Below are positions 1-64,000 of a DNA stretch of 64,000 nt, one piece after another. This DNA comes from Alphaproteobacteria bacterium UBA4588 (GTDB lineage: Bacteria > Pseudomonadota > Alphaproteobacteria > Rhodobacterales > Rhodobacteraceae). The translations under genes and the position numbers were made by a program. The stretch's first letter is position 1. Every line of letters begins with the position of its first letter. The stretch spans positions 310,001 through 374,000 of the forward strand of contig CAJJAW010000005.1 of assembly GCA_905182195.1 (NCBI GenBank), written 5' to 3'. The notes under the pieces are model-generated. The model worked only from the letters and a program-made list of their open reading frames with translations, did no database searches and had not been told where the DNA came from.

Positions 1-196
1 AAATGCGTTGCTTGGGCAGGCTTGGAGCGCCAAAGCCTTCACAGAGGCTAAAGAAACGATGGCTCAAGACTTCACACCTTTGTCAGATATGCGCGCCAGT
101 GCCGAATATCGCGCCCAGATCGCCCAAAATATGCTGATAAGATACTATCACGATCTCGAAAATAACCCCACGGACGTTCGAGGAGTGCACGCATGA
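1..196 (+). CDS. xdhA: Xanthine dehydrogenase small subunit, C-terminal end (partial)
   Basis: The window opens inside a reading frame that ends at 196 and overlaps the start of xdhB by 4 bases (ATGA). Only about 65 C-terminal residues are present. They resemble the end of the FAD-binding CO-dehydrogenase-flavoprotein domain of XdhA, with an SDMRASAEYR stretch typical of this region. By family knowledge XdhA carries two [2Fe-2S] clusters and FAD and passes electrons from the molybdenum subunit to NAD+. The overlap with xdhB supports one operon. The gene begins outside the window. Confidence 0.85.
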   Translation, partial: NALLGQAWSAKAFTEAKETMAQDFTPLSDMRASAEYRAQIAQNMLIRYYHDLENNPTDVRGVHA

Positions 197-2499
197 AGTT
201 TGCATCCTCTATGCCACATGATGCTGCCCGCCAACATGTGAATGGTTCAGCCCGATATGTCGACGACATCCCCATCCCAAATGGCACATTGCACCTCGCA
301 TTTGGCTTGTCATCAGTTGCTGCAGGCACAATTACCTCAGTTGACTTGAGCGCAGTGCGGGCGGCACACGGCGTGCATTTGGTGATTGAAGCCAGGGACT
401 TGCCCTTTGCCAATGATGTATCTCCCTCGGCGCATGATGAGCCATTGCTGGCAAACGCCACAGTTCATTATGCCGGTCAGCCAATATTTTTAGTAGTGGC
501 CGAAAGTCATCACGATGCCCGTAGGGCCGCACGTTTAGCCAAAATCAAAATTGTTGAAATACCCGCTATCTTAACAATCCAACAAGCTCTTACCGCCGAT
601 AGTCGGTTCGAAGATGGCCCCCGCATTTATGCTAAAGGCGATATCTATCAGGCCTTACCAAAGGCAAAAAATCGCCTGAGCGGCAGTATAAATGTGGGTG
701 GCCAAGAGCATTTTTATCTAGAAGGTCAGGCGGCACTGGCTATGCCGGGCGATAATGACGACATGGTTGTGCATTCCTCAACCCAGCATCCCACCGAAAT
801 TCAGCACAAAGTGGCAGAAGCTCTAAATATTTCACAACATGCCGTTCGCATTGAAGTGCGGAGAATGGGGGGTGGCTTTGGCGGTAAGGAAAGCCAGGGC
901 AACGCGCTGGCTGTGGCCTGCGCTGTAGCCGCGTCAATAACGGGACATCCATGTAAAATGCGCTATGACCGCGATGATGATTTTATCATCACGGGCAAAC
1001 GCCATGATTGCCGAGTGGATTATCGTGTAGGGTTCAACGCTCTCGGCCAGGTGGAGGCCTTAGACTTCACTCATTATTTTCGCTGCGGATGGGCACAAGA
1101 TTTGTCACTACCAGTTGCAGATCGCGCCATGCTGCATGCAGACAATGCCTACAACCTACCCAATGTACAAATCACCTCACATCGATTGAAAACCAATACG
1201 CAAAGCGCCACAGCGTTTCGTGGCTTCGGTGGCCCGCAGGGCATGATTGGGATCGAAAGGGTGATGGACCATATAGCACATGAACTGGATATGGACCCCG
1301 TCGAAGTTCGCAAAATAAACTATTATCCAGAGATGCCTGCCCAGGGAAAAGTACAGCGCCCAGCAATGACACCTTATAAAATGGAAGTGACAGACTTCAT
1401 ATTGGGAAAAATGACGACCACCTTGCTGGAAAGCTCAGATTACTCAGAGCGCAAGGCTGCTGTAGCTAGGTGGAACACTGACAACCTCCTGCTAAAACGA
1501 GGGATTGCATTTAGCCCAGTCAAATTCGGGATTTCCTTCACACTGACGCACCTCAATCAAGCTGGCGCGTTAGTTCAAATTTATTCTGATGGCTCAGTTC
1601 TCATCAATCATGGTGGCACTGAAATGGGCCAAGGCCTATTTCAAAAGGTGGCACAGGTCGCCGCGCGCAGCCTTGGGGTGGCGCAATCAAGCATTCGTGC
1701 CAGTGCCACAGACACTAGCAAAGTGCCTAACACTTCTGCCACGGCGGCAAGTTCCGGCACGGATCTCAACGGCATGGCTGTTCAAGCCGCATGCAAAACT
1801 CTGCAGAACCGTCTACAAAGCCATTTGGCTAATGTTTACGGCTGCCCATCGGACGCCATACTATTTGAAGGCAGCGCAGTCATAGGGCCAAATTTTAGAT
1901 TGCCTTGGGACGAGGCAGTCAAATCAGCTTATGAAGCGCGCATCTCGCTCTCAGCCACTGGGTTTTACAAAACACCAGATATCGCCTGGGATCGGATCAA
2001 GGGCCAAGGTCGCCCATTCTTGTATTTCGCCTATGGCGCGGCAGTCACTGAAGTTGTGATCGACACGCTAACCGGTGAAAACCGCATCTTGCGCTGTGAC
2101 ATTTTACATGACTGCGGAAGTTCGCTCAACCCTGCCCTGGATATTGGCCAGATTGAAGGCGGCTTTGTGCAGGGCGCAGGATGGTTGACCACAGAAGAGC
2201 TAGTTTGGGACAGTCAGGGCCACCTAAAAACCCACGCGCCTTCGACCTATAAGATCCCCGCTTGCTCTGATCGGCCAGAGATATTCAACGTATCACTGTG
2301 GGAGGGCGCAAACCCTGAACAAACGATCTATAGATCCAAAGCCGTCGGAGAGCCCCCCTTCATGCATGGAATTTCAGCGTATTTGGCCCTGTCAAACGCA
2401 GTGTCGGCCTGTGGCTCGAACTACCCAGACCTGCAAGCTCCCGCGACCACAGAGGAAATCTTTCAGGCCATCAAACGCGCTCAAGAGCATGCCAGATGA
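193..2499 (+). CDS. xdhB: Xanthine dehydrogenase molybdopterin-binding subunit
   Basis: 768 residues, normal length for bacterial XdhB. The subunit binds the molybdenum cofactor and hydroxylates hypoxanthine to xanthine and xanthine to urate in the cytoplasm. Visible signatures are an N-terminal hammerhead domain (about 15-125), the glycine-rich GGGFGGKE loop near 227-234, FRGFGGPQG near 343, GGTEMGQG near 474, and the KAVGEPP motif near 716-722 whose Glu is the catalytic base in this family. It overlaps xdhA by 4 bases and xdhC by 4 bases, so the three genes are translationally coupled. The frame is intact. Aldehyde oxidases share this fold, but the xdhC partner and the purine-type importer downstream favour xanthine dehydrogenase. 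Confidence 0.95.
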   Translation: MKFASSMPHDAARQHVNGSARYVDDIPIPNGTLHLAFGLSSVAAGTITSVDLSAVRAAHGVHLVIEARDLPFANDVSPSAHDEPLLANATVHYAGQPIFLVVAESHHDARRAARLAKIKIVEIPAILTIQQALTADSRFEDGPRIYAKGDIYQALPKAKNRLSGSINVGGQEHFYLEGQAALAMPGDNDDMVVHSSTQHPTEIQHKVAEALNISQHAVRIEVRRMGGGFGGKESQGNALAVACAVAASITGHPCKMRYDRDDDFIITGKRHDCRVDYRVGFNALGQVEALDFTHYFRCGWAQDLSLPVADRAMLHADNAYNLPNVQITSHRLKTNTQSATAFRGFGGPQGMIGIERVMDHIAHELDMDPVEVRKINYYPEMPAQGKVQRPAMTPYKMEVTDFILGKMTTTLLESSDYSERKAAVARWNTDNLLLKRGIAFSPVKFGISFTLTHLNQAGALVQIYSDGSVLINHGGTEMGQGLFQKVAQVAARSLGVAQSSIRASATDTSKVPNTSATAASSGTDLNGMAVQAACKTLQNRLQSHLANVYGCPSDAILFEGSAVIGPNFRLPWDEAVKSAYEARISLSATGFYKTPDIAWDRIKGQGRPFLYFAYGAAVTEVVIDTLTGENRILRCDILHDCGSSLNPALDIGQIEGGFVQGAGWLTTEELVWDSQGHLKTHAPSTYKIPACSDRPEIFNVSLWEGANPEQTIYRSKAVGEPPFMHGISAYLALSNAVSACGSNYPDLQAPATTEEIFQAIKRAQEHAR

Positions 2500-3409
2500 G
2501 TTTTGATCTGCACCAAGTTAACAAGGCCATAGCACAACACGGAAGGGTGCACCGCGTGGTAATTGCGGCAATCAAAGGTTCGTCACCGCGCGAGGTGGGA
2601 GCTTCTATGCTGCTTTGGCCCGGTGGCCAAAATGGCACCATCGGCGGTGGGGCTTTGGAATATCAAGCCTCACAGTCCCCCAAACCTGGTCTGCGGAGTT
2701 ATCCGCTAGGACCGGAACTTGGGCAATGCTGCGGCGGATATGTGACCCTGGTAACGGAATGTTTTAACCAGCCTGTTGAGGCCACGGATCTATTTGTGCG
2801 GCAAATTGATAGGGACCTGCCTTTGCCCCTGCCAATGGCCCGCCTCCAACGAGCAATGCGCAATGGCTCCGGCGTGGCGACGGTCCTCTGTTCAGGCGGT
2901 TGGTTGGCCGAACCGATAGAGCAACCCCGCATCCCACTTTGGGTTTGGGGGGCCGGGCATGTGGGCCGTGCCGTGGTGCATATAGCGGCACAAATGCAGG
3001 ATTTTGAAGTGACCTGGATTGACACCAGCCCCGACCGTTTCCCAAAGATGCGGCGCAGAATGTAAATATCGTACCTGCAGCCGAACCCGCCCATCTTATG
3101 GCTCATGCTCCTATTGCTGCACAGCATCTGGTTTTCACCTACTCCCATGCCTTGGATTTAGCCATTTGCCATGCTGCCCTCACGCGGGGGTTCACCTTTT
3201 GTGGATTGATTGGGTCAACAAGCAAATGGGCACGATTTAGGACCCGGTTAGCAGCTTTAGGCCACAATCCAAGCGAAGTTCTGAAAATAACCTGCCCGAT
3301 TGGCGACCCTAGCCTCGGAAAACAACCAATTTCGATTGCGATCAGCGTCACTCAAGCCCTATTGTTGCGCAACACCTTCGTCACCACCAAAAGGAATGCC
3401 CTTCTGTGA
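2496..3409 (+). CDS. xdhC: Xanthine dehydrogenase accessory protein XdhC (frameshifted)
   Basis: XdhC binds and sulfurates the molybdenum cofactor and inserts it into XdhB. The first frame runs 2496-3064 and has the N-terminal XdhC/CoxI domain and the GAGHVGRA nucleotide-binding loop of the C-terminal Rossmann domain. It then hits a stop. The family C-terminus (MAHAPI, LTRGFTFCGLIGS, GDPSLGKQP) continues in the -1 frame from about 3041 to the stop at 3409. One missing C in the CCC run at 3041-3043 explains the break. The same spot reads C-CCA-AAG in frame, which fits the layout of a -1 slippery heptamer. The end overlaps the next gene by 4 bases, as expected for an intact operon, so sequence error is likely. 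The alternatives are a real mutation or programmed frameshifting. Confidence 0.85.
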
Positions 3410-4911
3410 GTAAGTCTCTTCTGCACATCAATGGGCTCACAAAAGCCTATCCCGGCGTGGTCGCCAATGATGACGTGAGCTTCAATATTGACGCAGGTGA
3501 AATTCATGCGCTGCTCGGTGAAAACGGCGCGGGAAAATCGACTTTGGTGAAAATGATCTATGGTCTGGTGCGTCCGGATCACGGTGCCATGCAGCTGGCG
3601 GGCAAAAACTTTTCTCCTGCAGAACCAAGAGCCGCGCGGGCCGCAGGCGTGGCCATGGTGTTTCAGCATTTTAGCCTGTTTGAAGCCCTCAGCGTAGCTG
3701 AAAACATTGCTCTTGGCATGGAAACCCCTCCAAAATCGAACGCATTATCAGCCCGGATTACCGAAGTTTCACAGGCCTATGGCTTGCCGCTCGACCCTGA
3801 GCGTTTGGTGGGAGATCTGTCGGCAGGCGAGCGACAACGTGTGGAAATTATCCGCTGCCTGTTGCAAGAGCCAAAACTCTTGATCATGGATGAGCCCACC
3901 AGTGTTTTAACGCCGCAAGAAGTGACAACATTGTTCACCACCCTGCGGAAGTTGAAAGCTGAAGGCACATCTATTCTTTATATCTCTCACAAACTCGAAG
4001 AAATTCGAGCGCTCTGCGAGACTGCCACTATTCTGCGCGGTGGCAAAAAAGTGGCCACCTGCGATCCACGCAAAAAATCTGCTCGTGAGCTGGCGGAGAT
4101 GATGGTAGGCGGCACGCTGAATTCAGCAAAGGCAAAAAAAACAACCCTCGGAGAGGTTGTACTTAAGGTCTCTGAACTGTCACTTCCGCCCCAATCAGCC
4201 TTTGGTACTAGCTTAAAAAATATCGCATTTCAGCTCCATAAGGGGGAGATTTTAGGCATTGGCGGTGTGGCGGGCAATGGTCAAGATGAGCTGTTAGCCT
4301 GTTTGTCCGGTGAGGTCAAAACCACAGGCGACGCCATTCAACTCAACGGAGTAAGCCTTGGAAATATGCTTCCAAACGTGCGGAGAGCCTTGGGAGTTTT
4401 GGCCGCCCCTGAAGAACGCCTGGGCCATGCGGCGGCTCCAGATATGAGCCTGACCGAAAACGCTATGCTCACCGCCATGACCCGTCAAAACCTAAGCAAA
4501 TCCGGGTTTCTAGACTGGCCCCGCGCGAAGGCCTTTGCCGAGCAAGTGATCAGCCAATTTGACGTGCGCACGCCGGGGCCTCAATCAGCGGCGCGGTCTT
4601 TGTCCGGCGGTAATCTGCAAAAATTTGTGATTGGCCGGGAAGTTTTACAAGATCCGGAGGTTTTGATCGTCAATCAACCCACGTGGGGCGTTGATGCAGC
4701 AGCCGCAGCCGATATCAGGCAGGCCCTGCTCGATTTGGCCACCAAGGGAGCGGCAGTGATTGTGATCAGCCAAGACTTGGACGAATTAATGGAAATTTCC
4801 ACAAGCTTTGCAGCCCTCAACACGGGACGTCTGTCCACAGCACGTCCCATGGCGGAGCTCAGCTTGGATGAAATTGGCCTATTGTTAGGAGGCGCCGATG
4901 CTGCGGCTTGA
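3406..4911 (+). CDS. BMP-type purine/nucleoside ABC transporter, double ATPase
   Basis: 501 residues holding two ABC ATPase domains in tandem, as in RbsA- and YufO-type importers. The first has Walker A GENGAGKST near 39-47, signature LSAGERQR and Walker B LLIMDEP. The second has a degenerate Walker A (GVAGNGQDE), signature LSGGNLQK and a degenerate Walker B (LIVNQPTWG), as is normal for the second half in this family. It energises uptake through the two permeases encoded next. The start is GTG, overlapping the xdhC stop by 4 bases, which ties transport to xanthine dehydrogenase. Purine specificity is inferred from the xdh context. Confidence 0.9.
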   Translation: MSKSLLHINGLTKAYPGVVANDDVSFNIDAGEIHALLGENGAGKSTLVKMIYGLVRPDHGAMQLAGKNFSPAEPRAARAAGVAMVFQHFSLFEALSVAENIALGMETPPKSNALSARITEVSQAYGLPLDPERLVGDLSAGERQRVEIIRCLLQEPKLLIMDEPTSVLTPQEVTTLFTTLRKLKAEGTSILYISHKLEEIRALCETATILRGGKKVATCDPRKKSARELAEMMVGGTLNSAKAKKTTLGEVVLKVSELSLPPQSAFGTSLKNIAFQLHKGEILGIGGVAGNGQDELLACLSGEVKTTGDAIQLNGVSLGNMLPNVRRALGVLAAPEERLGHAAAPDMSLTENAMLTAMTRQNLSKSGFLDWPRAKAFAEQVISQFDVRTPGPQSAARSLSGGNLQKFVIGREVLQDPEVLIVNQPTWGVDAAAAADIRQALLDLATKGAAVIVISQDLDELMEISTSFAALNTGRLSTARPMAELSLDEIGLLLGGADAAA

Positions 4912-5983
4912 AAAACGTCCTGACCCGTCAAAAACATGGGGCTATCTCGCACCAGTTTTGGCCGTGATCGCAACAATGATCGGCGGTGGTGTGATGTTTG
5001 CCCTGCTTGGTAAGGACCCGTTTGAGGCCATTCGCACTATCTTTTATGATCCCCTATTTTCTGAGTTTGCATGGTACTACCGACCGCAGCTGTTGATCAA
5101 AGGTGCACCACTAATTTTGATCGCTATTGGCCTATCGATGGGGTTTCGTGCCGGGATTTGGAACATTGGAGCGGAAGGTCAATATATTATCGGTGCCATT
5201 TGCGGCGCAGGTGCGGCCCTTGCGGTCTATCCGTTGGAGAGTGCTTTGGTTTTTCCAGTCATGATCCTCTGCGGTGCCATCGGTGGTTTTGCTTGGTCGA
5301 TGATCCCCGCAATTCTAAAAATAAAATTTGGCACAAATGAAATTTTAGTCAGCCTGATGTTGGTCTATGTGGCAGAGCAGCTATTGGCCTCTATGTCATT
5401 GGGGTTGATGAAGAATCCCGAGGGCTTTGGATTCCCAGGTTCGCGCAATCTCCAACAATATGCTAGTGCGCACAATGCCGAGCTTTGGACGGGCACAGGC
5501 ATACATTTGGGAGTAGTTTTTGCTCTAATTGCCGTGATCTTTTCCTATATCATGCTGGCGCGGCATCAAATGGGCTTCCATATCCGCTTGACGGGCGAAA
5601 GCCCCAAGGCCGCAAAGTTTGCTGGGGTTAATCCCAACAAGGTTGTGATCTATTGCCTAGGCTTTAGTGGCGCATTGGCTGGGCTTGCCGGTATGTTTGA
5701 AGTGGCCGGACCAAGCGGGCAAATTAGTATTGATTTCAATGTTGGCTATGGGTTTACTGCAATTATCGTCGCGTTTTTGGGCCGACTAGACCCCTTTGGA
5801 ATTCTGCTCGCAGGCCTTTTGATGGCACTCACTTATATCGGCGGTGAAATTGCGCAGTCCAGCCTTGGCCTGCCGTCAGCTGCCATTCAAGCTTTTCAGG
5901 GCATGCTGTTGTTTTTCCTGCTCGCACTCGACATGCTGACTAACTTCAAAATAAAACGAACCAATACAGAGGTGCGCATATGA
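4898..5983 (+). CDS. ABC transporter permease, BMP/nucleoside type (YufP-like)
   Basis: 361 residues, very hydrophobic, with about nine predicted membrane segments and the IWNIGAEGQ motif near 87-95 that marks the first permease of BMP-type importers. It forms the membrane channel with the following permease. The start is a good ATG preceded by AGGAGG, and the gene overlaps the ATPase by 14 bases. Family: BPD_transp_2. The substrate, purine base or nucleoside, is inferred from neighbours. Confidence 0.9.
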   Translation: MLRLEKRPDPSKTWGYLAPVLAVIATMIGGGVMFALLGKDPFEAIRTIFYDPLFSEFAWYYRPQLLIKGAPLILIAIGLSMGFRAGIWNIGAEGQYIIGAICGAGAALAVYPLESALVFPVMILCGAIGGFAWSMIPAILKIKFGTNEILVSLMLVYVAEQLLASMSLGLMKNPEGFGFPGSRNLQQYASAHNAELWTGTGIHLGVVFALIAVIFSYIMLARHQMGFHIRLTGESPKAAKFAGVNPNKVVIYCLGFSGALAGLAGMFEVAGPSGQISIDFNVGYGFTAIIVAFLGRLDPFGILLAGLLMALTYIGGEIAQSSLGLPSAAIQAFQGMLLFFLLALDMLTNFKIKRTNTEVRI

Positions 5984-6032
5984 CCCACCTGCGGAGCAAA
6001 CAATCTGCCCAATCAAAGCGTAGGAGCCTTGC

Positions 6033-6965
6033 ATGGATCTAAGCGCAATTAGCCCTACCCTCCTTGTCGCCTCTTTGATGGTGGCGGCCACCCCTATATT
6101 GCTGGCGGCTATTGGGGAATTGGTGGTGGAAAAATCTGGTGTTCTCAATCTTGGTGTTGAGGGCATGATGATCACGGGCGCCATCTCTGGATTTGCCGCA
6201 GCGGTGTTGACTGGATCACCGATGATTGGCTTTCTCTGTGCCGCGCTTGGAGGGGCCGCGTTGTCTGTAATTTTTGCCATTATCACGCAATATTTCCTAT
6301 CCAACCAAGTGGCCACGGGCTTGGCGTTGACGCTGTTTGGCCTCGGGCTATCGGCCATGCTAGGCCAAAGCTACGTGGGAATTAAACCCCCAGCTTCGGT
6401 AAAGTTAGATCTGCCATTGGTCAGTGATATTCCGGTGATTGGTCCAATACTATTTTCCCATGACTTCACCGTTTATGCTGCACTAACATTGGTAACAGGC
6501 GTGTGGTGGTTTTTGAAATACACACGCGGCGGTTTGATCCTGCGCGCGGTGGGCGAAAGCCATGATGCGGCCCATGCTTTGGGATATAAAGTTGTGCGAG
6601 TGCGGATCTTGGCAATTATGTTCGGTGGCGCCTGTGCCGGGCTTGGGGGTGCCGCGCTTTCATTGGTGCGCGTGCCACAGTGGACCGAAGGAATGACCGC
6701 AGGCGCGGGCTGGATTGCACTCGCCATCGTTGTATTTGCAAGTTGGAAACCAGCACGCGTTCTCCTTGGTGCCTATCTTTTTGGCGGAGTCGCCGTGCTA
6801 CAGCTGAATCTTCAAGCTGCAGGGGTCTCAATTCCAGTTGAGTATTTATCTATGTCGCCGTATCTTATAACAATCGTAGTGTTGGTTGTGATGTCTGCTA
6901 ATCGCTCAAAGTCAGCATTGAATGCACCCGCGGCCCTTGGCCGCGTGTTCCACGCCTCTCGATGA
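6033..6965 (+). CDS. ABC transporter permease, BMP/nucleoside type (YufQ-like)
   Basis: 310 residues with about eight to nine membrane segments and the LNLGVEGMM motif near 37-45, characteristic of the second permease of BMP-type importers. A TAGGAG ribosome site lies 7 bases before the ATG. It sits 49 bases after the first permease and 24 bases before the binding protein. Together the two permeases form the channel across the inner membrane. Confidence 0.9.
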   Translation: MDLSAISPTLLVASLMVAATPILLAAIGELVVEKSGVLNLGVEGMMITGAISGFAAAVLTGSPMIGFLCAALGGAALSVIFAIITQYFLSNQVATGLALTLFGLGLSAMLGQSYVGIKPPASVKLDLPLVSDIPVIGPILFSHDFTVYAALTLVTGVWWFLKYTRGGLILRAVGESHDAAHALGYKVVRVRILAIMFGGACAGLGGAALSLVRVPQWTEGMTAGAGWIALAIVVFASWKPARVLLGAYLFGGVAVLQLNLQAAGVSIPVEYLSMSPYLITIVVLVVMSANRSKSALNAPAALGRVFHASR

Positions 6966-6989
6966 GGTCTTTTAACTGGGGGAAATCTA

Positions 6990-8069
6990 ATGAAATTAAA
7001 ATCCATTCTGGCCGGCGCTGCGCTGGCTATGACCGCGGCCACTGGTACGCTAGCTGAAACAACAAAAGTTGGTTTTGTTTATGTAGGACCCGTCGGTGAT
7101 GGCGGCTGGACATATGAGCACGACAAAGGCCGAGAAGCGGTTGTCGCTGCTTTTGGCGACAAAGTTGAAACCATGTATGTTGAAAGTGTTCCAGAGGGCC
7201 CAGACGCTGAACGCGTTATGACCGATATGGCCTTGAAGGGTGCTGATCTAATTTTCACAACCTCCTTTGGATATATGGACCAAACAATAAATGTTGCGGC
7301 CAAATTCCCAAATGTGAAATTTGAGCATGCCACCGGTTATAAGCAATCTGACAACGTGTCTGTTTACTCTGCACGCTTCTATGAGGGTCGTGCCGTTCAA
7401 GGCCACATTGCCGGTCACATGACTAAATCCAATATCGTAGGTTATATAGGTTCCTTCCCAATTCCAGAAGTTATCCGTGGCATCAACGCTGCTTATATTC
7501 ACGCCAAAGAGGTAAACCCTGATGTTCAGTTCAAAATCATCTGGGCTTATACTTGGTTTGACCCAACAAAGGAGGCCGATGCTGCAAAAGTTCTGATCGA
7601 ACAAGGTGCAGATGTCGTGTTGCAACACACAGATTCCACTGCTCCGCAGGCCGCTGCTCAAGCTGCCGGCAACGTAATTACATTTGGCCAAGCCTCTGAC
7701 ATGGCAGCCTACGGTCCAAAACCACGTGTATCTTCCATCATCGACAACTGGGGGCCTTACTACATAGCCCGCACACAAGCAGTTATGGATGGCACATGGG
7801 CCTCCACAAGTACTTGGGATGGTATCGGCGCTGGCATGGTTGGCATCGGCGAAATCACAAGTGCGGTTCCTGCAGGTGTGAAGGCCTCAGCTGAAGCGCT
7901 ACGTGACAGCTTAGCAGATGGATCTTACCACACATTTACAGGTCCTTTAAATAAGCAAGACGGTTCTGTTTGGTTAAAGGCTGGTGAAACCGCTGCCGAT
8001 TATGGCGATGAAGGCTTGGCCAGCATGGGCTTCTACCTTGAAGGTCTTGACAGCGAAGTGCCTAACTAA
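6990..8069 (+). CDS. BMP family ABC transporter substrate-binding protein (purine-type)
   Basis: 359 residues. A signal peptide is visible (MKLKSILAGAALAM, cleavage after about TLA at 22), so the product is periplasmic. The PBP1_BMP fold follows, with the early loop GPVGDGGWTYEHD and the segment DLIFTTSFGYMDQ. This GD-GW type differs from the classic PnrA/TmpC nucleoside type of the second importer in this window. Family members near xanthine dehydrogenase genes are thought to bind purine bases; the ligand here is inferred. A strong GGGGGA ribosome site precedes the ATG, fitting high expression. It is the last gene of the operon, with a terminator 24 bases downstream. Confidence 0.9.
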   Translation: MKLKSILAGAALAMTAATGTLAETTKVGFVYVGPVGDGGWTYEHDKGREAVVAAFGDKVETMYVESVPEGPDAERVMTDMALKGADLIFTTSFGYMDQTINVAAKFPNVKFEHATGYKQSDNVSVYSARFYEGRAVQGHIAGHMTKSNIVGYIGSFPIPEVIRGINAAYIHAKEVNPDVQFKIIWAYTWFDPTKEADAAKVLIEQGADVVLQHTDSTAPQAAAQAAGNVITFGQASDMAAYGPKPRVSSIIDNWGPYYIARTQAVMDGTWASTSTWDGIGAGMVGIGEITSAVPAGVKASAEALRDSLADGSYHTFTGPLNKQDGSVWLKAGETAADYGDEGLASMGFYLEGLDSEVPN

Positions 8070-8092
8070 ACCGTAGATCCTTAATCGGCTTG

Positions 8093-8120
8093 AAAAAGGG
8101 GGCCTCTGGCCTCCTTTTTT
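8093..8120 (+). terminator. Rho-independent terminator of the xdh/BMP operon
   Basis: The sequence forms a 12-pair stem (AAAAAGGGGGCC against GGCCTCCTTTTT, with one G-U pair) around a TCT loop and runs into six T residues. It lies 24 bases after the binding-protein stop codon. Confidence 0.9.
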
Positions 8121-8155
8121 GCTTTTAGACTGCGTTTCCTATGCTTAATTGACCT

Positions 8156-9236
8156 ATGTTGGATTACTTGATCATAGGCGGCGGTATCGCCGGTATCTCT
8201 GCAGCGGCTCGGCTATCTGAGCATGGGGCAACTTTGGTTTTAGAAGCAGAAGCCCATCTAGCCTATCACACCTCAGGCAGATCAGCGGCCCTTTATGAGC
8301 AAAATTATGGTAGCCCCTCAACCGTCGCCCTAGCCAAAGCCGCACGCACTGATTTTGATGGTATGTTATCTGGTGTCTTGAGCCCGCGCGGGTTCTTATT
8401 GGTATGCCTGCAGGGTGAGGAAGCACAATTCGAATATGACCTCGAGCATATGCACCTCAGCGAAGTTGCGGTTGCCGACGCGGCTAAATTGGTGCCAATT
8501 CTGGACAGCTCATCGGTAATACGAACCGCAAGCAGCGCCACTGCACGTGATATTGATACTGATATGATGTTGCAAATATTTGCTCGCCGAATACACGCAA
8601 ATGGTGGAACAGTTGAGACTAATCAACAGGTGACTGCTATTGACAAAACGAAGCAGGAGCTGGCGTGTGACCACAGGAAGTGGACAATATGAAGCGCAAA
8701 AAATAGTGAATGCGGCTGGCGCTTGGGGTGACGAAATTGCTCAATTGGCTGGCCTACCAAAAATTGGACTTACGCCGTTTCGTCGCAGTGTAGCGCGTTT
8801 GTCAGCCCCAGGCGGCCAAGCAGTACAAGGTTGGCCAATGTTGTTTGGCCCTGGCGAGCGGTGGTATGCAAAGCCGGACGCAGGTGGCCTAATAGTGTCA
8901 CTGGCGGAAGAAACACCAAGCCCACCCATGGATGCTTGGGCACATGATATAGATCTTGCCGAAGCCCTCTCACGCTACCAAGATTACGTCACCGAGCCTG
9001 TGACCCGGCCAGTGGCCTCCTGGGCTGGGCTCCGGACGTTCGCACCCGATCGCAACTTAGTTTTAGGGCCAGCCCCACAAGACGACAGCTTTGTGTGGTG
9101 TGTCGGGCAAGGCGGATACGGCTTTTTTACCGCACCCGCCGCCTCACAATTGGTGGCAGATACTGTGGTTGGAAATAAGCCAGATTATTCTGCAGATATT
9201 TTAGCAGAACTGAGCCCCTCAAGGTTTTTAGATTAG
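8156..9236 (+). CDS. FAD-dependent D-amino-acid/glycine oxidase-like protein (frameshifted)
   Basis: A DAO-family flavoenzyme that would oxidise an amine or amino acid; the substrate is unknown. The first frame begins with the FAD-binding GGGIAGISAA motif and runs to about 8645. The protein continues in the next frame from 8640 to 9236 with VTTGSGQYEA, VNAAGAWGDEIA and the C-terminal GQGGYGFFTAPAAS FAD motif. One extra base, probably in the AAAA run at 8645-8648, explains the break. The combined length of about 360 residues is normal for the family. It follows the upstream terminator and is probably a separate unit, convergent with the DMGDH-like gene. The frameshift is more likely a sequence error than decay, because both halves are well conserved. 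Confidence 0.8.
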
Positions 9237-9304
9237 CCATCTCGTACCCAAAGCGTTTTCTCTGTGCGGGTGAAGAGCACACACATGCCCACGCACCAAT
9301 TTAA

Positions 9305-11803
9305 CTAGCCATCAACACGAATGGTTGTATTTTTTGGATCATAAGGGCTATCTTCGACCACTTCACAATTCCAGAGTTGATCCATAATTTTCACCTGAAG
9401 CTTCGTGCCGGGAACGGCCAATTCAGGGGTAACGTACCCTATGCCAATCGATTTTTCAAAATGCACTGAATAACCGCCAGATGTTAGACGACCAGCGCGT
9501 ATCCCTTGGTTATAAAGCACCTCGTGGCCCCATGGATCAGCGTCGGCAGGACCATCAACCAGCAGCGTACAGCATTTCACCCGTACTCCTGTAGCTTCCA
9601 TCTGCTCTTTACCATGGAACTCTTTAGATAGGTCAATAAACCGCGGTAAATCCGCTTCCAAAGGTGACGCATCACGCCCGAGTTCATTGCCAAACGCCCT
9701 ATATGATTTCTCCTGGCGTAGCCAGTTTTGCGCGCGCGCGCCCACCAGCTTCAGGTCATGTTTTTTTCCTGCTTTTTCTAGTAAATCAAAAAGATAGTTT
9801 TGCATTTCCATAGGATGATGCAGCTCCCAGCCCAACTCGCCAGTATAGGCCACACGTATTGCATTCACGGGGCACATGCCCAGCTCAATCTGCTTGGCCG
9901 AAAGCCACGGAAACCGCTTATTGGACAGTGCTGTGGCCGGATCAGGGTCATTGATGATATCTGACAAAAGCGCGCGTGATTTAGGTCCCGCAATGGCAAA
10001 AACGCCCCATTGCGTAGTTACGTCTTGCAGCTCTATGCGACCAAACTCGGCCTCTTTGTCTTCAATTGCCTTCTTCAGATAATCTTGATCATAAGCCGTC
10101 CAAGCACCAGCAGAAACGAGGTAATACTCCTCCTCAGACAGCCGTACGATGGTGTATTCTGTGCGCGTGGTGCCGTGAGAGGTCAACGCATAGGTCAGAT
10201 TAATCCGACCAATACGCGGCAACTTATTGCAGGTGAACCAATCCAGAAACAATGTGGCACCCGGGCCTTTAACAATATGTTTGGTGAAGGCCGTTGCATC
10301 CACAAGTCCTACACCTTCGCGAATAGCCTTGGCTTCATCTACCGCATATTGCCACCATTTCCCACGACGAAAGCTGCGAGCTTTTTCATCAAAATCTTCG
10401 GGCGCATCTAATGGACCAAAGTAATTTGGCCTTTCCCAACCATTCACCCAGCCAAATTGTGCCCCGCGAACCTTTTGGCGTTCATAGGCTGGGGCCGTGC
10501 GCAGAGGTCGCGCCGCCGGACGTTCCTCATCCGGGTGGTGCAAAACATAGACATGATCATAACATTCTTCATTTTTACGCATGGAAAATTCTGTAGTTAT
10601 CCAGTTGCCGTAGCGTTTGGGGTCAAGGCTGGCCATATCGATCTCAGCCTCTCCATCTACCATCATCTGCGCCATGTAATAGCCGGTACCGCCCGCAGCG
10701 GTAATGCCAAAGCTAAAGCCTTCGGCCAGCCACATGTTGCGTAGACCCGGTGCCGGACCTACCAGCGGGTTCCCATCAGGGGTATAGCAAATCGGACCGT
10801 TAAAATCATCTTTGAGACCACTTTCCTCACAGGACGGCACCCGATGGATCATAGCCATATATTGTTCTTCAATGCGGTCCAGCGCTAGCGGGAACAAGTC
10901 AGCGCGGAAACTATCAGGCACCCCATGCTCAAAACGGGCTGGGGCATCTTTCTCATAAACACCAAGAATCCATCCACCACGTTCTTCGCGTACATAGCTT
11001 TGCGCATCTGCATCACGGATCACCGGATGTTCAGGATTTCCAGCCGCTCTGTATTCTACCAGCGCTGGGTCTTTTTCCATCACCACGAATTGATGCTCAA
11101 CTGGGATGGCTGGAATTTTAATTCCGAGCATTGAGGCTGTGCGCTGCGCATGGTTCCCAGAGGCCGTCACCACATGCTCAGCTGTAATCACTACCCGTTC
11201 GTCAGAGGCAACCAAATTGCCACCTTTTTCAATCATTTTAGTGCAGGTTACTTCCCAATGCGTGCCAGTCCAATGGAAGCCATCCGCCTGCCATCTGCGT
11301 TCAATAGAGACCCCAAACTGCCGCGCACCTTTGGCCATGGCCATGGTGACATCAGCAGGATTAATATAGCCATCCGTGTCATGATAAATAGCACCTTTCA
11401 GATCTTCGGTATGGATCAAAGGCCATTTCTTTTTAATCTCATCTGGTGTCATAAACACATAAGGTACACCACAGGTCTCAGCGGTGGAGGCATATAACTT
11501 ATACTCGTCCATTCGCTCATCAGTTTGCGCCATACGCAGGTTGCCTACCACCGCAAACCCAGCATTCAAACCGGTTTCATCCTCAAGAGCCTTATAGAAG
11601 TCTACAGAGTATTTATGGATATGCGTGGTTGCATAGGACATGTTGAACAAAGGCAGAAGCCCTGCCGCATGCCATGTCGATCCAGACGTCAACTCGTCAC
11701 GTTCGATCAGCATGGTGTCCCATCCACGTTTCCCCAGATGGTAGGCAATTGACGTCCCAACGGCACCGCCACCAACAACCAAAGCTTTTACTTGCGTCTT
11801 CAT
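9305..11803 (-). CDS. Dimethylglycine/sarcosine dehydrogenase-like FAD and GcvT-domain protein
   Basis: About 832 residues from the ATG at 11803, chosen because AAAGGGAG lies just upstream; an in-frame ATG at 11836 lacks this. The N-terminal FAD domain has VVGGGAVGTSIAYHLG and GSTWHAAGL, in which family members attach FAD covalently to the His. The C-terminal half is a GcvT-like folate-binding domain (about 430 to the end) with FAIAGPKSR, GELGWELHHP and the DPKNTTIR end. Family members remove methyl groups from dimethylglycine or sarcosine in the glycine-betaine pathway and pass one-carbon units to tetrahydrofolate. The frame is intact. The exact substrate cannot be read from the sequence. 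Confidence 0.85.
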   Translation of the reverse strand: MKTQVKALVVGGGAVGTSIAYHLGKRGWDTMLIERDELTSGSTWHAAGLLPLFNMSYATTHIHKYSVDFYKALEDETGLNAGFAVVGNLRMAQTDERMDEYKLYASTAETCGVPYVFMTPDEIKKKWPLIHTEDLKGAIYHDTDGYINPADVTMAMAKGARQFGVSIERRWQADGFHWTGTHWEVTCTKMIEKGGNLVASDERVVITAEHVVTASGNHAQRTASMLGIKIPAIPVEHQFVVMEKDPALVEYRAAGNPEHPVIRDADAQSYVREERGGWILGVYEKDAPARFEHGVPDSFRADLFPLALDRIEEQYMAMIHRVPSCEESGLKDDFNGPICYTPDGNPLVGPAPGLRNMWLAEGFSFGITAAGGTGYYMAQMMVDGEAEIDMASLDPKRYGNWITTEFSMRKNEECYDHVYVLHHPDEERPAARPLRTAPAYERQKVRGAQFGWVNGWERPNYFGPLDAPEDFDEKARSFRRGKWWQYAVDEAKAIREGVGLVDATAFTKHIVKGPGATLFLDWFTCNKLPRIGRINLTYALTSHGTTRTEYTIVRLSEEEYYLVSAGAWTAYDQDYLKKAIEDKEAEFGRIELQDVTTQWGVFAIAGPKSRALLSDIINDPDPATALSNKRFPWLSAKQIELGMCPVNAIRVAYTGELGWELHHPMEMQNYLFDLLEKAGKKHDLKLVGARAQNWLRQEKSYRAFGNELGRDASPLEADLPRFIDLSKEFHGKEQMEATGVRVKCCTLLVDGPADADPWGHEVLYNQGIRAGRLTSGGYSVHFEKSIGIGYVTPELAVPGTKLQVKIMDQLWNCEVVEDSPYDPKNTTIRVDG

Positions 11804-12200
11804 CGCGAACGACTCCCTTTCACGTTGCGCATACATTGCCCGAAGTCACTCCAAAATAGGAAGACTTGCCGACCTCCCAGTTACAAAACCGACCTTGAAA
11901 CATTTTTCACGCCTGCACGGTTGCGTCTTTGGAGAAAATTCGGTTTGTTGACAAAGGGGTATTGCAGCCAACAAATATACTAATATTTAGAATATGATTT
12001 ACAGAGGTCTCCACTTTTGTCCATTATGGTTTGGTTCGAAATCATCACACTTATGAAGCAGGCACTTTCACAAGTACTATTTGGCCTGGGCTTTCATCGA
12101 GCCTGTTCGCCTCAAACAAGACTAAAAAATAGTCCAAGACGCACAACCTAAGATCCTGATAACTTAAAATTTACTCATACTACCTGAATATCGGTGTTAT
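11804..12200. other. Intergenic region, no gene supported
   Basis: About 400 bases lie between the DMGDH-like gene and the P1 peptidase gene, both on the minus strand. The part next to 11803 must hold the promoter and leader of the DMGDH-like gene, but I could not pin the elements. A TTGACA at 11948-11953 on the plus strand has no well-spaced partner. No terminator hairpin was found after the P1 peptidase stop. Confidence 0.5.
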
Positions 12201-13211
12201 TTAGCTGGACCTATATGTTGGTAAAATATCATCTGCGTGGCTAGTCGCTTCGTAGATGCCGCGAGCAATTGCACGGCTTAAGCAGACAGCAGCCGCAGCG
12301 CCAATATCACGAAATATATTATAATCAACAGCACCGTTGGTCGTAGAAACGCCAAAGATTAAATCACCATCAAGAGGTGTATGCGAAACGATAGCGCGTG
12401 CCATCCCATCGTGGGCAGTGACCGCTAGGCGATGACATTGCGTTTTAGTCAAAGGCGCATCGGTGGCAACAATTGCTATCGTCGTATTGGACATCTCAGC
12501 ATTGAAAACCATCATCGCAGCTTCTTTTAGACTTTGTTTTCCATCAAAGTTAGCATGCTCAGGGTCAACGCCCATACCACCAAATTCACCATCCACTTCA
12601 AAAGGCGCTGCCCAAAAATATTTGCCGCTAGCGGTGGTAACGCTGCCCATAGGATTGGCCACAACTAAAGCTCCCACCGTATAGCCATTTTTCAAAACAA
12701 CAGAAGCCGACCCTAAACCGCCCTTTTGCATTGCGGCCAAAGCGCCTGTTCCGGCACCTACCGTGCCAAGAGGGAATTCACCTGACGCAGTGCTGAGTGC
12801 TTCACGCCCAAGCTCACGGTATGGATTTTCCACCCAATCCTTGTTGCCACCATTAATTAAATCAAAAATGATTGCCCCTGGCACGATTGGAACCCGCATC
12901 GGGCCCACTGGGAAACCACGACCCATTTTTCGCAAACCATCCATAACACCAGAACACGCATCCAGGCCAAATGCAGATCCACCAGATAAAACAAGTGCAT
13001 CAATTTTATCAACTGTTTTATCCGGTGCTAACAGATCAGTTTCTTTTGTTCCCGGAGCCCCACCCATCACATGTACACTCGCCGTAAATGGCACGTCCCC
13101 CACCAAAACCGTACTGCCAGTCTTAAAAAAATTTACTTGGGAATTGCCAACCTTTAGTCCAGCAACATCTGTTATCAAATTTCTTGGACCAGGCCTAGAT
13201 ACAACGCCCAC
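12201..13211 (-). CDS. P1 family peptidase (DmpA/NylC/beta-aminopeptidase type)
   Basis: About 336 residues. P1 (S58) enzymes are Ntn hydrolases that split themselves into two chains and then cleave N-terminal residues from small peptides, beta-peptides, amides or nylon oligomers. Visible motifs are LSGGSAFGLDA near 76-86 and SNTTIAIVATDA near 241-252, where the family cuts between Asn and Thr and uses the new N-terminal Thr or Ser as nucleophile. A GGAGG lies 6 bases before a GTG at 13211; an earlier TTG at 13217 abuts that site and is less likely. The start overlaps the end of the SDR gene, so translation is coupled. It is the last gene of the peptide-importer operon. Confidence 0.9.
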   Translation of the reverse strand: MGVVSRPGPRNLITDVAGLKVGNSQVNFFKTGSTVLVGDVPFTASVHVMGGAPGTKETDLLAPDKTVDKIDALVLSGGSAFGLDACSGVMDGLRKMGRGFPVGPMRVPIVPGAIIFDLINGGNKDWVENPYRELGREALSTASGEFPLGTVGAGTGALAAMQKGGLGSASVVLKNGYTVGALVVANPMGSVTTASGKYFWAAPFEVDGEFGGMGVDPEHANFDGKQSLKEAAMMVFNAEMSNTTIAIVATDAPLTKTQCHRLAVTAHDGMARAIVSHTPLDGDLIFGVSTTNGAVDYNIFRDIGAAAAVCLSRAIARGIYEATSHADDILPTYRSS

Positions 13212-13947
13212 CGTCAACCTCCATTGCCACTCCAGTGATCATACTGGCCTCATCTGAACATAAGAAACAAGCAGCATTGCCCATGTCTTCTGGTGTCGAA
13301 AATCGACCTATTGGAATCGTTGATAAAAATTTTGCACGGATTTCTGGTGTATCTTCGCCCATGAATGACTTCAGCAGTGGGGTCTCACCAGCAACTGGAT
13401 TAATGGCATTAACACGGATTCCCGAAGGGGCGAGTTCAACAGCCATCCCCTTCGTCGCAGTAATCATCCACCCTTTTGACGCATTATACCATGTCAGGCG
13501 CGGCCTCGGGGACACACCCCCAGTCGAGGCTACATTCAGTATTGCGCCGCAGCCACGCTCTTTGAAGTGAGGAACAAATGCCTGTGCAGTCAGGTAGACT
13601 GACTTAATATTAACGTTGTACACTTTCTCAAAATCAGCGGCCGTTACGTCTTCTAATGCTAGAGGCAAATGGGTAGTGCCTGCATTATTCACTAAAATAT
13701 CCAAATGCCCAAAGGCTGTCAAAGCCGCATCTTTCATTGCAAGAACACTGTCCAAATCAGACACGTTACAAAGTTGAGCAATGCCTCCAATTTCAGTGGC
13801 AATACTTAGCGCACCGTCTAGATTTTGATCAGCTACAATGACCTGAGCACCTTCAGCGGCAAATTTTCGGGCAATGCCCGCTCCAAAACCAGAGGCGCCA
13901 CCTGTCACGACTGCAGTTTTTCCTTTAAGTCTCATAAAATCACCCAT
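13195..13947 (-). CDS. SDR family NAD(P)-dependent oxidoreductase
   Basis: 250 residues of a classic short-chain dehydrogenase: TGGASGFGAGI cofactor loop near 16-26, NNAG near 90, an active-site Ser in NVAST and YNASK. It should interconvert an alcohol and a carbonyl using NAD(P); the substrate is unknown. It overlaps the aldehyde dehydrogenase gene by 8 bases if it starts at 13947. An ATG at 13935 (MRLKGK) has GGGTGA just upstream and may be the true start. It sits between the aldehyde dehydrogenase and P1 peptidase genes, suggesting that it makes or consumes an aldehyde or ketone in the same pathway. Confidence 0.88.
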   Translation of the reverse strand: MGDFMRLKGKTAVVTGGASGFGAGIARKFAAEGAQVIVADQNLDGALSIATEIGGIAQLCNVSDLDSVLAMKDAALTAFGHLDILVNNAGTTHLPLALEDVTAADFEKVYNVNIKSVYLTAQAFVPHFKERGCGAILNVASTGGVSPRPRLTWYNASKGWMITATKGMAVELAPSGIRVNAINPVAGETPLLKSFMGEDTPEIRAKFLSTIPIGRFSTPEDMGNAACFLCSDEASMITGVAMEVDGGRCI

Positions 13948-15382
13948 GCCAAGCTGCTACTGTTTTTAATGATGAAAACCCATACAGCGCTTCAAAACCT
14001 TTTTCACGTCCATGCCCTGATTTACCAACACCGCCAAAGGGCAACTCAACCCCTCCACCAGCACCATAGTTGTTAATAAACACTTGGCCAGATCTTAACT
14101 TCTTAGCCAGCCGCATTTGCCGCCCCCCATCTTGGGTCCAAATGGATGCTACCAAACCATACTCAGTATTATTAGCAATTTCTATTGCTTCTAACTCAGT
14201 ATCAAATGGAATAATCACTTGCACAGGTCCGAAGATTTCATCGCGAGCAAGCGGATGATTTGAGGGAACATCTCTGAATAAAGTTGGGCGAACATAAAAG
14301 CCATCCTCGTGAGATACAATATTGCCCTGCGCTGCAACTTTTAAATCATAACCACGATCAATAAATCCAGAAACAATTTCTTTTTGTCGTGCAGAGATTA
14401 ACGGGCCCAGATCTAAATCATCCAGTGCAGAGCCAACGTTTAGTGAAGAATATGCTTCTCCCATGCGTGTGCAAACTGTATCGTAAACACCTCGCTGAAC
14501 AAGAATACGGCTAGATGCCGAACATGTTTGACCTGCATTTTGGATGCCTGCATTAACCAGAAATGGCAATGCTCGATCCAAATCCGCATCCTCAAAAACT
14601 AATTGAGGCGATTTCCCCCCCAATTCTAGTGTAACCGGAACGACGTTCTGTGCTGCCGCTGTTTGGATTAGCTGACCAGTTTTAACAGAACCCGTAAAGG
14701 ATAAATGTTGAATACCTGCATGGGATGAAAGCGCAGCGCCTGCCTCTGAACCCAAACCCGTCACAACATTAAGTGCGCCTGCCGGAAGTCCCGCCTTTTG
14801 CGCAATTTCTGCAAAAGCCAATGCAGTTAAGCAGGCTTCTTCCGCAGGCTTCAACACGCAGGCGTTACCCATCGCAAGCGCGGCACCCACGGATCTGCCA
14901 ACTATTTGCATCGGATAATTCCATGGAACAATATGGCCAGTCACACCATGCGGTTCGCGCAATGTGTAGACAGTGTACTCATCCAGATAAGGAATAGTTT
15001 CACCAGTAATTTTATCTGCTGCACCACCATAAAATTCCATATAACGAGCAAGAGCCACCGCGTCAGCACGCGCTTGCGTTAGCGGTTTTCCAACGTCTAT
15101 CGCTTCAATCTTGGCAAGGTCCTCCACATGATTAAGAACGGCCACTCCTACTTTGATAAGGATCCTGCCCCGCTCTAGCGCAGTCATTGCTCCCCACTCT
15201 CCCACCAATGCGGATTGAGCTGCATTAACGGCCGCATCAATGTCTGCAATGGTTCCACGCGCGATACTAGTGATTGGCCTATTGGTAGAAGGATCAATAA
15301 CTTCAATTTCAGCGTCAGCCTGAACCCAAACACCCCCAATTAAATTATGGGCCCTCGGGATATCAAACAGTTTCAATAGCAT
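13940..15382 (-). CDS. NAD(P)-dependent aldehyde dehydrogenase
   Basis: About 480 residues from the ATG at 15382, which has CGGAGG 6-8 bases upstream; a longer frame from 15415 is less likely. Family landmarks are PWNYPMQ, FTGSVKTG, LELGGKSPQ (general-base Glu) and GQTCSASS (catalytic Cys), then EIFGPVQ. It oxidises an aldehyde to the acid. The type resembles betaine-aldehyde and aminoaldehyde dehydrogenases, but the substrate cannot be assigned. It overlaps the ABC ATPase gene by 20 bases, linking it to the importer. Confidence 0.9.
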   Translation of the reverse strand: MLLKLFDIPRAHNLIGGVWVQADAEIEVIDPSTNRPITSIARGTIADIDAAVNAAQSALVGEWGAMTALERGRILIKVGVAVLNHVEDLAKIEAIDVGKPLTQARADAVALARYMEFYGGAADKITGETIPYLDEYTVYTLREPHGVTGHIVPWNYPMQIVGRSVGAALAMGNACVLKPAEEACLTALAFAEIAQKAGLPAGALNVVTGLGSEAGAALSSHAGIQHLSFTGSVKTGQLIQTAAAQNVVPVTLELGGKSPQLVFEDADLDRALPFLVNAGIQNAGQTCSASSRILVQRGVYDTVCTRMGEAYSSLNVGSALDDLDLGPLISARQKEIVSGFIDRGYDLKVAAQGNIVSHEDGFYVRPTLFRDVPSNHPLARDEIFGPVQVIIPFDTELEAIEIANNTEYGLVASIWTQDGGRQMRLAKKLRSGQVFINNYGAGGGVELPFGGVGKSGHGREKGFEALYGFSSLKTVAAWHG

Positions 15383-16958
15383 ACGTAACCTCCGGAAGTT
15401 TTGGTGCAGCGGCAATTAAACTTTGCGTGTAAGCATGTTGTGGATTGGAAAATACTTGTTCTGTTTGACCTTGCTCTACTATTTTACCAAACTGCATGAC
15501 TATCACGCGATCAGTAACCGTGCGTACGACTGACAGATCGTGACTTATGAACAGGTAAGCCAAAGGTCGTTTTTGACATAAATCAGCAATCAAATCTAAA
15601 ACCTGGGCGCGTATCGATACATCTAAAGCGGAAACGGCTTCGTCAAATATGATGAGTTCAGGTTCAATAATCAGCGCACGGGCAATGGCGATCCGTTGGC
15701 GTTGTCCGCCAGAAAATTCATGAATGTATTTGTTTGCATCAGTAGCTGATAAGCCAACATCCTCCAGAGCTTTTGAAACAGCAAGGCCTCTCTCTTTACC
15801 AACCGGAGCATTTTCTAAAACGTGAAGCGGTTCAGCAATCAGCCTATCCACGCGGTGACGCGGGTTGAAAGAACCATAGGGATCTTGAAATACAACCTGC
15901 ATCTTGCGGCGGACCTCCATATTCAGATTTTTTTGCACAAAAACGGGTTGCCCATCTAGCGTGATTTGGCCTTTTTGAACTTCTTCAAGTCCTAAAATAG
16001 CTCGTGTCAGAGTTGATTTTCCACAGCCACTTTCACCAACTAACCCTACACGTTCACCGTGGGATATGTGGAAACTGATACCATCCAATGCTTGAAGCTT
16101 TGGACGAGAGCCAAAAACCGAAGTGCGCGGCAAATTATAAGTTCGAGCTACAGATTCAACTGATAAAAGTGGTAGTGACGGTATATATTCAGGAAGATTA
16201 ACCCTGTGCGTAGACGCATTAAAGAGCGCCTTAGTGTAGGGGTGCCGCATATTGTATAATAACTCATGCGTGTCTTCAGCCTCAACAATACAGCCCTTCT
16301 GCATTACAATAATTTTGTCTGCAATTTCTGCCACAACTGCCAAGTCATGTGTAATGATCAATAGCCCCATATCAAAGTCAGCGACCAGATCTTTAAGAAG
16401 CTCTAGAATACGAGCTTGTGTTGTCACATCCAACGCAGTCGTAGGTTCATCCGCAATTAGTAGCTTTGGCCGTAATGCTATTGCCATAGCAATAACAACC
16501 CGCTGGCGTTGGCCTCCAGATAATTCATGCGGATAACGAGAAGGTTCAACGGTGAGGCCTACACGCTGCAACATATCTGCAGCGCGCTTATTAGCATCAA
16601 ACTTTGTGACCCTCTCATGAATTATAATAGTTTCAGCAACTTGGTCCCCAATCGTTTTTACAGGATTAAGAGCCGTCATAGGCTCCTGGAACACCATGCC
16701 CATAGCACGCCCTCGCATGCTACATAGATCATGTTCCGACGTTGTCAGAATGTCCTTTTCCTCTAACCAGATAGAACCTTTAGTCACAGATCCACGAGGC
16801 AAAAGCCCCATGACAGCTAGCGCCGTAAGAGATTTTCCTGACCCACTCTCCCCTGTGATCGCTACAATCTCACCCGAGAGCATATCTATAGAAACGTCCT
16901 GCAAAATTTGAATACCACCGATGGAAAGTGACAGATCCTTGACGTGCAAAAGGTTCAT
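15363..16958 (-). CDS. Peptide/nickel-type ABC transporter, fused ATPases (DppD-DppF)
   Basis: 531 residues containing two complete ABC ATPase domains, equivalent to DppD and DppF joined in one chain. The first has GESGSGKSLT, LSGGQRQR and LLIADEPTTALD; the second has GESGCGKSTL, FSGGQRQR and IIFDEAVSALD. Unlike in the BMP ATPases, both halves look catalytically complete. It powers uptake through the DppC- and DppB-like permeases, and overlaps dppC by 4 bases. Confidence 0.92.
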   Translation of the reverse strand: MNLLHVKDLSLSIGGIQILQDVSIDMLSGEIVAITGESGSGKSLTALAVMGLLPRGSVTKGSIWLEEKDILTTSEHDLCSMRGRAMGMVFQEPMTALNPVKTIGDQVAETIIIHERVTKFDANKRAADMLQRVGLTVEPSRYPHELSGGQRQRVVIAMAIALRPKLLIADEPTTALDVTTQARILELLKDLVADFDMGLLIITHDLAVVAEIADKIIVMQKGCIVEAEDTHELLYNMRHPYTKALFNASTHRVNLPEYIPSLPLLSVESVARTYNLPRTSVFGSRPKLQALDGISFHISHGERVGLVGESGCGKSTLTRAILGLEEVQKGQITLDGQPVFVQKNLNMEVRRKMQVVFQDPYGSFNPRHRVDRLIAEPLHVLENAPVGKERGLAVSKALEDVGLSATDANKYIHEFSGGQRQRIAIARALIIEPELIIFDEAVSALDVSIRAQVLDLIADLCQKRPLAYLFISHDLSVVRTVTDRVIVMQFGKIVEQGQTEQVFSNPQHAYTQSLIAAAPKLPEVTYAIETV

Positions 16959-17770
16959 GTCCGCTCCACCTTAATACGAGGATCAAAAAGATCTCGCAGA
17001 CCATCACCCATCAAATTCAAACCTAGAACCATAAGTAAAATAGCAAGCCCTGGGACAAGTGCTACATGAGGTGCGATGCTGACCAATGTTTGTGCATCAG
17101 CAAGCATACGGCCCCAACTTGCGGTTGGTGGTTGCGCGCCCAACCCAATGTATGAAAGCGAGGCTTCTGCCAAAATGCCGAGGCTAAATTGTATTGTTCC
17201 CTGGACAATCATCAAATTAGTAATGTTGGGAAAAATATGTTCAATTGAAATACGTGCCTCAGACTTTCCACAAACTCTGGCGGATAAAACAAAATCTCGC
17301 TCCCAGAGGGGAAGTGCTGCCGCACGTGTGAGGCGTGCAAAAACAGGAATATTAAAGATACCTATCGCAACAATTGCATTCACAGCAGACGCCCCAAAAA
17401 CAGCTGTGATCAGGATCGCAATTACCAAAGAAGGAAACGCAAATATAAGATCATTTCCACGCATTATAATTTCGTCAATAAAGGATCCTCGCCGGGCTGC
17501 AGAGAAAAGCCCCAAAGGCACGCCAATCGCAACCCCAATACCGACAGCCAGTAATGCCACGGCAATTGATGTACGTGCTCCCATCATGATCATTGAAAAA
17601 ATATCGCGGCCAAAGTGATCGGTCCCCAACCAATGATTAAAGTTAGGTTTTTTTAGTTTGTTCGCAATTTCTAGAGTTTCAATATCATAAGGTACCCAAA
17701 GAAAGGAAATACATGCCAACCCCATAAATACAAGGCTTAGAAAGCTACCAATAATTAGCCCACGTTTCAT
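16955..17770 (-). CDS. Peptide-type ABC transporter permease (DppC-like)
   Basis: 271 residues with an N-terminal membrane anchor and about five further segments. The motifs HWLGTDHFGRDIFS near 47-60 and the EAA loop near 190 (EASLSYIGLGAQPP) are typical of DppC/OppC. It overlaps the neighbours on both sides by 4 bases, showing tight coupling in the operon. Confidence 0.92.
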   Translation of the reverse strand: MKRGLIIGSFLSLVFMGLACISFLWVPYDIETLEIANKLKKPNFNHWLGTDHFGRDIFSMIMMGARTSIAVALLAVGIGVAIGVPLGLFSAARRGSFIDEIIMRGNDLIFAFPSLVIAILITAVFGASAVNAIVAIGIFNIPVFARLTRAAALPLWERDFVLSARVCGKSEARISIEHIFPNITNLMIVQGTIQFSLGILAEASLSYIGLGAQPPTASWGRMLADAQTLVSIAPHVALVPGLAILLMVLGLNLMGDGLRDLFDPRIKVERT

Positions 17771-18738
17771 ACTTTGCTTCTCAGTCTTGGATCAACAGCT
17801 GCATAGGCAAGATCTACCGCAAAATTAACCATGATCACTGTGAACACCAACAGCATCACAACACTTTCCACAACGATTAAATCACGGGCAGAAATAGCTT
17901 GGAAGATCAGACGCCCAAGGCCTGGTAAAAAGAAAATTTGTTCAATTATGATGCCACCAGCTAAAAGGAACGAGAACTGCAGGCCAATGATAGTAATAAC
18001 CGGAATAAGTGCGTTACGCACAGCATGTCTCCAGAGTGCTTGGCTTCGCGTCAGTCCCTTAGCGCGCGCCGTTCTTATGAAATCCTCAGAAAGCATGTCT
18101 AGTAACGAAGACCGCATAATACGCGCGAGAATGGCAGCTTGAGGGAGCGCCAATGATATAGCGGGAAGTGTAAGTGATTTCAGTCCCTGTAATGGGCTAT
18201 TCCAGCCCGGAAAACCTCCAGCAGAAAACCAACGCAAGTGAATTGCAAAAATCAAAACCATTATCATTGCAAACCAAAAATTAGGAATAGCAACACCCAT
18301 CTGTGTTGCCCCCATAATTGTGACATCACTTGCCCCACCGCGACGGCTTGCAGCTAAAATACCTGCTGGAAACGCGATGAGTGTGGAGAGAATTAGCGCA
18401 TAAATAGCAAGTGGAAGAGAGACCCAAATTCGATCCGAAATTAACTCCGAAACTGGTGTTTTATAGGTCCAAGAATTTCCAAAATCACCTTGCAATAAAC
18501 CAATTACCCAGTCAAAATATCTGACTGCTAGAGGCTGATCAAGGCCCATCTCGCTGCGCAATGCCGCAAGCGTGTCTTCTCGGGCGTTTATACCCAACAT
18601 AAACGAAGCAGGGTCACCAGGAATAACTTCAATAACTGAAAATATTACCAGCGACGCAATAACGAGACTAATAATCAGGGATGACAATCGACCAAGAGTA
18701 TAGCGGATCACTTCAAAAAACCTCACTGGCTCTGTCAT
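17767..18738 (-). CDS. Peptide-type ABC transporter permease (DppB-like)
   Basis: About 323 residues with six membrane segments. The N-terminal VIPGDPA motif and the GGIIIEQIFFLPGLG segment near 270 mark DppB/OppB. I use the ATG at 18738; a TTG at 18750 is an alternative. It follows dppA after about 220 bases that hold a stable hairpin. With DppC it forms the inner-membrane channel. Confidence 0.92.
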   Translation of the reverse strand: MTEPVRFFEVIRYTLGRLSSLIISLVIASLVIFSVIEVIPGDPASFMLGINAREDTLAALRSEMGLDQPLAVRYFDWVIGLLQGDFGNSWTYKTPVSELISDRIWVSLPLAIYALILSTLIAFPAGILAASRRGGASDVTIMGATQMGVAIPNFWFAMIMVLIFAIHLRWFSAGGFPGWNSPLQGLKSLTLPAISLALPQAAILARIMRSSLLDMLSEDFIRTARAKGLTRSQALWRHAVRNALIPVITIIGLQFSFLLAGGIIIEQIFFLPGLGRLIFQAISARDLIVVESVVMLLVFTVIMVNFAVDLAYAAVDPRLRSKV

Positions 18739-18924
18739 GCAGCCACTCAAATGATAATAGCAACATCATAAACAGGCTGTCACCTCTCAGGTTAGACAGG
18801 TATTCTCTGTAGCCTTAGCAACAATCACATGCCTATTACTATTCGTAAATAACATGAAATTCCTGCAACTTTTCAGTGCTGTAACTTAGGAATTATCTTT
18901 ACCTATTCTTATATCAGCACACAT

Positions 18925-18952
18925 GACCTTGGCGCTCATAAGCGCCAAGGTC
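18925..18952 (-). other. Stable hairpin between dppA and dppB
   Basis: A perfect 12-pair inverted repeat, GACCTTGGCGCT and AGCGCCAAGGTC, with a 4-base loop. On the transcribed minus strand no T-tract follows, so it is unlikely to be a full terminator. Such hairpins after binding-protein genes often block 3' mRNA decay or attenuate read-through, leaving more binding protein than permease. Confidence 0.65.
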
Positions 18953-18960
18953 AGTTATTT

Positions 18961-20436
18961 TTAATCTGCCCAGCTTACAACAGTAAGGTCAACAGCTGCA
19001 GTTGGTTGGTTCACCCAAAGTCCACGAACGCCTGCCTTTGCAACAGTTGCCACGGCAAGTTCAAACAAATAGCCATTCACATAATCTTCTGAGATTATTT
19101 TCTGGGCTTTGGCCAACAAAGCTGAGCGACCTACCGGATCAGCAGTTGCATTAAGTTCTATCATCAGCGCCTGGAAAACAGGGTTGTCGTATTGGAAATA
19201 GTATTCTGGATTAGCATAAATTCCTATATCCATTGGTTCAGTATGACTTACAATTGATAAACCAAAGTCCTTTGCCTTAAAGACTTCTTCAATCCACTGT
19301 GACCATTCCAAATTACTAATCTCAGCATTAATTCCAACTTGACGCAATTGGCTGGCAATTATTTCACCACCACGACGCGCATAGGAAGGAGGTGGTAATT
19401 TTAATGTCGTTGAAAAGCCGTCAGGAAAGCCTGCTTCCACAAGAAGTGCTTTAGCTTTGGCGGGATCATAAGAAGAGTTACCTAATAGATCAACGTAATC
19501 GGGGTTGTGCGGCGCAAAGTGCGTCCCAATTGGAGTTCCATATCCAAACATTGCACCATCAATAATGGCCTGACGGTCGATGGCGTGAGCGACCGCTTTG
19601 CGTACCAATAAATTATCGAATGGCGGCATTTTATTGTTTGTAGAGAGGATCGTTTCTCCTTCAGTGTTGCCAACAAGAACTTGAAACCGTGCATCAGCTT
19701 CAAATTGGGGTAGGTTTTCGGGTGCTGGAAAGCCTACAAAAACATCTACATCTTCTGCCATCACCGCGGCAAACGCCGCTGTTGGATCCGAAATAAAACG
19801 GAATGTAGCACTTTCTAATACTGCAGCTGTTCCCCAATAACTATCGTTGCGCACTAACTCTAGACGATCACCTTGGACCCAGTCACTAAAAGTAAAAGCA
19901 CCAGTTCCAATAGGGTTTGATGCTATATTTTCTATGCTTTCTGGTGCGACGATGACAGCATCACCCCAAGCCATATTGAACAAAAAACTACCGTTAGGTT
20001 GATCAAGTGTAACTTTTACTGTCCTAGAATTAACTACTGAAACGTCTGTAATACCAGAAAAAAGTCCCTTTTGAGCGTTAGTACTATCTTCAGACCGGGC
20101 ACGGTCCAGGCTAAACTTCACGTCTTCGGCATCCATTGAGGTACCGTCATGAAACATAACGCCACTGTTCAAGTTAAAAGTATAGACAGTTCCATCGCTA
20201 GAAATATCCCAACTCTTCGCAAGACCGGGCACCACAGCGCCGTCGCCTTCGAAGCGCGTTAACCCTTCAAATACGTTTGAATACAAGACGCTGTCGATCG
20301 CTTGTGCGGCACCACCTGTTGGATCGAGGTTAGGTGGCTCCAACTGGATAGCAACAGTTATATCTGTTTGCGCAGATGCAATGCCCCCAAGCAAGGCAAC
20401 AGCAGTTGCCGTTACAGTAAATACCAAATTCCTCAT
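18961..20436 (-). CDS. Peptide-type ABC transporter substrate-binding protein (DppA-like)
   Basis: 491 residues, family SBP_bac_5. A signal peptide ends near ASAQT (22-24), so the mature protein is periplasmic. The family start (AIQLEPPNLDP) and the FHDGTSMDAEDVKFSLDR segment are clear. It selects the solute for the importer. The ligand may be a peptide, amide or other oligomer; the two hydrolases in the operon favour an amide-bonded compound. A GGGAGAAAG ribosome site precedes the ATG. It lies 20 bases after the M20 gene. Confidence 0.92.
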   Translation of the reverse strand: MRNLVFTVTATAVALLGGIASAQTDITVAIQLEPPNLDPTGGAAQAIDSVLYSNVFEGLTRFEGDGAVVPGLAKSWDISSDGTVYTFNLNSGVMFHDGTSMDAEDVKFSLDRARSEDSTNAQKGLFSGITDVSVVNSRTVKVTLDQPNGSFLFNMAWGDAVIVAPESIENIASNPIGTGAFTFSDWVQGDRLELVRNDSYWGTAAVLESATFRFISDPTAAFAAVMAEDVDVFVGFPAPENLPQFEADARFQVLVGNTEGETILSTNNKMPPFDNLLVRKAVAHAIDRQAIIDGAMFGYGTPIGTHFAPHNPDYVDLLGNSSYDPAKAKALLVEAGFPDGFSTTLKLPPPSYARRGGEIIASQLRQVGINAEISNLEWSQWIEEVFKAKDFGLSIVSHTEPMDIGIYANPEYYFQYDNPVFQALMIELNATADPVGRSALLAKAQKIISEDYVNGYLFELAVATVAKAGVRGLWVNQPTAAVDLTVVSWAD

Positions 20437-20456
20437 AAGCTTTCTCCCTATTTATG

Positions 20457-21758
20457 TTATTTTTGTAATAGAATATCCGCAAGACAACGAGCCATAACTT
20501 GCACACTATCCATCATATCTTCGACACCTACGTACTCGTCAGGTTTGTGGGCAAGCTCAAGTATACCGGGCCCATAGGCTATGCAATTCTTTAATGTTCC
20601 AATTCGATCAATGTGTTTTTGATCATATGTTCCCGGAGACGCCACAAATTCTGCAGGCTTGCCCATAACAATTTCGATTTGTTTAGCCACGCTTACCGCA
20701 ATAGGTGCATGACGGTCAGTCATCGATGGCAAGACACTGTTTAATTCACGCATTTCGTATTCAAACTTGGGTCTTTCAGCCTTCAACTCATTCAAAAGGC
20801 TTTCAACTTCATCTCGCACGCCATCCAAGGTTTCTTCAACTAAAAAGCGGCGATCAATTACGATGCGGCAGCTATCAGGGACACAATGCGCCGGCAAACC
20901 TGTAAAGTCTTCATCGTGTTCAGATTGGCCACCATGAATTGAATTGATATTCATTGTCGAGGAGCGGGCACCATCAGGAACGACGGGCATATCAGTGCGT
21001 CGCTCCGCCATTGCTGGGAAAAGTGCCATTTCAAATTTGTCGATTACAGCGCCCATGTGTCTGACTGCACAATCGCCAAGAAATGGCATCGAACCATGTG
21101 CAATCTCACCAAAAGTCTCGATTTCAGCCCACCAACCACCTCGATGGCCTAAGCACACACGATCCTTATTCAACGGCTCAGGTATAATAACATGCTGGAC
21201 GCGCTTTGGATTGAAGTATCCCTTTTCCGCCAAATATGCGACACCACCGTAACCACCAGATTCCTCATCACCAGTAGCAGATATCTCTATTGCACCCTGA
21301 AAATCTGGGTTAGTATCAACGAAGGCCTCGGCTGCAATTATCGACGCTGCCAAACCGCCCTTCATATCACAAGCACCCCGACCATAAATCTTTCCATCGA
21401 CCAGCGCACCACCAAACGGGTCCTGTGTCCAACCACTTCCAACTTCGACCACATCAATGTGGCTGTTAAAGTGAACACAGTCTCCGGCACGCGCACCGTC
21501 CCGACGCGCAACCAAATTCCATCGTGGATATTTATCACTGTCTCCTGGCGTACCATAAGCCCGCACCAATTCAGTTATAAACCCACTTTTAGTAAGTCTT
21601 TTATCAAGAAATTCACAAATTTCCCTATAATTTTTACCTGGAGGGTTAAGGGTCGGAATGCGGATCAAATCTTGCGTCAATAAAATTAAATCATCTCGCC
21701 TAGAGGAAATTTCGCTTAAAAGCGGTTCGAGCTTGGCCTGCTGGAGTAATTTCGTCAT
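20457..21758 (-). CDS. M20 family metallohydrolase (ArgE/DapE/ACY1-type deacylase)
   Basis: 433 residues. Zinc-ligand motifs are visible: FNSHIDVV near 98-105, GRGACDMKGG, the GDEESGG catalytic Glu pair, and a C-terminal His in LAHKPDEY. M20 enzymes hydrolyse N-acyl amino acids, dipeptides or succinyl-diaminopimelate in the cytoplasm. The position as first gene of the importer operon suggests a catabolic role on an imported amide rather than arginine or lysine synthesis. It is divergent from the PAS-LuxR regulator across a 61-base region with a likely operator. Confidence 0.88.
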   Translation of the reverse strand: MTKLLQQAKLEPLLSEISSRRDDLILLTQDLIRIPTLNPPGKNYREICEFLDKRLTKSGFITELVRAYGTPGDSDKYPRWNLVARRDGARAGDCVHFNSHIDVVEVGSGWTQDPFGGALVDGKIYGRGACDMKGGLAASIIAAEAFVDTNPDFQGAIEISATGDEESGGYGGVAYLAEKGYFNPKRVQHVIIPEPLNKDRVCLGHRGGWWAEIETFGEIAHGSMPFLGDCAVRHMGAVIDKFEMALFPAMAERRTDMPVVPDGARSSTMNINSIHGGQSEHDEDFTGLPAHCVPDSCRIVIDRRFLVEETLDGVRDEVESLLNELKAERPKFEYEMRELNSVLPSMTDRHAPIAVSVAKQIEIVMGKPAEFVASPGTYDQKHIDRIGTLKNCIAYGPGILELAHKPDEYVGVEDMMDSVQVMARCLADILLQK

Positions 21759-21782
21759 AAACCTAGTATTAAGAAAAATAAA

Positions 21783-21810
21783 TACGGTGGCAATACCGTA
21801 ATAATACGGT
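21783..21810. promoter_or_regulatory. TACGGT repeat cluster, likely operator
   Basis: The 61-base gap between the M20 gene and the divergent PAS-LuxR gene holds TACGGT (21783-21788), its inverse ACCGTA (21795-21800) and a second TACGGT (21805-21810). The first two form a perfect 6-6-6 inverted repeat; the inverse and the third form a 6-4-6 arrangement. Placement in a divergent regulator/operon gap suggests binding by the PAS-LuxR protein, which is an inference. Confidence 0.6.
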
Positions 21811-21819
21811 AAAATTTAT

Positions 21820-22362
21820 ATGGTTAATTATACAAAATTGGCTTTTGATAATGCCCCTGTTGGATTAGTTATATCTGAAAATCGGATAATAAAATGTTGT
21901 AATTCAACATTTTCTTCGATGTTAGGGTATACGCCTAAAGATATTCAAGGCAAATCCTTTCGAATGTTTTATGGTTCAAATGAAGAGTTTGAAAAAATTC
22001 AACATGTGGGGATCAATGCGCTAAAAACTAGAGGCAACTACAGCGATGAACGACTCTTACACCATCGTGAGGGACACAGCGTATGGTGCCGTTTTCGTGC
22101 ACATTCCTTAACACCAGATCAGCCTTTAGATAGAATTATTTTGAGTTATGCACAGATTTCTAACAATACTCAAACTATCACCCTAAGTAAGCGAGAGCGA
22201 CAAGTTCTTGGTTTAATGAACCAAGGGATGAGCAGCAAAGAAATCGCGAGCGACTTGGAATTGTCACCACGCACTATTGATGATGTACGATCAAGACTTA
22301 TCAAGCGCTTCAAAGTTAAGAGGTGCTCAGACTTGTTAGGCCGAATGACGGAGCTAGGCTGA
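21820..22362 (+). CDS. PAS domain-containing LuxR-type transcriptional regulator
   Basis: 180 residues. Residues about 5-110 form a PAS domain (APVGLVISENRI, MLGYTPKDIQGKSFRMFYG), and about 120-178 a LuxR/GerE helix-turn-helix (LSKRERQVLGLMNQGMSSKEIA, then SPRTIDDVRSRLIKRF). There is no receiver domain, so it probably senses a small ligand directly. It is divergent from the M20-dpp operon and is its obvious candidate regulator. I see no strong ribosome site before the ATG. The local sequence is more A+T-rich than the neighbouring genes. Confidence 0.85.
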   Translation: MVNYTKLAFDNAPVGLVISENRIIKCCNSTFSSMLGYTPKDIQGKSFRMFYGSNEEFEKIQHVGINALKTRGNYSDERLLHHREGHSVWCRFRAHSLTPDQPLDRIILSYAQISNNTQTITLSKRERQVLGLMNQGMSSKEIASDLELSPRTIDDVRSRLIKRFKVKRCSDLLGRMTELG

Positions 22363-22779
22363 TTTTCAATCAACGCGGTTGGTCTAGGCAATCATATATT
22401 GCAACACTAACGCAGCTTTAAAATACCGACTACATCCAATGTGCTTAACCGCGACGAGCCAATCTTTGGGATTTGCACCCACACGGCTTAAGACCGCCAA
22501 ACATTAATTTCAGAAAACATGCTGACGCATAACCCAGGTCATTCTCCTAGGTTAGGAACTACATAAAATCTTGGTACTCAAATCAAAAATTAGTAGCCAA
22601 TTGTTCGGCAAAGCTTTGAGATCGCTGCTTTCCAAGCGAGGATCAGTTTTATAGCTAATTCAAGTTCTCTGTTCAAAATCTTTAGCTGTCCCCTCTTCTC
22701 AGGCATAACCATCTGTGGCACATAAGGTTAAGGCCAGATAAGGTGAAATCGGCAGGCTTTGATCACGGCGGGCGGTACT
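22363..22779. other. Intergenic region, nothing recognised
   Basis: About 420 bases between the PAS-LuxR gene and the SH3 protein gene. I found no tRNA, terminator or convincing small gene in it. The right end presumably holds the promoter of the SH3 gene. Confidence 0.5.
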
Positions 22780-23289
22780 ATGAAAAAAATGATTTTATCA
22801 GTGATAGGTCTGGTACTTTGTACTTTGCTTTTTACTTTTTCGGCAACGGCAGACAGCGCTAAACGCGGCCCAGTGACGAATCTGCCCATTCCCCGCTTTG
22901 TTTCACTCAAAGCCAGTGAAGGTAATGTGCGCCGCGGGCCATCTTTGACCCATCGCGTAGATTGGATCCTAAAATTGCGCAACATGCCACTGCAAGTGGT
23001 GGCCGAACACGGACATTGGCGCAAGGTCCTAGACTTTGAGGGCGCTGGAGGCTGGATCCACTACTCTCTTTTGTCAGGGACACGAACAATCTTGGTGCAG
23101 CAAGATAGTGTTGATATCCTGAACCACCCAGTCCCCAAAACATTAATCAATGCCAAGCTCGAGCGTAACGTCTTAGCATGGGTAACTGCCTGTGAGCTCC
23201 AATGGTGTGAGATCTCCGCTGACGGCTATAAGGGCTGGGCCCCAAAGGCTGCCCTCTGGGGTGTTTCGGGCGATGAAGTATTTGAATAA
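22780..23289 (+). CDS. Secreted SH3 domain-containing protein
   Basis: 169 residues from the ATG at 22780. The N-terminus MKKMILSVIGLVLCTLLF is a signal peptide with cleavage near TADSA. The rest matches the bacterial SH3-like family of Rhodobacteraceae: FVSLKASEGNVRRGPS then W-x-L..MPLQVVAEHGHWRKV..GAGGWIH, and a second similar repeat ending WCEISADGYKGWAPK. Such domains often bind peptidoglycan or other cell-envelope material. The function is otherwise unknown. It converges with the M3 peptidase gene. Confidence 0.85.
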   Translation: MKKMILSVIGLVLCTLLFTFSATADSAKRGPVTNLPIPRFVSLKASEGNVRRGPSLTHRVDWILKLRNMPLQVVAEHGHWRKVLDFEGAGGWIHYSLLSGTRTILVQQDSVDILNHPVPKTLINAKLERNVLAWVTACELQWCEISADGYKGWAPKAALWGVSGDEVFE

Positions 23290-23295
23290 TTAGCC

Positions 23296-25301
23296 CTAAA
23301 GCCCACGATTTCTTAGCAAAGCCGTGGCATCTGGCATTCGCCCACGGAATGCCAAATACAGAGCCTCCGCATCCTCACTACCTCCTTTAGACAAAATATG
23401 ATCCTGTAAGGCTTTCGCACGCTCAGCATCAAAAGCACCAGTCGCCTCCTCAAATGAGGCAAAGGCATCCGCATCCATCACCTCCGACCACATGTAACTA
23501 TAATAGGCACTGGAATATCCGTCACCCGCAAAAACATGTGCAAAATGTGGCGTCGCGTGACGCATGCCGATGGACACTGGCATGCCGATTTCTGCCAAAA
23601 TTTCAGCTTGACGCACCATCGGATCTGCTGGTGGACCACCCTCATGAAACGCCAAATCAACTAAAGCCGAGGCTACATATTCAACTGTTTGAAAGCCCAT
23701 ATCAAACGTTGCAGCCCCAAGCATCTTAACAAATCTCTGGGCATGGGCTCACCAGTTTCTGCATGAATTGCAAATTTCTGAAGAACTTCTGGTTGCTCGA
23801 GCCAATGCTCATAAAGCTGGCTGGGCAGTTCGACAAAATCACGCGGCACCGAGGTCCCCGACACCATCTCATAGGTTACATCCGACAGCATTTGATGCAG
23901 CGCATGACCAAACTCATGAAACAAAGTACGCGCATCATCAAATGATAAGAGCGCTGGCGTACCCGCAACAGGCTTAGAAAAGTTGCAGACATTGATTACG
24001 ATAGGGGTAAGCTCGGTCGGTCTTTTACGCTGGCTTTGCAACGCCGAACACCAGGCCCCTGAGCGTTTGCCACCACGTGCAAAGTAGTCTCCAATAAACA
24101 ATGCCAAATGGGCGCCATCGCGTGTAACCTCCCAAGCCCTTACGTCGGGATGGTACAACGGCACCGCTACCTCTGCGAAGGAAAGACCAAACAAGCGGCT
24201 AGCACAATCAAATGACGCGGCAATCATCTGGTCCAACTGAAGATAAGGTTTCAGCTCCACCTCATCAAGATCATGCTCAGCCAACCGACGCTTTTGTGCA
24301 TAATAGCGCCAATCCCAGGCCTGGAGCTGGCCATCCATCCCATCTGCAATCATCATTTGGCTTAAGACCTCAGCATCCTTATTGGCTTGCGCTTTGGCTG
24401 GTGCCCAAACCTGCATCAGCAAATCACGCACACGATCCGGAGTTTTAGCCATTTCTGTTTCAAGCTTAAACTGTGCAAAGTTCTGATATCCCAGAAGTAT
24501 GGCCCGCTCCTGGCGCAGCGCCAAGGTCTCACCTACTATGATACGGTTGTCGGTTTCTCCACTATTGGCACCACGTGCAGCCCAAGCGTTGTAAGCGATC
24601 TCTCGAAGGTCGCGGCGATCTGAAAACTGTAAGAAAGGGACAATCAACGACCGCGACAGCGTCACAACTGGTCCGCCAGCTTTCTTTTCCTGCCCTGCGG
24701 CCCGCGCAGCATGGATTACAAAGTCAGGCAGCCCTAGAAGATCCTCCTCGGATAGAGGTAAAAACCAACTCCGCTCATCAGCCAAGAGGTTTTGCATAAA
24801 ATCCGTTCCCAAAATAGCCAAACGCGATGTTATTTCAGCCATTCGATCGGCATCTGCTCCGGACAATTGTGCGCCAGCTCTAACAAATCCACGGTGTGCC
24901 AACATCAACACCCGCTCCTGCTCTGCAGAAAGATCATGTGCTTCACGGTTAGCCCATAAGGTTTGAATCCGTTCAAACAGCTTCTTATTTGAAGATACTG
25001 CTGAAGAATAAGCGGATAGTTTGGGCGAAAACTCTCGTTGCAACGCTTCGCGTACGGCGGTACTGTCACACCCTGCAAGAGTGTAGAAAACCGCGGCCAC
25101 TTGATCAAGCAGAGCCTCAGCCACTTCCATTGCCTCTATAGTATTTTCAAAACTTAGTACTTCTGGATTATCAGCAATCTTGGAGATCCCAGCCAATGCC
25201 ACCTCCAGAGCTTTATCTATAGCCGGAGCAAACTCAGCGTCGGATATCTTGTCAAAAGGCGCGAGACCAAATGGTGTTTTCCAGCTATCTAGCAAGATCA
25301 T
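23296..25301 (-). CDS. M3 family metallopeptidase, oligopeptidase A/Dcp type (frameshifted)
   Basis: A cytoplasmic zinc oligopeptidase that would degrade short peptides. The N-terminal 535 residues or so (25301 down to about 23729) include the active-site FHEFGHALH. The frame then runs off, and the conserved C-terminus (MLGAATFDMGFQTVEYVAS, then GDGYSSAYYSYMWSEV) continues in another frame from 23724 to 23296. One missing A in TTAAG at about 23725-23729 (minus strand) restores a continuous ...DLLKMLGAAT. The combined length of about 670 residues is normal. Both parts are well conserved, so sequence error is likely. Confidence 0.85.
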
Positions 25302-25311
25302 ATCAAGACTT

Positions 25312-26352
25312 TCAATTAGGCAAAGGGGGATGACAAATAGGGCAATCTACCCGTTGTTTTGTTTTTATAACACGGCCTTCAGCATCCAGCACATTGTGTA
25401 TGGCCAACCTACCCACCAAAGATGTGCCTGCCCCCAGAACATACTTAAGCGCCTCTGCGGCCATGAGGCTACCAATCACCCCCGGAAGGGCCGCAAAAAC
25501 CCCAGCCTGTGAACAGCTTGGCGCAAATTCTGGTGCAGGAGGGGTTGGAAAAATACACTGGTAGCAGGGGCCTGAACGTGCAGGATCAAACAAAGAAACT
25601 TGGCCTTCCCATTGGCTAAGGGCGCCACTTACCAAGGGGACCGCTTGCGCAACACAGGTTTGATTTAGTAAGTAGCGGGTTTCAAAGTTATCCGTACCAT
25701 CGAGCACAATATCATAATCTGAGATCACAGCTTCAGCTATAGCCAGAGTTAGCCTCTGCTGGTAAGTCTTAACGCTCACATAAGGGTTCAGAGCTCGCAA
25801 AGCCCGTGCCGCAGAGACGACCTTTGGCAAGCCAATATCCTCATCACGGTGAATAACTTGGCGTTGTAAATTAGCAGCATCCACCACATCATCATCCACA
25901 ATTCCAATAGTACCCACACCGGCGGCAGCCAGATATTGCAAGGCGGGTGCGCCAAGCCCCCCAGCGCCGACAACCAATACCCGAGACTTTCTCAGAAGCA
26001 CTTGACCAGATCCACCAATCTCAGGCATCACTATATGGCGAGCATACCGGTCTAACTCAGTATCAGACATAGCCCCACCATTGGGCACAGCTTCAGGCGG
26101 TACTTTTTCTCGTAGTTTGCGCAACCCCTGCTTATAAACCCAGATCATCGCAACAAAAGCAGCTAAAAGTACCCAAACCTGCCATGAACCACCAGTGTTC
26201 ATCCGCAAAGGGTGGGCAGTTGGTAAAATCAAATGCCCCAAGATTACTGCACAAAACACCACAAAAATCATTGCCCAGCGTTGCATGATGGGCGCACCCA
26301 TGGCCCAACCGATAACCCAAAGCGTCGCACAGATTGTACCAACCAAAATCAT
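25312..26352 (-). CDS. HesA/MoeB/ThiF family E1-like protein with N-terminal membrane segments
   Basis: 346 residues. The first 85 or so contain three hydrophobic segments, unlike plain MoeB. Residues about 95-340 are a ThiF/MoeB adenylation domain: RYARHIVMPEIGGSGQ, VVGAGGLGAPALQYLAAAG, DDDVVDAANLQRQ, a zinc site built by CYQC and CPIC, and PGVIGSLMAAEALK. It should adenylate the C-terminus of a ubiquitin-like sulfur carrier such as MoaD or ThiS, here at the membrane. No carrier gene is nearby. It overlaps the dut stop by one base (TAATG). Confidence 0.85.
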   Translation of the reverse strand: MILVGTICATLWVIGWAMGAPIMQRWAMIFVVFCAVILGHLILPTAHPLRMNTGGSWQVWVLLAAFVAMIWVYKQGLRKLREKVPPEAVPNGGAMSDTELDRYARHIVMPEIGGSGQVLLRKSRVLVVGAGGLGAPALQYLAAAGVGTIGIVDDDVVDAANLQRQVIHRDEDIGLPKVVSAARALRALNPYVSVKTYQQRLTLAIAEAVISDYDIVLDGTDNFETRYLLNQTCVAQAVPLVSGALSQWEGQVSLFDPARSGPCYQCIFPTPPAPEFAPSCSQAGVFAALPGVIGSLMAAEALKYVLGAGTSLVGRLAIHNVLDAEGRVIKTKQRVDCPICHPPLPN

Positions 26353-26810
26353 TATTTTTGTCCTGTTGAGCCAAAGCCGCCCTGGTCTCGGGAGGTTTCA
26401 TCCAATTGCGCCACAGATACAAATGTAGCCTGCACAACCGGGGCTACAATCATTTGCGCAATGCGATCACCATGCACGATAGTGAAAATTTGCGCTCCCG
26501 TGTTCAGCAAAATAACTCCCAGTGGGCCACGGTAATCACTATCGATGGTACCCGGCGCATTGACCAAGGTAATGCCATGTTTCAGAGCAAGGCCCGACCT
26601 TGGACGGATCTGAACTTCAAAACCATCCGGAATGGCTAAGCGCAAACCGGTGGCAATCAAAGCTCGAGCACCTGGTTGCAACACCACATCCGCTCGGCCA
26701 GGTAAATTAGCCTTAAGATCAGCCCCCGCTGCACCAGGTGTCTCATAGACAGGAAACCCGAGCGCCTGATCTACGTCTGCTTCCCACATAACCTGAATAA
26801 CAGGCGTCAT
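26352..26810 (-). CDS. dut: dUTP diphosphatase
   Basis: 152 residues, normal trimeric dUTPase length. It converts dUTP to dUMP, keeping uracil out of DNA and supplying dTMP synthesis. The motifs are clear: [29 protein letters not shown] with the catalytic Asp, GDRIAQ, and the C-terminal GGFGSTG. It overlaps coaBC by 4 bases (ATGA), forming a coaBC-dut-hesA operon. Confidence 0.97.
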
Positions 26811-27997
26811 ATTAAAGCGCCAGCTATCCGCTGGGCAAGCCGTCGCGCTACATCAGTTTTGGGCATATCAGCCCAGGCTTCAGCACCATGCTCATCAATC
26901 ACAGTCACGGTATTATTTGTTCCACCCATGATGCCTGTAGCCCGTGTTACATCATTTGCCACGATCCAATCACAGCCCTTGCGTAAACGTTTTTCCTTGG
27001 CATTTACAACCAAATTCTCTGTCTCTGCGGCGAAACCAACCACTAATTTGGGGCGCAGTGAATGCTGTGAGATTGTTAACAAAATATCTGGGTTTTCCAA
27101 AAAATTTAGGATCGGCAATGCACCAGACAGGTGTTTTTTAATCTTTTGTTCCTGTGTAACATCCACACGCCAGTCAGCCACGGCGGCAGCAAACACAGCG
27201 ACGTCTACCGGCAACAAATTTTGCACTACCGCCAGCATCTCTTGAGCAGTTTGCACCCGATAGACCTCAACACCGGTTGGAGCTGGCGCATCTGCTGGCC
27301 CTGTGACAAAGCTAACCCGTGCACCCAAATCCCGTAAAGCCTGCGCTAGTGCTGTGCCCTGCGCCCCGGAAGAGCGGTTGGCTAAATATCGTACCGGATC
27401 AATAGGCTCGTGTGTTGGCCCGGAAGTCACTAAAATATGGCGTCCCAATAAGGGGCCAGATTGGAAATAGTCCTCAACGGCCTGCACTATTTCAGCTACT
27501 TCAGCCATACGCCCAAAGCCAAATTCACCACATGCCATTTCGCCCTCATTCGGGCCAATCACCTGCACGCCATCTTTTTGCATCGTAGTCAAATTGCGCT
27601 GAGTCGCCGGGTGATCCCACATGCGCACATTCATCGAGGGTGCAACCATCACAGGAGTATCTGTGGCCAACAATAGCGTTGAAGCCAAATCATCCGCCAT
27701 ACCATGGGCCATCTTAGCCATAAGATGGGCTGTTGCTGGAACCACTAGGATCAGATCTGCTGAGCGTGAGAGCTCTATATGGCCCATTTCTATCTCGTCA
27801 GTTAAACTAAATAAGTCTGTATAGACTTTGGACCGCGCTAAAGCAGCAATAGACAATTGAGTCACAAATTGTGCCCCAGATTCGGTCAGCACAGGAGTAA
27901 CATGCGCACCATTTTGGGAGAGCTTACGGATCAAATCGGGAACTTTAACTGCGGCAATCCCACCAGAGATGATCAAGAGTATGTTTTTTCCGTCCAT
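26807..27997 (-). CDS. coaBC: Bifunctional phosphopantothenoylcysteine decarboxylase/synthetase
   Basis: About 396 residues. It makes phosphopantetheine for coenzyme A. The N-terminal flavoprotein domain has SGGIAAVK, the active-site His and PSMNVRMW; the C-terminal CoaB domain has [21 protein letters not shown] and a KKHLSG loop. I use the ATG at 27997; a TTG at 28003 is the alternative. It lies about 55 bases after the rpoH gene. Confidence 0.95.
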
Positions 27998-28052
27998 GCA
28001 CAACAGTTACGCAGCCAGGCCCAGCTCTGCAAGACCCAGCACAGTCAATACT

Positions 28053-28931
28053 CTACTGGAAAAATGCACTTGCCTCGGGGGCTTGATCTTCCAAACTCAA
28101 TCTCATTTTTTTAAAGGCCGCAGCTTCCACCTGCCTGATCCGTTCTTTTGAAAGACCCAATTCGGTACCCAGGCTTTCCAAAGTGCGCGGAAGCTCAATC
28201 AATTTTCGTTCCCTAACTATGTAGCGTTCCCGGTCGTTCAAGACGCTCATCGCCTGCGCAAGCCATGTGCGTAGCGCGGCTTGGTCATGATCAAATTCCA
28301 CTATTTCAGCAGCTTGAGCGCTGTCATCTTCCAACGCATCAATCCATTCACGGCCCTCATCTTCAGTTGATTGAGTTGCATTGAGTGAAAAATCAGAACC
28401 AGAGAGCCTCCCATCCATCATCTGCACATCATGCATCGGCACGCCCAAGTCTTGCGCAATCAGTTGTTGTAGCTGGTGGCGGTCTAGCGTTTGGCCGGCG
28501 TTATTAGCATCGCGCTCAATCCGTGCCTGAATTCTTCGCATATTGAAGAACAGCGATTTTTGTGGACTTGTGGAACCAGTACGCACCATGGACCAATTGC
28601 GCATTACATATTCCTGTACTGACGCTTTGATCCACCAAACGGCATACGTTGAAAACCGTACACCGCGATCGGGGTCAAATTTTTCAGCCGCTTTCATAAG
28701 CCCTAAGCCTGCTTCTTGGATCAAATCACCCATTGGCGCACCATAGCGTTTAAATTTGGCGGCTTGCGATATAGCCAGGCGCATATAAGCGTTTATCAAG
28801 CGATGCAGACTTTCTTCACATCGCTCATCGCGCCAAGCATAGGCCAACTTTAATTCCGTTTCAGCATCTAGCATTTCTGCCTTCATCGCTGTTCGGGGTA
28901 AAAAATTCTCTGTGCGTCCATCTAATGGCAT
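28053..28931 (-). CDS. rpoH: RNA polymerase sigma factor RpoH(II)
   Basis: 292 residues of the sigma-32 family. The N-terminus LDGRTENFLPRTAMKAEML and the segments KFKRYGAP, DLIQEAGLGLMKAAEKFDP and YAVWWIKASVQEYVMRNWS match the second RpoH type of Rhodobacteraceae rather than classic RpoH(I). Region 4 ends with LGLSKERIRQVE. In Rhodobacter sphaeroides RpoH(II) directs part of the singlet-oxygen and oxidative-stress response and is itself transcribed by RpoE. A TGATCC -35 candidate fits this here (28976-29005). Confidence 0.93.
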   Translation of the reverse strand: MPLDGRTENFLPRTAMKAEMLDAETELKLAYAWRDERCEESLHRLINAYMRLAISQAAKFKRYGAPMGDLIQEAGLGLMKAAEKFDPDRGVRFSTYAVWWIKASVQEYVMRNWSMVRTGSTSPQKSLFFNMRRIQARIERDANNAGQTLDRHQLQQLIAQDLGVPMHDVQMMDGRLSGSDFSLNATQSTEDEGREWIDALEDDSAQAAEIVEFDHDQAALRTWLAQAMSVLNDRERYIVRERKLIELPRTLESLGTELGLSKERIRQVEAAAFKKMRLSLEDQAPEASAFFQ

Positions 28932-28975
28932 AGATTCAGCTCCCAGTTAGGGTTATTGTCATCAGTGTTATGTGT

Positions 28976-29005
28976 ATATTACGCAGCTAAGTGCTGATTG
29001 GATCA
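28976..29005 (-). promoter_or_regulatory. Candidate RpoE-type promoter of rpoH(II)
   Basis: On the minus strand TGATCC (29005-29000) is followed by TAATAT after 18 bases (28981-28976), leaving a leader of roughly 40 bases to the rpoH ATG at 28931. TGATCC is the conserved -35 of alphaproteobacterial RpoE/ECF promoters in Rhodobacter sphaeroides. The -10 is less certain, as GTAATA with a 17-base spacer is also possible. Confidence 0.5.
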
Positions 29006-29021
29006 CCACGGGGAAGCTATG

Positions 29022-29552
29022 ACTTCAAATCACACCACCGTACCGCTTCGTTTGGTGCTTGGCGGCGCAAACTCAGGTAAATCTCTATTTGCAGAGACCC
29101 TGGTACGCCAATCGGAAAGGCCCCGCCGTTATATAGCAACGGCGCAGGCTTGGGACGACGAGATGAGAGCCAAGATTGCGGCGCATCAAACTCAACGTGG
29201 GCCTGATTGGACTACTGTGGAAGCTCCGCTAGATCTGGTCAGTGCGCTGCTCTTAGCCCAACCAGATGAAATTGTGTTGTTAGATTGCGTGACCCTTTGG
29301 CTGACAAATTTGATAATTGCTGAGCAAGATATCAGCCGAGCATCAAAATCACTCTGCGTAGCACTGACCCAGGCCACTTGCCCAATAGTAGTGGTCAGCA
29401 ATGAGGTAGGCCAGGGCATCACACCCGATAATGCTATGGCACGAGCATTTGTTAAACATCAAGGCAATCTAAACCAGGCCTTAGCCGCCGCAGCGCTGGA
29501 GGTGTTTTTTGTCACCGCCGGCATTCCACAAAAGATTAAAGGTACCCAGTGA
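29022..29552 (+). CDS. cobU: Adenosylcobinamide kinase/adenosylcobinamide-phosphate guanylyltransferase
   Basis: About 176 residues from the ATG at 29022, which has GGGGAAG upstream. It phosphorylates adenosylcobinamide and attaches GMP in late B12 assembly. Motifs are GGANSGKS (P-loop), the AAHQTQRG segment holding the family His that carries GMP, DCVTLWLTNL and VVVSNEVGQGI. It overlaps the CobC-like phosphatase gene by 4 bases and is divergent from rpoH. Confidence 0.93.
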   Translation, partial: TSNHTTVPLRLVLGGANSGKSLFAETLVRQSERPRRYIATAQAWDDEMRAKIAAHQTQRGPDWTTVEAPLDLVSALLLAQPDEIVLLDCVTLWLTNLIIAEQDISRASKSLCVALTQATCPIVVVSNEVGQGITPDNAMARAFVKHQGNLNQALAAAALEVFFVTAGIPQKIKGTQ

Positions 29553-30121
29553 CAGATTGGTATTGGATCAGACACGGGCCCACCCACGAAAAAAGTTTTG
29601 TTGGCTGGCGCGATGTGCCCGCGGATCTTTCAGACCAAAGCTTGATTGACCAGTTGGCTAATTTTCTACCCAGCAATGCTGTTGTGGTGTCATCTGATTT
29701 GATCCGTTCCGTAACCACTGCCGATGCATTGGCCAATGGCCGTCGCAGATTGACCAATGAGCCCAATCTGCGAGAGTTTAATTTTGGTGATTGGGATGGT
29801 AAGCACTGGGCAGATGTAGCGGAAAGCGACCCAAAATTGAGCCGTGATTATTGGGGAAAACCGGGTGATGTGATCGCCCCCAATGGCGAAAGCTGGAACA
29901 TGGCCGCGGCACGAGCACGCCCAGTTGTGGATCGGCTGGGTGCGGCACATGCCTGTATCATAGCTGTTGCGCATTTTGGGATTATTCTAACTCAGGTGCA
30001 AAGGGCTTTAGGGGTTAGTGCTTATGAGTGCCTAGCCCATAAAATCGATAACTACAGCGTCACACATCTCAGCGAAAACAACGGCCTTTGGACTGTAAAT
30101 TATATTAACAAATTACCTTAG
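29549..30121 (+). CDS. Histidine phosphatase family protein (CobC-like)
   Basis: 190 residues with the RHG phosphatase motif (WIRHGPTHEK near 4-13), a central LREFNFGDWDGKHW motif and a C-terminal VAHFGII His. Coupling to cobU by a GTGA overlap suggests dephosphorylation of alpha-ribazole phosphate or cobalamin phosphate, the CobC role. Other broad-specificity phosphatases of this family cannot be excluded. Confidence 0.85.
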   Translation: MTDWYWIRHGPTHEKSFVGWRDVPADLSDQSLIDQLANFLPSNAVVVSSDLIRSVTTADALANGRRRLTNEPNLREFNFGDWDGKHWADVAESDPKLSRDYWGKPGDVIAPNGESWNMAAARARPVVDRLGAAHACIIAVAHFGIILTQVQRALGVSAYECLAHKIDNYSVTHLSENNGLWTVNYINKLP

Positions 30122-30166
30122 GTTCTGCATATGAAACTAAGCATTAGCACCAGATCCTTGTGTGGA

Positions 30167-30938
30167 TCAGCCACGCACCGCACGAAAAGCCGCCGCAGCT
30201 GCCCAGCCTGCAAATATGGCGATTGCTAACGACAACAGGCCATAAACCGCGGGCCGTTGATGGGCCAGGTTGTATAGCCAGCGTTCAATTCCAACTTTGC
30301 GCACGTCTATCGCAGTTTGGTGTTGAGCAATAACATCCCCATCACTCATTAAAAAAATGCGCGCGGTATATGCACCTTCCACGAGATTGGCCGGCAAGGT
30401 CACAGATGCTGAAAACAATGTTTGGTTTTGCAGTGTTACAGCTCCTGTCAATGTTTGATAAAGTCCCTCGTTTTCACGAATGCGAACCACAGCTTCAGTA
30501 AAGTCTTCCGAGTTCTCTACTTTTTCTGGCCCACTCAGCGGCACCTATCATTTGCTGGACTGATATCTGGTGCCATACATCCGACGCCGGACTGACCACT
30601 TGGTCAAATGGTCCCGACGTCGCCACTGCGTAAAAGCTAGGGGCGAGATCAACCTCGAGCGCGTCAACATTCACCCAAATACCCTACCGCTTTTCCTTGC
30701 GGCGCACCACGTAACAGGTATGCGCGGGCTGGCGATCGTGATGACAACGTCCAGTTCCCCTGCGGAACTTGCCTCATTTTGGTGCTTCAAGCGCCCCAAA
30801 AATTAAAATTTCTGAACCGTCAAAGAATGCGGTTATCCCTATCTCTTGCTTAGAAAGCCCTAGCACGATTGCTTGGCTAGATGCGGCCCCAACACATGAG
30901 ATAATAGCTAGCAGAACATATGCAGACAGAGTGCGCAT
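30167..30938 (-). pseudogene. TIGR02186 family membrane protein, decayed
   Basis: The coding sequence can be followed from the ATG at 30938 (MRTLSAYVLL signal, then AIVLGLSKQEIGITAFFDGSEI) to the C-terminal transmembrane anchor ending at 30167, but it changes frame near 30776, near 30702-30712 and near 30540. It also meets an in-frame TAG at 30684-30686 where the family has a sense codon (VRRKEKR-stop-GIWVNVDA). The intact C-terminal piece has VVRIRENEGLY and WLYNLAHQRPAVYG. Its start overlaps the TSUP stop by one base, the usual pairing of these two families in Rhodobacteraceae. The function of TIGR02186 proteins is unknown; the pairing suggests a role with the TSUP carrier. Confidence 0.75.
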
Positions 30939-31858
30939 CAATGCCCCCCTGCAGAGCCAAGGGTGAAAAGCTCAGCGGGCTGAACAATAAGATCGAACGC
31001 AAGCTTGGCACAAACCTAATAGGACCATGACTGCCAGTAGAATTCGTAATTGTTCTGCTTTGAGCTTTGCACCGAAGCATAGTACCAAATTGCGCGCCAA
31101 TCACCCCACCCACCAGCAGGAGCACTGCTAAAACTATATCCACAGTATAGTTAGTGGTCGCGTGCAACATTGTTGTGAAAGCCGTTACAAAGATAATTTG
31201 AAAAAGTGAGGTGCCAACAACTACTTTGGTCGGCATGCCTAAGAGATAAATCATAGCGGGGACCATAACAAAACCGCCTCCAACACCCATGATAGCTGCC
31301 AAAATACCTACCAAAAGGCCTATCAGCACCTGGAGGAATAGCCGATATATAAAGGCCAGAAACACGAAAGCGAATTTTTAATGGCAAGGCATGAATCCAA
31401 GTGCGTTGTTTGCGTAATTTAGATGCTGAAACCTGCTTTGATTTACGTAAAGCTTGTAAGCTTTCTGTAAACATCAAACTTCCCACAATACCCAAAAACA
31501 CGACGTAGCAAAGTTTCACCAGCAGATCGACCTGGCCTAAACCTTTGAGGTAGTTAAAAATGAACACACCCACGCCAGCGCCTACTAAGCCACCGATCAG
31601 TAGCACACCACCCATTTTAAAATCGACATTTCGTCTTTTCACATGGGCTAAAACACCCGAAAAAGACGATGCAACTATCTGATTGGCTTCTGTGGCTACA
31701 GCCACAGCTGGCGGAATACCAATGAAGAACAAGAGCGGTGTCATCAAAAAACCACCGCCGACGCCAAACATCCCAGACAACACACCAACTAAGCCGCCAA
31801 GGCCCAACAGGACTAAGGCATTTACCGAAATTTCAGCAATAGGCAGGTAGATGTACAT
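30938..31858 (-). pseudogene. Sulfite exporter TauE/SafE (TSUP) family permease, decayed
   Basis: TSUP carriers move organic sulfonates, sulfite or related anions across the inner membrane. The first half (MYIYLPIAEISVNAL, then GMFGVGGGFLMTPLLFF and TEANQIVASS) is clear. The second repeat (AAIMGVGGGFVMVPAMIYLLG) lies in another frame after a shift at about 31329 that one extra G explains. Two further shifts near 31074 and 31008 are needed to reach LKAEQLRILLAVMVL and then the C-terminal LAFDLIVQPAELF, with the stop at 30938. Three shifts in one gene next to a decayed partner suggest true loss rather than isolated error. Confidence 0.78.
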
Positions 31859-31965
31859 ATGGCCGCATAGCCCCATCACCGCATTCCGGCAAGAGCCCAC
31901 GAAAAATTCCTACGAATTCAGCACCACAAAAGCCATTTGGACCTATCTTTTGCCCCATTCTGGCC

Positions 31966-33105
31966 TTATTTTTCTTTCACATAAGGCACGCCCCCAGAGC
32001 GTGGCGGAATCGCTTTGCCAACAAATCCGGCCAAAACCACTACTGTTAAGATATAGGGCAGTGATTGAATGAAAACTACTGGGATCTTGATTTGTGTGCT
32101 CATACCAGCACTCCAAGCGCTAATCACGATCAAGGCAGACACAAATGCAATGCCAAGACCAAGCCCACCAAGCACAATTTTATCCAAGAGCTCCTTTCTC
32201 CAAACATAAGCAACCAAACCGAAAGCAGTTAATAGAAGAACACTACTCAAAGACCACGCAGGCAATAGGATATTTTGGAAACGGTTATCAACGGCAAAGA
32301 AAAAGCCAAACAGCAGGCAAGCTCCCAACGCATACCAAGGGCGCCACTTTGCAAAAATTAGCGCCGCCAAGGCAATGAACCCACGTCCAGCTGACATATC
32401 CTTAGTGAAATTAGCTTGTAGAGCCGTGGCAATATACGCACCTGCAATACCACACAATACCCCACAAATGACGACAGCCGCATAGCGCATCCCGACAACA
32501 GAAATTCCAGCTGTATCAACAGCCGCCGGGTTCTCACCCACTGCTCGCAGCCGCAGTCCAAAGCGCGTTTTATAAAGCACAAACCATGACAATGGAACGG
32601 TAAGCAAAGCCATATAAACTAGAAGAGAATGGCCAGACATTAGTTCGGAATATAGCTGCATGGCAGGTCCAGCGTCAGCCATCTCCTTGGATGGAATAGC
32701 ACCCGGAAAGTTTATTGGTTCAAATCGCCCTCCAGATTGCAACGGTGGCGTTCTTCCACCTTGGCCAAACCAGGCCTGCGCTACCACCACAGTGAGACCG
32801 GCGGCTAAAAAGTTTATAGCCACGCCGGAAATAATTTGATCCCCCCTCAAAGTAATGGAAGCCAATCCGTGAATTGCCGACAGCACAACCGAGGCCCCTA
32901 TCCCCGCTAAAAGACCAACCCAAACTGAGCCAGTAGCATAGGCAACCGCAGCCGACATAAAGGCTGCAGCGAGTATTTTCCCTTCAAGCCCAATATCAAA
33001 AATTCCAGCACGTTCAGAAAATAATCCCGCCAAACATGCTAATAGTAGAGGCGTCGCCAAACGTAGGGAGCTATCAAGAACTTGAAGAAGAGTAAGGAAT
33101 TCCAT
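31966..33105 (-). CDS. ABC transporter permease, nucleoside/BMP type (YufQ-like)
   Basis: 379 residues, strongly hydrophobic. It carries the FDIGLEGKILA motif near 36-46, matching the second-permease signature of BMP-type importers. The frame is intact. It is the last gene of the second BMP operon and starts 4 bases after the previous permease. The C-terminal tail (PPRSGGVPYVKEK) is cytoplasmic. Predicted substrate: nucleosides, inferred from the PnrA-type binding protein. Confidence 0.88.
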   Translation of the reverse strand: MEFLTLLQVLDSSLRLATPLLLACLAGLFSERAGIFDIGLEGKILAAAFMSAAVAYATGSVWVGLLAGIGASVVLSAIHGLASITLRGDQIISGVAINFLAAGLTVVVAQAWFGQGGRTPPLQSGGRFEPINFPGAIPSKEMADAGPAMQLYSELMSGHSLLVYMALLTVPLSWFVLYKTRFGLRLRAVGENPAAVDTAGISVVGMRYAAVVICGVLCGIAGAYIATALQANFTKDMSAGRGFIALAALIFAKWRPWYALGACLLFGFFFAVDNRFQNILLPAWSLSSVLLLTAFGLVAYVWRKELLDKIVLGGLGLGIAFVSALIVISAWSAGMSTQIKIPVVFIQSLPYILTVVVLAGFVGKAIPPRSGGVPYVKEK

Positions 33106-33109
33106 GTTT

Positions 33110-34201
33110 TTACCCTCTCCATGCCGCTAAAAACAGCCGTTCAAGTGGAGCACGAACCATCATGGTAAGGGCCCCAGTGAATAGGATCACCAAAGCCTGA
33201 ATAACAATGATTAGCTCACGTGGTATTTTAGTCCAGAGTGCTAATTCAGCACCACCTTGATAGAGAAAGCCAAACAAGAGTGCCGCTAGTAAAACTCCAA
33301 GTGGATGGCTTCGGCCCATTAGTGCAACTGCGATCCCTATAAATCCAGCACCCTCTGTAAAGTTTAAAATAAGGCGTTCGCTCTCACCTTGCGTCGTGTT
33401 TATTGCCATTAACCCACAAAGCGCACCAGAAATCATCATGGTAATCATAATAATTTTGACTGAACCCACGCCGGCATAGCGCGCGGCTGGCCCAGACTTA
33501 CCCAATGCACGGATCTCATAACCCAAAGGGGAACGCCAAATCAGATACCAAACGGCAACACAGGCCAACAAGGCAATAAAAAAACTCACATTTGCAGGTG
33601 CTGATCGAAACATTTTTTCAAAACCTAAGAGCTGAGCCATATCTTCAAATGTCGGCAGGTGGGTGCTGGCAGGGAAGTTTGCTGTTGCAGGATCCATACT
33701 ACCCTTAGGCTTCAAAGCACCAACAAGGAAAAAATTCAAAACACCAGCCGCAATAAAATTAAACATGATGGTAGTAATTACAATGTGGCTACCCCTCTTG
33801 GCTTGAAGATATGCAGGCAAGCCAGCCCAAATCATCCCAAATACTGCCGCACCTACTGATGCGCCAACAATTGCTAGGCTCCAATGTGGCCAAGGTATAA
33901 ATAGGCAAACAAGGGACACTCCCAACCCACCCATCATTGCTTGGCCCTCACCCCCAATATTGAATAATGAAGCATGGAAAGCTATCGAAACGGCAAGCCC
34001 AGTAAAAATAAAATTTGTAGTATAGTAGAGCATGTAGCCCCAGCCAGCTGAGCGCAATAAAGTGCCTTGCACCATAAGCTTAAGTGCTTCACCTGGGCTT
34101 TCCCCAATCGCTAAGATTAACAAGGCAGACAGAAATGCTGCCAATACTAGAGAAAATAGCGGGACGAGGACAACATCAGCCCATTTTGGCATCACATCCA
34201 T
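33110..34201 (-). CDS. ABC transporter permease, nucleoside/BMP type (YufP-like)
   Basis: 363 residues with about nine membrane segments and the SLFNIGGEGQAMMGG motif near 80, the first-permease signature. It lies 40 bases after the ATPase gene stop and just before the second permease. The protein is clearly a paralogue of the permease at 4898-5983 but divergent from it, so the two importers are not a recent duplication. Confidence 0.88.
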   Translation of the reverse strand: MDVMPKWADVVLVPLFSLVLAAFLSALLILAIGESPGEALKLMVQGTLLRSAGWGYMLYYTTNFIFTGLAVSIAFHASLFNIGGEGQAMMGGLGVSLVCLFIPWPHWSLAIVGASVGAAVFGMIWAGLPAYLQAKRGSHIVITTIMFNFIAAGVLNFFLVGALKPKGSMDPATANFPASTHLPTFEDMAQLLGFEKMFRSAPANVSFFIALLACVAVWYLIWRSPLGYEIRALGKSGPAARYAGVGSVKIIMITMMISGALCGLMAINTTQGESERLILNFTEGAGFIGIAVALMGRSHPLGVLLAALLFGFLYQGGAELALWTKIPRELIIVIQALVILFTGALTMMVRAPLERLFLAAWRG

Positions 34202-34241
34202 TGGAGTGCTCCAAATATTTTACTGAAAAAATGGGTTAAGC

Positions 34242-35780
34242 TCATATGACTGCCTCGCTGATGATACCTGCCATTAACAGGCCCAGCTCTTTTTCGTTTG
34301 TTTTTGAGGGGTCACGTTCACCCATAATTTGACCATCAAACATCACGGCAACTCTATCTGATAAAGATAAAATTTCATCTAATTCAACTGAGATAAGTAA
34401 GATCGCCTTGCCCCTATCGCGCAACGCAACAATTTGTTGATGGATAAATTCAATCGCACCAATATCAACACCACGAGTAGGCTGCCCAACCAAAAGCAAA
34501 TCTGGGTTGCGCTCTATCTCACGAGCCAAGACCATCTTCTGTTGATTGCCTCCTGAAAAGTTCTTAGCAGTCAAATTTGGGTTTGCAGGCCGAACGTCAA
34601 AGCGAGCCATCTTAGCAGCCGTTTCTTCACGGATCGCAGCATTATTCATCAGAAAGCGATTTGATTGGTGAGCGGGATCTCGGTGATAACCAAAAATAGC
34701 ATTTTCCCAGGCCATGAAATCCATGATCAGGCCCTCACGCTGGCGATCTTCTGGGACGTGGGCAATTCCTCGCGCGCGGCGCGATTGGCCATCACTAGAG
34801 GAGCCCGTCAGATCGATCTCTGACCCATTAACACGGATGGAGCCAGTGGCAGATTGGTACCCGCCCAAAACCTCTAGTAGCTCGGACTGGCCGTTTCCAG
34901 CAACTCCAGCAATACCCAAAATTTCGCCCGCCCGCACGTTGATGCTTACATCTTTGAGCCTAAGCACGCCGGCTTCATCAACCACGTTCAATCCGGATAC
35001 TTCCAGAACCTGATGCTTAGGCTGAGCGGGTGTTTTGTCTACGCGCAGCAAAACTTTTCGACCAACCATCAGTTCAGCCAAATTCTCAGGACTTGTTGCA
35101 CTGGTTTTCACTGTTGCAGTCATCTCACCACGGCGCATCACGCTCACCGTGTCAGTGATATCCATAATTTCACGCAATTTATGCGTGATTAAAATAATGG
35201 TTTTACCTTCCGCACGAAGCCGCCCCAAAATACGAAAAAGTTGGGCGGCTTCAGCAGGTGTGAGAACCCCAGTGGGCTCATCTAAAATCAAGATGTTGGC
35301 TTTTCGGTACAGTGCCTTAAGTATTTCAACACGTTGCTGCATACCTACGCCAATTTCTTCGATGATAGCGTCGGGATCAACCTTTAACTCATACTCTTCA
35401 GCCAACGCCGCGAGCTCGGCTCGTGCCTTACGTAAGGATGGCGCTAAAAACGCACCGCTTTCCGCGCCCAGCACAATATTTTCTAGCACTGTGAAGTTTT
35501 CTACCAATTTAAAGTGTTGGAAAACCATCCCAATGCCAGCAGAAATTGCAGCTTGGCTATCTGGGATCAGCGTTTTTTGTCCATCAATAAAAATTTCACC
35601 GGAATCGGCTTTGTAAAAGCCATACAGAATCGACATCAAGGTAGATTTGCCAGCACCATTTTCTCCAATAATACCGTGGATAGTTCCTGGCATCACACGG
35701 ATTGAAATATCTTTATTGGCCTGTACCGGCCCAAAGGCTTTAGAAATGCCTTTTAACTCAATGGCTGGATTATTGGTCAT
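34242..35780 (-). CDS. Nucleoside/BMP-type ABC transporter, double ATPase
   Basis: About 512 residues from the ATG at 35780, chosen because AGAGGG lies 6 bases upstream and the family start (NPAIELKGISKAFG) follows; a longer frame to 35945 would run into the binding-protein gene. The first domain has GENGAGKST, a signature variant of this family (GVGMQQRVEI) and ILDEPTGVL. The second domain has GVAGNGQSE, FSGGNQQK and LLVGQPTRGVD. It energises the second BMP importer. Confidence 0.9.
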   Translation of the reverse strand: MTNNPAIELKGISKAFGPVQANKDISIRVMPGTIHGIIGENGAGKSTLMSILYGFYKADSGEIFIDGQKTLIPDSQAAISAGIGMVFQHFKLVENFTVLENIVLGAESGAFLAPSLRKARAELAALAEEYELKVDPDAIIEEIGVGMQQRVEILKALYRKANILILDEPTGVLTPAEAAQLFRILGRLRAEGKTIILITHKLREIMDITDTVSVMRRGEMTATVKTSATSPENLAELMVGRKVLLRVDKTPAQPKHQVLEVSGLNVVDEAGVLRLKDVSINVRAGEILGIAGVAGNGQSELLEVLGGYQSATGSIRVNGSEIDLTGSSSDGQSRRARGIAHVPEDRQREGLIMDFMAWENAIFGYHRDPAHQSNRFLMNNAAIREETAAKMARFDVRPANPNLTAKNFSGGNQQKMVLAREIERNPDLLLVGQPTRGVDIGAIEFIHQQIVALRDRGKAILLISVELDEILSLSDRVAVMFDGQIMGERDPSKTNEKELGLLMAGIISEAVI

Positions 35781-35856
35781 CAAAATCCCTCTAATTAGCA
35801 GGGGCCGCGCCAAAAGATTGGTACGGCCCCATAGTTTTAGCCTATTAAGGCTGCTA

Positions 35857-36840
35857 TTAGAAGGACACCGCTGGGCAGGTCTCATCATCGGTGTAATTAT
35901 GAACAGACAGGGCACCACTTGTAATTGAGGCCAAGGCCTTCTCAACTTTAGCCTGCATGCCCGCAGTTACCAACGACGCGTTATGCTCGTCCATCGCATA
36001 ACCCACAGCACCTGTAAAATTCCCAGTCTCAAGGTTATTACCTGATTTAAAAGCCTCATAGACAGCAATATCAACACGCTTCAGCATCGACGTTAGAACT
36101 TTACCAGAGTGCAAATAGTTTTGGTTGCTATCTACGCCAATTGACAAAATACCTTCATCAGCTGCAGTTTGCAAAACGCCAACGCCTGTTCCACCAGCTG
36201 CAGCAAACACAACATCAGCACCTTGACTGATTTGCGCTTTTGTAAGCTCAGAGCCCTTTACCGGGTCATTCCAAGCTGCAGGTGTTGTCCCTGTCATATT
36301 AGCAATGACAGTCGCATTGGGGTTAACCGCTTTAACACCCTGCGCGTAACCGCAGCCAAAACGGCGGATCAGAGGAATGTCCATGCCGCCTACAAAGCCA
36401 ACGGTACCAGTTTTGGAGGCTTGTGCAGCCAACATTCCAACAAGATAAGAACCTTCATGTTCATTGAATCCAATGCCACGCACGTTTGGCATATCTAGCC
36501 AGTTCACGTCGATCACAGCAAATTTTGTATCAGGGTAATCTGGTGCTACTTTGCTTAGCGCGTCGGCGAAGGCAAACCCAGCCATAACAATTGGATTATT
36601 ACCGGCTTCAGCAAAGCGGCGTAAAGCTTGCTCACGCTGAGCTTCACTTTGAAGTTCAACTTCGCGGAATGAGCCACCTGTTTCATCAGCCCAACGCTCA
36701 GCACCTTTGAACGCTGCTTCGTTGAATGATTTATCAAATTTCCCACCAAGATCGAAAATGATAGCAGGATCTGCAAGGACTGCCGTAGCTGTAAGCGCCA
36801 CAGCAGCTGCGCTGCCTAGAATAGATTTAATAAAGCTCAT
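35857..36840 (-). CDS. BMP family substrate-binding protein (PnrA/TmpC-like, nucleoside type)
   Basis: 327 residues with a signal peptide ending near VLA (about 23). FDLGGKFDKSFNEAAFKGAER near 28-48 is the classic PnrA/TmpC start, in which the Asp and Phe line the nucleoside pocket in characterised relatives. VDSNQNYLHSGKVLTSMLKRVD is the matching C-lobe motif. It should capture purine nucleosides in the periplasm. It is the first gene of the second importer operon, with a leader of at least 100 bases of A+T-rich sequence upstream. Confidence 0.9.
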   Translation of the reverse strand: MSFIKSILGSAAAVALTATAVLADPAIIFDLGGKFDKSFNEAAFKGAERWADETGGSFREVELQSEAQREQALRRFAEAGNNPIVMAGFAFADALSKVAPDYPDTKFAVIDVNWLDMPNVRGIGFNEHEGSYLVGMLAAQASKTGTVGFVGGMDIPLIRRFGCGYAQGVKAVNPNATVIANMTGTTPAAWNDPVKGSELTKAQISQGADVVFAAAGGTGVGVLQTAADEGILSIGVDSNQNYLHSGKVLTSMLKRVDIAVYEAFKSGNNLETGNFTGAVGYAMDEHNASLVTAGMQAKVEKALASITSGALSVHNYTDDETCPAVSF

Positions 36841-37024
36841 TAGAGTCTCCCGTTAATAACTAAAGCCCGCGGAGAGAATCTCTCTACGAAAATGCGAGCG
36901 GATCAGGCGATCATGGCCAAATTAGCGCATTCTGCCAAGACAGGTTCTATAGAAATATTAAAAAAAACTAATATTATATGAGAATATAAAATACTACTAA
37001 TTACAAAAATTAAAATTAAACTTT

Positions 37025-37456
37025 TTAAATCAGATTCTTACGTAGAAGTAAGGCGTCAAAGATAGCTCCATCTATACGCTTATAATAGCCCTTACGAAGC
37101 CCAACCTGCGCAAAACCTAGGCCCTTATAGAGAGAAATTGCTGGAATGTTGTCAGATGCAACCTCCAAAAAGCTCCAAAGCCCGCCATTACAGGCAGCCC
37201 TGTTCAGTAGGTTCAGCATCACCGTCCGCGCATGTCCTTGTTTTTGATGGGAAGGTGCACACGCAACAGTTAAAATTTCCAACTCATCTACGACGAGGCG
37301 CCCCAATACAAAGCACTGGGATCGCGATATCACAAAAACGCCAGGCTGCTGCATCAAATCCTCAAATTCGATTGCACTCCATGGGCGCTCTTGCCTGAAT
37401 GCTTGATTATGTATTTCTGCCAGCGCAGCCGGAGTTAGGCTTGGCTCACGCTGCAA
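37025..37456 (-). CDS. rimI: GNAT acetyltransferase, RimI-like (ribosomal protein S18 alanine N-acetyltransferase)
   Basis: About 144 residues. RimI acetylates the N-terminal Ala of ribosomal protein S18. The acetyl-CoA loop (CAPSHQKQGHARTVM) and the C-terminal ISLYKGLGFAQVGLRKGYY are standard. I use a TTG at 37456 that gives MQREPSLTPAAL and overlaps the nfuA stop by 11 bases; a longer frame to 37507 would overlap nfuA by 62 bases. The exact start is uncertain. In this family order nfuA-rimI is common in Rhodobacteraceae. Confidence 0.8.
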   Translation of the reverse strand: MQREPSLTPAALAEIHNQAFRQERPWSAIEFEDLMQQPGVFVISRSQCFVLGRLVVDELEILTVACAPSHQKQGHARTVMLNLLNRAACNGGLWSFLEVASDNIPAISLYKGLGFAQVGLRKGYYKRIDGAIFDALLLRKNLI

Positions 37457-38009
37457 CTGGGCGGACTTCAACCACTTCAGGAATATAATGCCGCAGTAAG
37501 TTTTCAATACCCATTTTCAGGGTAAGCGTTGAAGACGGACAACCTGCACAGGCACCCTTCATATGAAGATAGACGATACCACGATCAAAGCCATGAAACG
37601 TAATATCGCCTCCATCTTGCGCGACGGCCGGACGAACGCGGGTGTCCAAAAGTTCTTTAATTTGGACCACAATGGACTCGTCTGCCGCGTCGTAATCGCC
37701 CTCTGCGGCAGCAGCGGCTTGGCCATCGGCCAGTACAGGTGCCCCAGACTGAAAGTGCTCCATAATGGCGCCCAGCAATGCAGGTTTAATGTGATCCCAG
37801 TCCACTGTGTCAGTTTTAGTTACTGTCACAAAATCGGAACCTAAAAACACACCAGACGTGCCTTCAACCGCAAAAAGCCTCTGGGCCAACGGGCTGGCGG
37901 CAGCGCCATCAGGCGATGGAAAGTCTGCCGTACCCATATCCATAACAGATTGCCCTGGTAAAAACTTCAGAGTAGCTGGGTTCGGTGTACTTTCGGTTTG
38001 AATAAACAT
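37446..38009 (-). CDS. nfuA: Fe-S cluster carrier/scaffold NfuA (NifU-like)
   Basis: 187 residues. The N-terminal Nfu_N domain (MFIQTESTPNPATLKFLPG) and the C-terminal NifU domain with GACAGCPSS, whose CxxC binds a 4Fe-4S cluster across a dimer, are both present. It delivers clusters to target enzymes. It is preceded by a good promoter overlapped upstream by an Irr-type box, so iron control is likely. A GGAGG ribosome site precedes the ATG. Confidence 0.93.
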   Translation of the reverse strand: MFIQTESTPNPATLKFLPGQSVMDMGTADFPSPDGAAASPLAQRLFAVEGTSGVFLGSDFVTVTKTDTVDWDHIKPALLGAIMEHFQSGAPVLADGQAAAAAEGDYDAADESIVVQIKELLDTRVRPAVAQDGGDITFHGFDRGIVYLHMKGACAGCPSSTLTLKMGIENLLRHYIPEVVEVRPVAA

Positions 38010-38038
38010 AGCAGGTGCCTCCAGTTTTCACTCAAATA

Positions 38039-38087
38039 AATATGGGATACTTGCAGTATAATGTCAAGTTTTTAGAATAATTCTAAT
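38039..38087 (-). promoter_or_regulatory. nfuA promoter with Irr-type (ICE) box
   Basis: On the minus strand a perfect -35 TTGACA (38067-38062), a 17-base spacer and a -10 CATATT (38044-38039) lie about 30 bases before the nfuA ATG. Directly upstream, 38071-38087 reads TTTAGAATAATTCTAAT on the plus strand. The dyad TTAGAA-N3-TTCTAA matches the published iron-control element bound by Irr in alphaproteobacteria. Confidence 0.65.
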
Positions 38088-38110
38088 TCGAAAGGTGCCC
38101 ATTAGGCACT

Positions 38111-38566
38111 CTAGCTTAGTGCTTGTAATTGCTCTTTACTCAAGCTCCCTGGAACGATCACAATGGGAACTTCCAAACTGCCAGATGATTTTGATAGTTG
38201 CGTTACCAATGGACCCGGGCCTTTGCGATCTGTAGCTGCCCCTAGAACAAGAATATCAACCTCAGAGTCATCACGGATCTGTGATAGTATCTCAGCAACA
38301 ACCTCACCTTCGCGGATCACCAATTCAGGATTAACCTGATGTTTGTCGCGCATCCATTTAGCAAATACCTCAAAATGAGCATTAATCCGGTCTCGGGCCT
38401 CTTCACGCATTATTGCGCCCACACCAATCCAATGATTGAATTCTTCAGGGGGTATCACAGCTAAAATTTCAACCCGAGCACCAGTATTTTCTGCACGCAT
38501 TGCTGCAAAACGCATTGCGTTCAAACACTCTGTAGAACTGTCCAGCACAACCATAAATTTACGCAT
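38111..38566 (-). CDS. Universal stress protein (UspA family)
   Basis: About 151 residues from the ATG at 38566, which follows GGAGG by 7 bases. The start MRKFMVVLDSSTECLNAMRFA and the C-terminal GAATDRKGPGPLVTQL..SSGSLEVPIVIVPG fit the Usp fold. The G-2x-G-9x-G ATP motif is altered, so ATP binding is uncertain. A weak hairpin (GTGCC/GGCAC) follows the stop. Confidence 0.87.
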   Translation of the reverse strand: MRKFMVVLDSSTECLNAMRFAAMRAENTGARVEILAVIPPEEFNHWIGVGAIMREEARDRINAHFEVFAKWMRDKHQVNPELVIREGEVVAEILSQIRDDSEVDILVLGAATDRKGPGPLVTQLSKSSGSLEVPIVIVPGSLSKEQLQALS

Positions 38567-38670
38567 TAAGGGCCTCCGTTCAAAAGGCATCATGCCTGCT
38601 GCTAAATATACCTGCAACGCTAAAATTGCATTGTAGTCCTTTTCAAAACGTTAGGGGTAGTTGTTCGCAT

Positions 38671-39687
38671 CTAGCGTATCATACCAACAATATCATAAGT
38701 TTTTTGCAAAATTGGTCCAGCCAATGCTCGGCCACGCTCCGCCCCGCGCGCCAGAATGCGGTCAATCTCTTCTGAATCCTGCATCAAGCGAGACATTTCA
38801 CTCGAAATAGGGGCTAGTTTAGCTACAGCCAAATCCGCAAGCTTAGGCTTGAAAGCACCAAATTGTTGCCCAGCAAATTCGTCGATCACAGCCTGTACTG
38901 TCATCTCACTTAGTGATGCATAAATGTTGACTAAATTGCGTGCTTCAGGGCGACCTTCCAACCCTTCCAGGTTGTCAGGCAGGGGGTCCATGTCTGTTTT
39001 GGCTTTCTTGATCTTTTTTACCAAAGTCTCAGCGTCATCCGTCATATTCAAACGGCTCATATCGCTTGGATCTGATTTTGACATTTTCTTAGTCCCATCA
39101 CGCAAGCTCATTACTCGAGTGGCGGCGCCCTCAATCACTGGTTCAGGGATGGGAAAGAAATCCACACCAAAATCATTGTTGAACTTAACTGCAATGTCGC
39201 GGGTCAATTCAAGATGTTGTTTTTGATCTTCACCCACAGGCACATGAGTTGCATGGTAAATCAAAATATCAGCCGCCATCAACGCAGGGTATCCAAATAA
39301 CCCAAGCGAGGCGTTCTCACTATTATTGCCAGCCTTATCCTTCCACTGGGTCATCCGTTTCATCCAACCCATGCGAGCGACACAATTAAATATCCAACCC
39401 AGTTGCGCATGTTCTGGCACTTGGCTTTGATTGAACAGAATAGACTTTTCAGGGTCAATACCTGCAGCGATGAAGCCCGCACAGAGCTCACGGGTGTTGC
39501 GGCGCAAATCTTCAGGGTTTTGCCAAACTGTGATCGCATGCAGGTCAACCATGCAATAGACAGTTTCCAACCCATCATCACCCTGCATATCCACAAAGCG
39601 TTTCATTGCACCAAGATAATTTCCAAGAGTTAAGCCACCAGACGGTTGGATGCCAGAAAAGACGCGTGGTGTAAAAGTTTGGGTCAT
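38671..39687 (-). CDS. trpS: Tryptophan--tRNA ligase
   Basis: About 338 residues from the ATG at 39687 with GAGG upstream. It charges tRNA-Trp. Class I signatures are present: [17 protein letters not shown] (HIGH-equivalent TLGN) and KKMSKSDPS (KMSKS). MVDLHAIT and [18 protein letters not shown] confirm bacterial TrpS. Transcribed after murJ is not possible because the rhomboid-like gene lies between on the other strand. Confidence 0.96.
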
Positions 39688-39760
39688 AGCAGCCTCTGCT
39701 CTAGAATTCATTCAATTCATCGCATACTTAGCAAGGCTAAAGCCGTCAAGGAAACAAGCA

Positions 39761-40435
39761 ATGCCCGACACACCCGCCCCAGCTGTCAATCCACTGCCCC
39801 CTGCAGTGATTGTGTTGTTTTTAATTATTGTGATCGGTGAGATATATGTCGCAGGAGCAGAGGCCAACCTTTGGGATAGTTTTGATGCCCGTATCAACTT
39901 AATACGCCAATTTGCCTTTATGCCAGAGGGGTTCGGACGAGCTTTATCGGGCGGCCTTTGGGTTCCTGAACTTTTTTGGCGAATGATGACCTACCCCTTT
40001 ATACATGGCTCTTTGATGCAGGCAGTTTTTGCCAGTGTGTTCATTTTAGCAATGGGCAAGTTTGTGGGTGAAGTTTTGGGGAATATTGCAGTAATAGCCA
40101 TATTTTCTTCATCTGCTATTTTCGCCGCATTGGGTTTTGCGCTATTTACCAGCTCCAGCTTTCCGTTGTTCGGCGGCTTTCCAGCCGCTTACGGACTGAT
40201 TGGCGCCTTTACCTTTGTGTTGTTCAGCCGCATTGAAGGGTTATTGAGTCAACAGCTTATAGCATTTAGATTGCTAGGGGTTTTGATGTTGATCAATATC
40301 AGCTTTTCACTACTCCAAGATGGGCCCCCACTTTGGGTTGCCGAATTATGTGGGGCCGTGACAGGATTTATTTCTGCAGCCATAATCCACCCCGGCGGGG
40401 TCCCTTTCATCATAAATAAGTTTAGGCGGAGTTAA
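39761..40435 (+). CDS. Rhomboid-like membrane protein lacking catalytic residues
   Basis: About 225 residues from the ATG at 39761 (AAGGAAAC upstream), with six hydrophobic segments and the rhomboid architecture (FWRMMTYPFIHGSLMQAVF in place of WR..T..F.H). In active rhomboids the Ser sits in GxSG; here the region reads GGFPAAYGLIG near 138-148 with Ala. The His of the last helix (AHLGG) is also absent, where the sequence reads AELCG near 194. I therefore call it a probable pseudoprotease. It is convergent with murJ, 2 bases apart. Confidence 0.75.
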   Translation: MPDTPAPAVNPLPPAVIVLFLIIVIGEIYVAGAEANLWDSFDARINLIRQFAFMPEGFGRALSGGLWVPELFWRMMTYPFIHGSLMQAVFASVFILAMGKFVGEVLGNIAVIAIFSSSAIFAALGFALFTSSSFPLFGGFPAAYGLIGAFTFVLFSRIEGLLSQQLIAFRLLGVLMLINISFSLLQDGPPLWVAELCGAVTGFISAAIIHPGGVPFIINKFRRS

Positions 40436-40437
40436 GA

Positions 40438-41967
40438 CTACCGGCGCACAAGACGGCGCAGTTCAACAAATGTGAAAGCCCCAGTTAACAGGCCAGAAAT
40501 TACATAACTCACCCCGCCTACTGCTAAAATTATAATCAACGCAATCACTCGCCATCCAGTGATCTGCAACATCGGCTCCAGAAGTGTAGCCGCAGCCCAA
40601 ATAGCGGCTCCCATCATCAGGCTGGCCAAAGCAATTCTCCATGACTTAGCCCGCAATTTCGCATCGAAGCGTGCCGCTTCACCAAATTTCCTACTGCCCC
40701 ACCAGAGGCAACCAAGCATAGCCCAACCAGCTAATGTAGCTCCATAGGCAGCCGCAGTGAACCCAACATAGGGCCGCAAAGCGATAGCAATAATGGCATT
40801 CACTACCAAAGCTACCAGTGCAAAGTAAAAGGGCGACTTTGTATCTTCGCGGGCAAAAAATAACGGCTGATATAGCTTTTGTAGCACAAAAGCTGGTAAG
40901 CCTAAACCATAAATTGCTGTTGCCAAAGCCGTAGCAGCAGTGTCGCCGGCGCCGAATGCCCCACGCTCAAAGAGCACAGATACTAAAGCTGTTGGAATCA
41001 CCAACAGCGCTATAGCACTTGGAATTGTTAGCAAAAGTGAAAACTCTGCCGCACGGTTAAAAGCATCGCGCCCACCATCCGTATCTCCCAAACGAAGCCT
41101 GCGAGAAAGATCCGGTAACAAGACAATCCCAATGGCTATGCCAACCACCCCAAGTGGCAACTGATACAACCTGTCTGCATAATAGAGCCACGCATTGGCA
41201 CCTTCAAAGTAACTGGCAATCTGGCGACCTACGACCAAATTCACCTGCACGACCCCACCGGCTAAAGCCGCAGGGGCGGCAATCACCGCCAACCGATTCA
41301 TTTGTGGCGTCATGCGCGGAAAACGTGGCACAAGGGTAAATCCAGCCCGATGAGCTGCTACCCAGACAAAAACTAACTGAGCTATACCAGCTACTGGTAC
41401 GCTCCAAGCAAGCGTCAAGCCAATGTTCCAACCGGCCCAGTTCCCAACAAAAAGCCCCCCTATGAAGCAGATATTCAGCAATATAGGCGCTGCTGAAGTT
41501 GCAACAAACCGACCTGCTGAGTTCAATACTCCGGACGCCAATGCAGCTAATGAAATGAAGAGGATATAGGGAAAAACAATTCGCCCAAAAACGACTGTCA
41601 GGTCAAACCTCTCATCGCCAGAAAAACCACTGGCCATAATCCAAACCAAATACGGCATGGCCAGCATGGCAATTGCATTTAATATGATCAAAACCAGCGC
41701 CAGCATTGACAGAGCGTCCCGCGCAAAATCTAGTGGGTCGTCTCCTGACGCCAGTTTTTTGGAAAAAATCGGCACAAAGGCCATGTTAAATGCGCCTTCA
41801 GCGAAAAATCTGCGAAACATGTTAGGTAGAGAAAACGCTAGTACAAAGGCCTCCGCCACAGGGGTAGCTCCCAGGACGCCAGCAATAAATACGTCCCGGA
41901 CAAAACCCAAAATCCGCGATACGAAGGTCCAAACCCCAACAGTAAAAATTCCTCGCATCATGCTCAT
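40438..41967 (-). CDS. murJ: Lipid II flippase MurJ
   Basis: 509 residues and about 14 membrane segments of the MviN/MurJ family. It flips the peptidoglycan precursor lipid II across the inner membrane. The start RGIFTVGVWTFVSRILGFVRD and SLPNMFRRFFAEGAFNMAFVPIF are diagnostic. It overlaps glnD by 4 bases (ATGA). Confidence 0.95.
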   Translation of the reverse strand: MSMMRGIFTVGVWTFVSRILGFVRDVFIAGVLGATPVAEAFVLAFSLPNMFRRFFAEGAFNMAFVPIFSKKLASGDDPLDFARDALSMLALVLIILNAIAMLAMPYLVWIMASGFSGDERFDLTVVFGRIVFPYILFISLAALASGVLNSAGRFVATSAAPILLNICFIGGLFVGNWAGWNIGLTLAWSVPVAGIAQLVFVWVAAHRAGFTLVPRFPRMTPQMNRLAVIAAPAALAGGVVQVNLVVGRQIASYFEGANAWLYYADRLYQLPLGVVGIAIGIVLLPDLSRRLRLGDTDGGRDAFNRAAEFSLLLTIPSAIALLVIPTALVSVLFERGAFGAGDTAATALATAIYGLGLPAFVLQKLYQPLFFAREDTKSPFYFALVALVVNAIIAIALRPYVGFTAAAYGATLAGWAMLGCLWWGSRKFGEAARFDAKLRAKSWRIALASLMMGAAIWAAATLLEPMLQITGWRVIALIIILAVGGVSYVISGLLTGAFTFVELRRLVRR

Positions 41968-44732
41968 GATATGGCCATAAGCGTGCCTTGCTTAAGCGCG
42001 TCCCTCAGCTTCTGCTCCAACATATCGCGTTTGGTTTTAGAGTGATACTTCAGCCCAAACACATCTTTGACGTAGAAGGTGTCCACTACTTGTTCGCCGT
42101 AAGTAGCAATTACTGCGCTAAAAATATTGACGTTGGCTGAAGTCAATGTGCGGGTGAGATCATATAACAAACCCAAACGATCTCGGGTATCAACCTCAAT
42201 AATCGTATAAATCTCTGATCCTTCGTTATCAAAACTGATCGATGTTGGCACCCTAAAGGCTCGTTCTCGCTTTTTAATCTTATCGCGTGATTGGATCTCC
42301 TCTCGGGCTACCACAGTCCCTTGCAGAGTGTCGTTTATCATCTTTTCGAGCCGGCCAAGACGGGTGTCCTCATATGGATGCCCGTCAGCATCCTGCACCC
42401 AAAAGACCGCCGTGGCGTAGCCGTCTTTGCTGGTAAAAGTACGCGCATCAACAACGTTGGCGCCACTAAGCGCCAAGGCGCCGCAAAACCGACTGAACAC
42501 GCCAGGATGATCCGCCATCGCGACACAAATCCGAGTAGCATCACGGTCGTCATCAGGTTGCAAATCCATGCGCATTTTATCGTCAGGAATATCCAACAAT
42601 AGACCTGCAAATATTTGGTGCGCAGTGACATGCAACCCCTGCCAATAGGGTGGATAATGTCGGTTTGTCTCCTGGCGCAAAGCGAGCTTGGGCCAATCAG
42701 CTAAACGGACCCGCAAGTTTCTCTTCGCTTCAGTCCCACGGTTTTCGCGGTTGAGATCCTCGAGGCCTGTTTCCAGTGCCTTTTTAGTTTGCCGGTACAA
42801 AGCGCGGATCAAAACCGCCTTCCAATTGTTCCAAACACCGGGGCCAACCCCAGATATATCACACACGGTCAAAACGGTTAGGAGGTCAAGGCGCTTAACC
42901 GACTGCACCGCTTTGGCAAAATCACGCACTGTTCGGGGATCAGCAATATCTCGTTTCTGAGCCATGTCTGACATCAGTAAATGATACCGAACCAACCATT
43001 CCACAGTTTCTGCCTCACCTGGCTTGAGACCAAGCCTAGGCGCAACTTCCCGTGCAATTTTAGCCCCAAGTACTGAATGATCATCTGGCCTACCCTTTCC
43101 AATATCATGCAACAACAACGCAATATAAATAACCTTACGGTTCAGCCCATCTGCCAAGATAGCACTTGCAACTGGTAATTCTTCAATTAACTCGCCCCGT
43201 TCAATCGCAGCCAAATGGCTAATGGTTTGGATGGTGTGCTCATCAACAGTGTAGGAGTGGTACATATTAAACTGCATCATCGCAACAATTGGCTCAAATT
43301 CCGGAATAAAGGCCGCTAGAACTCCAAGCTCGTTCATGCGGCGCAGGCCACGTTCTGGATTACCATGTTTCAGCAACAAATCAGAAAAAATGCGCACAGC
43401 CTCTTCAGAATTACGCATTTGCATATCAATCAAATGAAGATTGGCAGATACCAAACGCATCGCATTTGGATGGATAAGCAAGCCCGTGCGCAACCCTTCT
43501 TCAAAGACACGCAGTAAATTCATCTTGTCATCTAAAAATAGATCTGTATCCGATATCGCCAATCTATTTTGAACAATGGTATAACCAGGTCGCAGTTTTG
43601 GCTTGCGGCGTAAAAACCTCGCCAAGCGTGGCTCTTTTTTTATATTTGACGCCTCGAGTGCAGTTAAAAAAATGCGGGTCAATTCACCCACCTTGGTGGC
43701 ATGGCGGAAATAGGCTTGCATAAAATGTTCCACCGAGCGCCGCCCACCACGGTCTTTGAAGCCCATACTTTCTGCCACTTCGACCTGAAGCTCAAATGTC
43801 AGCTGTTCCATCGCCCGGTTTGCGATCAAATGCAGATGGCACCGCACCGCCCAGAGAAATTCTTGGGCTGCCAAAAATGTTGTAAATTCGTCAGAGCTGA
43901 AAACACCAGCCTCCACCAATTGCTCAGCGTGGAATACACCATTGATATATTTTTCTATCCAGAAAAGTGATTGCAAATCTCGCAACCCTCCCTTGCCCTC
44001 TTTTACATTGGGCTCCACCATATAACGTTGGCCACCCTGTTTGACGTGCCGCGCCTCGCGCTCAACAAGTTTGGCTTCAGTAAATTCGGCCGCCGTGCCT
44101 TTAAACAGTTTCTCACGCAATTCTTCTTGTAGCTGGTCAAACACGTCGACATCACCAAGCAGAAATCGCATTTCAACCAATGAAGTGCGTATTATGTAAT
44201 CTTCGCGAGCGAGGCGCAAACAATCGCGAATGGTACGGCTCGCATGACCAACCTTCAGGCGGAGGTCCCAAAGCACATATAAAAGGCTCTCAATCACACT
44301 TTCTGCCCAAGCAGTCATTTTGTAAGGCACCACAAACAGCAAATCAACATCAGAAAAAGGCGCCATTCCACCCCGCCCATACCCACCAACCGCAATTAAT
44401 GCCAGCCGTTCAGTGGTGGTCGCAATCTGGATTGGGTGCAAGTGTTGGATCACAGCATCATAAGCCGCGGCCACAACACAATCAGTAAGGTAGCAATAGC
44501 TAGCAGCAGTGGCATGTGCTTTAAAAGGTGCTAGTTTAAAAGCCGAGGTAATTTCTGTTGTGCCAGCAGTGCGCCCCTCACGTAAAACCTCAACCAATTT
44601 GGTCCGGATGTCAGATGAACATGAAAGTCCACTCAAACCAGCGCTTATTTGCGCCTCAACCACATCACGGTCAAAAATCTTTTTGGCTTCACAAATAAGT
44701 TTTTTAGGCCTGATAAGGTCAGAATTTCCCAA
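41964..44732 (-). CDS. glnD: [Protein-PII] uridylyltransferase/uridylyl-removing enzyme
   Basis: 922 residues, full length. GlnD senses glutamine and attaches or removes UMP on PII proteins. The domains are the nucleotidyltransferase (GGYGRGGMAPFSDVDLLF near 132-150), a GlnE-like helical part, the HD hydrolase domain (LLHDIGKG near 525) and two C-terminal ACT domains (VAMADHPGVFSRFCGALALSG and VDTRDRLGLLYDLTRTL). glnD lies immediately downstream of the LpoA-like gene (2-base gap), so co-transcription is likely. Confidence 0.96.
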   Translation of the reverse strand: MGNSDLIRPKKLICEAKKIFDRDVVEAQISAGLSGLSCSSDIRTKLVEVLREGRTAGTTEITSAFKLAPFKAHATAASYCYLTDCVVAAAYDAVIQHLHPIQIATTTERLALIAVGGYGRGGMAPFSDVDLLFVVPYKMTAWAESVIESLLYVLWDLRLKVGHASRTIRDCLRLAREDYIIRTSLVEMRFLLGDVDVFDQLQEELREKLFKGTAAEFTEAKLVEREARHVKQGGQRYMVEPNVKEGKGGLRDLQSLFWIEKYINGVFHAEQLVEAGVFSSDEFTTFLAAQEFLWAVRCHLHLIANRAMEQLTFELQVEVAESMGFKDRGGRRSVEHFMQAYFRHATKVGELTRIFLTALEASNIKKEPRLARFLRRKPKLRPGYTIVQNRLAISDTDLFLDDKMNLLRVFEEGLRTGLLIHPNAMRLVSANLHLIDMQMRNSEEAVRIFSDLLLKHGNPERGLRRMNELGVLAAFIPEFEPIVAMMQFNMYHSYTVDEHTIQTISHLAAIERGELIEELPVASAILADGLNRKVIYIALLLHDIGKGRPDDHSVLGAKIAREVAPRLGLKPGEAETVEWLVRYHLLMSDMAQKRDIADPRTVRDFAKAVQSVKRLDLLTVLTVCDISGVGPGVWNNWKAVLIRALYRQTKKALETGLEDLNRENRGTEAKRNLRVRLADWPKLALRQETNRHYPPYWQGLHVTAHQIFAGLLLDIPDDKMRMDLQPDDDRDATRICVAMADHPGVFSRFCGALALSGANVVDARTFTSKDGYATAVFWVQDADGHPYEDTRLGRLEKMINDTLQGTVVAREEIQSRDKIKKRERAFRVPTSISFDNEGSEIYTIIEVDTRDRLGLLYDLTRTLTSANVNIFSAVIATYGEQVVDTFYVKDVFGLKYHSKTKRDMLEQKLRDALKQGTLMAIS

Positions 44733-44734
44733 TC

Positions 44735-45922
44735 CTAAAATCCAAAACTTGAAAACGATCGTGGCGCTACTTCAAGTACAAAGACTTTTTTACCAACAAT
44801 GGTCGCAACCGCAAGTCCACGCTCTACAGTACCATCTCTACGTAGACGGAAAATGCCAGCTGCACCCTGAAATCCACTTGTCAAAGTGAGGCCTTGTTTA
44901 TTTAACGCATTGCGATTTCCGGTAGCCACAGAGGCTCCAACAGCCGCCACCCCATCATAAGCGATTGTTGCTAACGGATGCGGCGCTACGCCGTAAACAG
45001 ATTTAAAACGCGCGCGGAACTGCTCAGTGCGGATAGGGCTTGGCATAGCAAACCAACCGTCCTGAATACCCGGTAAATGAAAGGCTGAGGGCAAGACATC
45101 CCACTGCGAGAGCCCTGCAAACTGTACCACTTCAGGGTCGACGCCAGCCTCTGGCAGCAACTGTGCAATCAAGGGCAATCCCCCGTCATAATCTGCCGTC
45201 AAAAACACAATATCAGCCTCTACCAATTCATTGCGCTCAGCAACCCGGCTCATGGCCTCCACAACGTCCTGTTGGGTAAATTCATACTTTTCTATGCCAG
45301 CAGCCACATTGCCTCTATACTTCAGGGCTTTCTCAATCGCGTCACTCCCCGCCTGACCCGATACGTTGTTGGCGTGTACAATCAATGCCCGACTTTTGCC
45401 TTGGCCCAGCGCATAGGCCACCAAACGATCAGCGGTATTTTGAAAGGTATGGCCAAGCACATAGACGTTGCCACCGGCTATATCCACATTGTTGGACAGC
45501 GACAAAACGCTTATCCCACTACGGGCTACGGCATGACCCACAGCATTAGCCGCCCCAGCGAACAGAGGGCCCACGATCACTTCTGCTCCTTCCTGGACAG
45601 CCAAAAGACCCATTTCGGCGGCCTGCAGGTCGATGCCTGCCGTATCATAAACTCGTATTTCCATATCAACGCTGCCGGCCAAGTCGTCCATCGCCATGCG
45701 TGCGGCTTGCTCGGCAGACACTGCCAGTACACGCACCCGCGCGTCCTCCGAACTGATTGGCAATAGGACCGCAACTTGTACCTTACTTGAGCCATCGGTG
45801 CGGAGACCTCCACCCGAACGCTGGCTATTTGAAGATCCCACACAAGCAGTAATCAAAAATGCACCACACAGCGTCAAAGTAGCGCCCCGCAAATGCCGCA
45901 TCGAAGAAATTCGAGAACCCAT
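44735..45922 (-). CDS. Penicillin-binding protein activator, LpoA-like lipoprotein
   Basis: About 395 residues from the ATG at 45922. A lipoprotein signal is visible with lipobox LITAC and the lipidated Cys near 27. The remainder is a periplasmic-binding-protein-like fold (family Peripla_BP_6/LpoA): VAVLLPISSED, VIVGPLFAGAANAVG, FLTADYDGGLPL. In Gammaproteobacteria LpoA activates PBP1A; the role here is inferred by family. It is divergent from rsmI, a common arrangement. Confidence 0.87.
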   Translation of the reverse strand: MGSRISSMRHLRGATLTLCGAFLITACVGSSNSQRSGGGLRTDGSSKVQVAVLLPISSEDARVRVLAVSAEQAARMAMDDLAGSVDMEIRVYDTAGIDLQAAEMGLLAVQEGAEVIVGPLFAGAANAVGHAVARSGISVLSLSNNVDIAGGNVYVLGHTFQNTADRLVAYALGQGKSRALIVHANNVSGQAGSDAIEKALKYRGNVAAGIEKYEFTQQDVVEAMSRVAERNELVEADIVFLTADYDGGLPLIAQLLPEAGVDPEVVQFAGLSQWDVLPSAFHLPGIQDGWFAMPSPIRTEQFRARFKSVYGVAPHPLATIAYDGVAAVGASVATGNRNALNKQGLTLTSGFQGAAGIFRLRRDGTVERGLAVATIVGKKVFVLEVAPRSFSSFGF

Positions 45923-45997
45923 GGTCAAAGCGCCCCTTCAGAGGTTAATAGTCAGGTGTTACACCTATTTTATTGCAATCCACAAAGGGGTCCAGTG

Positions 45998-46867
45998 GTG
46001 AATCATAAATTGATCAAGTTGGAGCCGAGTTTATACCTTGTGGCAACACCTTTAGGTTCTGCAAGGGATATAACACTGCGGGCACTGGATATTTTGGCCT
46101 CGGCGGATATACTAGCAGCTGAAGATACTCGAACGGCACGAAAATTATTAGATATTCACGGCGTCTCTTTAGACGGCAGACGAATCATAGCTTACCATGA
46201 TCACAGCAATGCGAGCGATCGCCGACGTGTATTGAAACACATAGAAGAGGGGCGATCGGTTGCCTACATCTCCGAAGCCGGGACGCCATTAATTGCCGAT
46301 CCAGGTTATCAATTAGTCCGAGATGCGCGACAAGCTGCTATTAAAGTGCTTACCGCACCAGGCCCATCTGCCTGCATCGCGGCCCTAACGGTAGCGGGCT
46401 TGCCCACTGATCAATTCCATTTCGCGGGCTTTCTGCCGGCACAGCAAACGGCTCGCCAGAAAGATTTGATAGAACTAATGCTGCTGCACGCAACATTAGT
46501 ATTATACGAGTCTCCCAAACGTTTAAACGCACTCCTGGCAGATATCGAATCAATTGGTGGCAGTGTGCGAAAAGTGGCGGTATGCAGAGAGTTGACGAAG
46601 AAATTTGAAGATGTTCAAATTGGCTCAGTTAGCAATTTACGCGCATTTTATGACGCCAAGCCTGCTAAAGGCGAAATTGTCGTTTTGATTGCAGCAGGCG
46701 AAAACACCAAAGTTGGTGAGTCTGATTTGAAAGCAGCGCTTCTTAGCGCTATGTCGACCCTGAGAGTCAAAGATGCTGCCGATACTGTGGCAGGCGCTTA
46801 TGGGTTGCCACGACGTGAAATTTACCAAATGGCATTACAACTACAAGGAGCACAAAAAACAGATTAA
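45998..46867 (+). CDS. rsmI: 16S rRNA (cytidine1402-2'-O)-methyltransferase RsmI
   Basis: About 289 residues from a GTG at 45998 (AAAGGGG upstream). It methylates C1402 in the decoding centre. Family motifs are LYLVATPLGSARDITLRAL, AAEDTRTARKLL, YISEAGTPLIADPGYQLV and GPSACIAALTVAGLP. Compared with many relatives, no yraN gene follows; the next gene is gshB after 257 bases that hold no supported gene. Confidence 0.94.
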   Translation: MNHKLIKLEPSLYLVATPLGSARDITLRALDILASADILAAEDTRTARKLLDIHGVSLDGRRIIAYHDHSNASDRRRVLKHIEEGRSVAYISEAGTPLIADPGYQLVRDARQAAIKVLTAPGPSACIAALTVAGLPTDQFHFAGFLPAQQTARQKDLIELMLLHATLVLYESPKRLNALLADIESIGGSVRKVAVCRELTKKFEDVQIGSVSNLRAFYDAKPAKGEIVVLIAAGENTKVGESDLKAALLSAMSTLRVKDAADTVAGAYGLPRREIYQMALQLQGAQKTD

Positions 46868-47124
46868 TATCAGCAACCCTGTAAGATGCGATGGAAAACC
46901 TTTTATTTTTGGGGTTAGGCGAAAAAACCTTAGTGATTTATGGCGATGAAACACTACTAAGAAAAATTAATACAGGTTATTTCTATTTAACAAAATGCTG
47001 TTTGATGTAGCCAAAATGGATGTCTGCAAAAAATAAACACAGGTAAATTCCATAATGCAATACCCCCCCTTGCCAGCTTGCTACCCCGGTGCCATCTAGG
47101 GGTGAACAAGTCCGAGGTTATCGC

Positions 47125-48063
47125 ATGTCAAAAAAAGTTGCCTTTCAAATGGATCCTATGGAAGCGGTCAACATAGATGGAGACAGTACGTTTCATTTGG
47201 CGATGGAAGCCCAAGACCGAGGTCATGAAATTTATTACCATACGCCAAGCAAACTCGCATTCGAAGATGGCAAAGTCACTGCCAAGGGCCAAAAAATGAT
47301 CCTACGCCGGGAGATTGGTAAGCACGTTGATTTAGGCGAGTTGCAGCATTTAGATCTCCATGAGTTTGATGTGGTATGGCTACGCCAAGATCCACCCTTT
47401 GACATGGGTTACATCACAACAACTCATCTTTTGGACTTTTTAAAACCAGATACTTTGGTGGTAAATGAACCATTTTGGGTGCGCAATTACCCCGAAAAGC
47501 TTTTGATGCTACAGTTTCCAGATTTGATCCCACCCACCACAATCGCAAGAGATTTAGATACACTTAAAGCCTTCAGGGCCGTCCACAGTGACGTGATAGT
47601 AAAGCCACTCTACGGCAATGGTGGCGCGGGTGTGTTTCGTCTGCCCCCTGACGATCGAAATATTGCCTCACTGCATGAGTTGTTTACGAGCATCAACACC
47701 GAGCCCCTAATCATCCAAAAGTTTCTGCCAGGCGTCAGCAATGGCGATAAACGTGTAATATTAGTTGATGGAGAAGCTGTTGGTGCAATTAACCGCGTCC
47801 CTGCGCCCGGTGAAACGCGCTCCAATATGCATGTCGGCGGGCGCCCGGAAAAGGTGGGTCTAACAACGCAAGACCTTGAAATCTGTGCGGCCATCGGGCC
47901 AACGTTGCGTGAAAAGGGTCAGATTTTTGTGGGCATTGATGTGATTGACAATTATTTGACTGAGATCAATGTCACCTCGCCCACGGGTCTCCAAGAATTA
48001 CAGCGCTTTGATGGTACCAATGTGGCAGGTTTGATCTGGGATGCTATTGAGGCAAAACTATAA
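47125..48063 (+). CDS. gshB: Glutathione synthetase
   Basis: About 312 residues from the ATG at 47125, with CGAGG 8 bases upstream. It joins glycine to gamma-glutamylcysteine. The N-terminal KVAFQMDPMEAVNIDGDSTF and the ATP-grasp motifs VVWLRQDPPFDMGY, VKPLYGNGGAGVFR and EINVTSPTGLQEL are diagnostic. It converges with the RecD-like helicase gene 12 bases away. Confidence 0.96.
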   Translation: MSKKVAFQMDPMEAVNIDGDSTFHLAMEAQDRGHEIYYHTPSKLAFEDGKVTAKGQKMILRREIGKHVDLGELQHLDLHEFDVVWLRQDPPFDMGYITTTHLLDFLKPDTLVVNEPFWVRNYPEKLLMLQFPDLIPPTTIARDLDTLKAFRAVHSDVIVKPLYGNGGAGVFRLPPDDRNIASLHELFTSINTEPLIIQKFLPGVSNGDKRVILVDGEAVGAINRVPAPGETRSNMHVGGRPEKVGLTTQDLEICAAIGPTLREKGQIFVGIDVIDNYLTEINVTSPTGLQELQRFDGTNVAGLIWDAIEAKL

Positions 48064-48075
48064 CCAGCGTGGCGT

Positions 48076-49626
48076 CTAAAACGTCCCATCTTGCTGATCT
48101 TCCAACGGCTCCCTCGTTAGTTCAAAATTAGGCATCTCAACCGTCAAATCGTCTACGGCCAAAGGTCCACTAGGACGGGCCAATCGGTTGCGCACTACCC
48201 AGATTAATCGATTTTCAGCACGAGTAATCGCTACGTAGGCCAAACGTTTCCAAAGCTGGGTTCCAGCTTCGCTCCGGTTCATTTTTGCGGCCACATTAAT
48301 ATCAGGTGCGAACACCTGCACGGTATCCCATTGCGAGCCTTGCGCTTTGTGGATTGTCACCGCAGCTCCATGCAAAAAAGTTGCTCCCATGCGGGCTGCA
48401 AAGGGGATAAACGGCTCTTCCTCATCTGGCATTTCAATTTTCACGATACTGGCAGCGCTCAGCTGCGGCTGTTCAGCGCCAATCACGTGCAAGCGCGAAA
48501 ACCCTGGCTTTCGGCCTGGTCCCAAATACACAACCTGCGCTCCCTTAATCAAGCCGCGTGCCTCAAGATCTAGCCTTTTTTTGCGATGTTTCAGGGGCAA
48601 TTCTATACCATCACAGATTAGAGGCTCGCCGGCCAACAACTCCTCTAGCGGCGCATTAAAGGCACTACGGAATGCTTGTATAAGCTTGATCCGGGTTACA
48701 TTGCGCCATACTAAAACAGGCGAGCGTGCCATGAGGTCAGACTCAACCCTTTGGCTAATGATCACACGTCCATCTCTTCGGGCCGCCTCCTCCACCATGC
48801 TTTCAAAATCTGCAAATTGTAGTGCGGGGTCTCCCAGTGCATGCGCCAAATCTAGGATGGGGTTGTCTTGTGTTTGCCGGTGCACCCGGCTGAGTACCAA
48901 ACGTCGGCCCTCAGGCAATGAATCAAACACCATGGCGCCAGACTGATTAACTGGCGCCAATTGCGCGGGATCACCAAAGAGGATCAAGGTGGGGAATATC
49001 TCTTGCAAATCTTCCAGCTGCTTTGCATCCAGCATCGAGCTTTCATCAACAAACCCCACATCCAACGGATCTTCGCGGCGCTTCCACCCAGTGATGAAAT
49101 CCGACCCGCGCAACCCAGCTGCAGCCAATGCCCCTGGAATTGAGGCATTCGATGCATAGAAATTGTGTGCGCGGTCTAGGGAAATATCTGTCACCCCCTC
49201 AATTTCAGGACGTGGCCCGTTGCCACCAAGCCATTCCGCAATTTTTTCATACTCTGGGTCATACATCGGGGTATAAAGAATGCGGTGGATAGTTGTGGCT
49301 GGTACCCCGCGATTGCGCAACACGCTGGCTGCTTTATTAGTGGGAGCCAAAATTGCCAATGTGCGCCGGTCTTTGCGTGAACGAGCCTCATAGTCACCCG
49401 AGACAATATTCATACCCGCCTCTTTGAGAGCGTGGTAAAGTTGCGCCAAAAGCAGAGTTTTGCCAGATCCAGCCTTACCAATCACTGCAGCAATTCTGGT
49501 TTTGCCCTCACGGGTCGCTGTGAGACCACTATTCTCAATATCCACACCCGCTGAGCGCAATATATCACTTATAGTGTCATAAGCTTGTGCCTGATCATCA
49601 GAATAGTGAATTTGTGTTGCTGACAT
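48076..49626 (-). CDS. RecD-like ATP-dependent DNA helicase (AAA superfamily 1)
   Basis: About 516 residues from the ATG at 49626. Helicase motifs are present in order: Walker A GKAGSGKT, Walker B FVDESSML, GDPAQLAPV (motif III), a UvrD_C-2 domain with TIHKAQGSQWD, and the final YVAITRAENRL. No RecB or RecC gene is nearby, so it is a stand-alone RecD-like enzyme, as in phage Dda or Pif1-type helicases. It probably unwinds DNA during repair or replication restart; the exact role is unknown. Confidence 0.85.
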   Translation of the reverse strand: MSATQIHYSDDQAQAYDTISDILRSAGVDIENSGLTATREGKTRIAAVIGKAGSGKTLLLAQLYHALKEAGMNIVSGDYEARSRKDRRTLAILAPTNKAASVLRNRGVPATTIHRILYTPMYDPEYEKIAEWLGGNGPRPEIEGVTDISLDRAHNFYASNASIPGALAAAGLRGSDFITGWKRREDPLDVGFVDESSMLDAKQLEDLQEIFPTLILFGDPAQLAPVNQSGAMVFDSLPEGRRLVLSRVHRQTQDNPILDLAHALGDPALQFADFESMVEEAARRDGRVIISQRVESDLMARSPVLVWRNVTRIKLIQAFRSAFNAPLEELLAGEPLICDGIELPLKHRKKRLDLEARGLIKGAQVVYLGPGRKPGFSRLHVIGAEQPQLSAASIVKIEMPDEEEPFIPFAARMGATFLHGAAVTIHKAQGSQWDTVQVFAPDINVAAKMNRSEAGTQLWKRLAYVAITRAENRLIWVVRNRLARPSGPLAVDDLTVEMPNFELTREPLEDQQDGTF

Positions 49627-49732
49627 GCCCTTGTGTAGCCAATGGCGCAGACTGGGACCAGAGCAATCAACAGCCCTCAGCACCAAAAAATAAATAAATA
49701 GTACACCTCAAATTTTGGACCTGCATCGAGCC

Positions 49733-51019
49733 TCAACACATCGCAGATAGGGTCTCAGAAACTGTTCGCAAACCGCCACAAGGCGCTTGGACCAGAACGG
49801 ACATATTGCCCGGCAAGTGCTCATTGCGGCGCATTTTCATATGAGCTTCTGGTAGATCATTCCAATCAAAAACTTCCGATAAGCAAGGATTTAACTTATT
49901 TTCACACATTAGCCGGTTGGCAGCTGCCGCCTGCTTTAGGTTTGCAAAATGCGAGCCCTGCAAACGCTTTTGGTGCATCCACATGTAGCGTACGTCCAAA
50001 GTAAGATTATAGCCTGTGGTTCCCGCACAAATGACCACCATACCGCCTTTCTTGCAGACAAAAGTAGAGATGGGAAAGGTGCTTTCGCCAGGATGTTCGA
50101 AAACCAAGTCTGGGTTGTTTCCTTTGCCCGTGATGTCCCAAATAGCAGCACCAAACTTGCGCGCCTCTTTAAACCAAGACGCATACTCTGGGGTGTTTAC
50201 GGTCGGCATTTGCCCCCAACAATTGAAATCACGCCGGTTGATCACGCCCTTAGCGCCAAGCTCCATAACAAAATCACGTTTGCTTTCGTCGCTGATCACA
50301 CCAATCGCATTAGCACCCACCACACTAGCCAATTGCACCGCATATGACCCAAGCCCGCCTGACGCGCCCCAAATCAGTACATTCTGCCCCGGCTTTAATT
50401 CATGGGGTGCATGCCCGAACAGCATCCGATAGGCTGTGGCAAGGGTCAAGGTATAGCAGGCACTTTCTTCCCAAGTTTGATGTTGTGGTCTGGGCATCAA
50501 CTGTTGACTTTGAACGCGGGTGAACTGGCTAAAGGATCCATCTGATGTTTCGTAGCCCCAAATACGTTGCGAGGTTGAATACATCGGGTCACCACCATTG
50601 CACTCTTCATCATCGCCATCATCTTGATTGCAGTGAACTACAACCTCATCACCAATTTTCCATCGAGTTACTTTCGCACCGACTGCCCAAACGATTCCAG
50701 AGGCATCTGAGCCCGCAATATGATAAGGTTGTTTATGACTATCAAAAGGGCTGATAGGCACACCCAAAGCAGCCCAAACACCATTATAATTTACTCCTGC
50801 CGCCATTACCAATACCAATACATCATAGTTATCGAGCTCTGGAACATTCAAAACCTCTTGCAACATTGCGGTGTCAGGCTCTCCGTGACGCTCTCTGCGA
50901 ATAGCCCAACCGTACATTTGTTTTGGCACATGCCCTAAAGGTGGCATTTCACCCATTTCATAGAGATCTTTTTTTACCGCTAAAAAGGTGGTCAAAGGCG
51001 AGTTTAAATCCAATGGCAT
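49733..51019 (-). CDS. ccr: Crotonyl-CoA carboxylase/reductase
   Basis: 428 residues of the medium-chain dehydrogenase/reductase family. It reductively carboxylates crotonyl-CoA to ethylmalonyl-CoA with NADPH and CO2, the key step of the ethylmalonyl-CoA pathway. The Ccr-type N-terminus (KKDLYEMGEMPPLGHVPK), GASGGLGSYAVQLA nucleotide loop, and FEHPGESTFPISTFVCKKGG near 300-330 are typical. A GAGG site lies 7 bases before the ATG. Two inverted repeats lie just upstream. It is divergent from ecm over a 541-base gap. Confidence 0.95.
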   Translation of the reverse strand: MPLDLNSPLTTFLAVKKDLYEMGEMPPLGHVPKQMYGWAIRRERHGEPDTAMLQEVLNVPELDNYDVLVLVMAAGVNYNGVWAALGVPISPFDSHKQPYHIAGSDASGIVWAVGAKVTRWKIGDEVVVHCNQDDGDDEECNGGDPMYSTSQRIWGYETSDGSFSQFTRVQSQQLMPRPQHQTWEESACYTLTLATAYRMLFGHAPHELKPGQNVLIWGASGGLGSYAVQLASVVGANAIGVISDESKRDFVMELGAKGVINRRDFNCWGQMPTVNTPEYASWFKEARKFGAAIWDITGKGNNPDLVFEHPGESTFPISTFVCKKGGMVVICAGTTGYNLTLDVRYMWMHQKRLQGSHFANLKQAAAANRLMCENKLNPCLSEVFDWNDLPEAHMKMRRNEHLPGNMSVLVQAPCGGLRTVSETLSAMC

Positions 51020-51560
51020 GGGAGAACCTCTATATTTTTTTTCTTACGCATAGAATCGATCTATGCCCCTCCTAATTAAAATTAGGAGCGTAATAATGCA
51101 ACTAATTTTTATATAATTTTGTAATTTAATTACTAGAAGAATTTATGATGAAGGGTGTTAAAATTAAGACAACAGACCACTACCTTTTTTGTATTCTAAT
51201 AGAAGCAGTATCCTTGATAGCCAAGATCAATAAATTTTCGTAGTAAAATACTGCAGACACCCACGACGCGACATAGGCTCTTTCCCAACAAACCAGAGTT
51301 CGGTGAAAGTATTTCAATTATAAATTAGCCATATTTTATATTATTTTTAGGACTCAACGCGACGACCAAGCCATTAGTTCACTTTGATCACTACTCGCAT
51401 AAATAGATATATAGAAAAAATTTACCTCCCAGAGATCTGCTACAAAAAATAACTACTAGATACAAAAATAGCCATAGCACTATGAATTGACAGGCTTGTA
51501 TTATTCCCCCATTAATCTATAAAACGCATTAATCTTACGAATGAAACTCTAGGGGCCGTT
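51020..51560. other. Divergent ccr/ecm regulatory region
   Basis: A 541-base A+T-rich gap between ccr (minus) and ecm (plus). It holds the two inverted repeats near ccr, and a TTGACA (51487-51492) with ATTAAT after 18 bases (51511-51516) that could be the ecm promoter. A 32-codon frame from 51144 has no good ribosome site, and I do not call it a gene. The rest is unexplained. Confidence 0.55.
51048..51088. promoter_or_regulatory. Two adjacent inverted repeats upstream of ccr
   Basis: GCATAGA-ATCGA-TCTATGC spans 51048-51066 (7-base arms, 5-base centre). CTCCTAATT-AA-AATTAGGAG spans 51069-51088 (9-base arms, 2-base centre). They lie 29 and 50 bases before the ccr ATG. The short centre of the second favours a protein-binding operator over an RNA hairpin. 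Confidence 0.5.
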
Positions 51561-53540
51561 GTGACGAAAGTGAAAAAAGACCCCCCATGGTTATTTCGAA
51601 CCTATGCCGGTCATTCTACAGCCCGAGCCTCAAATACGCTATACCGCTCTAACCTGTCCAGAGGCCAAACAGGCTTATCTGTGGCATTCGATCTGCCGAC
51701 TCAAACAGGCTATGACAGCGACCATATTCTTGCCCGTGGTGAGGTGGGAAAAGTTGGAGTTCCAATTTGTCATTTGGGCGATATGCGCGCTCTCTTTGCA
51801 GATATCCCATTAGATAAAATGAACACCTCAATGACAATCAATGCAACTGCACCTTGGCTGCTCGCTCTATATATAGCTGCAGCCGAAGAGCAGGGTGTAG
51901 ATCCGGCGGCCCTTCAGGGCACTGTCCAAAACGATATTATTAAGGAATACTTGAGCAGGGGTACATATATTTGTCCTCCAAAACAATCTTTGCGTATGAT
52001 TACCGATGTTGCCGCCTATACCCGCGAGCATTTGCCCAAATGGAACCCGATGAACGTGTGTTCGTACCATTTGCAAGAAGCGGGTGCGACGCCAGAGCAG
52101 GAGCTGGCCTTCGCTTTGGCTACTGCAACTGCGGTATTGGATGATTTACAAGGCAAAGTCCCACCAGAACATTTTGGTGAAATGGTTGGGCGCATCAGTT
52201 TTTTTGTAAATGCTGGCATCCGTTTTGTAACTGAAATGTGCAAAATGCGCGCCTTTGTTGATCTTTGGGACCACATTTGTATTGATAGATACGGAGTAGA
52301 CGACCCTAAAATGCGGCGCTTTCGCTACGGAGTGCAGGTCAATTCTCTCGGCCTGACCGAGCAGCAACCCGAAAACAACGTCTATCGAATTTTGATTGAA
52401 ATGTTGGCGGTAACCCTGTCAAAAAAAGCCCGTGCGAGAGCAGTTCAATTACCAGCTTGGAATGAAGCATTAGGCTTACCACGGCCATGGGACCAACAAT
52501 GGTCTCTCCGCATGCAACAGATCATGGCATTCGAAACAGATCTCTTAGAATATGACGATCTATTTGATGAAAATCCAGCCGTGGAACGCAAAGTTGCAGC
52601 GCTAAAAGACGGCGCATTGGCTGAATTGGCTTTGATTGACAGCATGGGCGGTGCGGTTGAAGCAATAGAGTACATGAAATCGCGCTTGGTAGAATCTAAC
52701 GCTGCCCGCATCAGTCAAATCGAAAGCGGCGAAATGACAGTTGTGGGCGTGAACGCGTATCAAACGGGTGAGCCCAGCCCCCTGACCACCGGTGAAGATG
52801 CTGTTATGAATGTTGACCCCGCGACAGAGGTCGAGCAGATTGAGCACTTGCACAACTGGCGCGCCAACCGCAACCAAGAGGCCGCACAAACCTCCTTAAA
52901 CGCTCTACGTAAGGCCGCCGTTGATGGCAGTAATATTATGCCACCTTCAATAGCTGCGGCCAAAGCTGGAGTCACAACTGGGGAGTGGGGCGATATCGTC
53001 CGACAGGCCTTTGGCCAATACCGAGGTCCAACTGGGGTGAGTGCTAATCCCTCCAACCACACTGAAGGACTGGAAGACATTCGCGAGTCTGTGGCCACTG
53101 TAAGTGATAAGTTAGGACGTAAATTAAAGTTCTTGATGTGCAAACCCGGACTCGATGGCCATTCAAATGGTGCCGAACAAATCGCAGCTCGGGCCCGCGA
53201 CTGTGGTATGGAAATTTCCTATGAGGGTATCCGCTTTACGCCGGATGAGATTATAGCCGCCGCGCAAGATAAAAATGCGCACGTGATTGGCTTATCAATT
53301 CTGTCAGGATCCCACATATCTTTGATGAAGGACGTCATGCGCAAACTGGAACAGGCGGATCTTAGCCATATTCCAGTGGTGGTGGGAGGTATTATACCGG
53401 AAGGTGACGCAGACCAGTTGCGCGCTATGGGCATTTCGAGGGTCTATACGCCAAAAGATTTCGAATTAAACCGGATCATGTTTGATATTGTGGCCTTGGC
53501 AGATCCTGATGAGGTGTCTGGTCCAATCGCCGCCCAATAA
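51561..53540 (+). CDS. ecm: Ethylmalonyl-CoA mutase (methylmalonyl-CoA mutase family)
   Basis: 659 residues carrying the substrate barrel and the B12-binding domain in one chain. It converts ethylmalonyl-CoA to methylsuccinyl-CoA with adenosylcobalamin. The N-terminal PWLFRTYAGHSTARASN and SVAFDLPTQTGYDSD are family hallmarks; the cobalamin motif DGHSNG (DxHxxG) is near 533, followed by GLSILSGSH and VVVGGIIP. The start is GTG with AGGGG just upstream. Length and pairing with ccr favour Ecm over propionate-type mutase. Confidence 0.93.
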   Translation: MTKVKKDPPWLFRTYAGHSTARASNTLYRSNLSRGQTGLSVAFDLPTQTGYDSDHILARGEVGKVGVPICHLGDMRALFADIPLDKMNTSMTINATAPWLLALYIAAAEEQGVDPAALQGTVQNDIIKEYLSRGTYICPPKQSLRMITDVAAYTREHLPKWNPMNVCSYHLQEAGATPEQELAFALATATAVLDDLQGKVPPEHFGEMVGRISFFVNAGIRFVTEMCKMRAFVDLWDHICIDRYGVDDPKMRRFRYGVQVNSLGLTEQQPENNVYRILIEMLAVTLSKKARARAVQLPAWNEALGLPRPWDQQWSLRMQQIMAFETDLLEYDDLFDENPAVERKVAALKDGALAELALIDSMGGAVEAIEYMKSRLVESNAARISQIESGEMTVVGVNAYQTGEPSPLTTGEDAVMNVDPATEVEQIEHLHNWRANRNQEAAQTSLNALRKAAVDGSNIMPPSIAAAKAGVTTGEWGDIVRQAFGQYRGPTGVSANPSNHTEGLEDIRESVATVSDKLGRKLKFLMCKPGLDGHSNGAEQIAARARDCGMEISYEGIRFTPDEIIAAAQDKNAHVIGLSILSGSHISLMKDVMRKLEQADLSHIPVVVGGIIPEGDADQLRAMGISRVYTPKDFELNRIMFDIVALADPDEVSGPIAAQ

Positions 53541-53549
53541 TAACAAAAA

Positions 53550-55740
53550 TTAGTAAAAGCTTTGTGGATCAATATCTATAGATAGCCGCAGCGAGTTAGG
53601 CAATTCAAACTGCGCTGCCCACTCAGTCAGGGCAGTTTGGATTGGTGCTGATTTACTAGCTTTAACCAAAATTCTTACCCGATGCCGCCCACGTATGCGA
53701 GCAATAGGCGCAGGAGCTGGGCCGAAAACCTGGGCCCCTATTTTCGTCAGCGGTATGCAATTTCGTGCCATAGCTTGACCGACATCAAAGGCCTCCTGCT
53801 CATTATTTGACGATAGAACTACGCCCACAAGCCGGCCATAGGGTGGCACCCCTGCCACCTCACGCTCACGCGCTTCTGTTCGCCAAAAGGTTTCTTCATC
53901 CCCACCCAAAATAGCCCGGATAACTGGATGTTCCGGTTGATGGGTTTGCAAAATTGCAACTCCAGGCTTGTCCGACCGCCCTGCTCGGCCCGCCACTTGA
54001 CGCATCAGTTGAAAAGTCCGTTCTGCCGCACGCAAATCTGAGCCCTGTAGGCCCAAATCTGCATCAATCACCCCAACAAGAGTGAGCAGAGGAAAATTAT
54101 GGCCCTTAGCCACAAGCTGAGTACCAATAATCACATCCACCTCTCCCGCGGCCAACGCTGCAATTTGGGCCTTTAATGCGCGTGCCGAGCCGAACATATC
54201 AGACGATAGTACCGCCACTTTGGCATCCGGGAACAGCGCAGTAGCCTCTTCCGCCAATCGCTCCACACCTGGGCCTACCACAGCCAACCGACCCTCAGCC
54301 TTACAGCTGGGACAAATCTTTGGCACTGGCTTGGTCTCACCGCATTGATGGCACATCAACCGCTTCAAAAACCGGTGCTCGACCATCCGAGCGTCGCAAC
54401 TGTCGCAACCCACCTGATTACCACATGCTCGGCAAAGGGTGACCGGCGCATAGCCACGCCGGTTAATAAACAATAAAGATTGCTCACCTACTTTGATGCG
54501 GTCCACCACCATTTTATGTAAGCTCGGAGATATCCAGCAATCCCCTGGCAAGGTTTCTTTACGCATATCAATCGCACGCATTTCTGGCATTTTAGCTACG
54601 CCAAACCGACTTTTCAGATCAATTTTTCTATACTTACCAGACTCAACATTAGCCCAACTTTCCAGACTTGGTGTTGCGCTGGCGAGCACCACTTGCCCAC
54701 CCACCAATGAAGCACGTAACACCGCCATGTCGCGAGCATTATACAGCACGCCATCCTCTTGTTTATAACTACTGTCATGTTCTTCATCGACAACAATCAG
54801 CCCTAAATCCTGAAATGGCAAAAACAACGCAGACCGCGCACCTACCACCATCTGTGCATTTCCTTGGCCAACCATTTTCCAAGTACGCCGCCGTTCAGTC
54901 ATGGTGACACCAGAGTGCCACTCCGCAGGGCGGGCCCCAAAGCGTGCTTCTACCCGCGTCAGAAATTCAGAAGTTAGTGCAATTTCAGGCAGCAATACTA
55001 AAGCTTGGCGCCCTTGCTTCAAACAGGCTGCCACTGCTTCAAGATATACTTCAGTTTTGCCCGACCCAGTAACGCCTTTCAAAAGCGTGGTGCTATATCC
55101 AGCCTCATTACCTTTTAGATACTCTACCGCTGCCTCTTGATCATCCGACAACTTTTTACTAGGCAACGACGGATCTAACATTGGGAATGGCATGTCTTGT
55201 GGAGTGGCATGTTCTGCCACTGCACCCAGCTTAACCAGACCTCTGACCACAGACGTAGTGACCTCAGCAGCTTCAGCCAATTCTTTTAGTGTGAAACACT
55301 GCTCTGGAAATTCCTCAAACAAAGCCAAAACCCGCTGTCGGGTATCTGTCATTCGGGTAACCTCAACATCACCTATCCGGTATACATGCCGCATCGAGGT
55401 TGGATCGCCCAAGCCTGGAGCACGTGTTGCCAGGCGCAGCATTTTTGGCATCGGCGTGAGCGTATAATCCGACACACGGCGCAAAAACTTTTGCATGCTT
55501 TGCAACATCGGCGCCACATCCAATACCTGAATAACCGAGCGTGTTTTAGCATAATCAAAATCGCCCATGCCTGGTGCCCATACCACACCCAAAACTTTGC
55601 GGGGGCCTAATGGAACCTCCACGAATGCTCCCAGCCAGGCACCCACCTTCAGGAGCCTTATAATCCAGCATGCGATCTAGCGGTTGGCTGGTTAAAACAG
55701 CAACCAAATCACCTTCGTTAAAGAATTGGGGCTCAGACAC
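53550..55740 (-). CDS. priA: Primosomal protein N' PriA (frameshifted)
   Basis: PriA is the helicase that restarts stalled replication forks. The start is a GTG at 55740 with AAGGA upstream, giving FFNEGDLVAVLTSQPLDRMLDYKAPEGG. The frame is lost near 55630-55632, and the rest (GAFVEVPLGPRKVLG onward) continues in another frame to 53550. Removing one base from the CCC run (GGG on the coding strand) restores a continuous protein of about 730 residues. Helicase motifs GVTGSGKTEVYLEA, DEEHDSSYKQ, the zinc-binding Cys pairs (CRACGNQVGCDSC and others) and GRAGR are intact. Since PriA is important for growth, a sequence error is likely. Confidence 0.92.
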
Positions 55741-55829
55741 GTCATTTCCTTAGTAGCAGGGGTTTTAGAACCTATAGAACTAAGGTAAAGCTTCCATCAA
55801 CGAAGGCCAACCTATCAAGGACATAAGTC

Positions 55830-56483
55830 ATGAAATTTTTTGTTGATACTGCTGAAATTGATGCAATTGCCGAATTAAATGATCTGGGTATGGTGGACGG
55901 CGTTACTACAAACCCATCTTTGATCATGAAATCAGGTCGAGACATAATCGAAGTAACCAAAGAAATCTGTGACTTAGTCTCAGGTCCGGTGAGCGCCGAA
56001 GTTGTCGCAACTGAATCAAAAGCCATGATCGCAGAAGGCCGCAAGCTTGCGGAAATTGCTTCTAATATCACAGTTAAATTGCCACTAACCTGGGACGGAC
56101 TAAAAGCTTGTAAAATACTGTCAGGTGAGGGTAAAATGGTAAATGTCACTCTTTGTTTTAGTGCAAACCAGGCGCTCTTGGCCGCTAAAGCGGGCGCAAC
56201 ATTCATAAGTCCTTTCATAGGCCGCCTTGACGATGTGAACATCGATGGTATGGATTTGATAGCTGATATTCGCCAAATCTATGACAACTTTGGTTTTGAC
56301 ACACAGATTTTGGCCGCTTCAATTCGCACCGTAAATCATGTAACACAGGCTGCATTAATTGGAGCCGATGTGATCACTGCACCGCCAAATGTAATCAAAT
56401 CACTAGCCAATCATCCGCTCACAGACAAAGGCCTTGAACAATTTATGTCAGATTGGGCAAAAACAGGACAGAAAATCCTCTAG
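55830..56483 (+). CDS. Fructose-6-phosphate aldolase/transaldolase, small type
   Basis: 217 residues, the short FSA/TalC-type length. The start [22 protein letters not shown] and the Schiff-base Lys at 83 in VKLPLTWDG are clear, followed by [10 protein letters not shown]. It either transfers a dihydroxyacetone unit in the pentose phosphate pathway or cleaves fructose 6-phosphate; sequence alone does not decide. An AAGGA site precedes the ATG. Relatives lie beside priA in many Rhodobacteraceae. Confidence 0.92.
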
Positions 56484-56545
56484 GATTACAATATGGCTGT
56501 CTACAAATAATGGATAAACCACCAGAGCAGCAAACGAGGCATGCC

Positions 56546-57259
56546 ATGGACCCACAAACCAAGACGCAAACAGAAAAAACCTTACGCGACATAATTATTA
56601 ATAATCCTAGGATTGTTTTAGATGATCCTTCTGTTATGCGCGCTTTGATTTTGGCCAATGAAGAACTGCGCGGCGCGAATATTGTTGATCTGCGCGGCGT
56701 TGCAATGAAACGCCTCGAAATTCAGCTTGGCAAGCTCGAAGCCACCCACCGATCTGTGATTGCCGCGGCATATGACAATCTTGCTGGAACCCAGCAAATC
56801 AACCGAGCTATACTTAAGATAATGGAATCTAGTAGCTTTGAGAGCTTTCTTGTAATGACAGGTAAAGACATGCCAGACATTATGCGTATAGATTTTGCGT
56901 GTCTCGTGTTAGAAGCGAAACAACAAGAGCCGGATCCCTCGCTAGCTCATCTTAGTAATGTGTTGATCCCCGCGCCTACTGGCTTCGTCACAGAGTATCT
57001 ACAAGCTAGTACCGTTTCAGGCGACATCAAAGTGACCCTCCGCGCTGTGACAGCACCAAACGCATCTATTTACGCTGGCACCTCCTGTGAGATAAAATCA
57101 GAGGCCTGCATACAGTTGGATTTTGGCGATGGAACTGTGCCTGGATTGTTAATTTTAGGCGCCAAAGACCCCAACCAGTTTTCACCCGTACAGGGCACCG
57201 ATCTTTTGACATTTTTCGGCAAAGTTTATGAGCGCGCCGTTCGTAGATGGCTTGTATAG
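56546..57259 (+). CDS. DUF484 family protein
   Basis: About 237 residues from the ATG at 56546, preceded by ACGAGG. The N-terminal helix (DIIINNPRIVLDDPSVMRALI) and a GAF-like C-terminal region (FGDGTVPGLLILGAKDPNQFSPVQGTDLLTFFG) define DUF484. The biochemical role is unknown. It precedes xerC in this genome and widely in Proteobacteria, suggesting some link to chromosome-dimer resolution or co-expression only. Confidence 0.88.
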   Translation: MDPQTKTQTEKTLRDIIINNPRIVLDDPSVMRALILANEELRGANIVDLRGVAMKRLEIQLGKLEATHRSVIAAAYDNLAGTQQINRAILKIMESSSFESFLVMTGKDMPDIMRIDFACLVLEAKQQEPDPSLAHLSNVLIPAPTGFVTEYLQASTVSGDIKVTLRAVTAPNASIYAGTSCEIKSEACIQLDFGDGTVPGLLILGAKDPNQFSPVQGTDLLTFFGKVYERAVRRWLV

Positions 57260-57272
57260 AGGTATTTTGCCG

Positions 57273-58211
57273 ATGGAACCTGCGGATAAATTTAATCTCA
57301 TCTGTCCAGAAGCACGCGATGCGGTACAGCATTGGTTGAGCCATGAACGTGCCCTAAAATCTGCAGCTGACAATACAGTAAGTGCCTACACATCTGATGT
57401 TTTGAGTTTTATTGTATTCATGGCTAGACATCGAAGTGGGCCACAGGGTCTTGCAGCTTTGAGCAATATTCACACCCGCGACATGCGAGCTTGGATGGCC
57501 CACGAACGCGGCCGCGGCATTAGCAGCCGCAGCCTAGCGCGCGCGCTATCTGCAGTGAAAACATTTTTTCACTGGCTGGCAGAGCGCCATGACCTTCAGC
57601 CCACAGCAGTTTTGCAGGCCAGATCACCAAAATTTGAACGCAAATTGCCACGCCCCCTTGCCATCAAGGCCGCTCGTGAGATGATTGAAGCCGTGGAAAC
57701 ACAGGCCCCTGAGAATTGGGTTGCCGCTAGGGATACCGCCGTTTTAACTATGCTTTACGGCTGCGGCCTAAGGATATCTGAGGCTTTAGGCCTCTCAGGG
57801 ACGGATCACCCGCTGCCTGACGTGTTACGGATAATCGGCAAGGGTGGCAAAGAACGGATTGTGCCAGTTCTACCAATCACTAAGATCGCTGTTGCGCAAT
57901 ATGCGAAGCTGTGCCCATTTCCAATGGAAACTGAACTACCGTTATTTCGCGGTGTGCGCGGTGGTGGGTTACGCCCTGGGTTGGTTCAGAAAGCAATGAG
58001 ATCAGCACGGATGCAATTGGGCCTGTCCGCTACTGCGACTCCTCACGCGATGCGCCATTCCTTTGCCACTCATCTGTTGAACGCCGGTGGAGATTTGCGA
58101 ACAATCCAAGAATTGTTGGGTCATACCTCACTATCAAGTACGCAGGCCTACACCGCTGTAGATACAGCACGGTTGATGGAGGTCTACAACGCGGCCCATC
58201 CAAAAGCCTGA
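57273..58211 (+). CDS. xerC: Tyrosine recombinase XerC
   Basis: About 312 residues from the ATG at 57273 (GAGG upstream); a frame from 57228 overlaps DUF484. XerC, with XerD, resolves chromosome dimers at dif. It has the N-terminal SAM-like core-binding domain (SAYTSDVLSFIVFMARH) and the catalytic residues: Arg in YGCGLRISEA, the Lys beta-hairpin GKGGKERIVP, HAMRHSFATHLL, and HTSLSSTQAYT with the nucleophilic Tyr. XerD versus XerC assignment rests on position after DUF484. Confidence 0.88.
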   Translation: MEPADKFNLICPEARDAVQHWLSHERALKSAADNTVSAYTSDVLSFIVFMARHRSGPQGLAALSNIHTRDMRAWMAHERGRGISSRSLARALSAVKTFFHWLAERHDLQPTAVLQARSPKFERKLPRPLAIKAAREMIEAVETQAPENWVAARDTAVLTMLYGCGLRISEALGLSGTDHPLPDVLRIIGKGGKERIVPVLPITKIAVAQYAKLCPFPMETELPLFRGVRGGGLRPGLVQKAMRSARMQLGLSATATPHAMRHSFATHLLNAGGDLRTIQELLGHTSLSSTQAYTAVDTARLMEVYNAAHPKA

Positions 58212-58237
58212 TTGCCACTTACAGGTCTTTCTGTTTA

Positions 58238-58939
58238 ATGAACATCATGAATATTCGTGCAAAAGCCTTAGCTGTACATTTTCTTACCGCAACCGGAGCG
58301 GTCTTTGCCATGCTAGCGATGCTGGAAGCGGTGAATGAAAAATGGGATATGATGTTTGTCTGGTTGGTTGTTGCTTTTTTTGTAGATGGCATCGATGGGC
58401 CGTTAGCACGCCGCTATAATGTAAAAACAAACGCGCCCATCTTCGATGGCGTACTTTTGGATTTGATCATCGACTATCTAACCTATGTGTTCATTCCAGC
58501 ATATGCCTTGTTTGCTAGTGGATTGTTGGCAGGCTGGTCAGGTTGGGTTGCAATTATTGTTATCACCTTTGCTAGTGCAATGTATTTTGCAGATACACGC
58601 ATGAAAACTAGAGACAATTCCTTTCATGGATTCCCAGGCGCTTGGAACATGGCTGTAATCGTGATTTTTGCGACCACGCCAAACCACTGGGTCATCCTTG
58701 GGTTTGTCACCTTGTTAGCTATTTCAATGTTCTTACCACTCAAATTTGTACACCCGGTACGTACCGAGCGATGGCGCCTTGTAACACTGCCAGTCGCATT
58801 AGCTTGGGTTGGGTTTGCGGCTTGGGCGGCTTGGGGCAACTTTACAGAAGTGCCCGCCGCAAATTTGGGCCTGTTGGTTACCTCAACGTATTTGTTATTT
58901 GCCGGAATTGCACAAGAACTCATAGCAAAAGACGCCTAA
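58238..58939 (+). CDS. pcs: Phosphatidylcholine synthase (CDP-alcohol phosphatidyltransferase family)
   Basis: 233 residues with about eight membrane segments. The CDP-alcohol motif is present as DGIDGPLARR...FDGVLLDLIIDY near 51-80. That variant with DxxDGPLAR and LDxxIDY is typical of bacterial Pcs, which condenses CDP-diacylglycerol with choline. The C-terminal FVHPVRTERWR is also a Pcs feature. It converges with the EamA transporter gene with a 4-base overlap. Confidence 0.9.
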   Translation: MNIMNIRAKALAVHFLTATGAVFAMLAMLEAVNEKWDMMFVWLVVAFFVDGIDGPLARRYNVKTNAPIFDGVLLDLIIDYLTYVFIPAYALFASGLLAGWSGWVAIIVITFASAMYFADTRMKTRDNSFHGFPGAWNMAVIVIFATTPNHWVILGFVTLLAISMFLPLKFVHPVRTERWRLVTLPVALAWVGFAAWAAWGNFTEVPAANLGLLVTSTYLLFAGIAQELIAKDA

Positions 58940-59772
58940 AATCGAGTTAAAATAATCCCAATCACGATCATAATTCCAGCCAAAACTTTGGATAAGCCCA
59001 TTTGTTCACGAAAGAAAAACCAGCCAAAAATCATCGCGAATAAAATGCTACTCCCGCGCAACGCCGTTACCAAAGCGATTGGGGCCTGGGTCATCGCCCA
59101 TACTACAATAGCGTAAGCCACAAAGGACGCAAATCCGGTCAGTAACCCAACAGAAATTTGGGAAGAATTTTGGGGTAAAACAGAGCGGCCCCGCAAGAAA
59201 AATATGACTGGCGTATAGAAAATCGCCGAAAAAATCAGTAGCCAGGATACATAAGCGAGCGCGTCACCCATGACTCGCGCGCCAAGACCATCGATCAAAG
59301 AGTAACAGGCAGTGGCACAGGCTGAGCCAACAGCAAGAAAAATTAGCTTATGATCTTCGTCCGAATTAAACACTCCCCGGGCCATAAGTAAAATGCCTAA
59401 TCCAAGCACTAAGATTCCTAAAAAATCAAACCCGCGCAATGTATCAACCCCAAATAAGACACTGACGGTCAAAACAATCATTGGCGCGCCACCACGCGCA
59501 ATAGGGTACACTCGGCTGAGGTCACCACGCTCATAGGCAAATCCCAAAAATAGTTGGTAAAACATATGGGTAAATCCAGAAGCTAGCAGCCAAATCCAGA
59601 CCTCACCCTGAGGCATAGGGAGAAACGGAATAAGGCAGAGCCCAAAGAATGCATGCGCAAGGGTCAAAATCAACATAGCAGTTTGCTTGTTATTTCCAGT
59701 TTTGACCAAAGCGTTCCAACCTGCATGTAGCAGGGCAGCAATAAGAACAGCACAGAAAACTAGGACAGTCAT
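58936..59772 (-). CDS. EamA/DMT family transporter
   Basis: 278 residues with about ten membrane segments in two EamA repeats (LLHAGWNALVKTGNNK at the start; IALVTALRGSSILFAMIFGW in the second half). Members export or import small metabolites; the substrate is unknown. Upstream of it and before ileS lies only a short gap. Confidence 0.85.
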   Translation of the reverse strand: MTVLVFCAVLIAALLHAGWNALVKTGNNKQTAMLILTLAHAFFGLCLIPFLPMPQGEVWIWLLASGFTHMFYQLFLGFAYERGDLSRVYPIARGGAPMIVLTVSVLFGVDTLRGFDFLGILVLGLGILLMARGVFNSDEDHKLIFLAVGSACATACYSLIDGLGARVMGDALAYVSWLLIFSAIFYTPVIFFLRGRSVLPQNSSQISVGLLTGFASFVAYAIVVWAMTQAPIALVTALRGSSILFAMIFGWFFFREQMGLSKVLAGIMIVIGIILTRF

Positions 59773-59828
59773 GGCGCGTACTCACAAAGAATTAGCGTGG
59801 TTTTACGGCCTTCCATTTAGGAAATAGA

Positions 59829-59853
59829 TCGAGGAGCAAGACCCACCCCTCGA
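59829..59853 (-). terminator. Possible weak terminator after ileS
   Basis: A TCGAGG/CCTCGA inverted repeat with a 13-base loop follows the ileS stop. The loop is long and no clear T-tract follows on the minus strand, so this is a weak call. Confidence 0.25.
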
Positions 59854-59874
59854 AATAGTTATGCAGCTTTGGCT

Positions 59875-62783
59875 CTATCCAAGTGCTGCATTACAGCGGC
59901 CACAGACACCCAAATGGCCATACTTCCCCACATCTGGCAGAATTTTCCAACAGCGTTCGCATTTTGCACCTTCAGCTTTGGCAAAACACACATAAATCCC
60001 GATGGTATCATCCAATGTGAACGCGCCTTCAGGAGCGGCTTGATCAGAAATTTCAACTCCAGATGTGATGCAGAGATCGGCAAAAGAAACAGATTTTAAT
60101 ACATCCATAGTCACAGCATCGACATATACTATCGGCGCAGCCTCTAGGCTGGAACCAATATTCTTTTCACGGCGCTCAACCTCCAATGCCCCCGTAACCA
60201 CACGACGAACTTGGCGAATGGTGGCCCATTTTTCTGCTAAATCAGGATTAGACCATTCATCAGGCGTCATGGGCATATCCACCAAATGCACTGAGCTATC
60301 AGCGCCTGGATTGCGTTCGAGCCAAACCTCTTCCATCGTGAAGGTAAGCACAGGTGCCAGCCATGTTGTGAGCCTGTGATACAGTAAATCCAAGACCGTA
60401 CGTGCAGCGCGGCGATCTGCGGTATTACCATCACAATAAAGTACATCTTTGCGGATATCAAAATAGAAAGATGATAAATCAACCGTTGCAAACTGAAATA
60501 ACGCTTGGAAAACACCTTGGAAATCATAAGCAGTGTAACCATCACGCACTATCTTATCCAACTCAGCCAAACGGTGCAAAACCCATTGCTCCAGCTCTGG
60601 CATTGCGTCCGGTTCGACCCTGTCCGCTTCGCTGAAATCTGAAAGTGCCCCCAGCATAAAGCGCATCGTATTGCGTAAACGACGATAACTATCTGCCACG
60701 CCTTTCAGAATTTCAGGACCAATTCGCAGATCATTAGTGTAATCAGACTGCGCAACCCAAAGTCGGAGAATATCTGCACCATATTGCTTGGTAACATCAT
60801 CAGGAGACACGGTGTTGCCGATGGATTTGGACATCTTCATGCCCTTTTCATCCAGAGTGAAGCCATGGGTCAGGACACCACGATAAGGCGCCCTACCTTG
60901 GGTTCCACAAGATTGCAGCATGGATGAATGGAACCAACCTCGGTGTTGGTCGGTACCCTCCAGATAGAGATCAGCCAAACCGTCCTCGCTACCGTCCTCA
61001 CGGTCACGCAACACAAAAGCGTGTGTTGATCCACTGTCGAACCAAACATCCAAGATATCGAACACCTGCGTATAGTCCTCAGGCGTCACAATACCACCTA
61101 AAAACCGTTCTTTTGCGCCATCTTTGTACCAAGCATCAGCACCTTCAACTTCAAAGGCCTCTAGAACACGAGCGTTAACAGCCTCATTCCGTAACAAATA
61201 ATCATCATCAGTTGGAAGGCTACCGTTTTTTGTGAAACAGGTCAGAGGGACACCCCAAGCACGTTGTCGCGACAATACCCAATCAGGCCGTGCTTCAATC
61301 ATCGAATACAAGCGGTTGCGGCCAGTAGGAGGCGTCCAAGTGACCAGCTCATCGATCGATGTCAGCGCTCGATCGCGGATGGATTTTCCATAAGTATCCA
61401 ATCCATCATTGACGGGCTTATCGACTGCAGCAAACCATTGTGGCGTATTACGATAGATAACAGGGGCTTTTGAGCGCCAGCTGTGAGGGTAGCTATGTTT
61501 GATTTTACCACGTGCCAGCAACCCACCAACCTCGGTGAGCTTTTCGATGATAGCACCATTAGCGTTACCCTCTTTGCCATTTGGCTTTAGGATTGCCTTA
61601 CCGCCAAAGAACGGCAAGTCAGCGCGAAAACGGCCATCCTCCATGACGTTGTAAGTTATGACTTGCTCCAACATACCAAGATCACGGTAGAGTTCAAACT
61701 CTTCCATTCCATGCGAGGGCGCACAATGCACAAAACCTGTGCCTTCAGTATCGGTCACAAAATCAGCAGCCCTAAAGTCACGGATGTCGTCCCATTCACC
61801 TTCGCCATCTTTAGCACCATGCAACTGGATGCCAGCAGCTGAATTTTAGCTAAATCATCTTGCTTAACATTACAAAGTCTGCGGAACATCGTGGCATCAA
61901 GCCGCGCTCGGCCCAGCACGTCCTCGGCCAGTCTATCCGCCAGAATAAATCGCTCCCCAATGCGAGCCCAGCATTCTTCTGGTCGGCCAATCACTTCATA
62001 AAGGCCGTAAGAAATACCTGCACCATAAACCACAGCCTTATTAGACGGCATGGTCCAAGGTGTTGTGGTCCAAATCACAACTTTAGCGCTGTCCAGGGTT
62101 GCATCACCGGTACCCATCACTTTGAATTTCACCCAGACGGTAAAACTTTCCTTGTCATGGTATTCAACCTCAGCCTCTGCCAAAGCTGTTTTCTCAATAG
62201 GTGACCACATCACAGGCTTTGAGCCCTGATATAGAGTGCCATTCATCAAAAACTTTTGGAATTCTGCTGCAATCACCCGTTCAGAATGAAAATCCATCGT
62301 CAGATAAGGGTTTTCCCATTTTCCAGTGATGCCAAGCCGCTTAAATTCTTCGCGTTGGATATCAACCCAACCTTCAGCAAATTCGCGACATTCTTGACGA
62401 AATTCCAATACTGGAACTTCATCTTTATCACGACCTTTTTTCCTATATTTCTCTTCGATCTTCCACTCAATTGGCAGACCATGGCAATCCCATCCAGGGA
62501 TATAGCGCGCATCTTTGCCCATCATCTGTTGCGAGCGCACAACCATATCCTTTAGGATCTTGTTCAGTGCATGGCCTATATGCAAGCTACCATTAGCATA
62601 GGGCGGGCCATCATGTAGCGTAAAGCTTTCCCGCTCTGTTTTCTTGCGTAAACGGTCATAAATACCGATCTCAGCCCAACGCTCCAACCACTCTGGCTCA
62701 CGTTTGGGCAATCCCGCACGCATTGGAAAATCCGTCTTAGGCAGATTAAGGGTAGCTTTGTAGTCAACTGTGTTGTCTGACAT
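59875..62783 (-). CDS. ileS: Isoleucine--tRNA ligase (frameshifted)
   Basis: IleS charges tRNA-Ile and is essential. The first frame (62783 to about 61840) has the HIGH-type signature (NGSLHIGHALNKILKD) near 60-75. The frame then breaks; the rest (HGAKDGEGEWDDIRDFRAADF to the end) continues in another frame to 59875, with the editing domain and KMSKSIGN. One missing base near 61836-61846, plausibly in the AAAA run of the coding strand, restores one protein of about 970 residues. The C-terminal zinc ribbon (CERCWKILPDVGKYG..CGRC) is intact. Because the gene is essential, a sequence error is by far the likeliest cause. Confidence 0.95.
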
Positions 62784-63193
62784 ATCGCGTCTCTTTTTGA
62801 AAAACTGAAAAAGGGGGGCGCACTGGGTTGCAACGCCATTGGCCCGGCGACTGCATGATCACAGCGCCGGGGATATAATTCGTAGAATGATCAATATCCG
62901 TACCATCTTGTAGCAGTTATAGGCAGCTATTCACCGCTGTACAACTGGCATCCCGGAGAGAGCTTTTCAGAACATGTATGGAGTCATATTATATCGTTTT
63001 TATTATTTAACTTTATTTAACTAACACAAAAAACTATTCCATTCATACTGCCCATTCTAGTCAAATTCTATTCTTAAATACAGATCACAACATTATACTT
63101 GACTACTATGTCATCACCAAGTCCACAGCTTGAGCTTCAACAGAATATGCCGGGCTATCTACTCGACACTAACTATCACAGTGAATAACTGCT
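62784..63193. other. Intergenic region upstream of ileS, nothing recognised
   Basis: About 410 bases, the right half A+T-rich. It should hold the ileS promoter, but I see no clear elements, tRNA, T-box or gene. The tail adjoins the GNAT gene stop. Confidence 0.5.
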
Positions 63194-63640
63194 TCAACTA
63201 TCGGACAGCTCCCACAAATAGAAGATGTCAGGCAAGCCATAGTCGTTGTCCTGCCCATCTGTAGTCTCTACGGCTTCAAAACCCAACTTTTGGTAAAATT
63301 TCTGTGCATCAGTATTAGCCTGAAATACCCACAACCTCAGCTCATTGAATTGTTCCTGTGCATAGTTTATCGCCGCCTGTCCGAAGCCAAGCCGTTGGAA
63401 CGCCGCTTTGATATAAAGCGACTGCACAATATTACCTTCAAGAGCCAAAAAACCAACAAATTGAGAATTATAATGTAAAATTGTTACCTGTGTATGCTCC
63501 AATAGCCAACGGCCATAATCCGCCCGTTCAATGGCACTATCCACGGTTGGTAGCCAGCTTGTGGCCTCAGCCCAATCCTCCAAGACTTGACTAATTTCAG
63601 CCGCATCAGAAGCTACGCCTTTTACTAACTGAACCTTCAC
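63194..63640 (-). CDS. GNAT family N-acetyltransferase
   Basis: 148 residues with the GNAT core: GFLALEGNIVQSLYIKAAFQ, then RLGFGQAAINYAQEQF (an acetyl-CoA loop variant) and the C-terminal DAQKFYQKLGFEAVE. The acceptor is unknown. The gene appears single, with no close partner. Confidence 0.82.
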   Translation of the reverse strand: MKVQLVKGVASDAAEISQVLEDWAEATSWLPTVDSAIERADYGRWLLEHTQVTILHYNSQFVGFLALEGNIVQSLYIKAAFQRLGFGQAAINYAQEQFNELRLWVFQANTDAQKFYQKLGFEAVETTDGQDNDYGLPDIFYLWELSDS

Positions 63641-63905
63641 CGCGCATCTGCAATCAAAAACTGGAGTGCTTTCTGGCGTAATATTTGCAAAGGTTTTACT
63701 CTTGAGGGTAAAAACAGGTGCGGTTGCGCCAAGACGTGGTGGGCAGAGGGCACATTCCCCTTTTCTGCATTTTCAAACCAGTATGATGTCGCTGACAATA
63801 TCATCTTATTCCTTTACTTGGATCCTCTCAGAATAAGAATTTCCATATCTGTTGCCATGAGAGCAGCAATTGCCAAATCCTATAGCACAGTTTAATGCCG
63901 AAAAC

Positions 63906-64000
63906 ATGCGCAGATATGCATTTAAAATTGAATACAATGGCCAAAGATTTTACGGCTGGCAGCGTCAAAATGCGCTGCCAACGATTCAGAGTGCGCTTGA
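63906..64000 (+). CDS. truA: tRNA pseudouridine synthase A, N-terminal end (partial)
   Basis: The last 95 bases encode RRYAFKIEYNGQRFYGWQRQ after an ATG at 63906 and continue past the window. The FKIEYNG-FYGWQRQ start is the TruA hallmark; TruA makes pseudouridine at tRNA positions 38-40. I see no strong ribosome site before this ATG, so an earlier start is possible. Confidence 0.88.
   Translation, partial: MRRYAFKIEYNGQRFYGWQRQNALPTIQSAL

Follow-up and report, generated by a model that had tools for sequence, protein, structure and literature searches.

The 64,000-nucleotide window, the whole stretch of DNA analysed here, contains an operon that, on balance, we believe to serve the uptake and processing of vitamin B5 compounds through import, cleavage and oxidation. 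It very probably acts on a pantothenate (vitamin B5) compound, and the DppABC-DF importer is likely to supply the vitamin. The gene set is present in and conserved across genera, physically linked to panB and panC, and associated with the absence of panC.

All eight genes lie on the minus strand. The first encodes an M20 hydrolase (20457..21758; Peptidase_M20), followed after 20 bases by the family-5 solute-binding protein DppA (18961..20436; SBP_bac_5) and, after a further 210 bases, by the permeases DppB (17767..18750) and DppC (16955..17770; both BPD_transp_1). The fused ATPase DppDF (15363..16958), with two ABC_tran stretches in a single protein, completes the importer. Downstream are an aldehyde dehydrogenase (ALDH, 13940..15415; Aldedh), a short-chain dehydrogenase (SDR, 13195..13947; adh_short_C2) and a ThnT-like P1/S58 N-terminal-nucleophile hydrolase (P1, 12201..13217; Peptidase_S58). 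The tight packing reported in the preliminary description, with overlaps of 4–23 bases, is seen at four of the seven junctions: 4 bases at both DppB/DppC and DppC/DppDF, 8 at ALDH/SDR and 23 at SDR/P1. The DppDF/ALDH overlap measures 53 bases, or 20 if ALDH starts at the next ATG. Divergent from M20 and separated from it by 61 bases, a plus-strand reading frame (21820..22362) combines PAS and GerE domains, and domain searches matched the families named earlier for this PAS-LuxR gene and all eight operon genes. The neighbourhood is retained beyond the strain, and its recurrence in other genera indicates more than chance. This conserved unit makes it plausible, as first proposed, that one importer operon with hydrolases and oxidoreductases acts on one unusual amide. 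The set had not been recognised as a named pathway, and likewise no description of it was found in the open-licence PMC literature (titles and abstract openings). A flanking DMGDH-like gene (9305-11836) neighbours P1 in 3 of 34 P1 loci, and an SSADH adjoins P1 in some genomes; both were excluded from the unit.

Conservation was assessed in 198 genomes from 197 genera of the window bacterium's family, of which 113 bear panC and 85 lack it. Genomes at least 80% complete were accepted, a limit at which some gene absences may be gaps; among the 182 genomes that are at least 90% complete, 104 carry panC. The E-value limits for orthologues were our choice (1e-170 or better for DppA), and the gene positions and presence lists behind the family counts were transcribed by hand. 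Loci were cut at about 20 kb, and a gene missing from a locus may lie elsewhere in the genome. Neither PanB nor PanC has a match in the window genome at E 1e-20, which suggests that this marine bacterium has no genes for B5 synthesis; strong PanB matches occur in only 2 of the 85 genomes without panC.

In many genera panB-panC sits inside or beside the gene set, and others keep the same gene order without it. Among the panC-bearing genomes, 36 of 113 have panBC near dppA or M20. Counting the 111 genomes with strong PanB matches (out of 136 matching at E 1e-20), panB and dppA lie no more than 4 kb apart in 28 of the 42 genomes with both, and the two genes are divergent in 28/28; this figure, taken from gene positions, and the spacer count given below are better than a count of 10/18 from stop-to-stop frames, which is too low because such frames overlap. 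Within 25 kb of panC we found M20 in 19 of 37 genomes with both (within 2 kb in 14 of these 37), SDR in 24 of 50 and P1 in 33 of 78, the last count using 150 of the 170 P1 matches, whereas presence and absence counts use all 170. The panB-dppA spacers of 29 of 31 loci measure 120-391 bases by approximate starts and contain promoter-like conserved bases; no clear operator was seen in them. Moreover, the A. leguminum pTi carries, in a row, panB, panC, an FCD regulator, an amidase, a DMT transporter, DppABC-DF and an M20 gene, which places the link between panBC and the importer in another family. The M20 protein of this block has no detectable relationship to that of the window.

The importer is concentrated where panC is missing. 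DppA occurs in 80/85 panC-less versus 43/113 panC-bearing genomes (Fisher 2e-17), SDR in 70/85 versus 50/113, M20 in 62/85 versus 37/113, ALDH in 61/85 versus 40/113 and P1 in 79/85 versus 91/113. SDR and ALDH largely travel together: of 121 genomes with either, 100 have both, 20 SDR only and 1 ALDH only. Four of the 70 panC-bearing genomes without DppA, for instance G137, retain M20, SDR and ALDH, which shows that these enzymes can occur apart from the importer. On a tree of one gene, CoaX, from 120 of 147 matching genomes (roughly the best-scoring, a few skipped, chosen blind to traits), DppA correlates with panC at a phi of -0.60, a value reached by 0 of 1500 simulated traits. Averaged over 200 pairings, the 33 independent pairs drawn from all branches had DppA solely in the panC-less member 15.9 times and solely in the other 0.2 times, against 6.1 versus 5.0 for the control family TIGR02089. 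Well-supported branches yield only 9 independent pairs, with 3.8 versus 0.0 for DppA (median p 0.125), 2.5 versus 0.3 for M20, 2.8 versus 0.5 for SDR and 3.1 versus 0.3 for ALDH. A search for the symporter PanF (TIGR02119) at E 1e-60 gave a match in 0 of 198 genomes, although it did recover PanF in E. coli.

One clue to the chemistry comes from P1, which matches PF03576 at 184.2 bits (cut-off 23.9). Its nearest relative of solved structure and first match is ThnT (PDB 3s3u, 3tm1; E 1e-53), and it shares 39.9% identity with an S. cattleyicolor gene that carries no annotation, presumably thnT. N244-T245 of P1 aligns with an Asn-Thr pair of ThnT that we take to be the ThnT self-cleavage site; N244, T245 and T246 are invariant in 10 aligned sequences, and P1 is predicted to cleave itself between N244 and T245. 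Nylon-type oligomers were considered as a substrate and rejected, as nylon hydrolases are less close to P1 than ThnT. No observation pointed towards N-acyl amino alcohols. In an account of ThnT, a carbapenem-bound pantetheinyl group is degraded to cysteamine (PMC6097109). By analogy, we propose that P1 is a pantetheine-type amide hydrolase.

The M20 protein is an NCBIfam PRK13013 equivalog (769 bits, cut-off 428), ALDH matches PDB 4ywe at 642 bits, and none of P1, M20, SDR and ALDH corresponds to a pantothenase or pantoate dehydrogenase that has been characterised. Chemistry and gene order suggest that M20 is an N-acyl-beta-alanine (pantothenate) amidohydrolase, SDR a pantoate 4-dehydrogenase and ALDH a 4-oxopantoate dehydrogenase; as written, the four enzyme assignments are tentative and somewhat less likely to be right than wrong. 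DppA is a candidate for the receptor that would bind pantothenate or a compound of the pantetheine type. By its domain families the importer is of the peptide/opine/nickel type. DppA falls below every NCBIfam cut-off, those for named substrates included (GsiB 200/594 bits, NikA 167/393, DppA 145/1005), and so do both permeases, whereas the two domains of the fused ATPase pass several (dipeptide ATPase subfamily, NikD, NikE, CntD, CntF).

The operon might then work as follows. DppABC-DF would import pantothenate or a larger amide that contains it, for example pantetheine, and P1 would cleave pantetheine-type compounds at their beta-alanyl amide, releasing pantothenate. In the window strain, type III pantothenate kinase (PanK), which is encoded in 147 of 149 genomes, the window genome included, could channel this pantothenate into CoA synthesis. 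As this kinase type is described as unable to phosphorylate pantetheine (PMC12406275), imported pantetheine would need hydrolysis. Surplus pantothenate would be split by M20, or by an AS-family amidase in some relatives, into pantoate and beta-alanine, and SDR followed by ALDH would oxidise pantoate via 4-oxopantoate to 3,3-dimethylmalate. From there, a LeuB-like beta-decarboxylating dehydrogenase would lead to 2-oxoisovalerate. Such an enzyme could be present in Ensifer canadensis, where GntR-ALDH-SDR-DppA-B-C-D-F-amidase-LeuB run in one direction; matches to ALDH, SDR, DppA and LeuB span 9.3-9.5 kb in 10/10 Ensifer/Sinorhizobium records, 7 of them from one species. The Ensifer LeuB may be a housekeeping enzyme, since it scores as a genuine LeuB and shares 91.6-93.0% identity with the LeuB proteins of other Rhizobiaceae. 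TIGR02089, a candidate for the missing dimethylmalate dehydrogenase, was rejected: it occurs in 43/198 genomes without a link to panC (27/113 panC-bearing versus 16/85 panC-less, p 0.49) and served as negative control, and its absence from the window genome means that a dedicated dimethylmalate dehydrogenase was not found there.

Vitamin breakdown by a cell unable to make B5 would need tight control, and this counts against the reading. The PAS-LuxR protein may regulate the unit. Of 59 long named loci, 17 hold a relative; in 15 of these it is divergent to M20 or DppA, and in 1 it occurs together with panC. Set against the preliminary description, the importer/hydrolase/oxidoreductase unit of a catabolic system holds, and what it missed is the vitamin link, namely panBC in or beside the cluster and the tie to panC absence. 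The amino-alcohol or aminoaldehyde part that it proposed is not required: the evidence favours pantothenate compounds, whose oxidisable alcohol sits in the acyl half, pantoate, and whose amine half is beta-alanine or cysteamine.

It is possible, though unlikely, that the operon performs salvage only, the importer taking up pantetheine or pantothenate conjugates and the four enzymes releasing pantothenate or clearing by-products with no use of carbon. Of all the parts, DppA and P1 vary least among genomes that lack panC (P1 in 77 of the 80 with DppA), five of these 80 have none of M20, SDR and ALDH, and type III PanK would require prior pantetheine hydrolysis. However, this leaves SDR and ALDH without a clear job, although they occur in 66 and 59 of the 80 genomes and stand with amidase and LeuB in Ensifer.

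Among 150 marine isolates surveyed for vitamin needs, none was reported as a B5 auxotroph, although 87% of the Rhodobacterales in that survey were auxotrophs (PMC12448291). Shimia is among the strains listed there, and our three named Shimia loci contain the operon and lack panBC within the stretch. The absence of B5 auxotrophs counts against the B5 reading. We speculate, with little confidence, that panBC-less Rhodobacteraceae convert an unrecognised marine form of B5 (pantetheine, its disulfides or a pantothenate conjugate) to pantothenate through the importer and enzyme set, with M20, SDR and ALDH working toward pantothenate. If true, these bacteria would not depend on free pantothenate, which could bear on the survey's lack of B5 auxotrophs.

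General peptide or amide catabolism, with panBC nearby by inheritance and panC absent through ecology or genome reduction, appears very unlikely. Every protein belongs to a broad family and several occur in other settings: P1 is common also without the operon (170/198 genomes at E 1e-60; within Planktomarina it was found in 13 of 20 genomes), and in Sinorhizobium, Roseomonas and Rhizobium its neighbours are other transporters or oxidoreductases; M20 orthologues adjoin unrelated genes in Paracoccus, Azospirillum and Ideonella; and ALDH-SDR pairs accompany TRAP, AtuA-DUF4387 and other genes. The panC association was, moreover, computed without genome size as a covariate. Nevertheless, the simulation, run on a tree with 33 changes in panC, upholds the association and the control family shows none, panB is divergent from dppA in every near pair, and the A. 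leguminum block repeats the link in another family. More improbable still is an import of beta-Ala-X peptides from which P1 and M20 free beta-alanine for PanC: panC is a neighbour, the P1 family has beta-aminopeptidases and M20-family relatives include beta-Ala-His dipeptidase, but the set is commonest where panC is absent, the opposite of what a supply to PanC predicts, the beta-peptidyl aminopeptidase match of P1 is weak (3e-6 versus 1e-53 for ThnT), and SDR and ALDH would have no use.

If the preferred reading, B5 uptake and processing, is true, ocean bacteria have an unrecognised route to obtain B5. It would offer a possible cause for the absence of panC in 85 of 198 genomes from this major family of marine bacteria, and B5 exchange among plankton could be tested through these genes.

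Among known systems, classical pantothenate degradation in Pseudomonas fluorescens proceeds through EC 3.5.1.22, 1.1.1.106, 1.2.1.33 and 1.1.1.84, and its later, pantoate-oxidising steps are old biochemical activities. A hydrolase, the alcohol and aldehyde dehydrogenases and the Ensifer LeuB-type enzyme would fit these steps one to one; judged by family, amidohydrolase and alcohol and aldehyde dehydrogenases are encoded together in both the window operon and the Ensifer block. Whereas the P. fluorescens pathway is known from activity, the window-type set is known from its genes and adds an importer and the ThnT-like P1. Pantothenate hydrolase was published in 1966 and the pantothenase protein was still called unknown in a 2023 text (PMC10393543); the operon offers candidates for the genes of pantothenase and of the enzymes that oxidise pantoate, long-missing proteins of old activities. 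ThnT itself is the pantetheine hydrolase of thienamycin synthesis, whereas P1 sits in a transport operon.

The importer resembles DppABCDF and GsiABCD in having a family-5 binding protein, two permeases and two ATPase domains, and differs in its fused ATPases and its link to panBC. Opt1 of yeast is not an ABC transporter, and TcyJKLMN of B. subtilis is a cystine system. Both are amino acid or peptide transporters described as importing pantetheine-type disulfides, and the enzyme set of the window operon does not feature in the available text of these accounts (PMC11487621, PMC12406275). The bacterial B5 importers named in the available text of a 2025 review are PanF, PanS and PanT, which share the proposed function of B5 import; of these, PanF works as a symporter and PanT belongs to the energy-coupling-factor systems, whereas the window type, a family-5 binding-protein ABC importer, would be a kind beyond those named there (PMC12570885).

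The operon on the minus strand of the window (12201–21758) is, with high confidence, an ordinary-looking peptide importer operon linked to vitamin B5 (pantothenate); both position and co-occurrence speak for the link. The order given in the preliminary description, M20-DppA-DppB-DppC-DppDF-ALDH-SDR-P1 plus a PAS-LuxR gene reading away from M20, is borne out by the open reading frames, protein families and gene junctions. The host genome measures 2.62 Mb. Within the window's own genome and 60 relatives, 36 of 61 carry the P1 hydrolase gene (E 0.001 or better). At 34 P1 loci, bounded at 20 kb or a contig end and clustered at 40% identity, the neighbours were SDR (23), DppDF (22), DppC (20), DppB (19), ALDH (19), DppA (16) and M20 (9). 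Qingshengfaniella alkalisoli keeps the whole gene order, including the divergent LuxR gene. The most frequent sets among 59 named loci, each longer than 21 kb and retrieved via DppA, were DppA to P1 without M20 (16), M20 to SDR without P1 (14) and all eight genes (12).

Several further genes adjoin these loci. Directly downstream of the operon (9305–11836, minus strand) lies the gene for an FAD protein that resembles DMGDH/sarcosine oxidase and includes a GCV_T part; its cluster is among the neighbours at 3/34 P1 loci, all close relatives. In four loci from Roseobacter, Thalassococcus and Tateyamaria (L066, L074, L075, L076) the gene set is plasmid-borne and adjoins dxs and photosynthesis genes; some add a cupin, a GNAT protein, a histone-deacetylase-like AcuC and a class-V aminotransferase. 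A succinate-semialdehyde dehydrogenase gene lies near P1 in several Rhodobacteraceae (scanned in L041, L046 and L047; by similarity in L043, L048 and L080).

In Roseobacter litoralis, panC and panB adjoin the M20 gene, and panCB and dppA are transcribed divergently in Tateyamaria and Ruegeria sp. TM1040; we therefore searched for each gene family-wide, in 198 genomes from 197 genera. Among genomes having both genes, the distance from panC was at most 25 kb to P1 in 33/78 (among the P1 matches listed, 150 of 170), to M20 in 19/37 and to SDR in 24/50. Near any of the three it was found in 38 of 113 panC genomes (25 kb; among the P1 matches listed). For two random genes in a roughly 4-Mb genome, we estimate such proximity in about 1 in 100 cases. 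The distance between dppA and panB was below 4 kb in 28 of the 42 genomes having both, and all 28 pairs were divergent. A complete order reads M20 - panC panB (reverse) - dppABC-DF - ALDH - P1.

Plasmids carry related arrangements. On the Ruegeria sp. TM1040 megaplasmid (9995–21673), panC-panB and dppABC-DF stand beside pncB and pncA, making B5 and B3 genes neighbours. The Ti plasmid pTiCFBP4996 of Agrobacterium leguminum (2963–15182) holds panB, panC, an FCD-domain regulator, an amidase (62% to the Ensifer amidase), a DMT transporter and DppABC-DF, together with an M20 protein showing no detectable relationship to that of the window.

Co-occurrence was assessed across the same 198 genomes. 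DppA was found in 80/85 panC-less vs 43/113 panC-bearing genomes, and in 14 of 77 panC-bearing genomes whose panBC is away from dppA (4 kb) and M20 (25 kb). SDR, M20 and ALDH are likewise commoner without panC, while P1 is more widespread (79/85 vs 91/113). To control for kinship we used a tree built from 120 type III pantothenate kinase proteins, on which the panC state changes at least 33 times. The observed association was reached by 0/1500 simulated traits for DppA, M20, SDR and ALDH alike; the negative-control family TIGR02089 showed no association, with 1481/1500 traits reaching its value. Across 33 independent pairs on all branches, the mean numbers with the gene in the panC-less member only vs the other only were 15.9 and 0.2 for DppA, 14.7 and 1.1 for M20, 15.6 and 1.6 for SDR, 16.2 and 0.5 for ALDH, and 6.1 and 5.0 for TIGR02089. 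The test leans on weakly supported branches, since well-supported ones leave 9 pairs (DppA 3.8 vs 0.0, median p 0.125).

A PAS-LuxR relative occurs in 17 of the 59 long named loci, divergent to M20 or DppA in 15, and panC is present in 1/17 of these loci vs 18/42 without the regulator (p 0.006). PAS-LuxR seems tied to the panC-less form of the operon. In L041, a Rhodobacteraceae locus, a cyclic-nucleotide-binding-domain gene (8041–8607, plus strand) between ALDH and SDR is a candidate for another regulator.

The window genome gave no match to PanB or PanC at E 1e-20 and has one type III kinase, and a search for the known importer PanF at E 1e-60, positive in E. coli, found it in 0/198 genomes. 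Because of this, the operon's importer appears, on present evidence, to be the leading candidate for supplying B5 to the window's organism. PMC12448291, which surveyed 150 marine isolates, gives auxotrophies for B1, B3, B7, B9 and B12, with B5 not among them, which stays a point against simple B5 auxotrophy. According to Table A2 in PMC7142369, both genes occur in Roseovarius, Paracoccus, Ruegeria and Phaeobacter strains and neither in Jannaschia sp. CCS1, Ketogulonigenium vulgarum, Oceanibulbus indolifex and Octadecabacter antarcticus; the surveyed isolates may be mostly of the both-genes kind. One isolate was a Shimia (PMC12448291), and three named Shimia loci have the operon, with panBC absent from the stretch.

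We propose that the importer probably brings in a B5 compound, from which P1 would free pantothenate; this would probably be turned into CoA, and the surplus degraded by M20, SDR and ALDH. The enzyme roles are hypotheses open to test. The closest solved relative of P1 is ThnT (E 1e-53), followed by nylon hydrolase (5e-42) and, far behind, beta-aminopeptidases (3e-6); its Asn-Thr site aligns with that of ThnT and is invariant in the aligned sequences. ThnT converts a pantetheinyl group to cysteamine (PMC6097109). Since P1 is present in 77 of the 80 panC-less genomes with DppA, all of M20, SDR and ALDH in 46 and none of those three in 5, the pattern is consistent with an importer required for vitamin supply, accompanied by a losable breakdown arm. 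The main rival, that the importer brings in pantetheine or conjugates of pantothenate and all four enzymes release pantothenate or clear by-products, with no breakdown for carbon, we consider unlikely. As a caution on the proposed roles, M20, SDR and ALDH together are retained in 4/70 panC-bearing genomes without DppA. One panBC-bearing genome (G137), with no DppA match genome-wide at E 1e-170, groups M20, panC, panB, ALDH, SDR and P1 (L096), an enzyme set without the importer.

As for import followed by breakdown, M20 belongs to equivalog PRK13013, whose substrate is unassigned, and SDR and ALDH are both present in 100 of the 121 genomes having either. Two further cautions are that M20 and P1 orthologues in other bacteria can also stand alone, adjoining unrelated genes, and that ALDH-SDR pairs also serve other systems. 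Relatives of both dehydrogenases lie on Klebsiella pneumoniae plasmid pHNLC3 (6316–14375) inside a catabolic cluster that also encodes an AtuA-family protein, DUF4387, fumarate hydratase and one more alcohol and aldehyde dehydrogenase. At three same-genus loci (L039, L040, L065) an AS-family amidase follows SDR and M20 is absent from the stretch; the scanned L040 copy is PRK07487, and the other two cluster with it. In L139 and L147 such an amidase is divergent from dppA. A non-homologous replacement of M20's amide-cleaving step is possible. Pantothenase, the enzyme of the classical route, is treated in PMC10393543.

Ensifer canadensis carries, by annotation of one record, a single block of GntR, ALDH, SDR, DppA, DppB, DppC, DppD, DppF, amidase and LeuB, and matches to ALDH, SDR, DppA and LeuB span 9.3–9.5 kb in 10/10 Ensifer/Sinorhizobium records, 7 of them Ensifer adhaerens. 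This LeuB has a LeuB-grade score and may be an ordinary leucine gene. The classical pantothenate route comprises pantothenate hydrolysis, two pantoate oxidations and oxidative decarboxylation of 3,3-dimethylmalate, and the enzyme families of the Ensifer block, with activities predicted from the genes, fit steps of this degradation.
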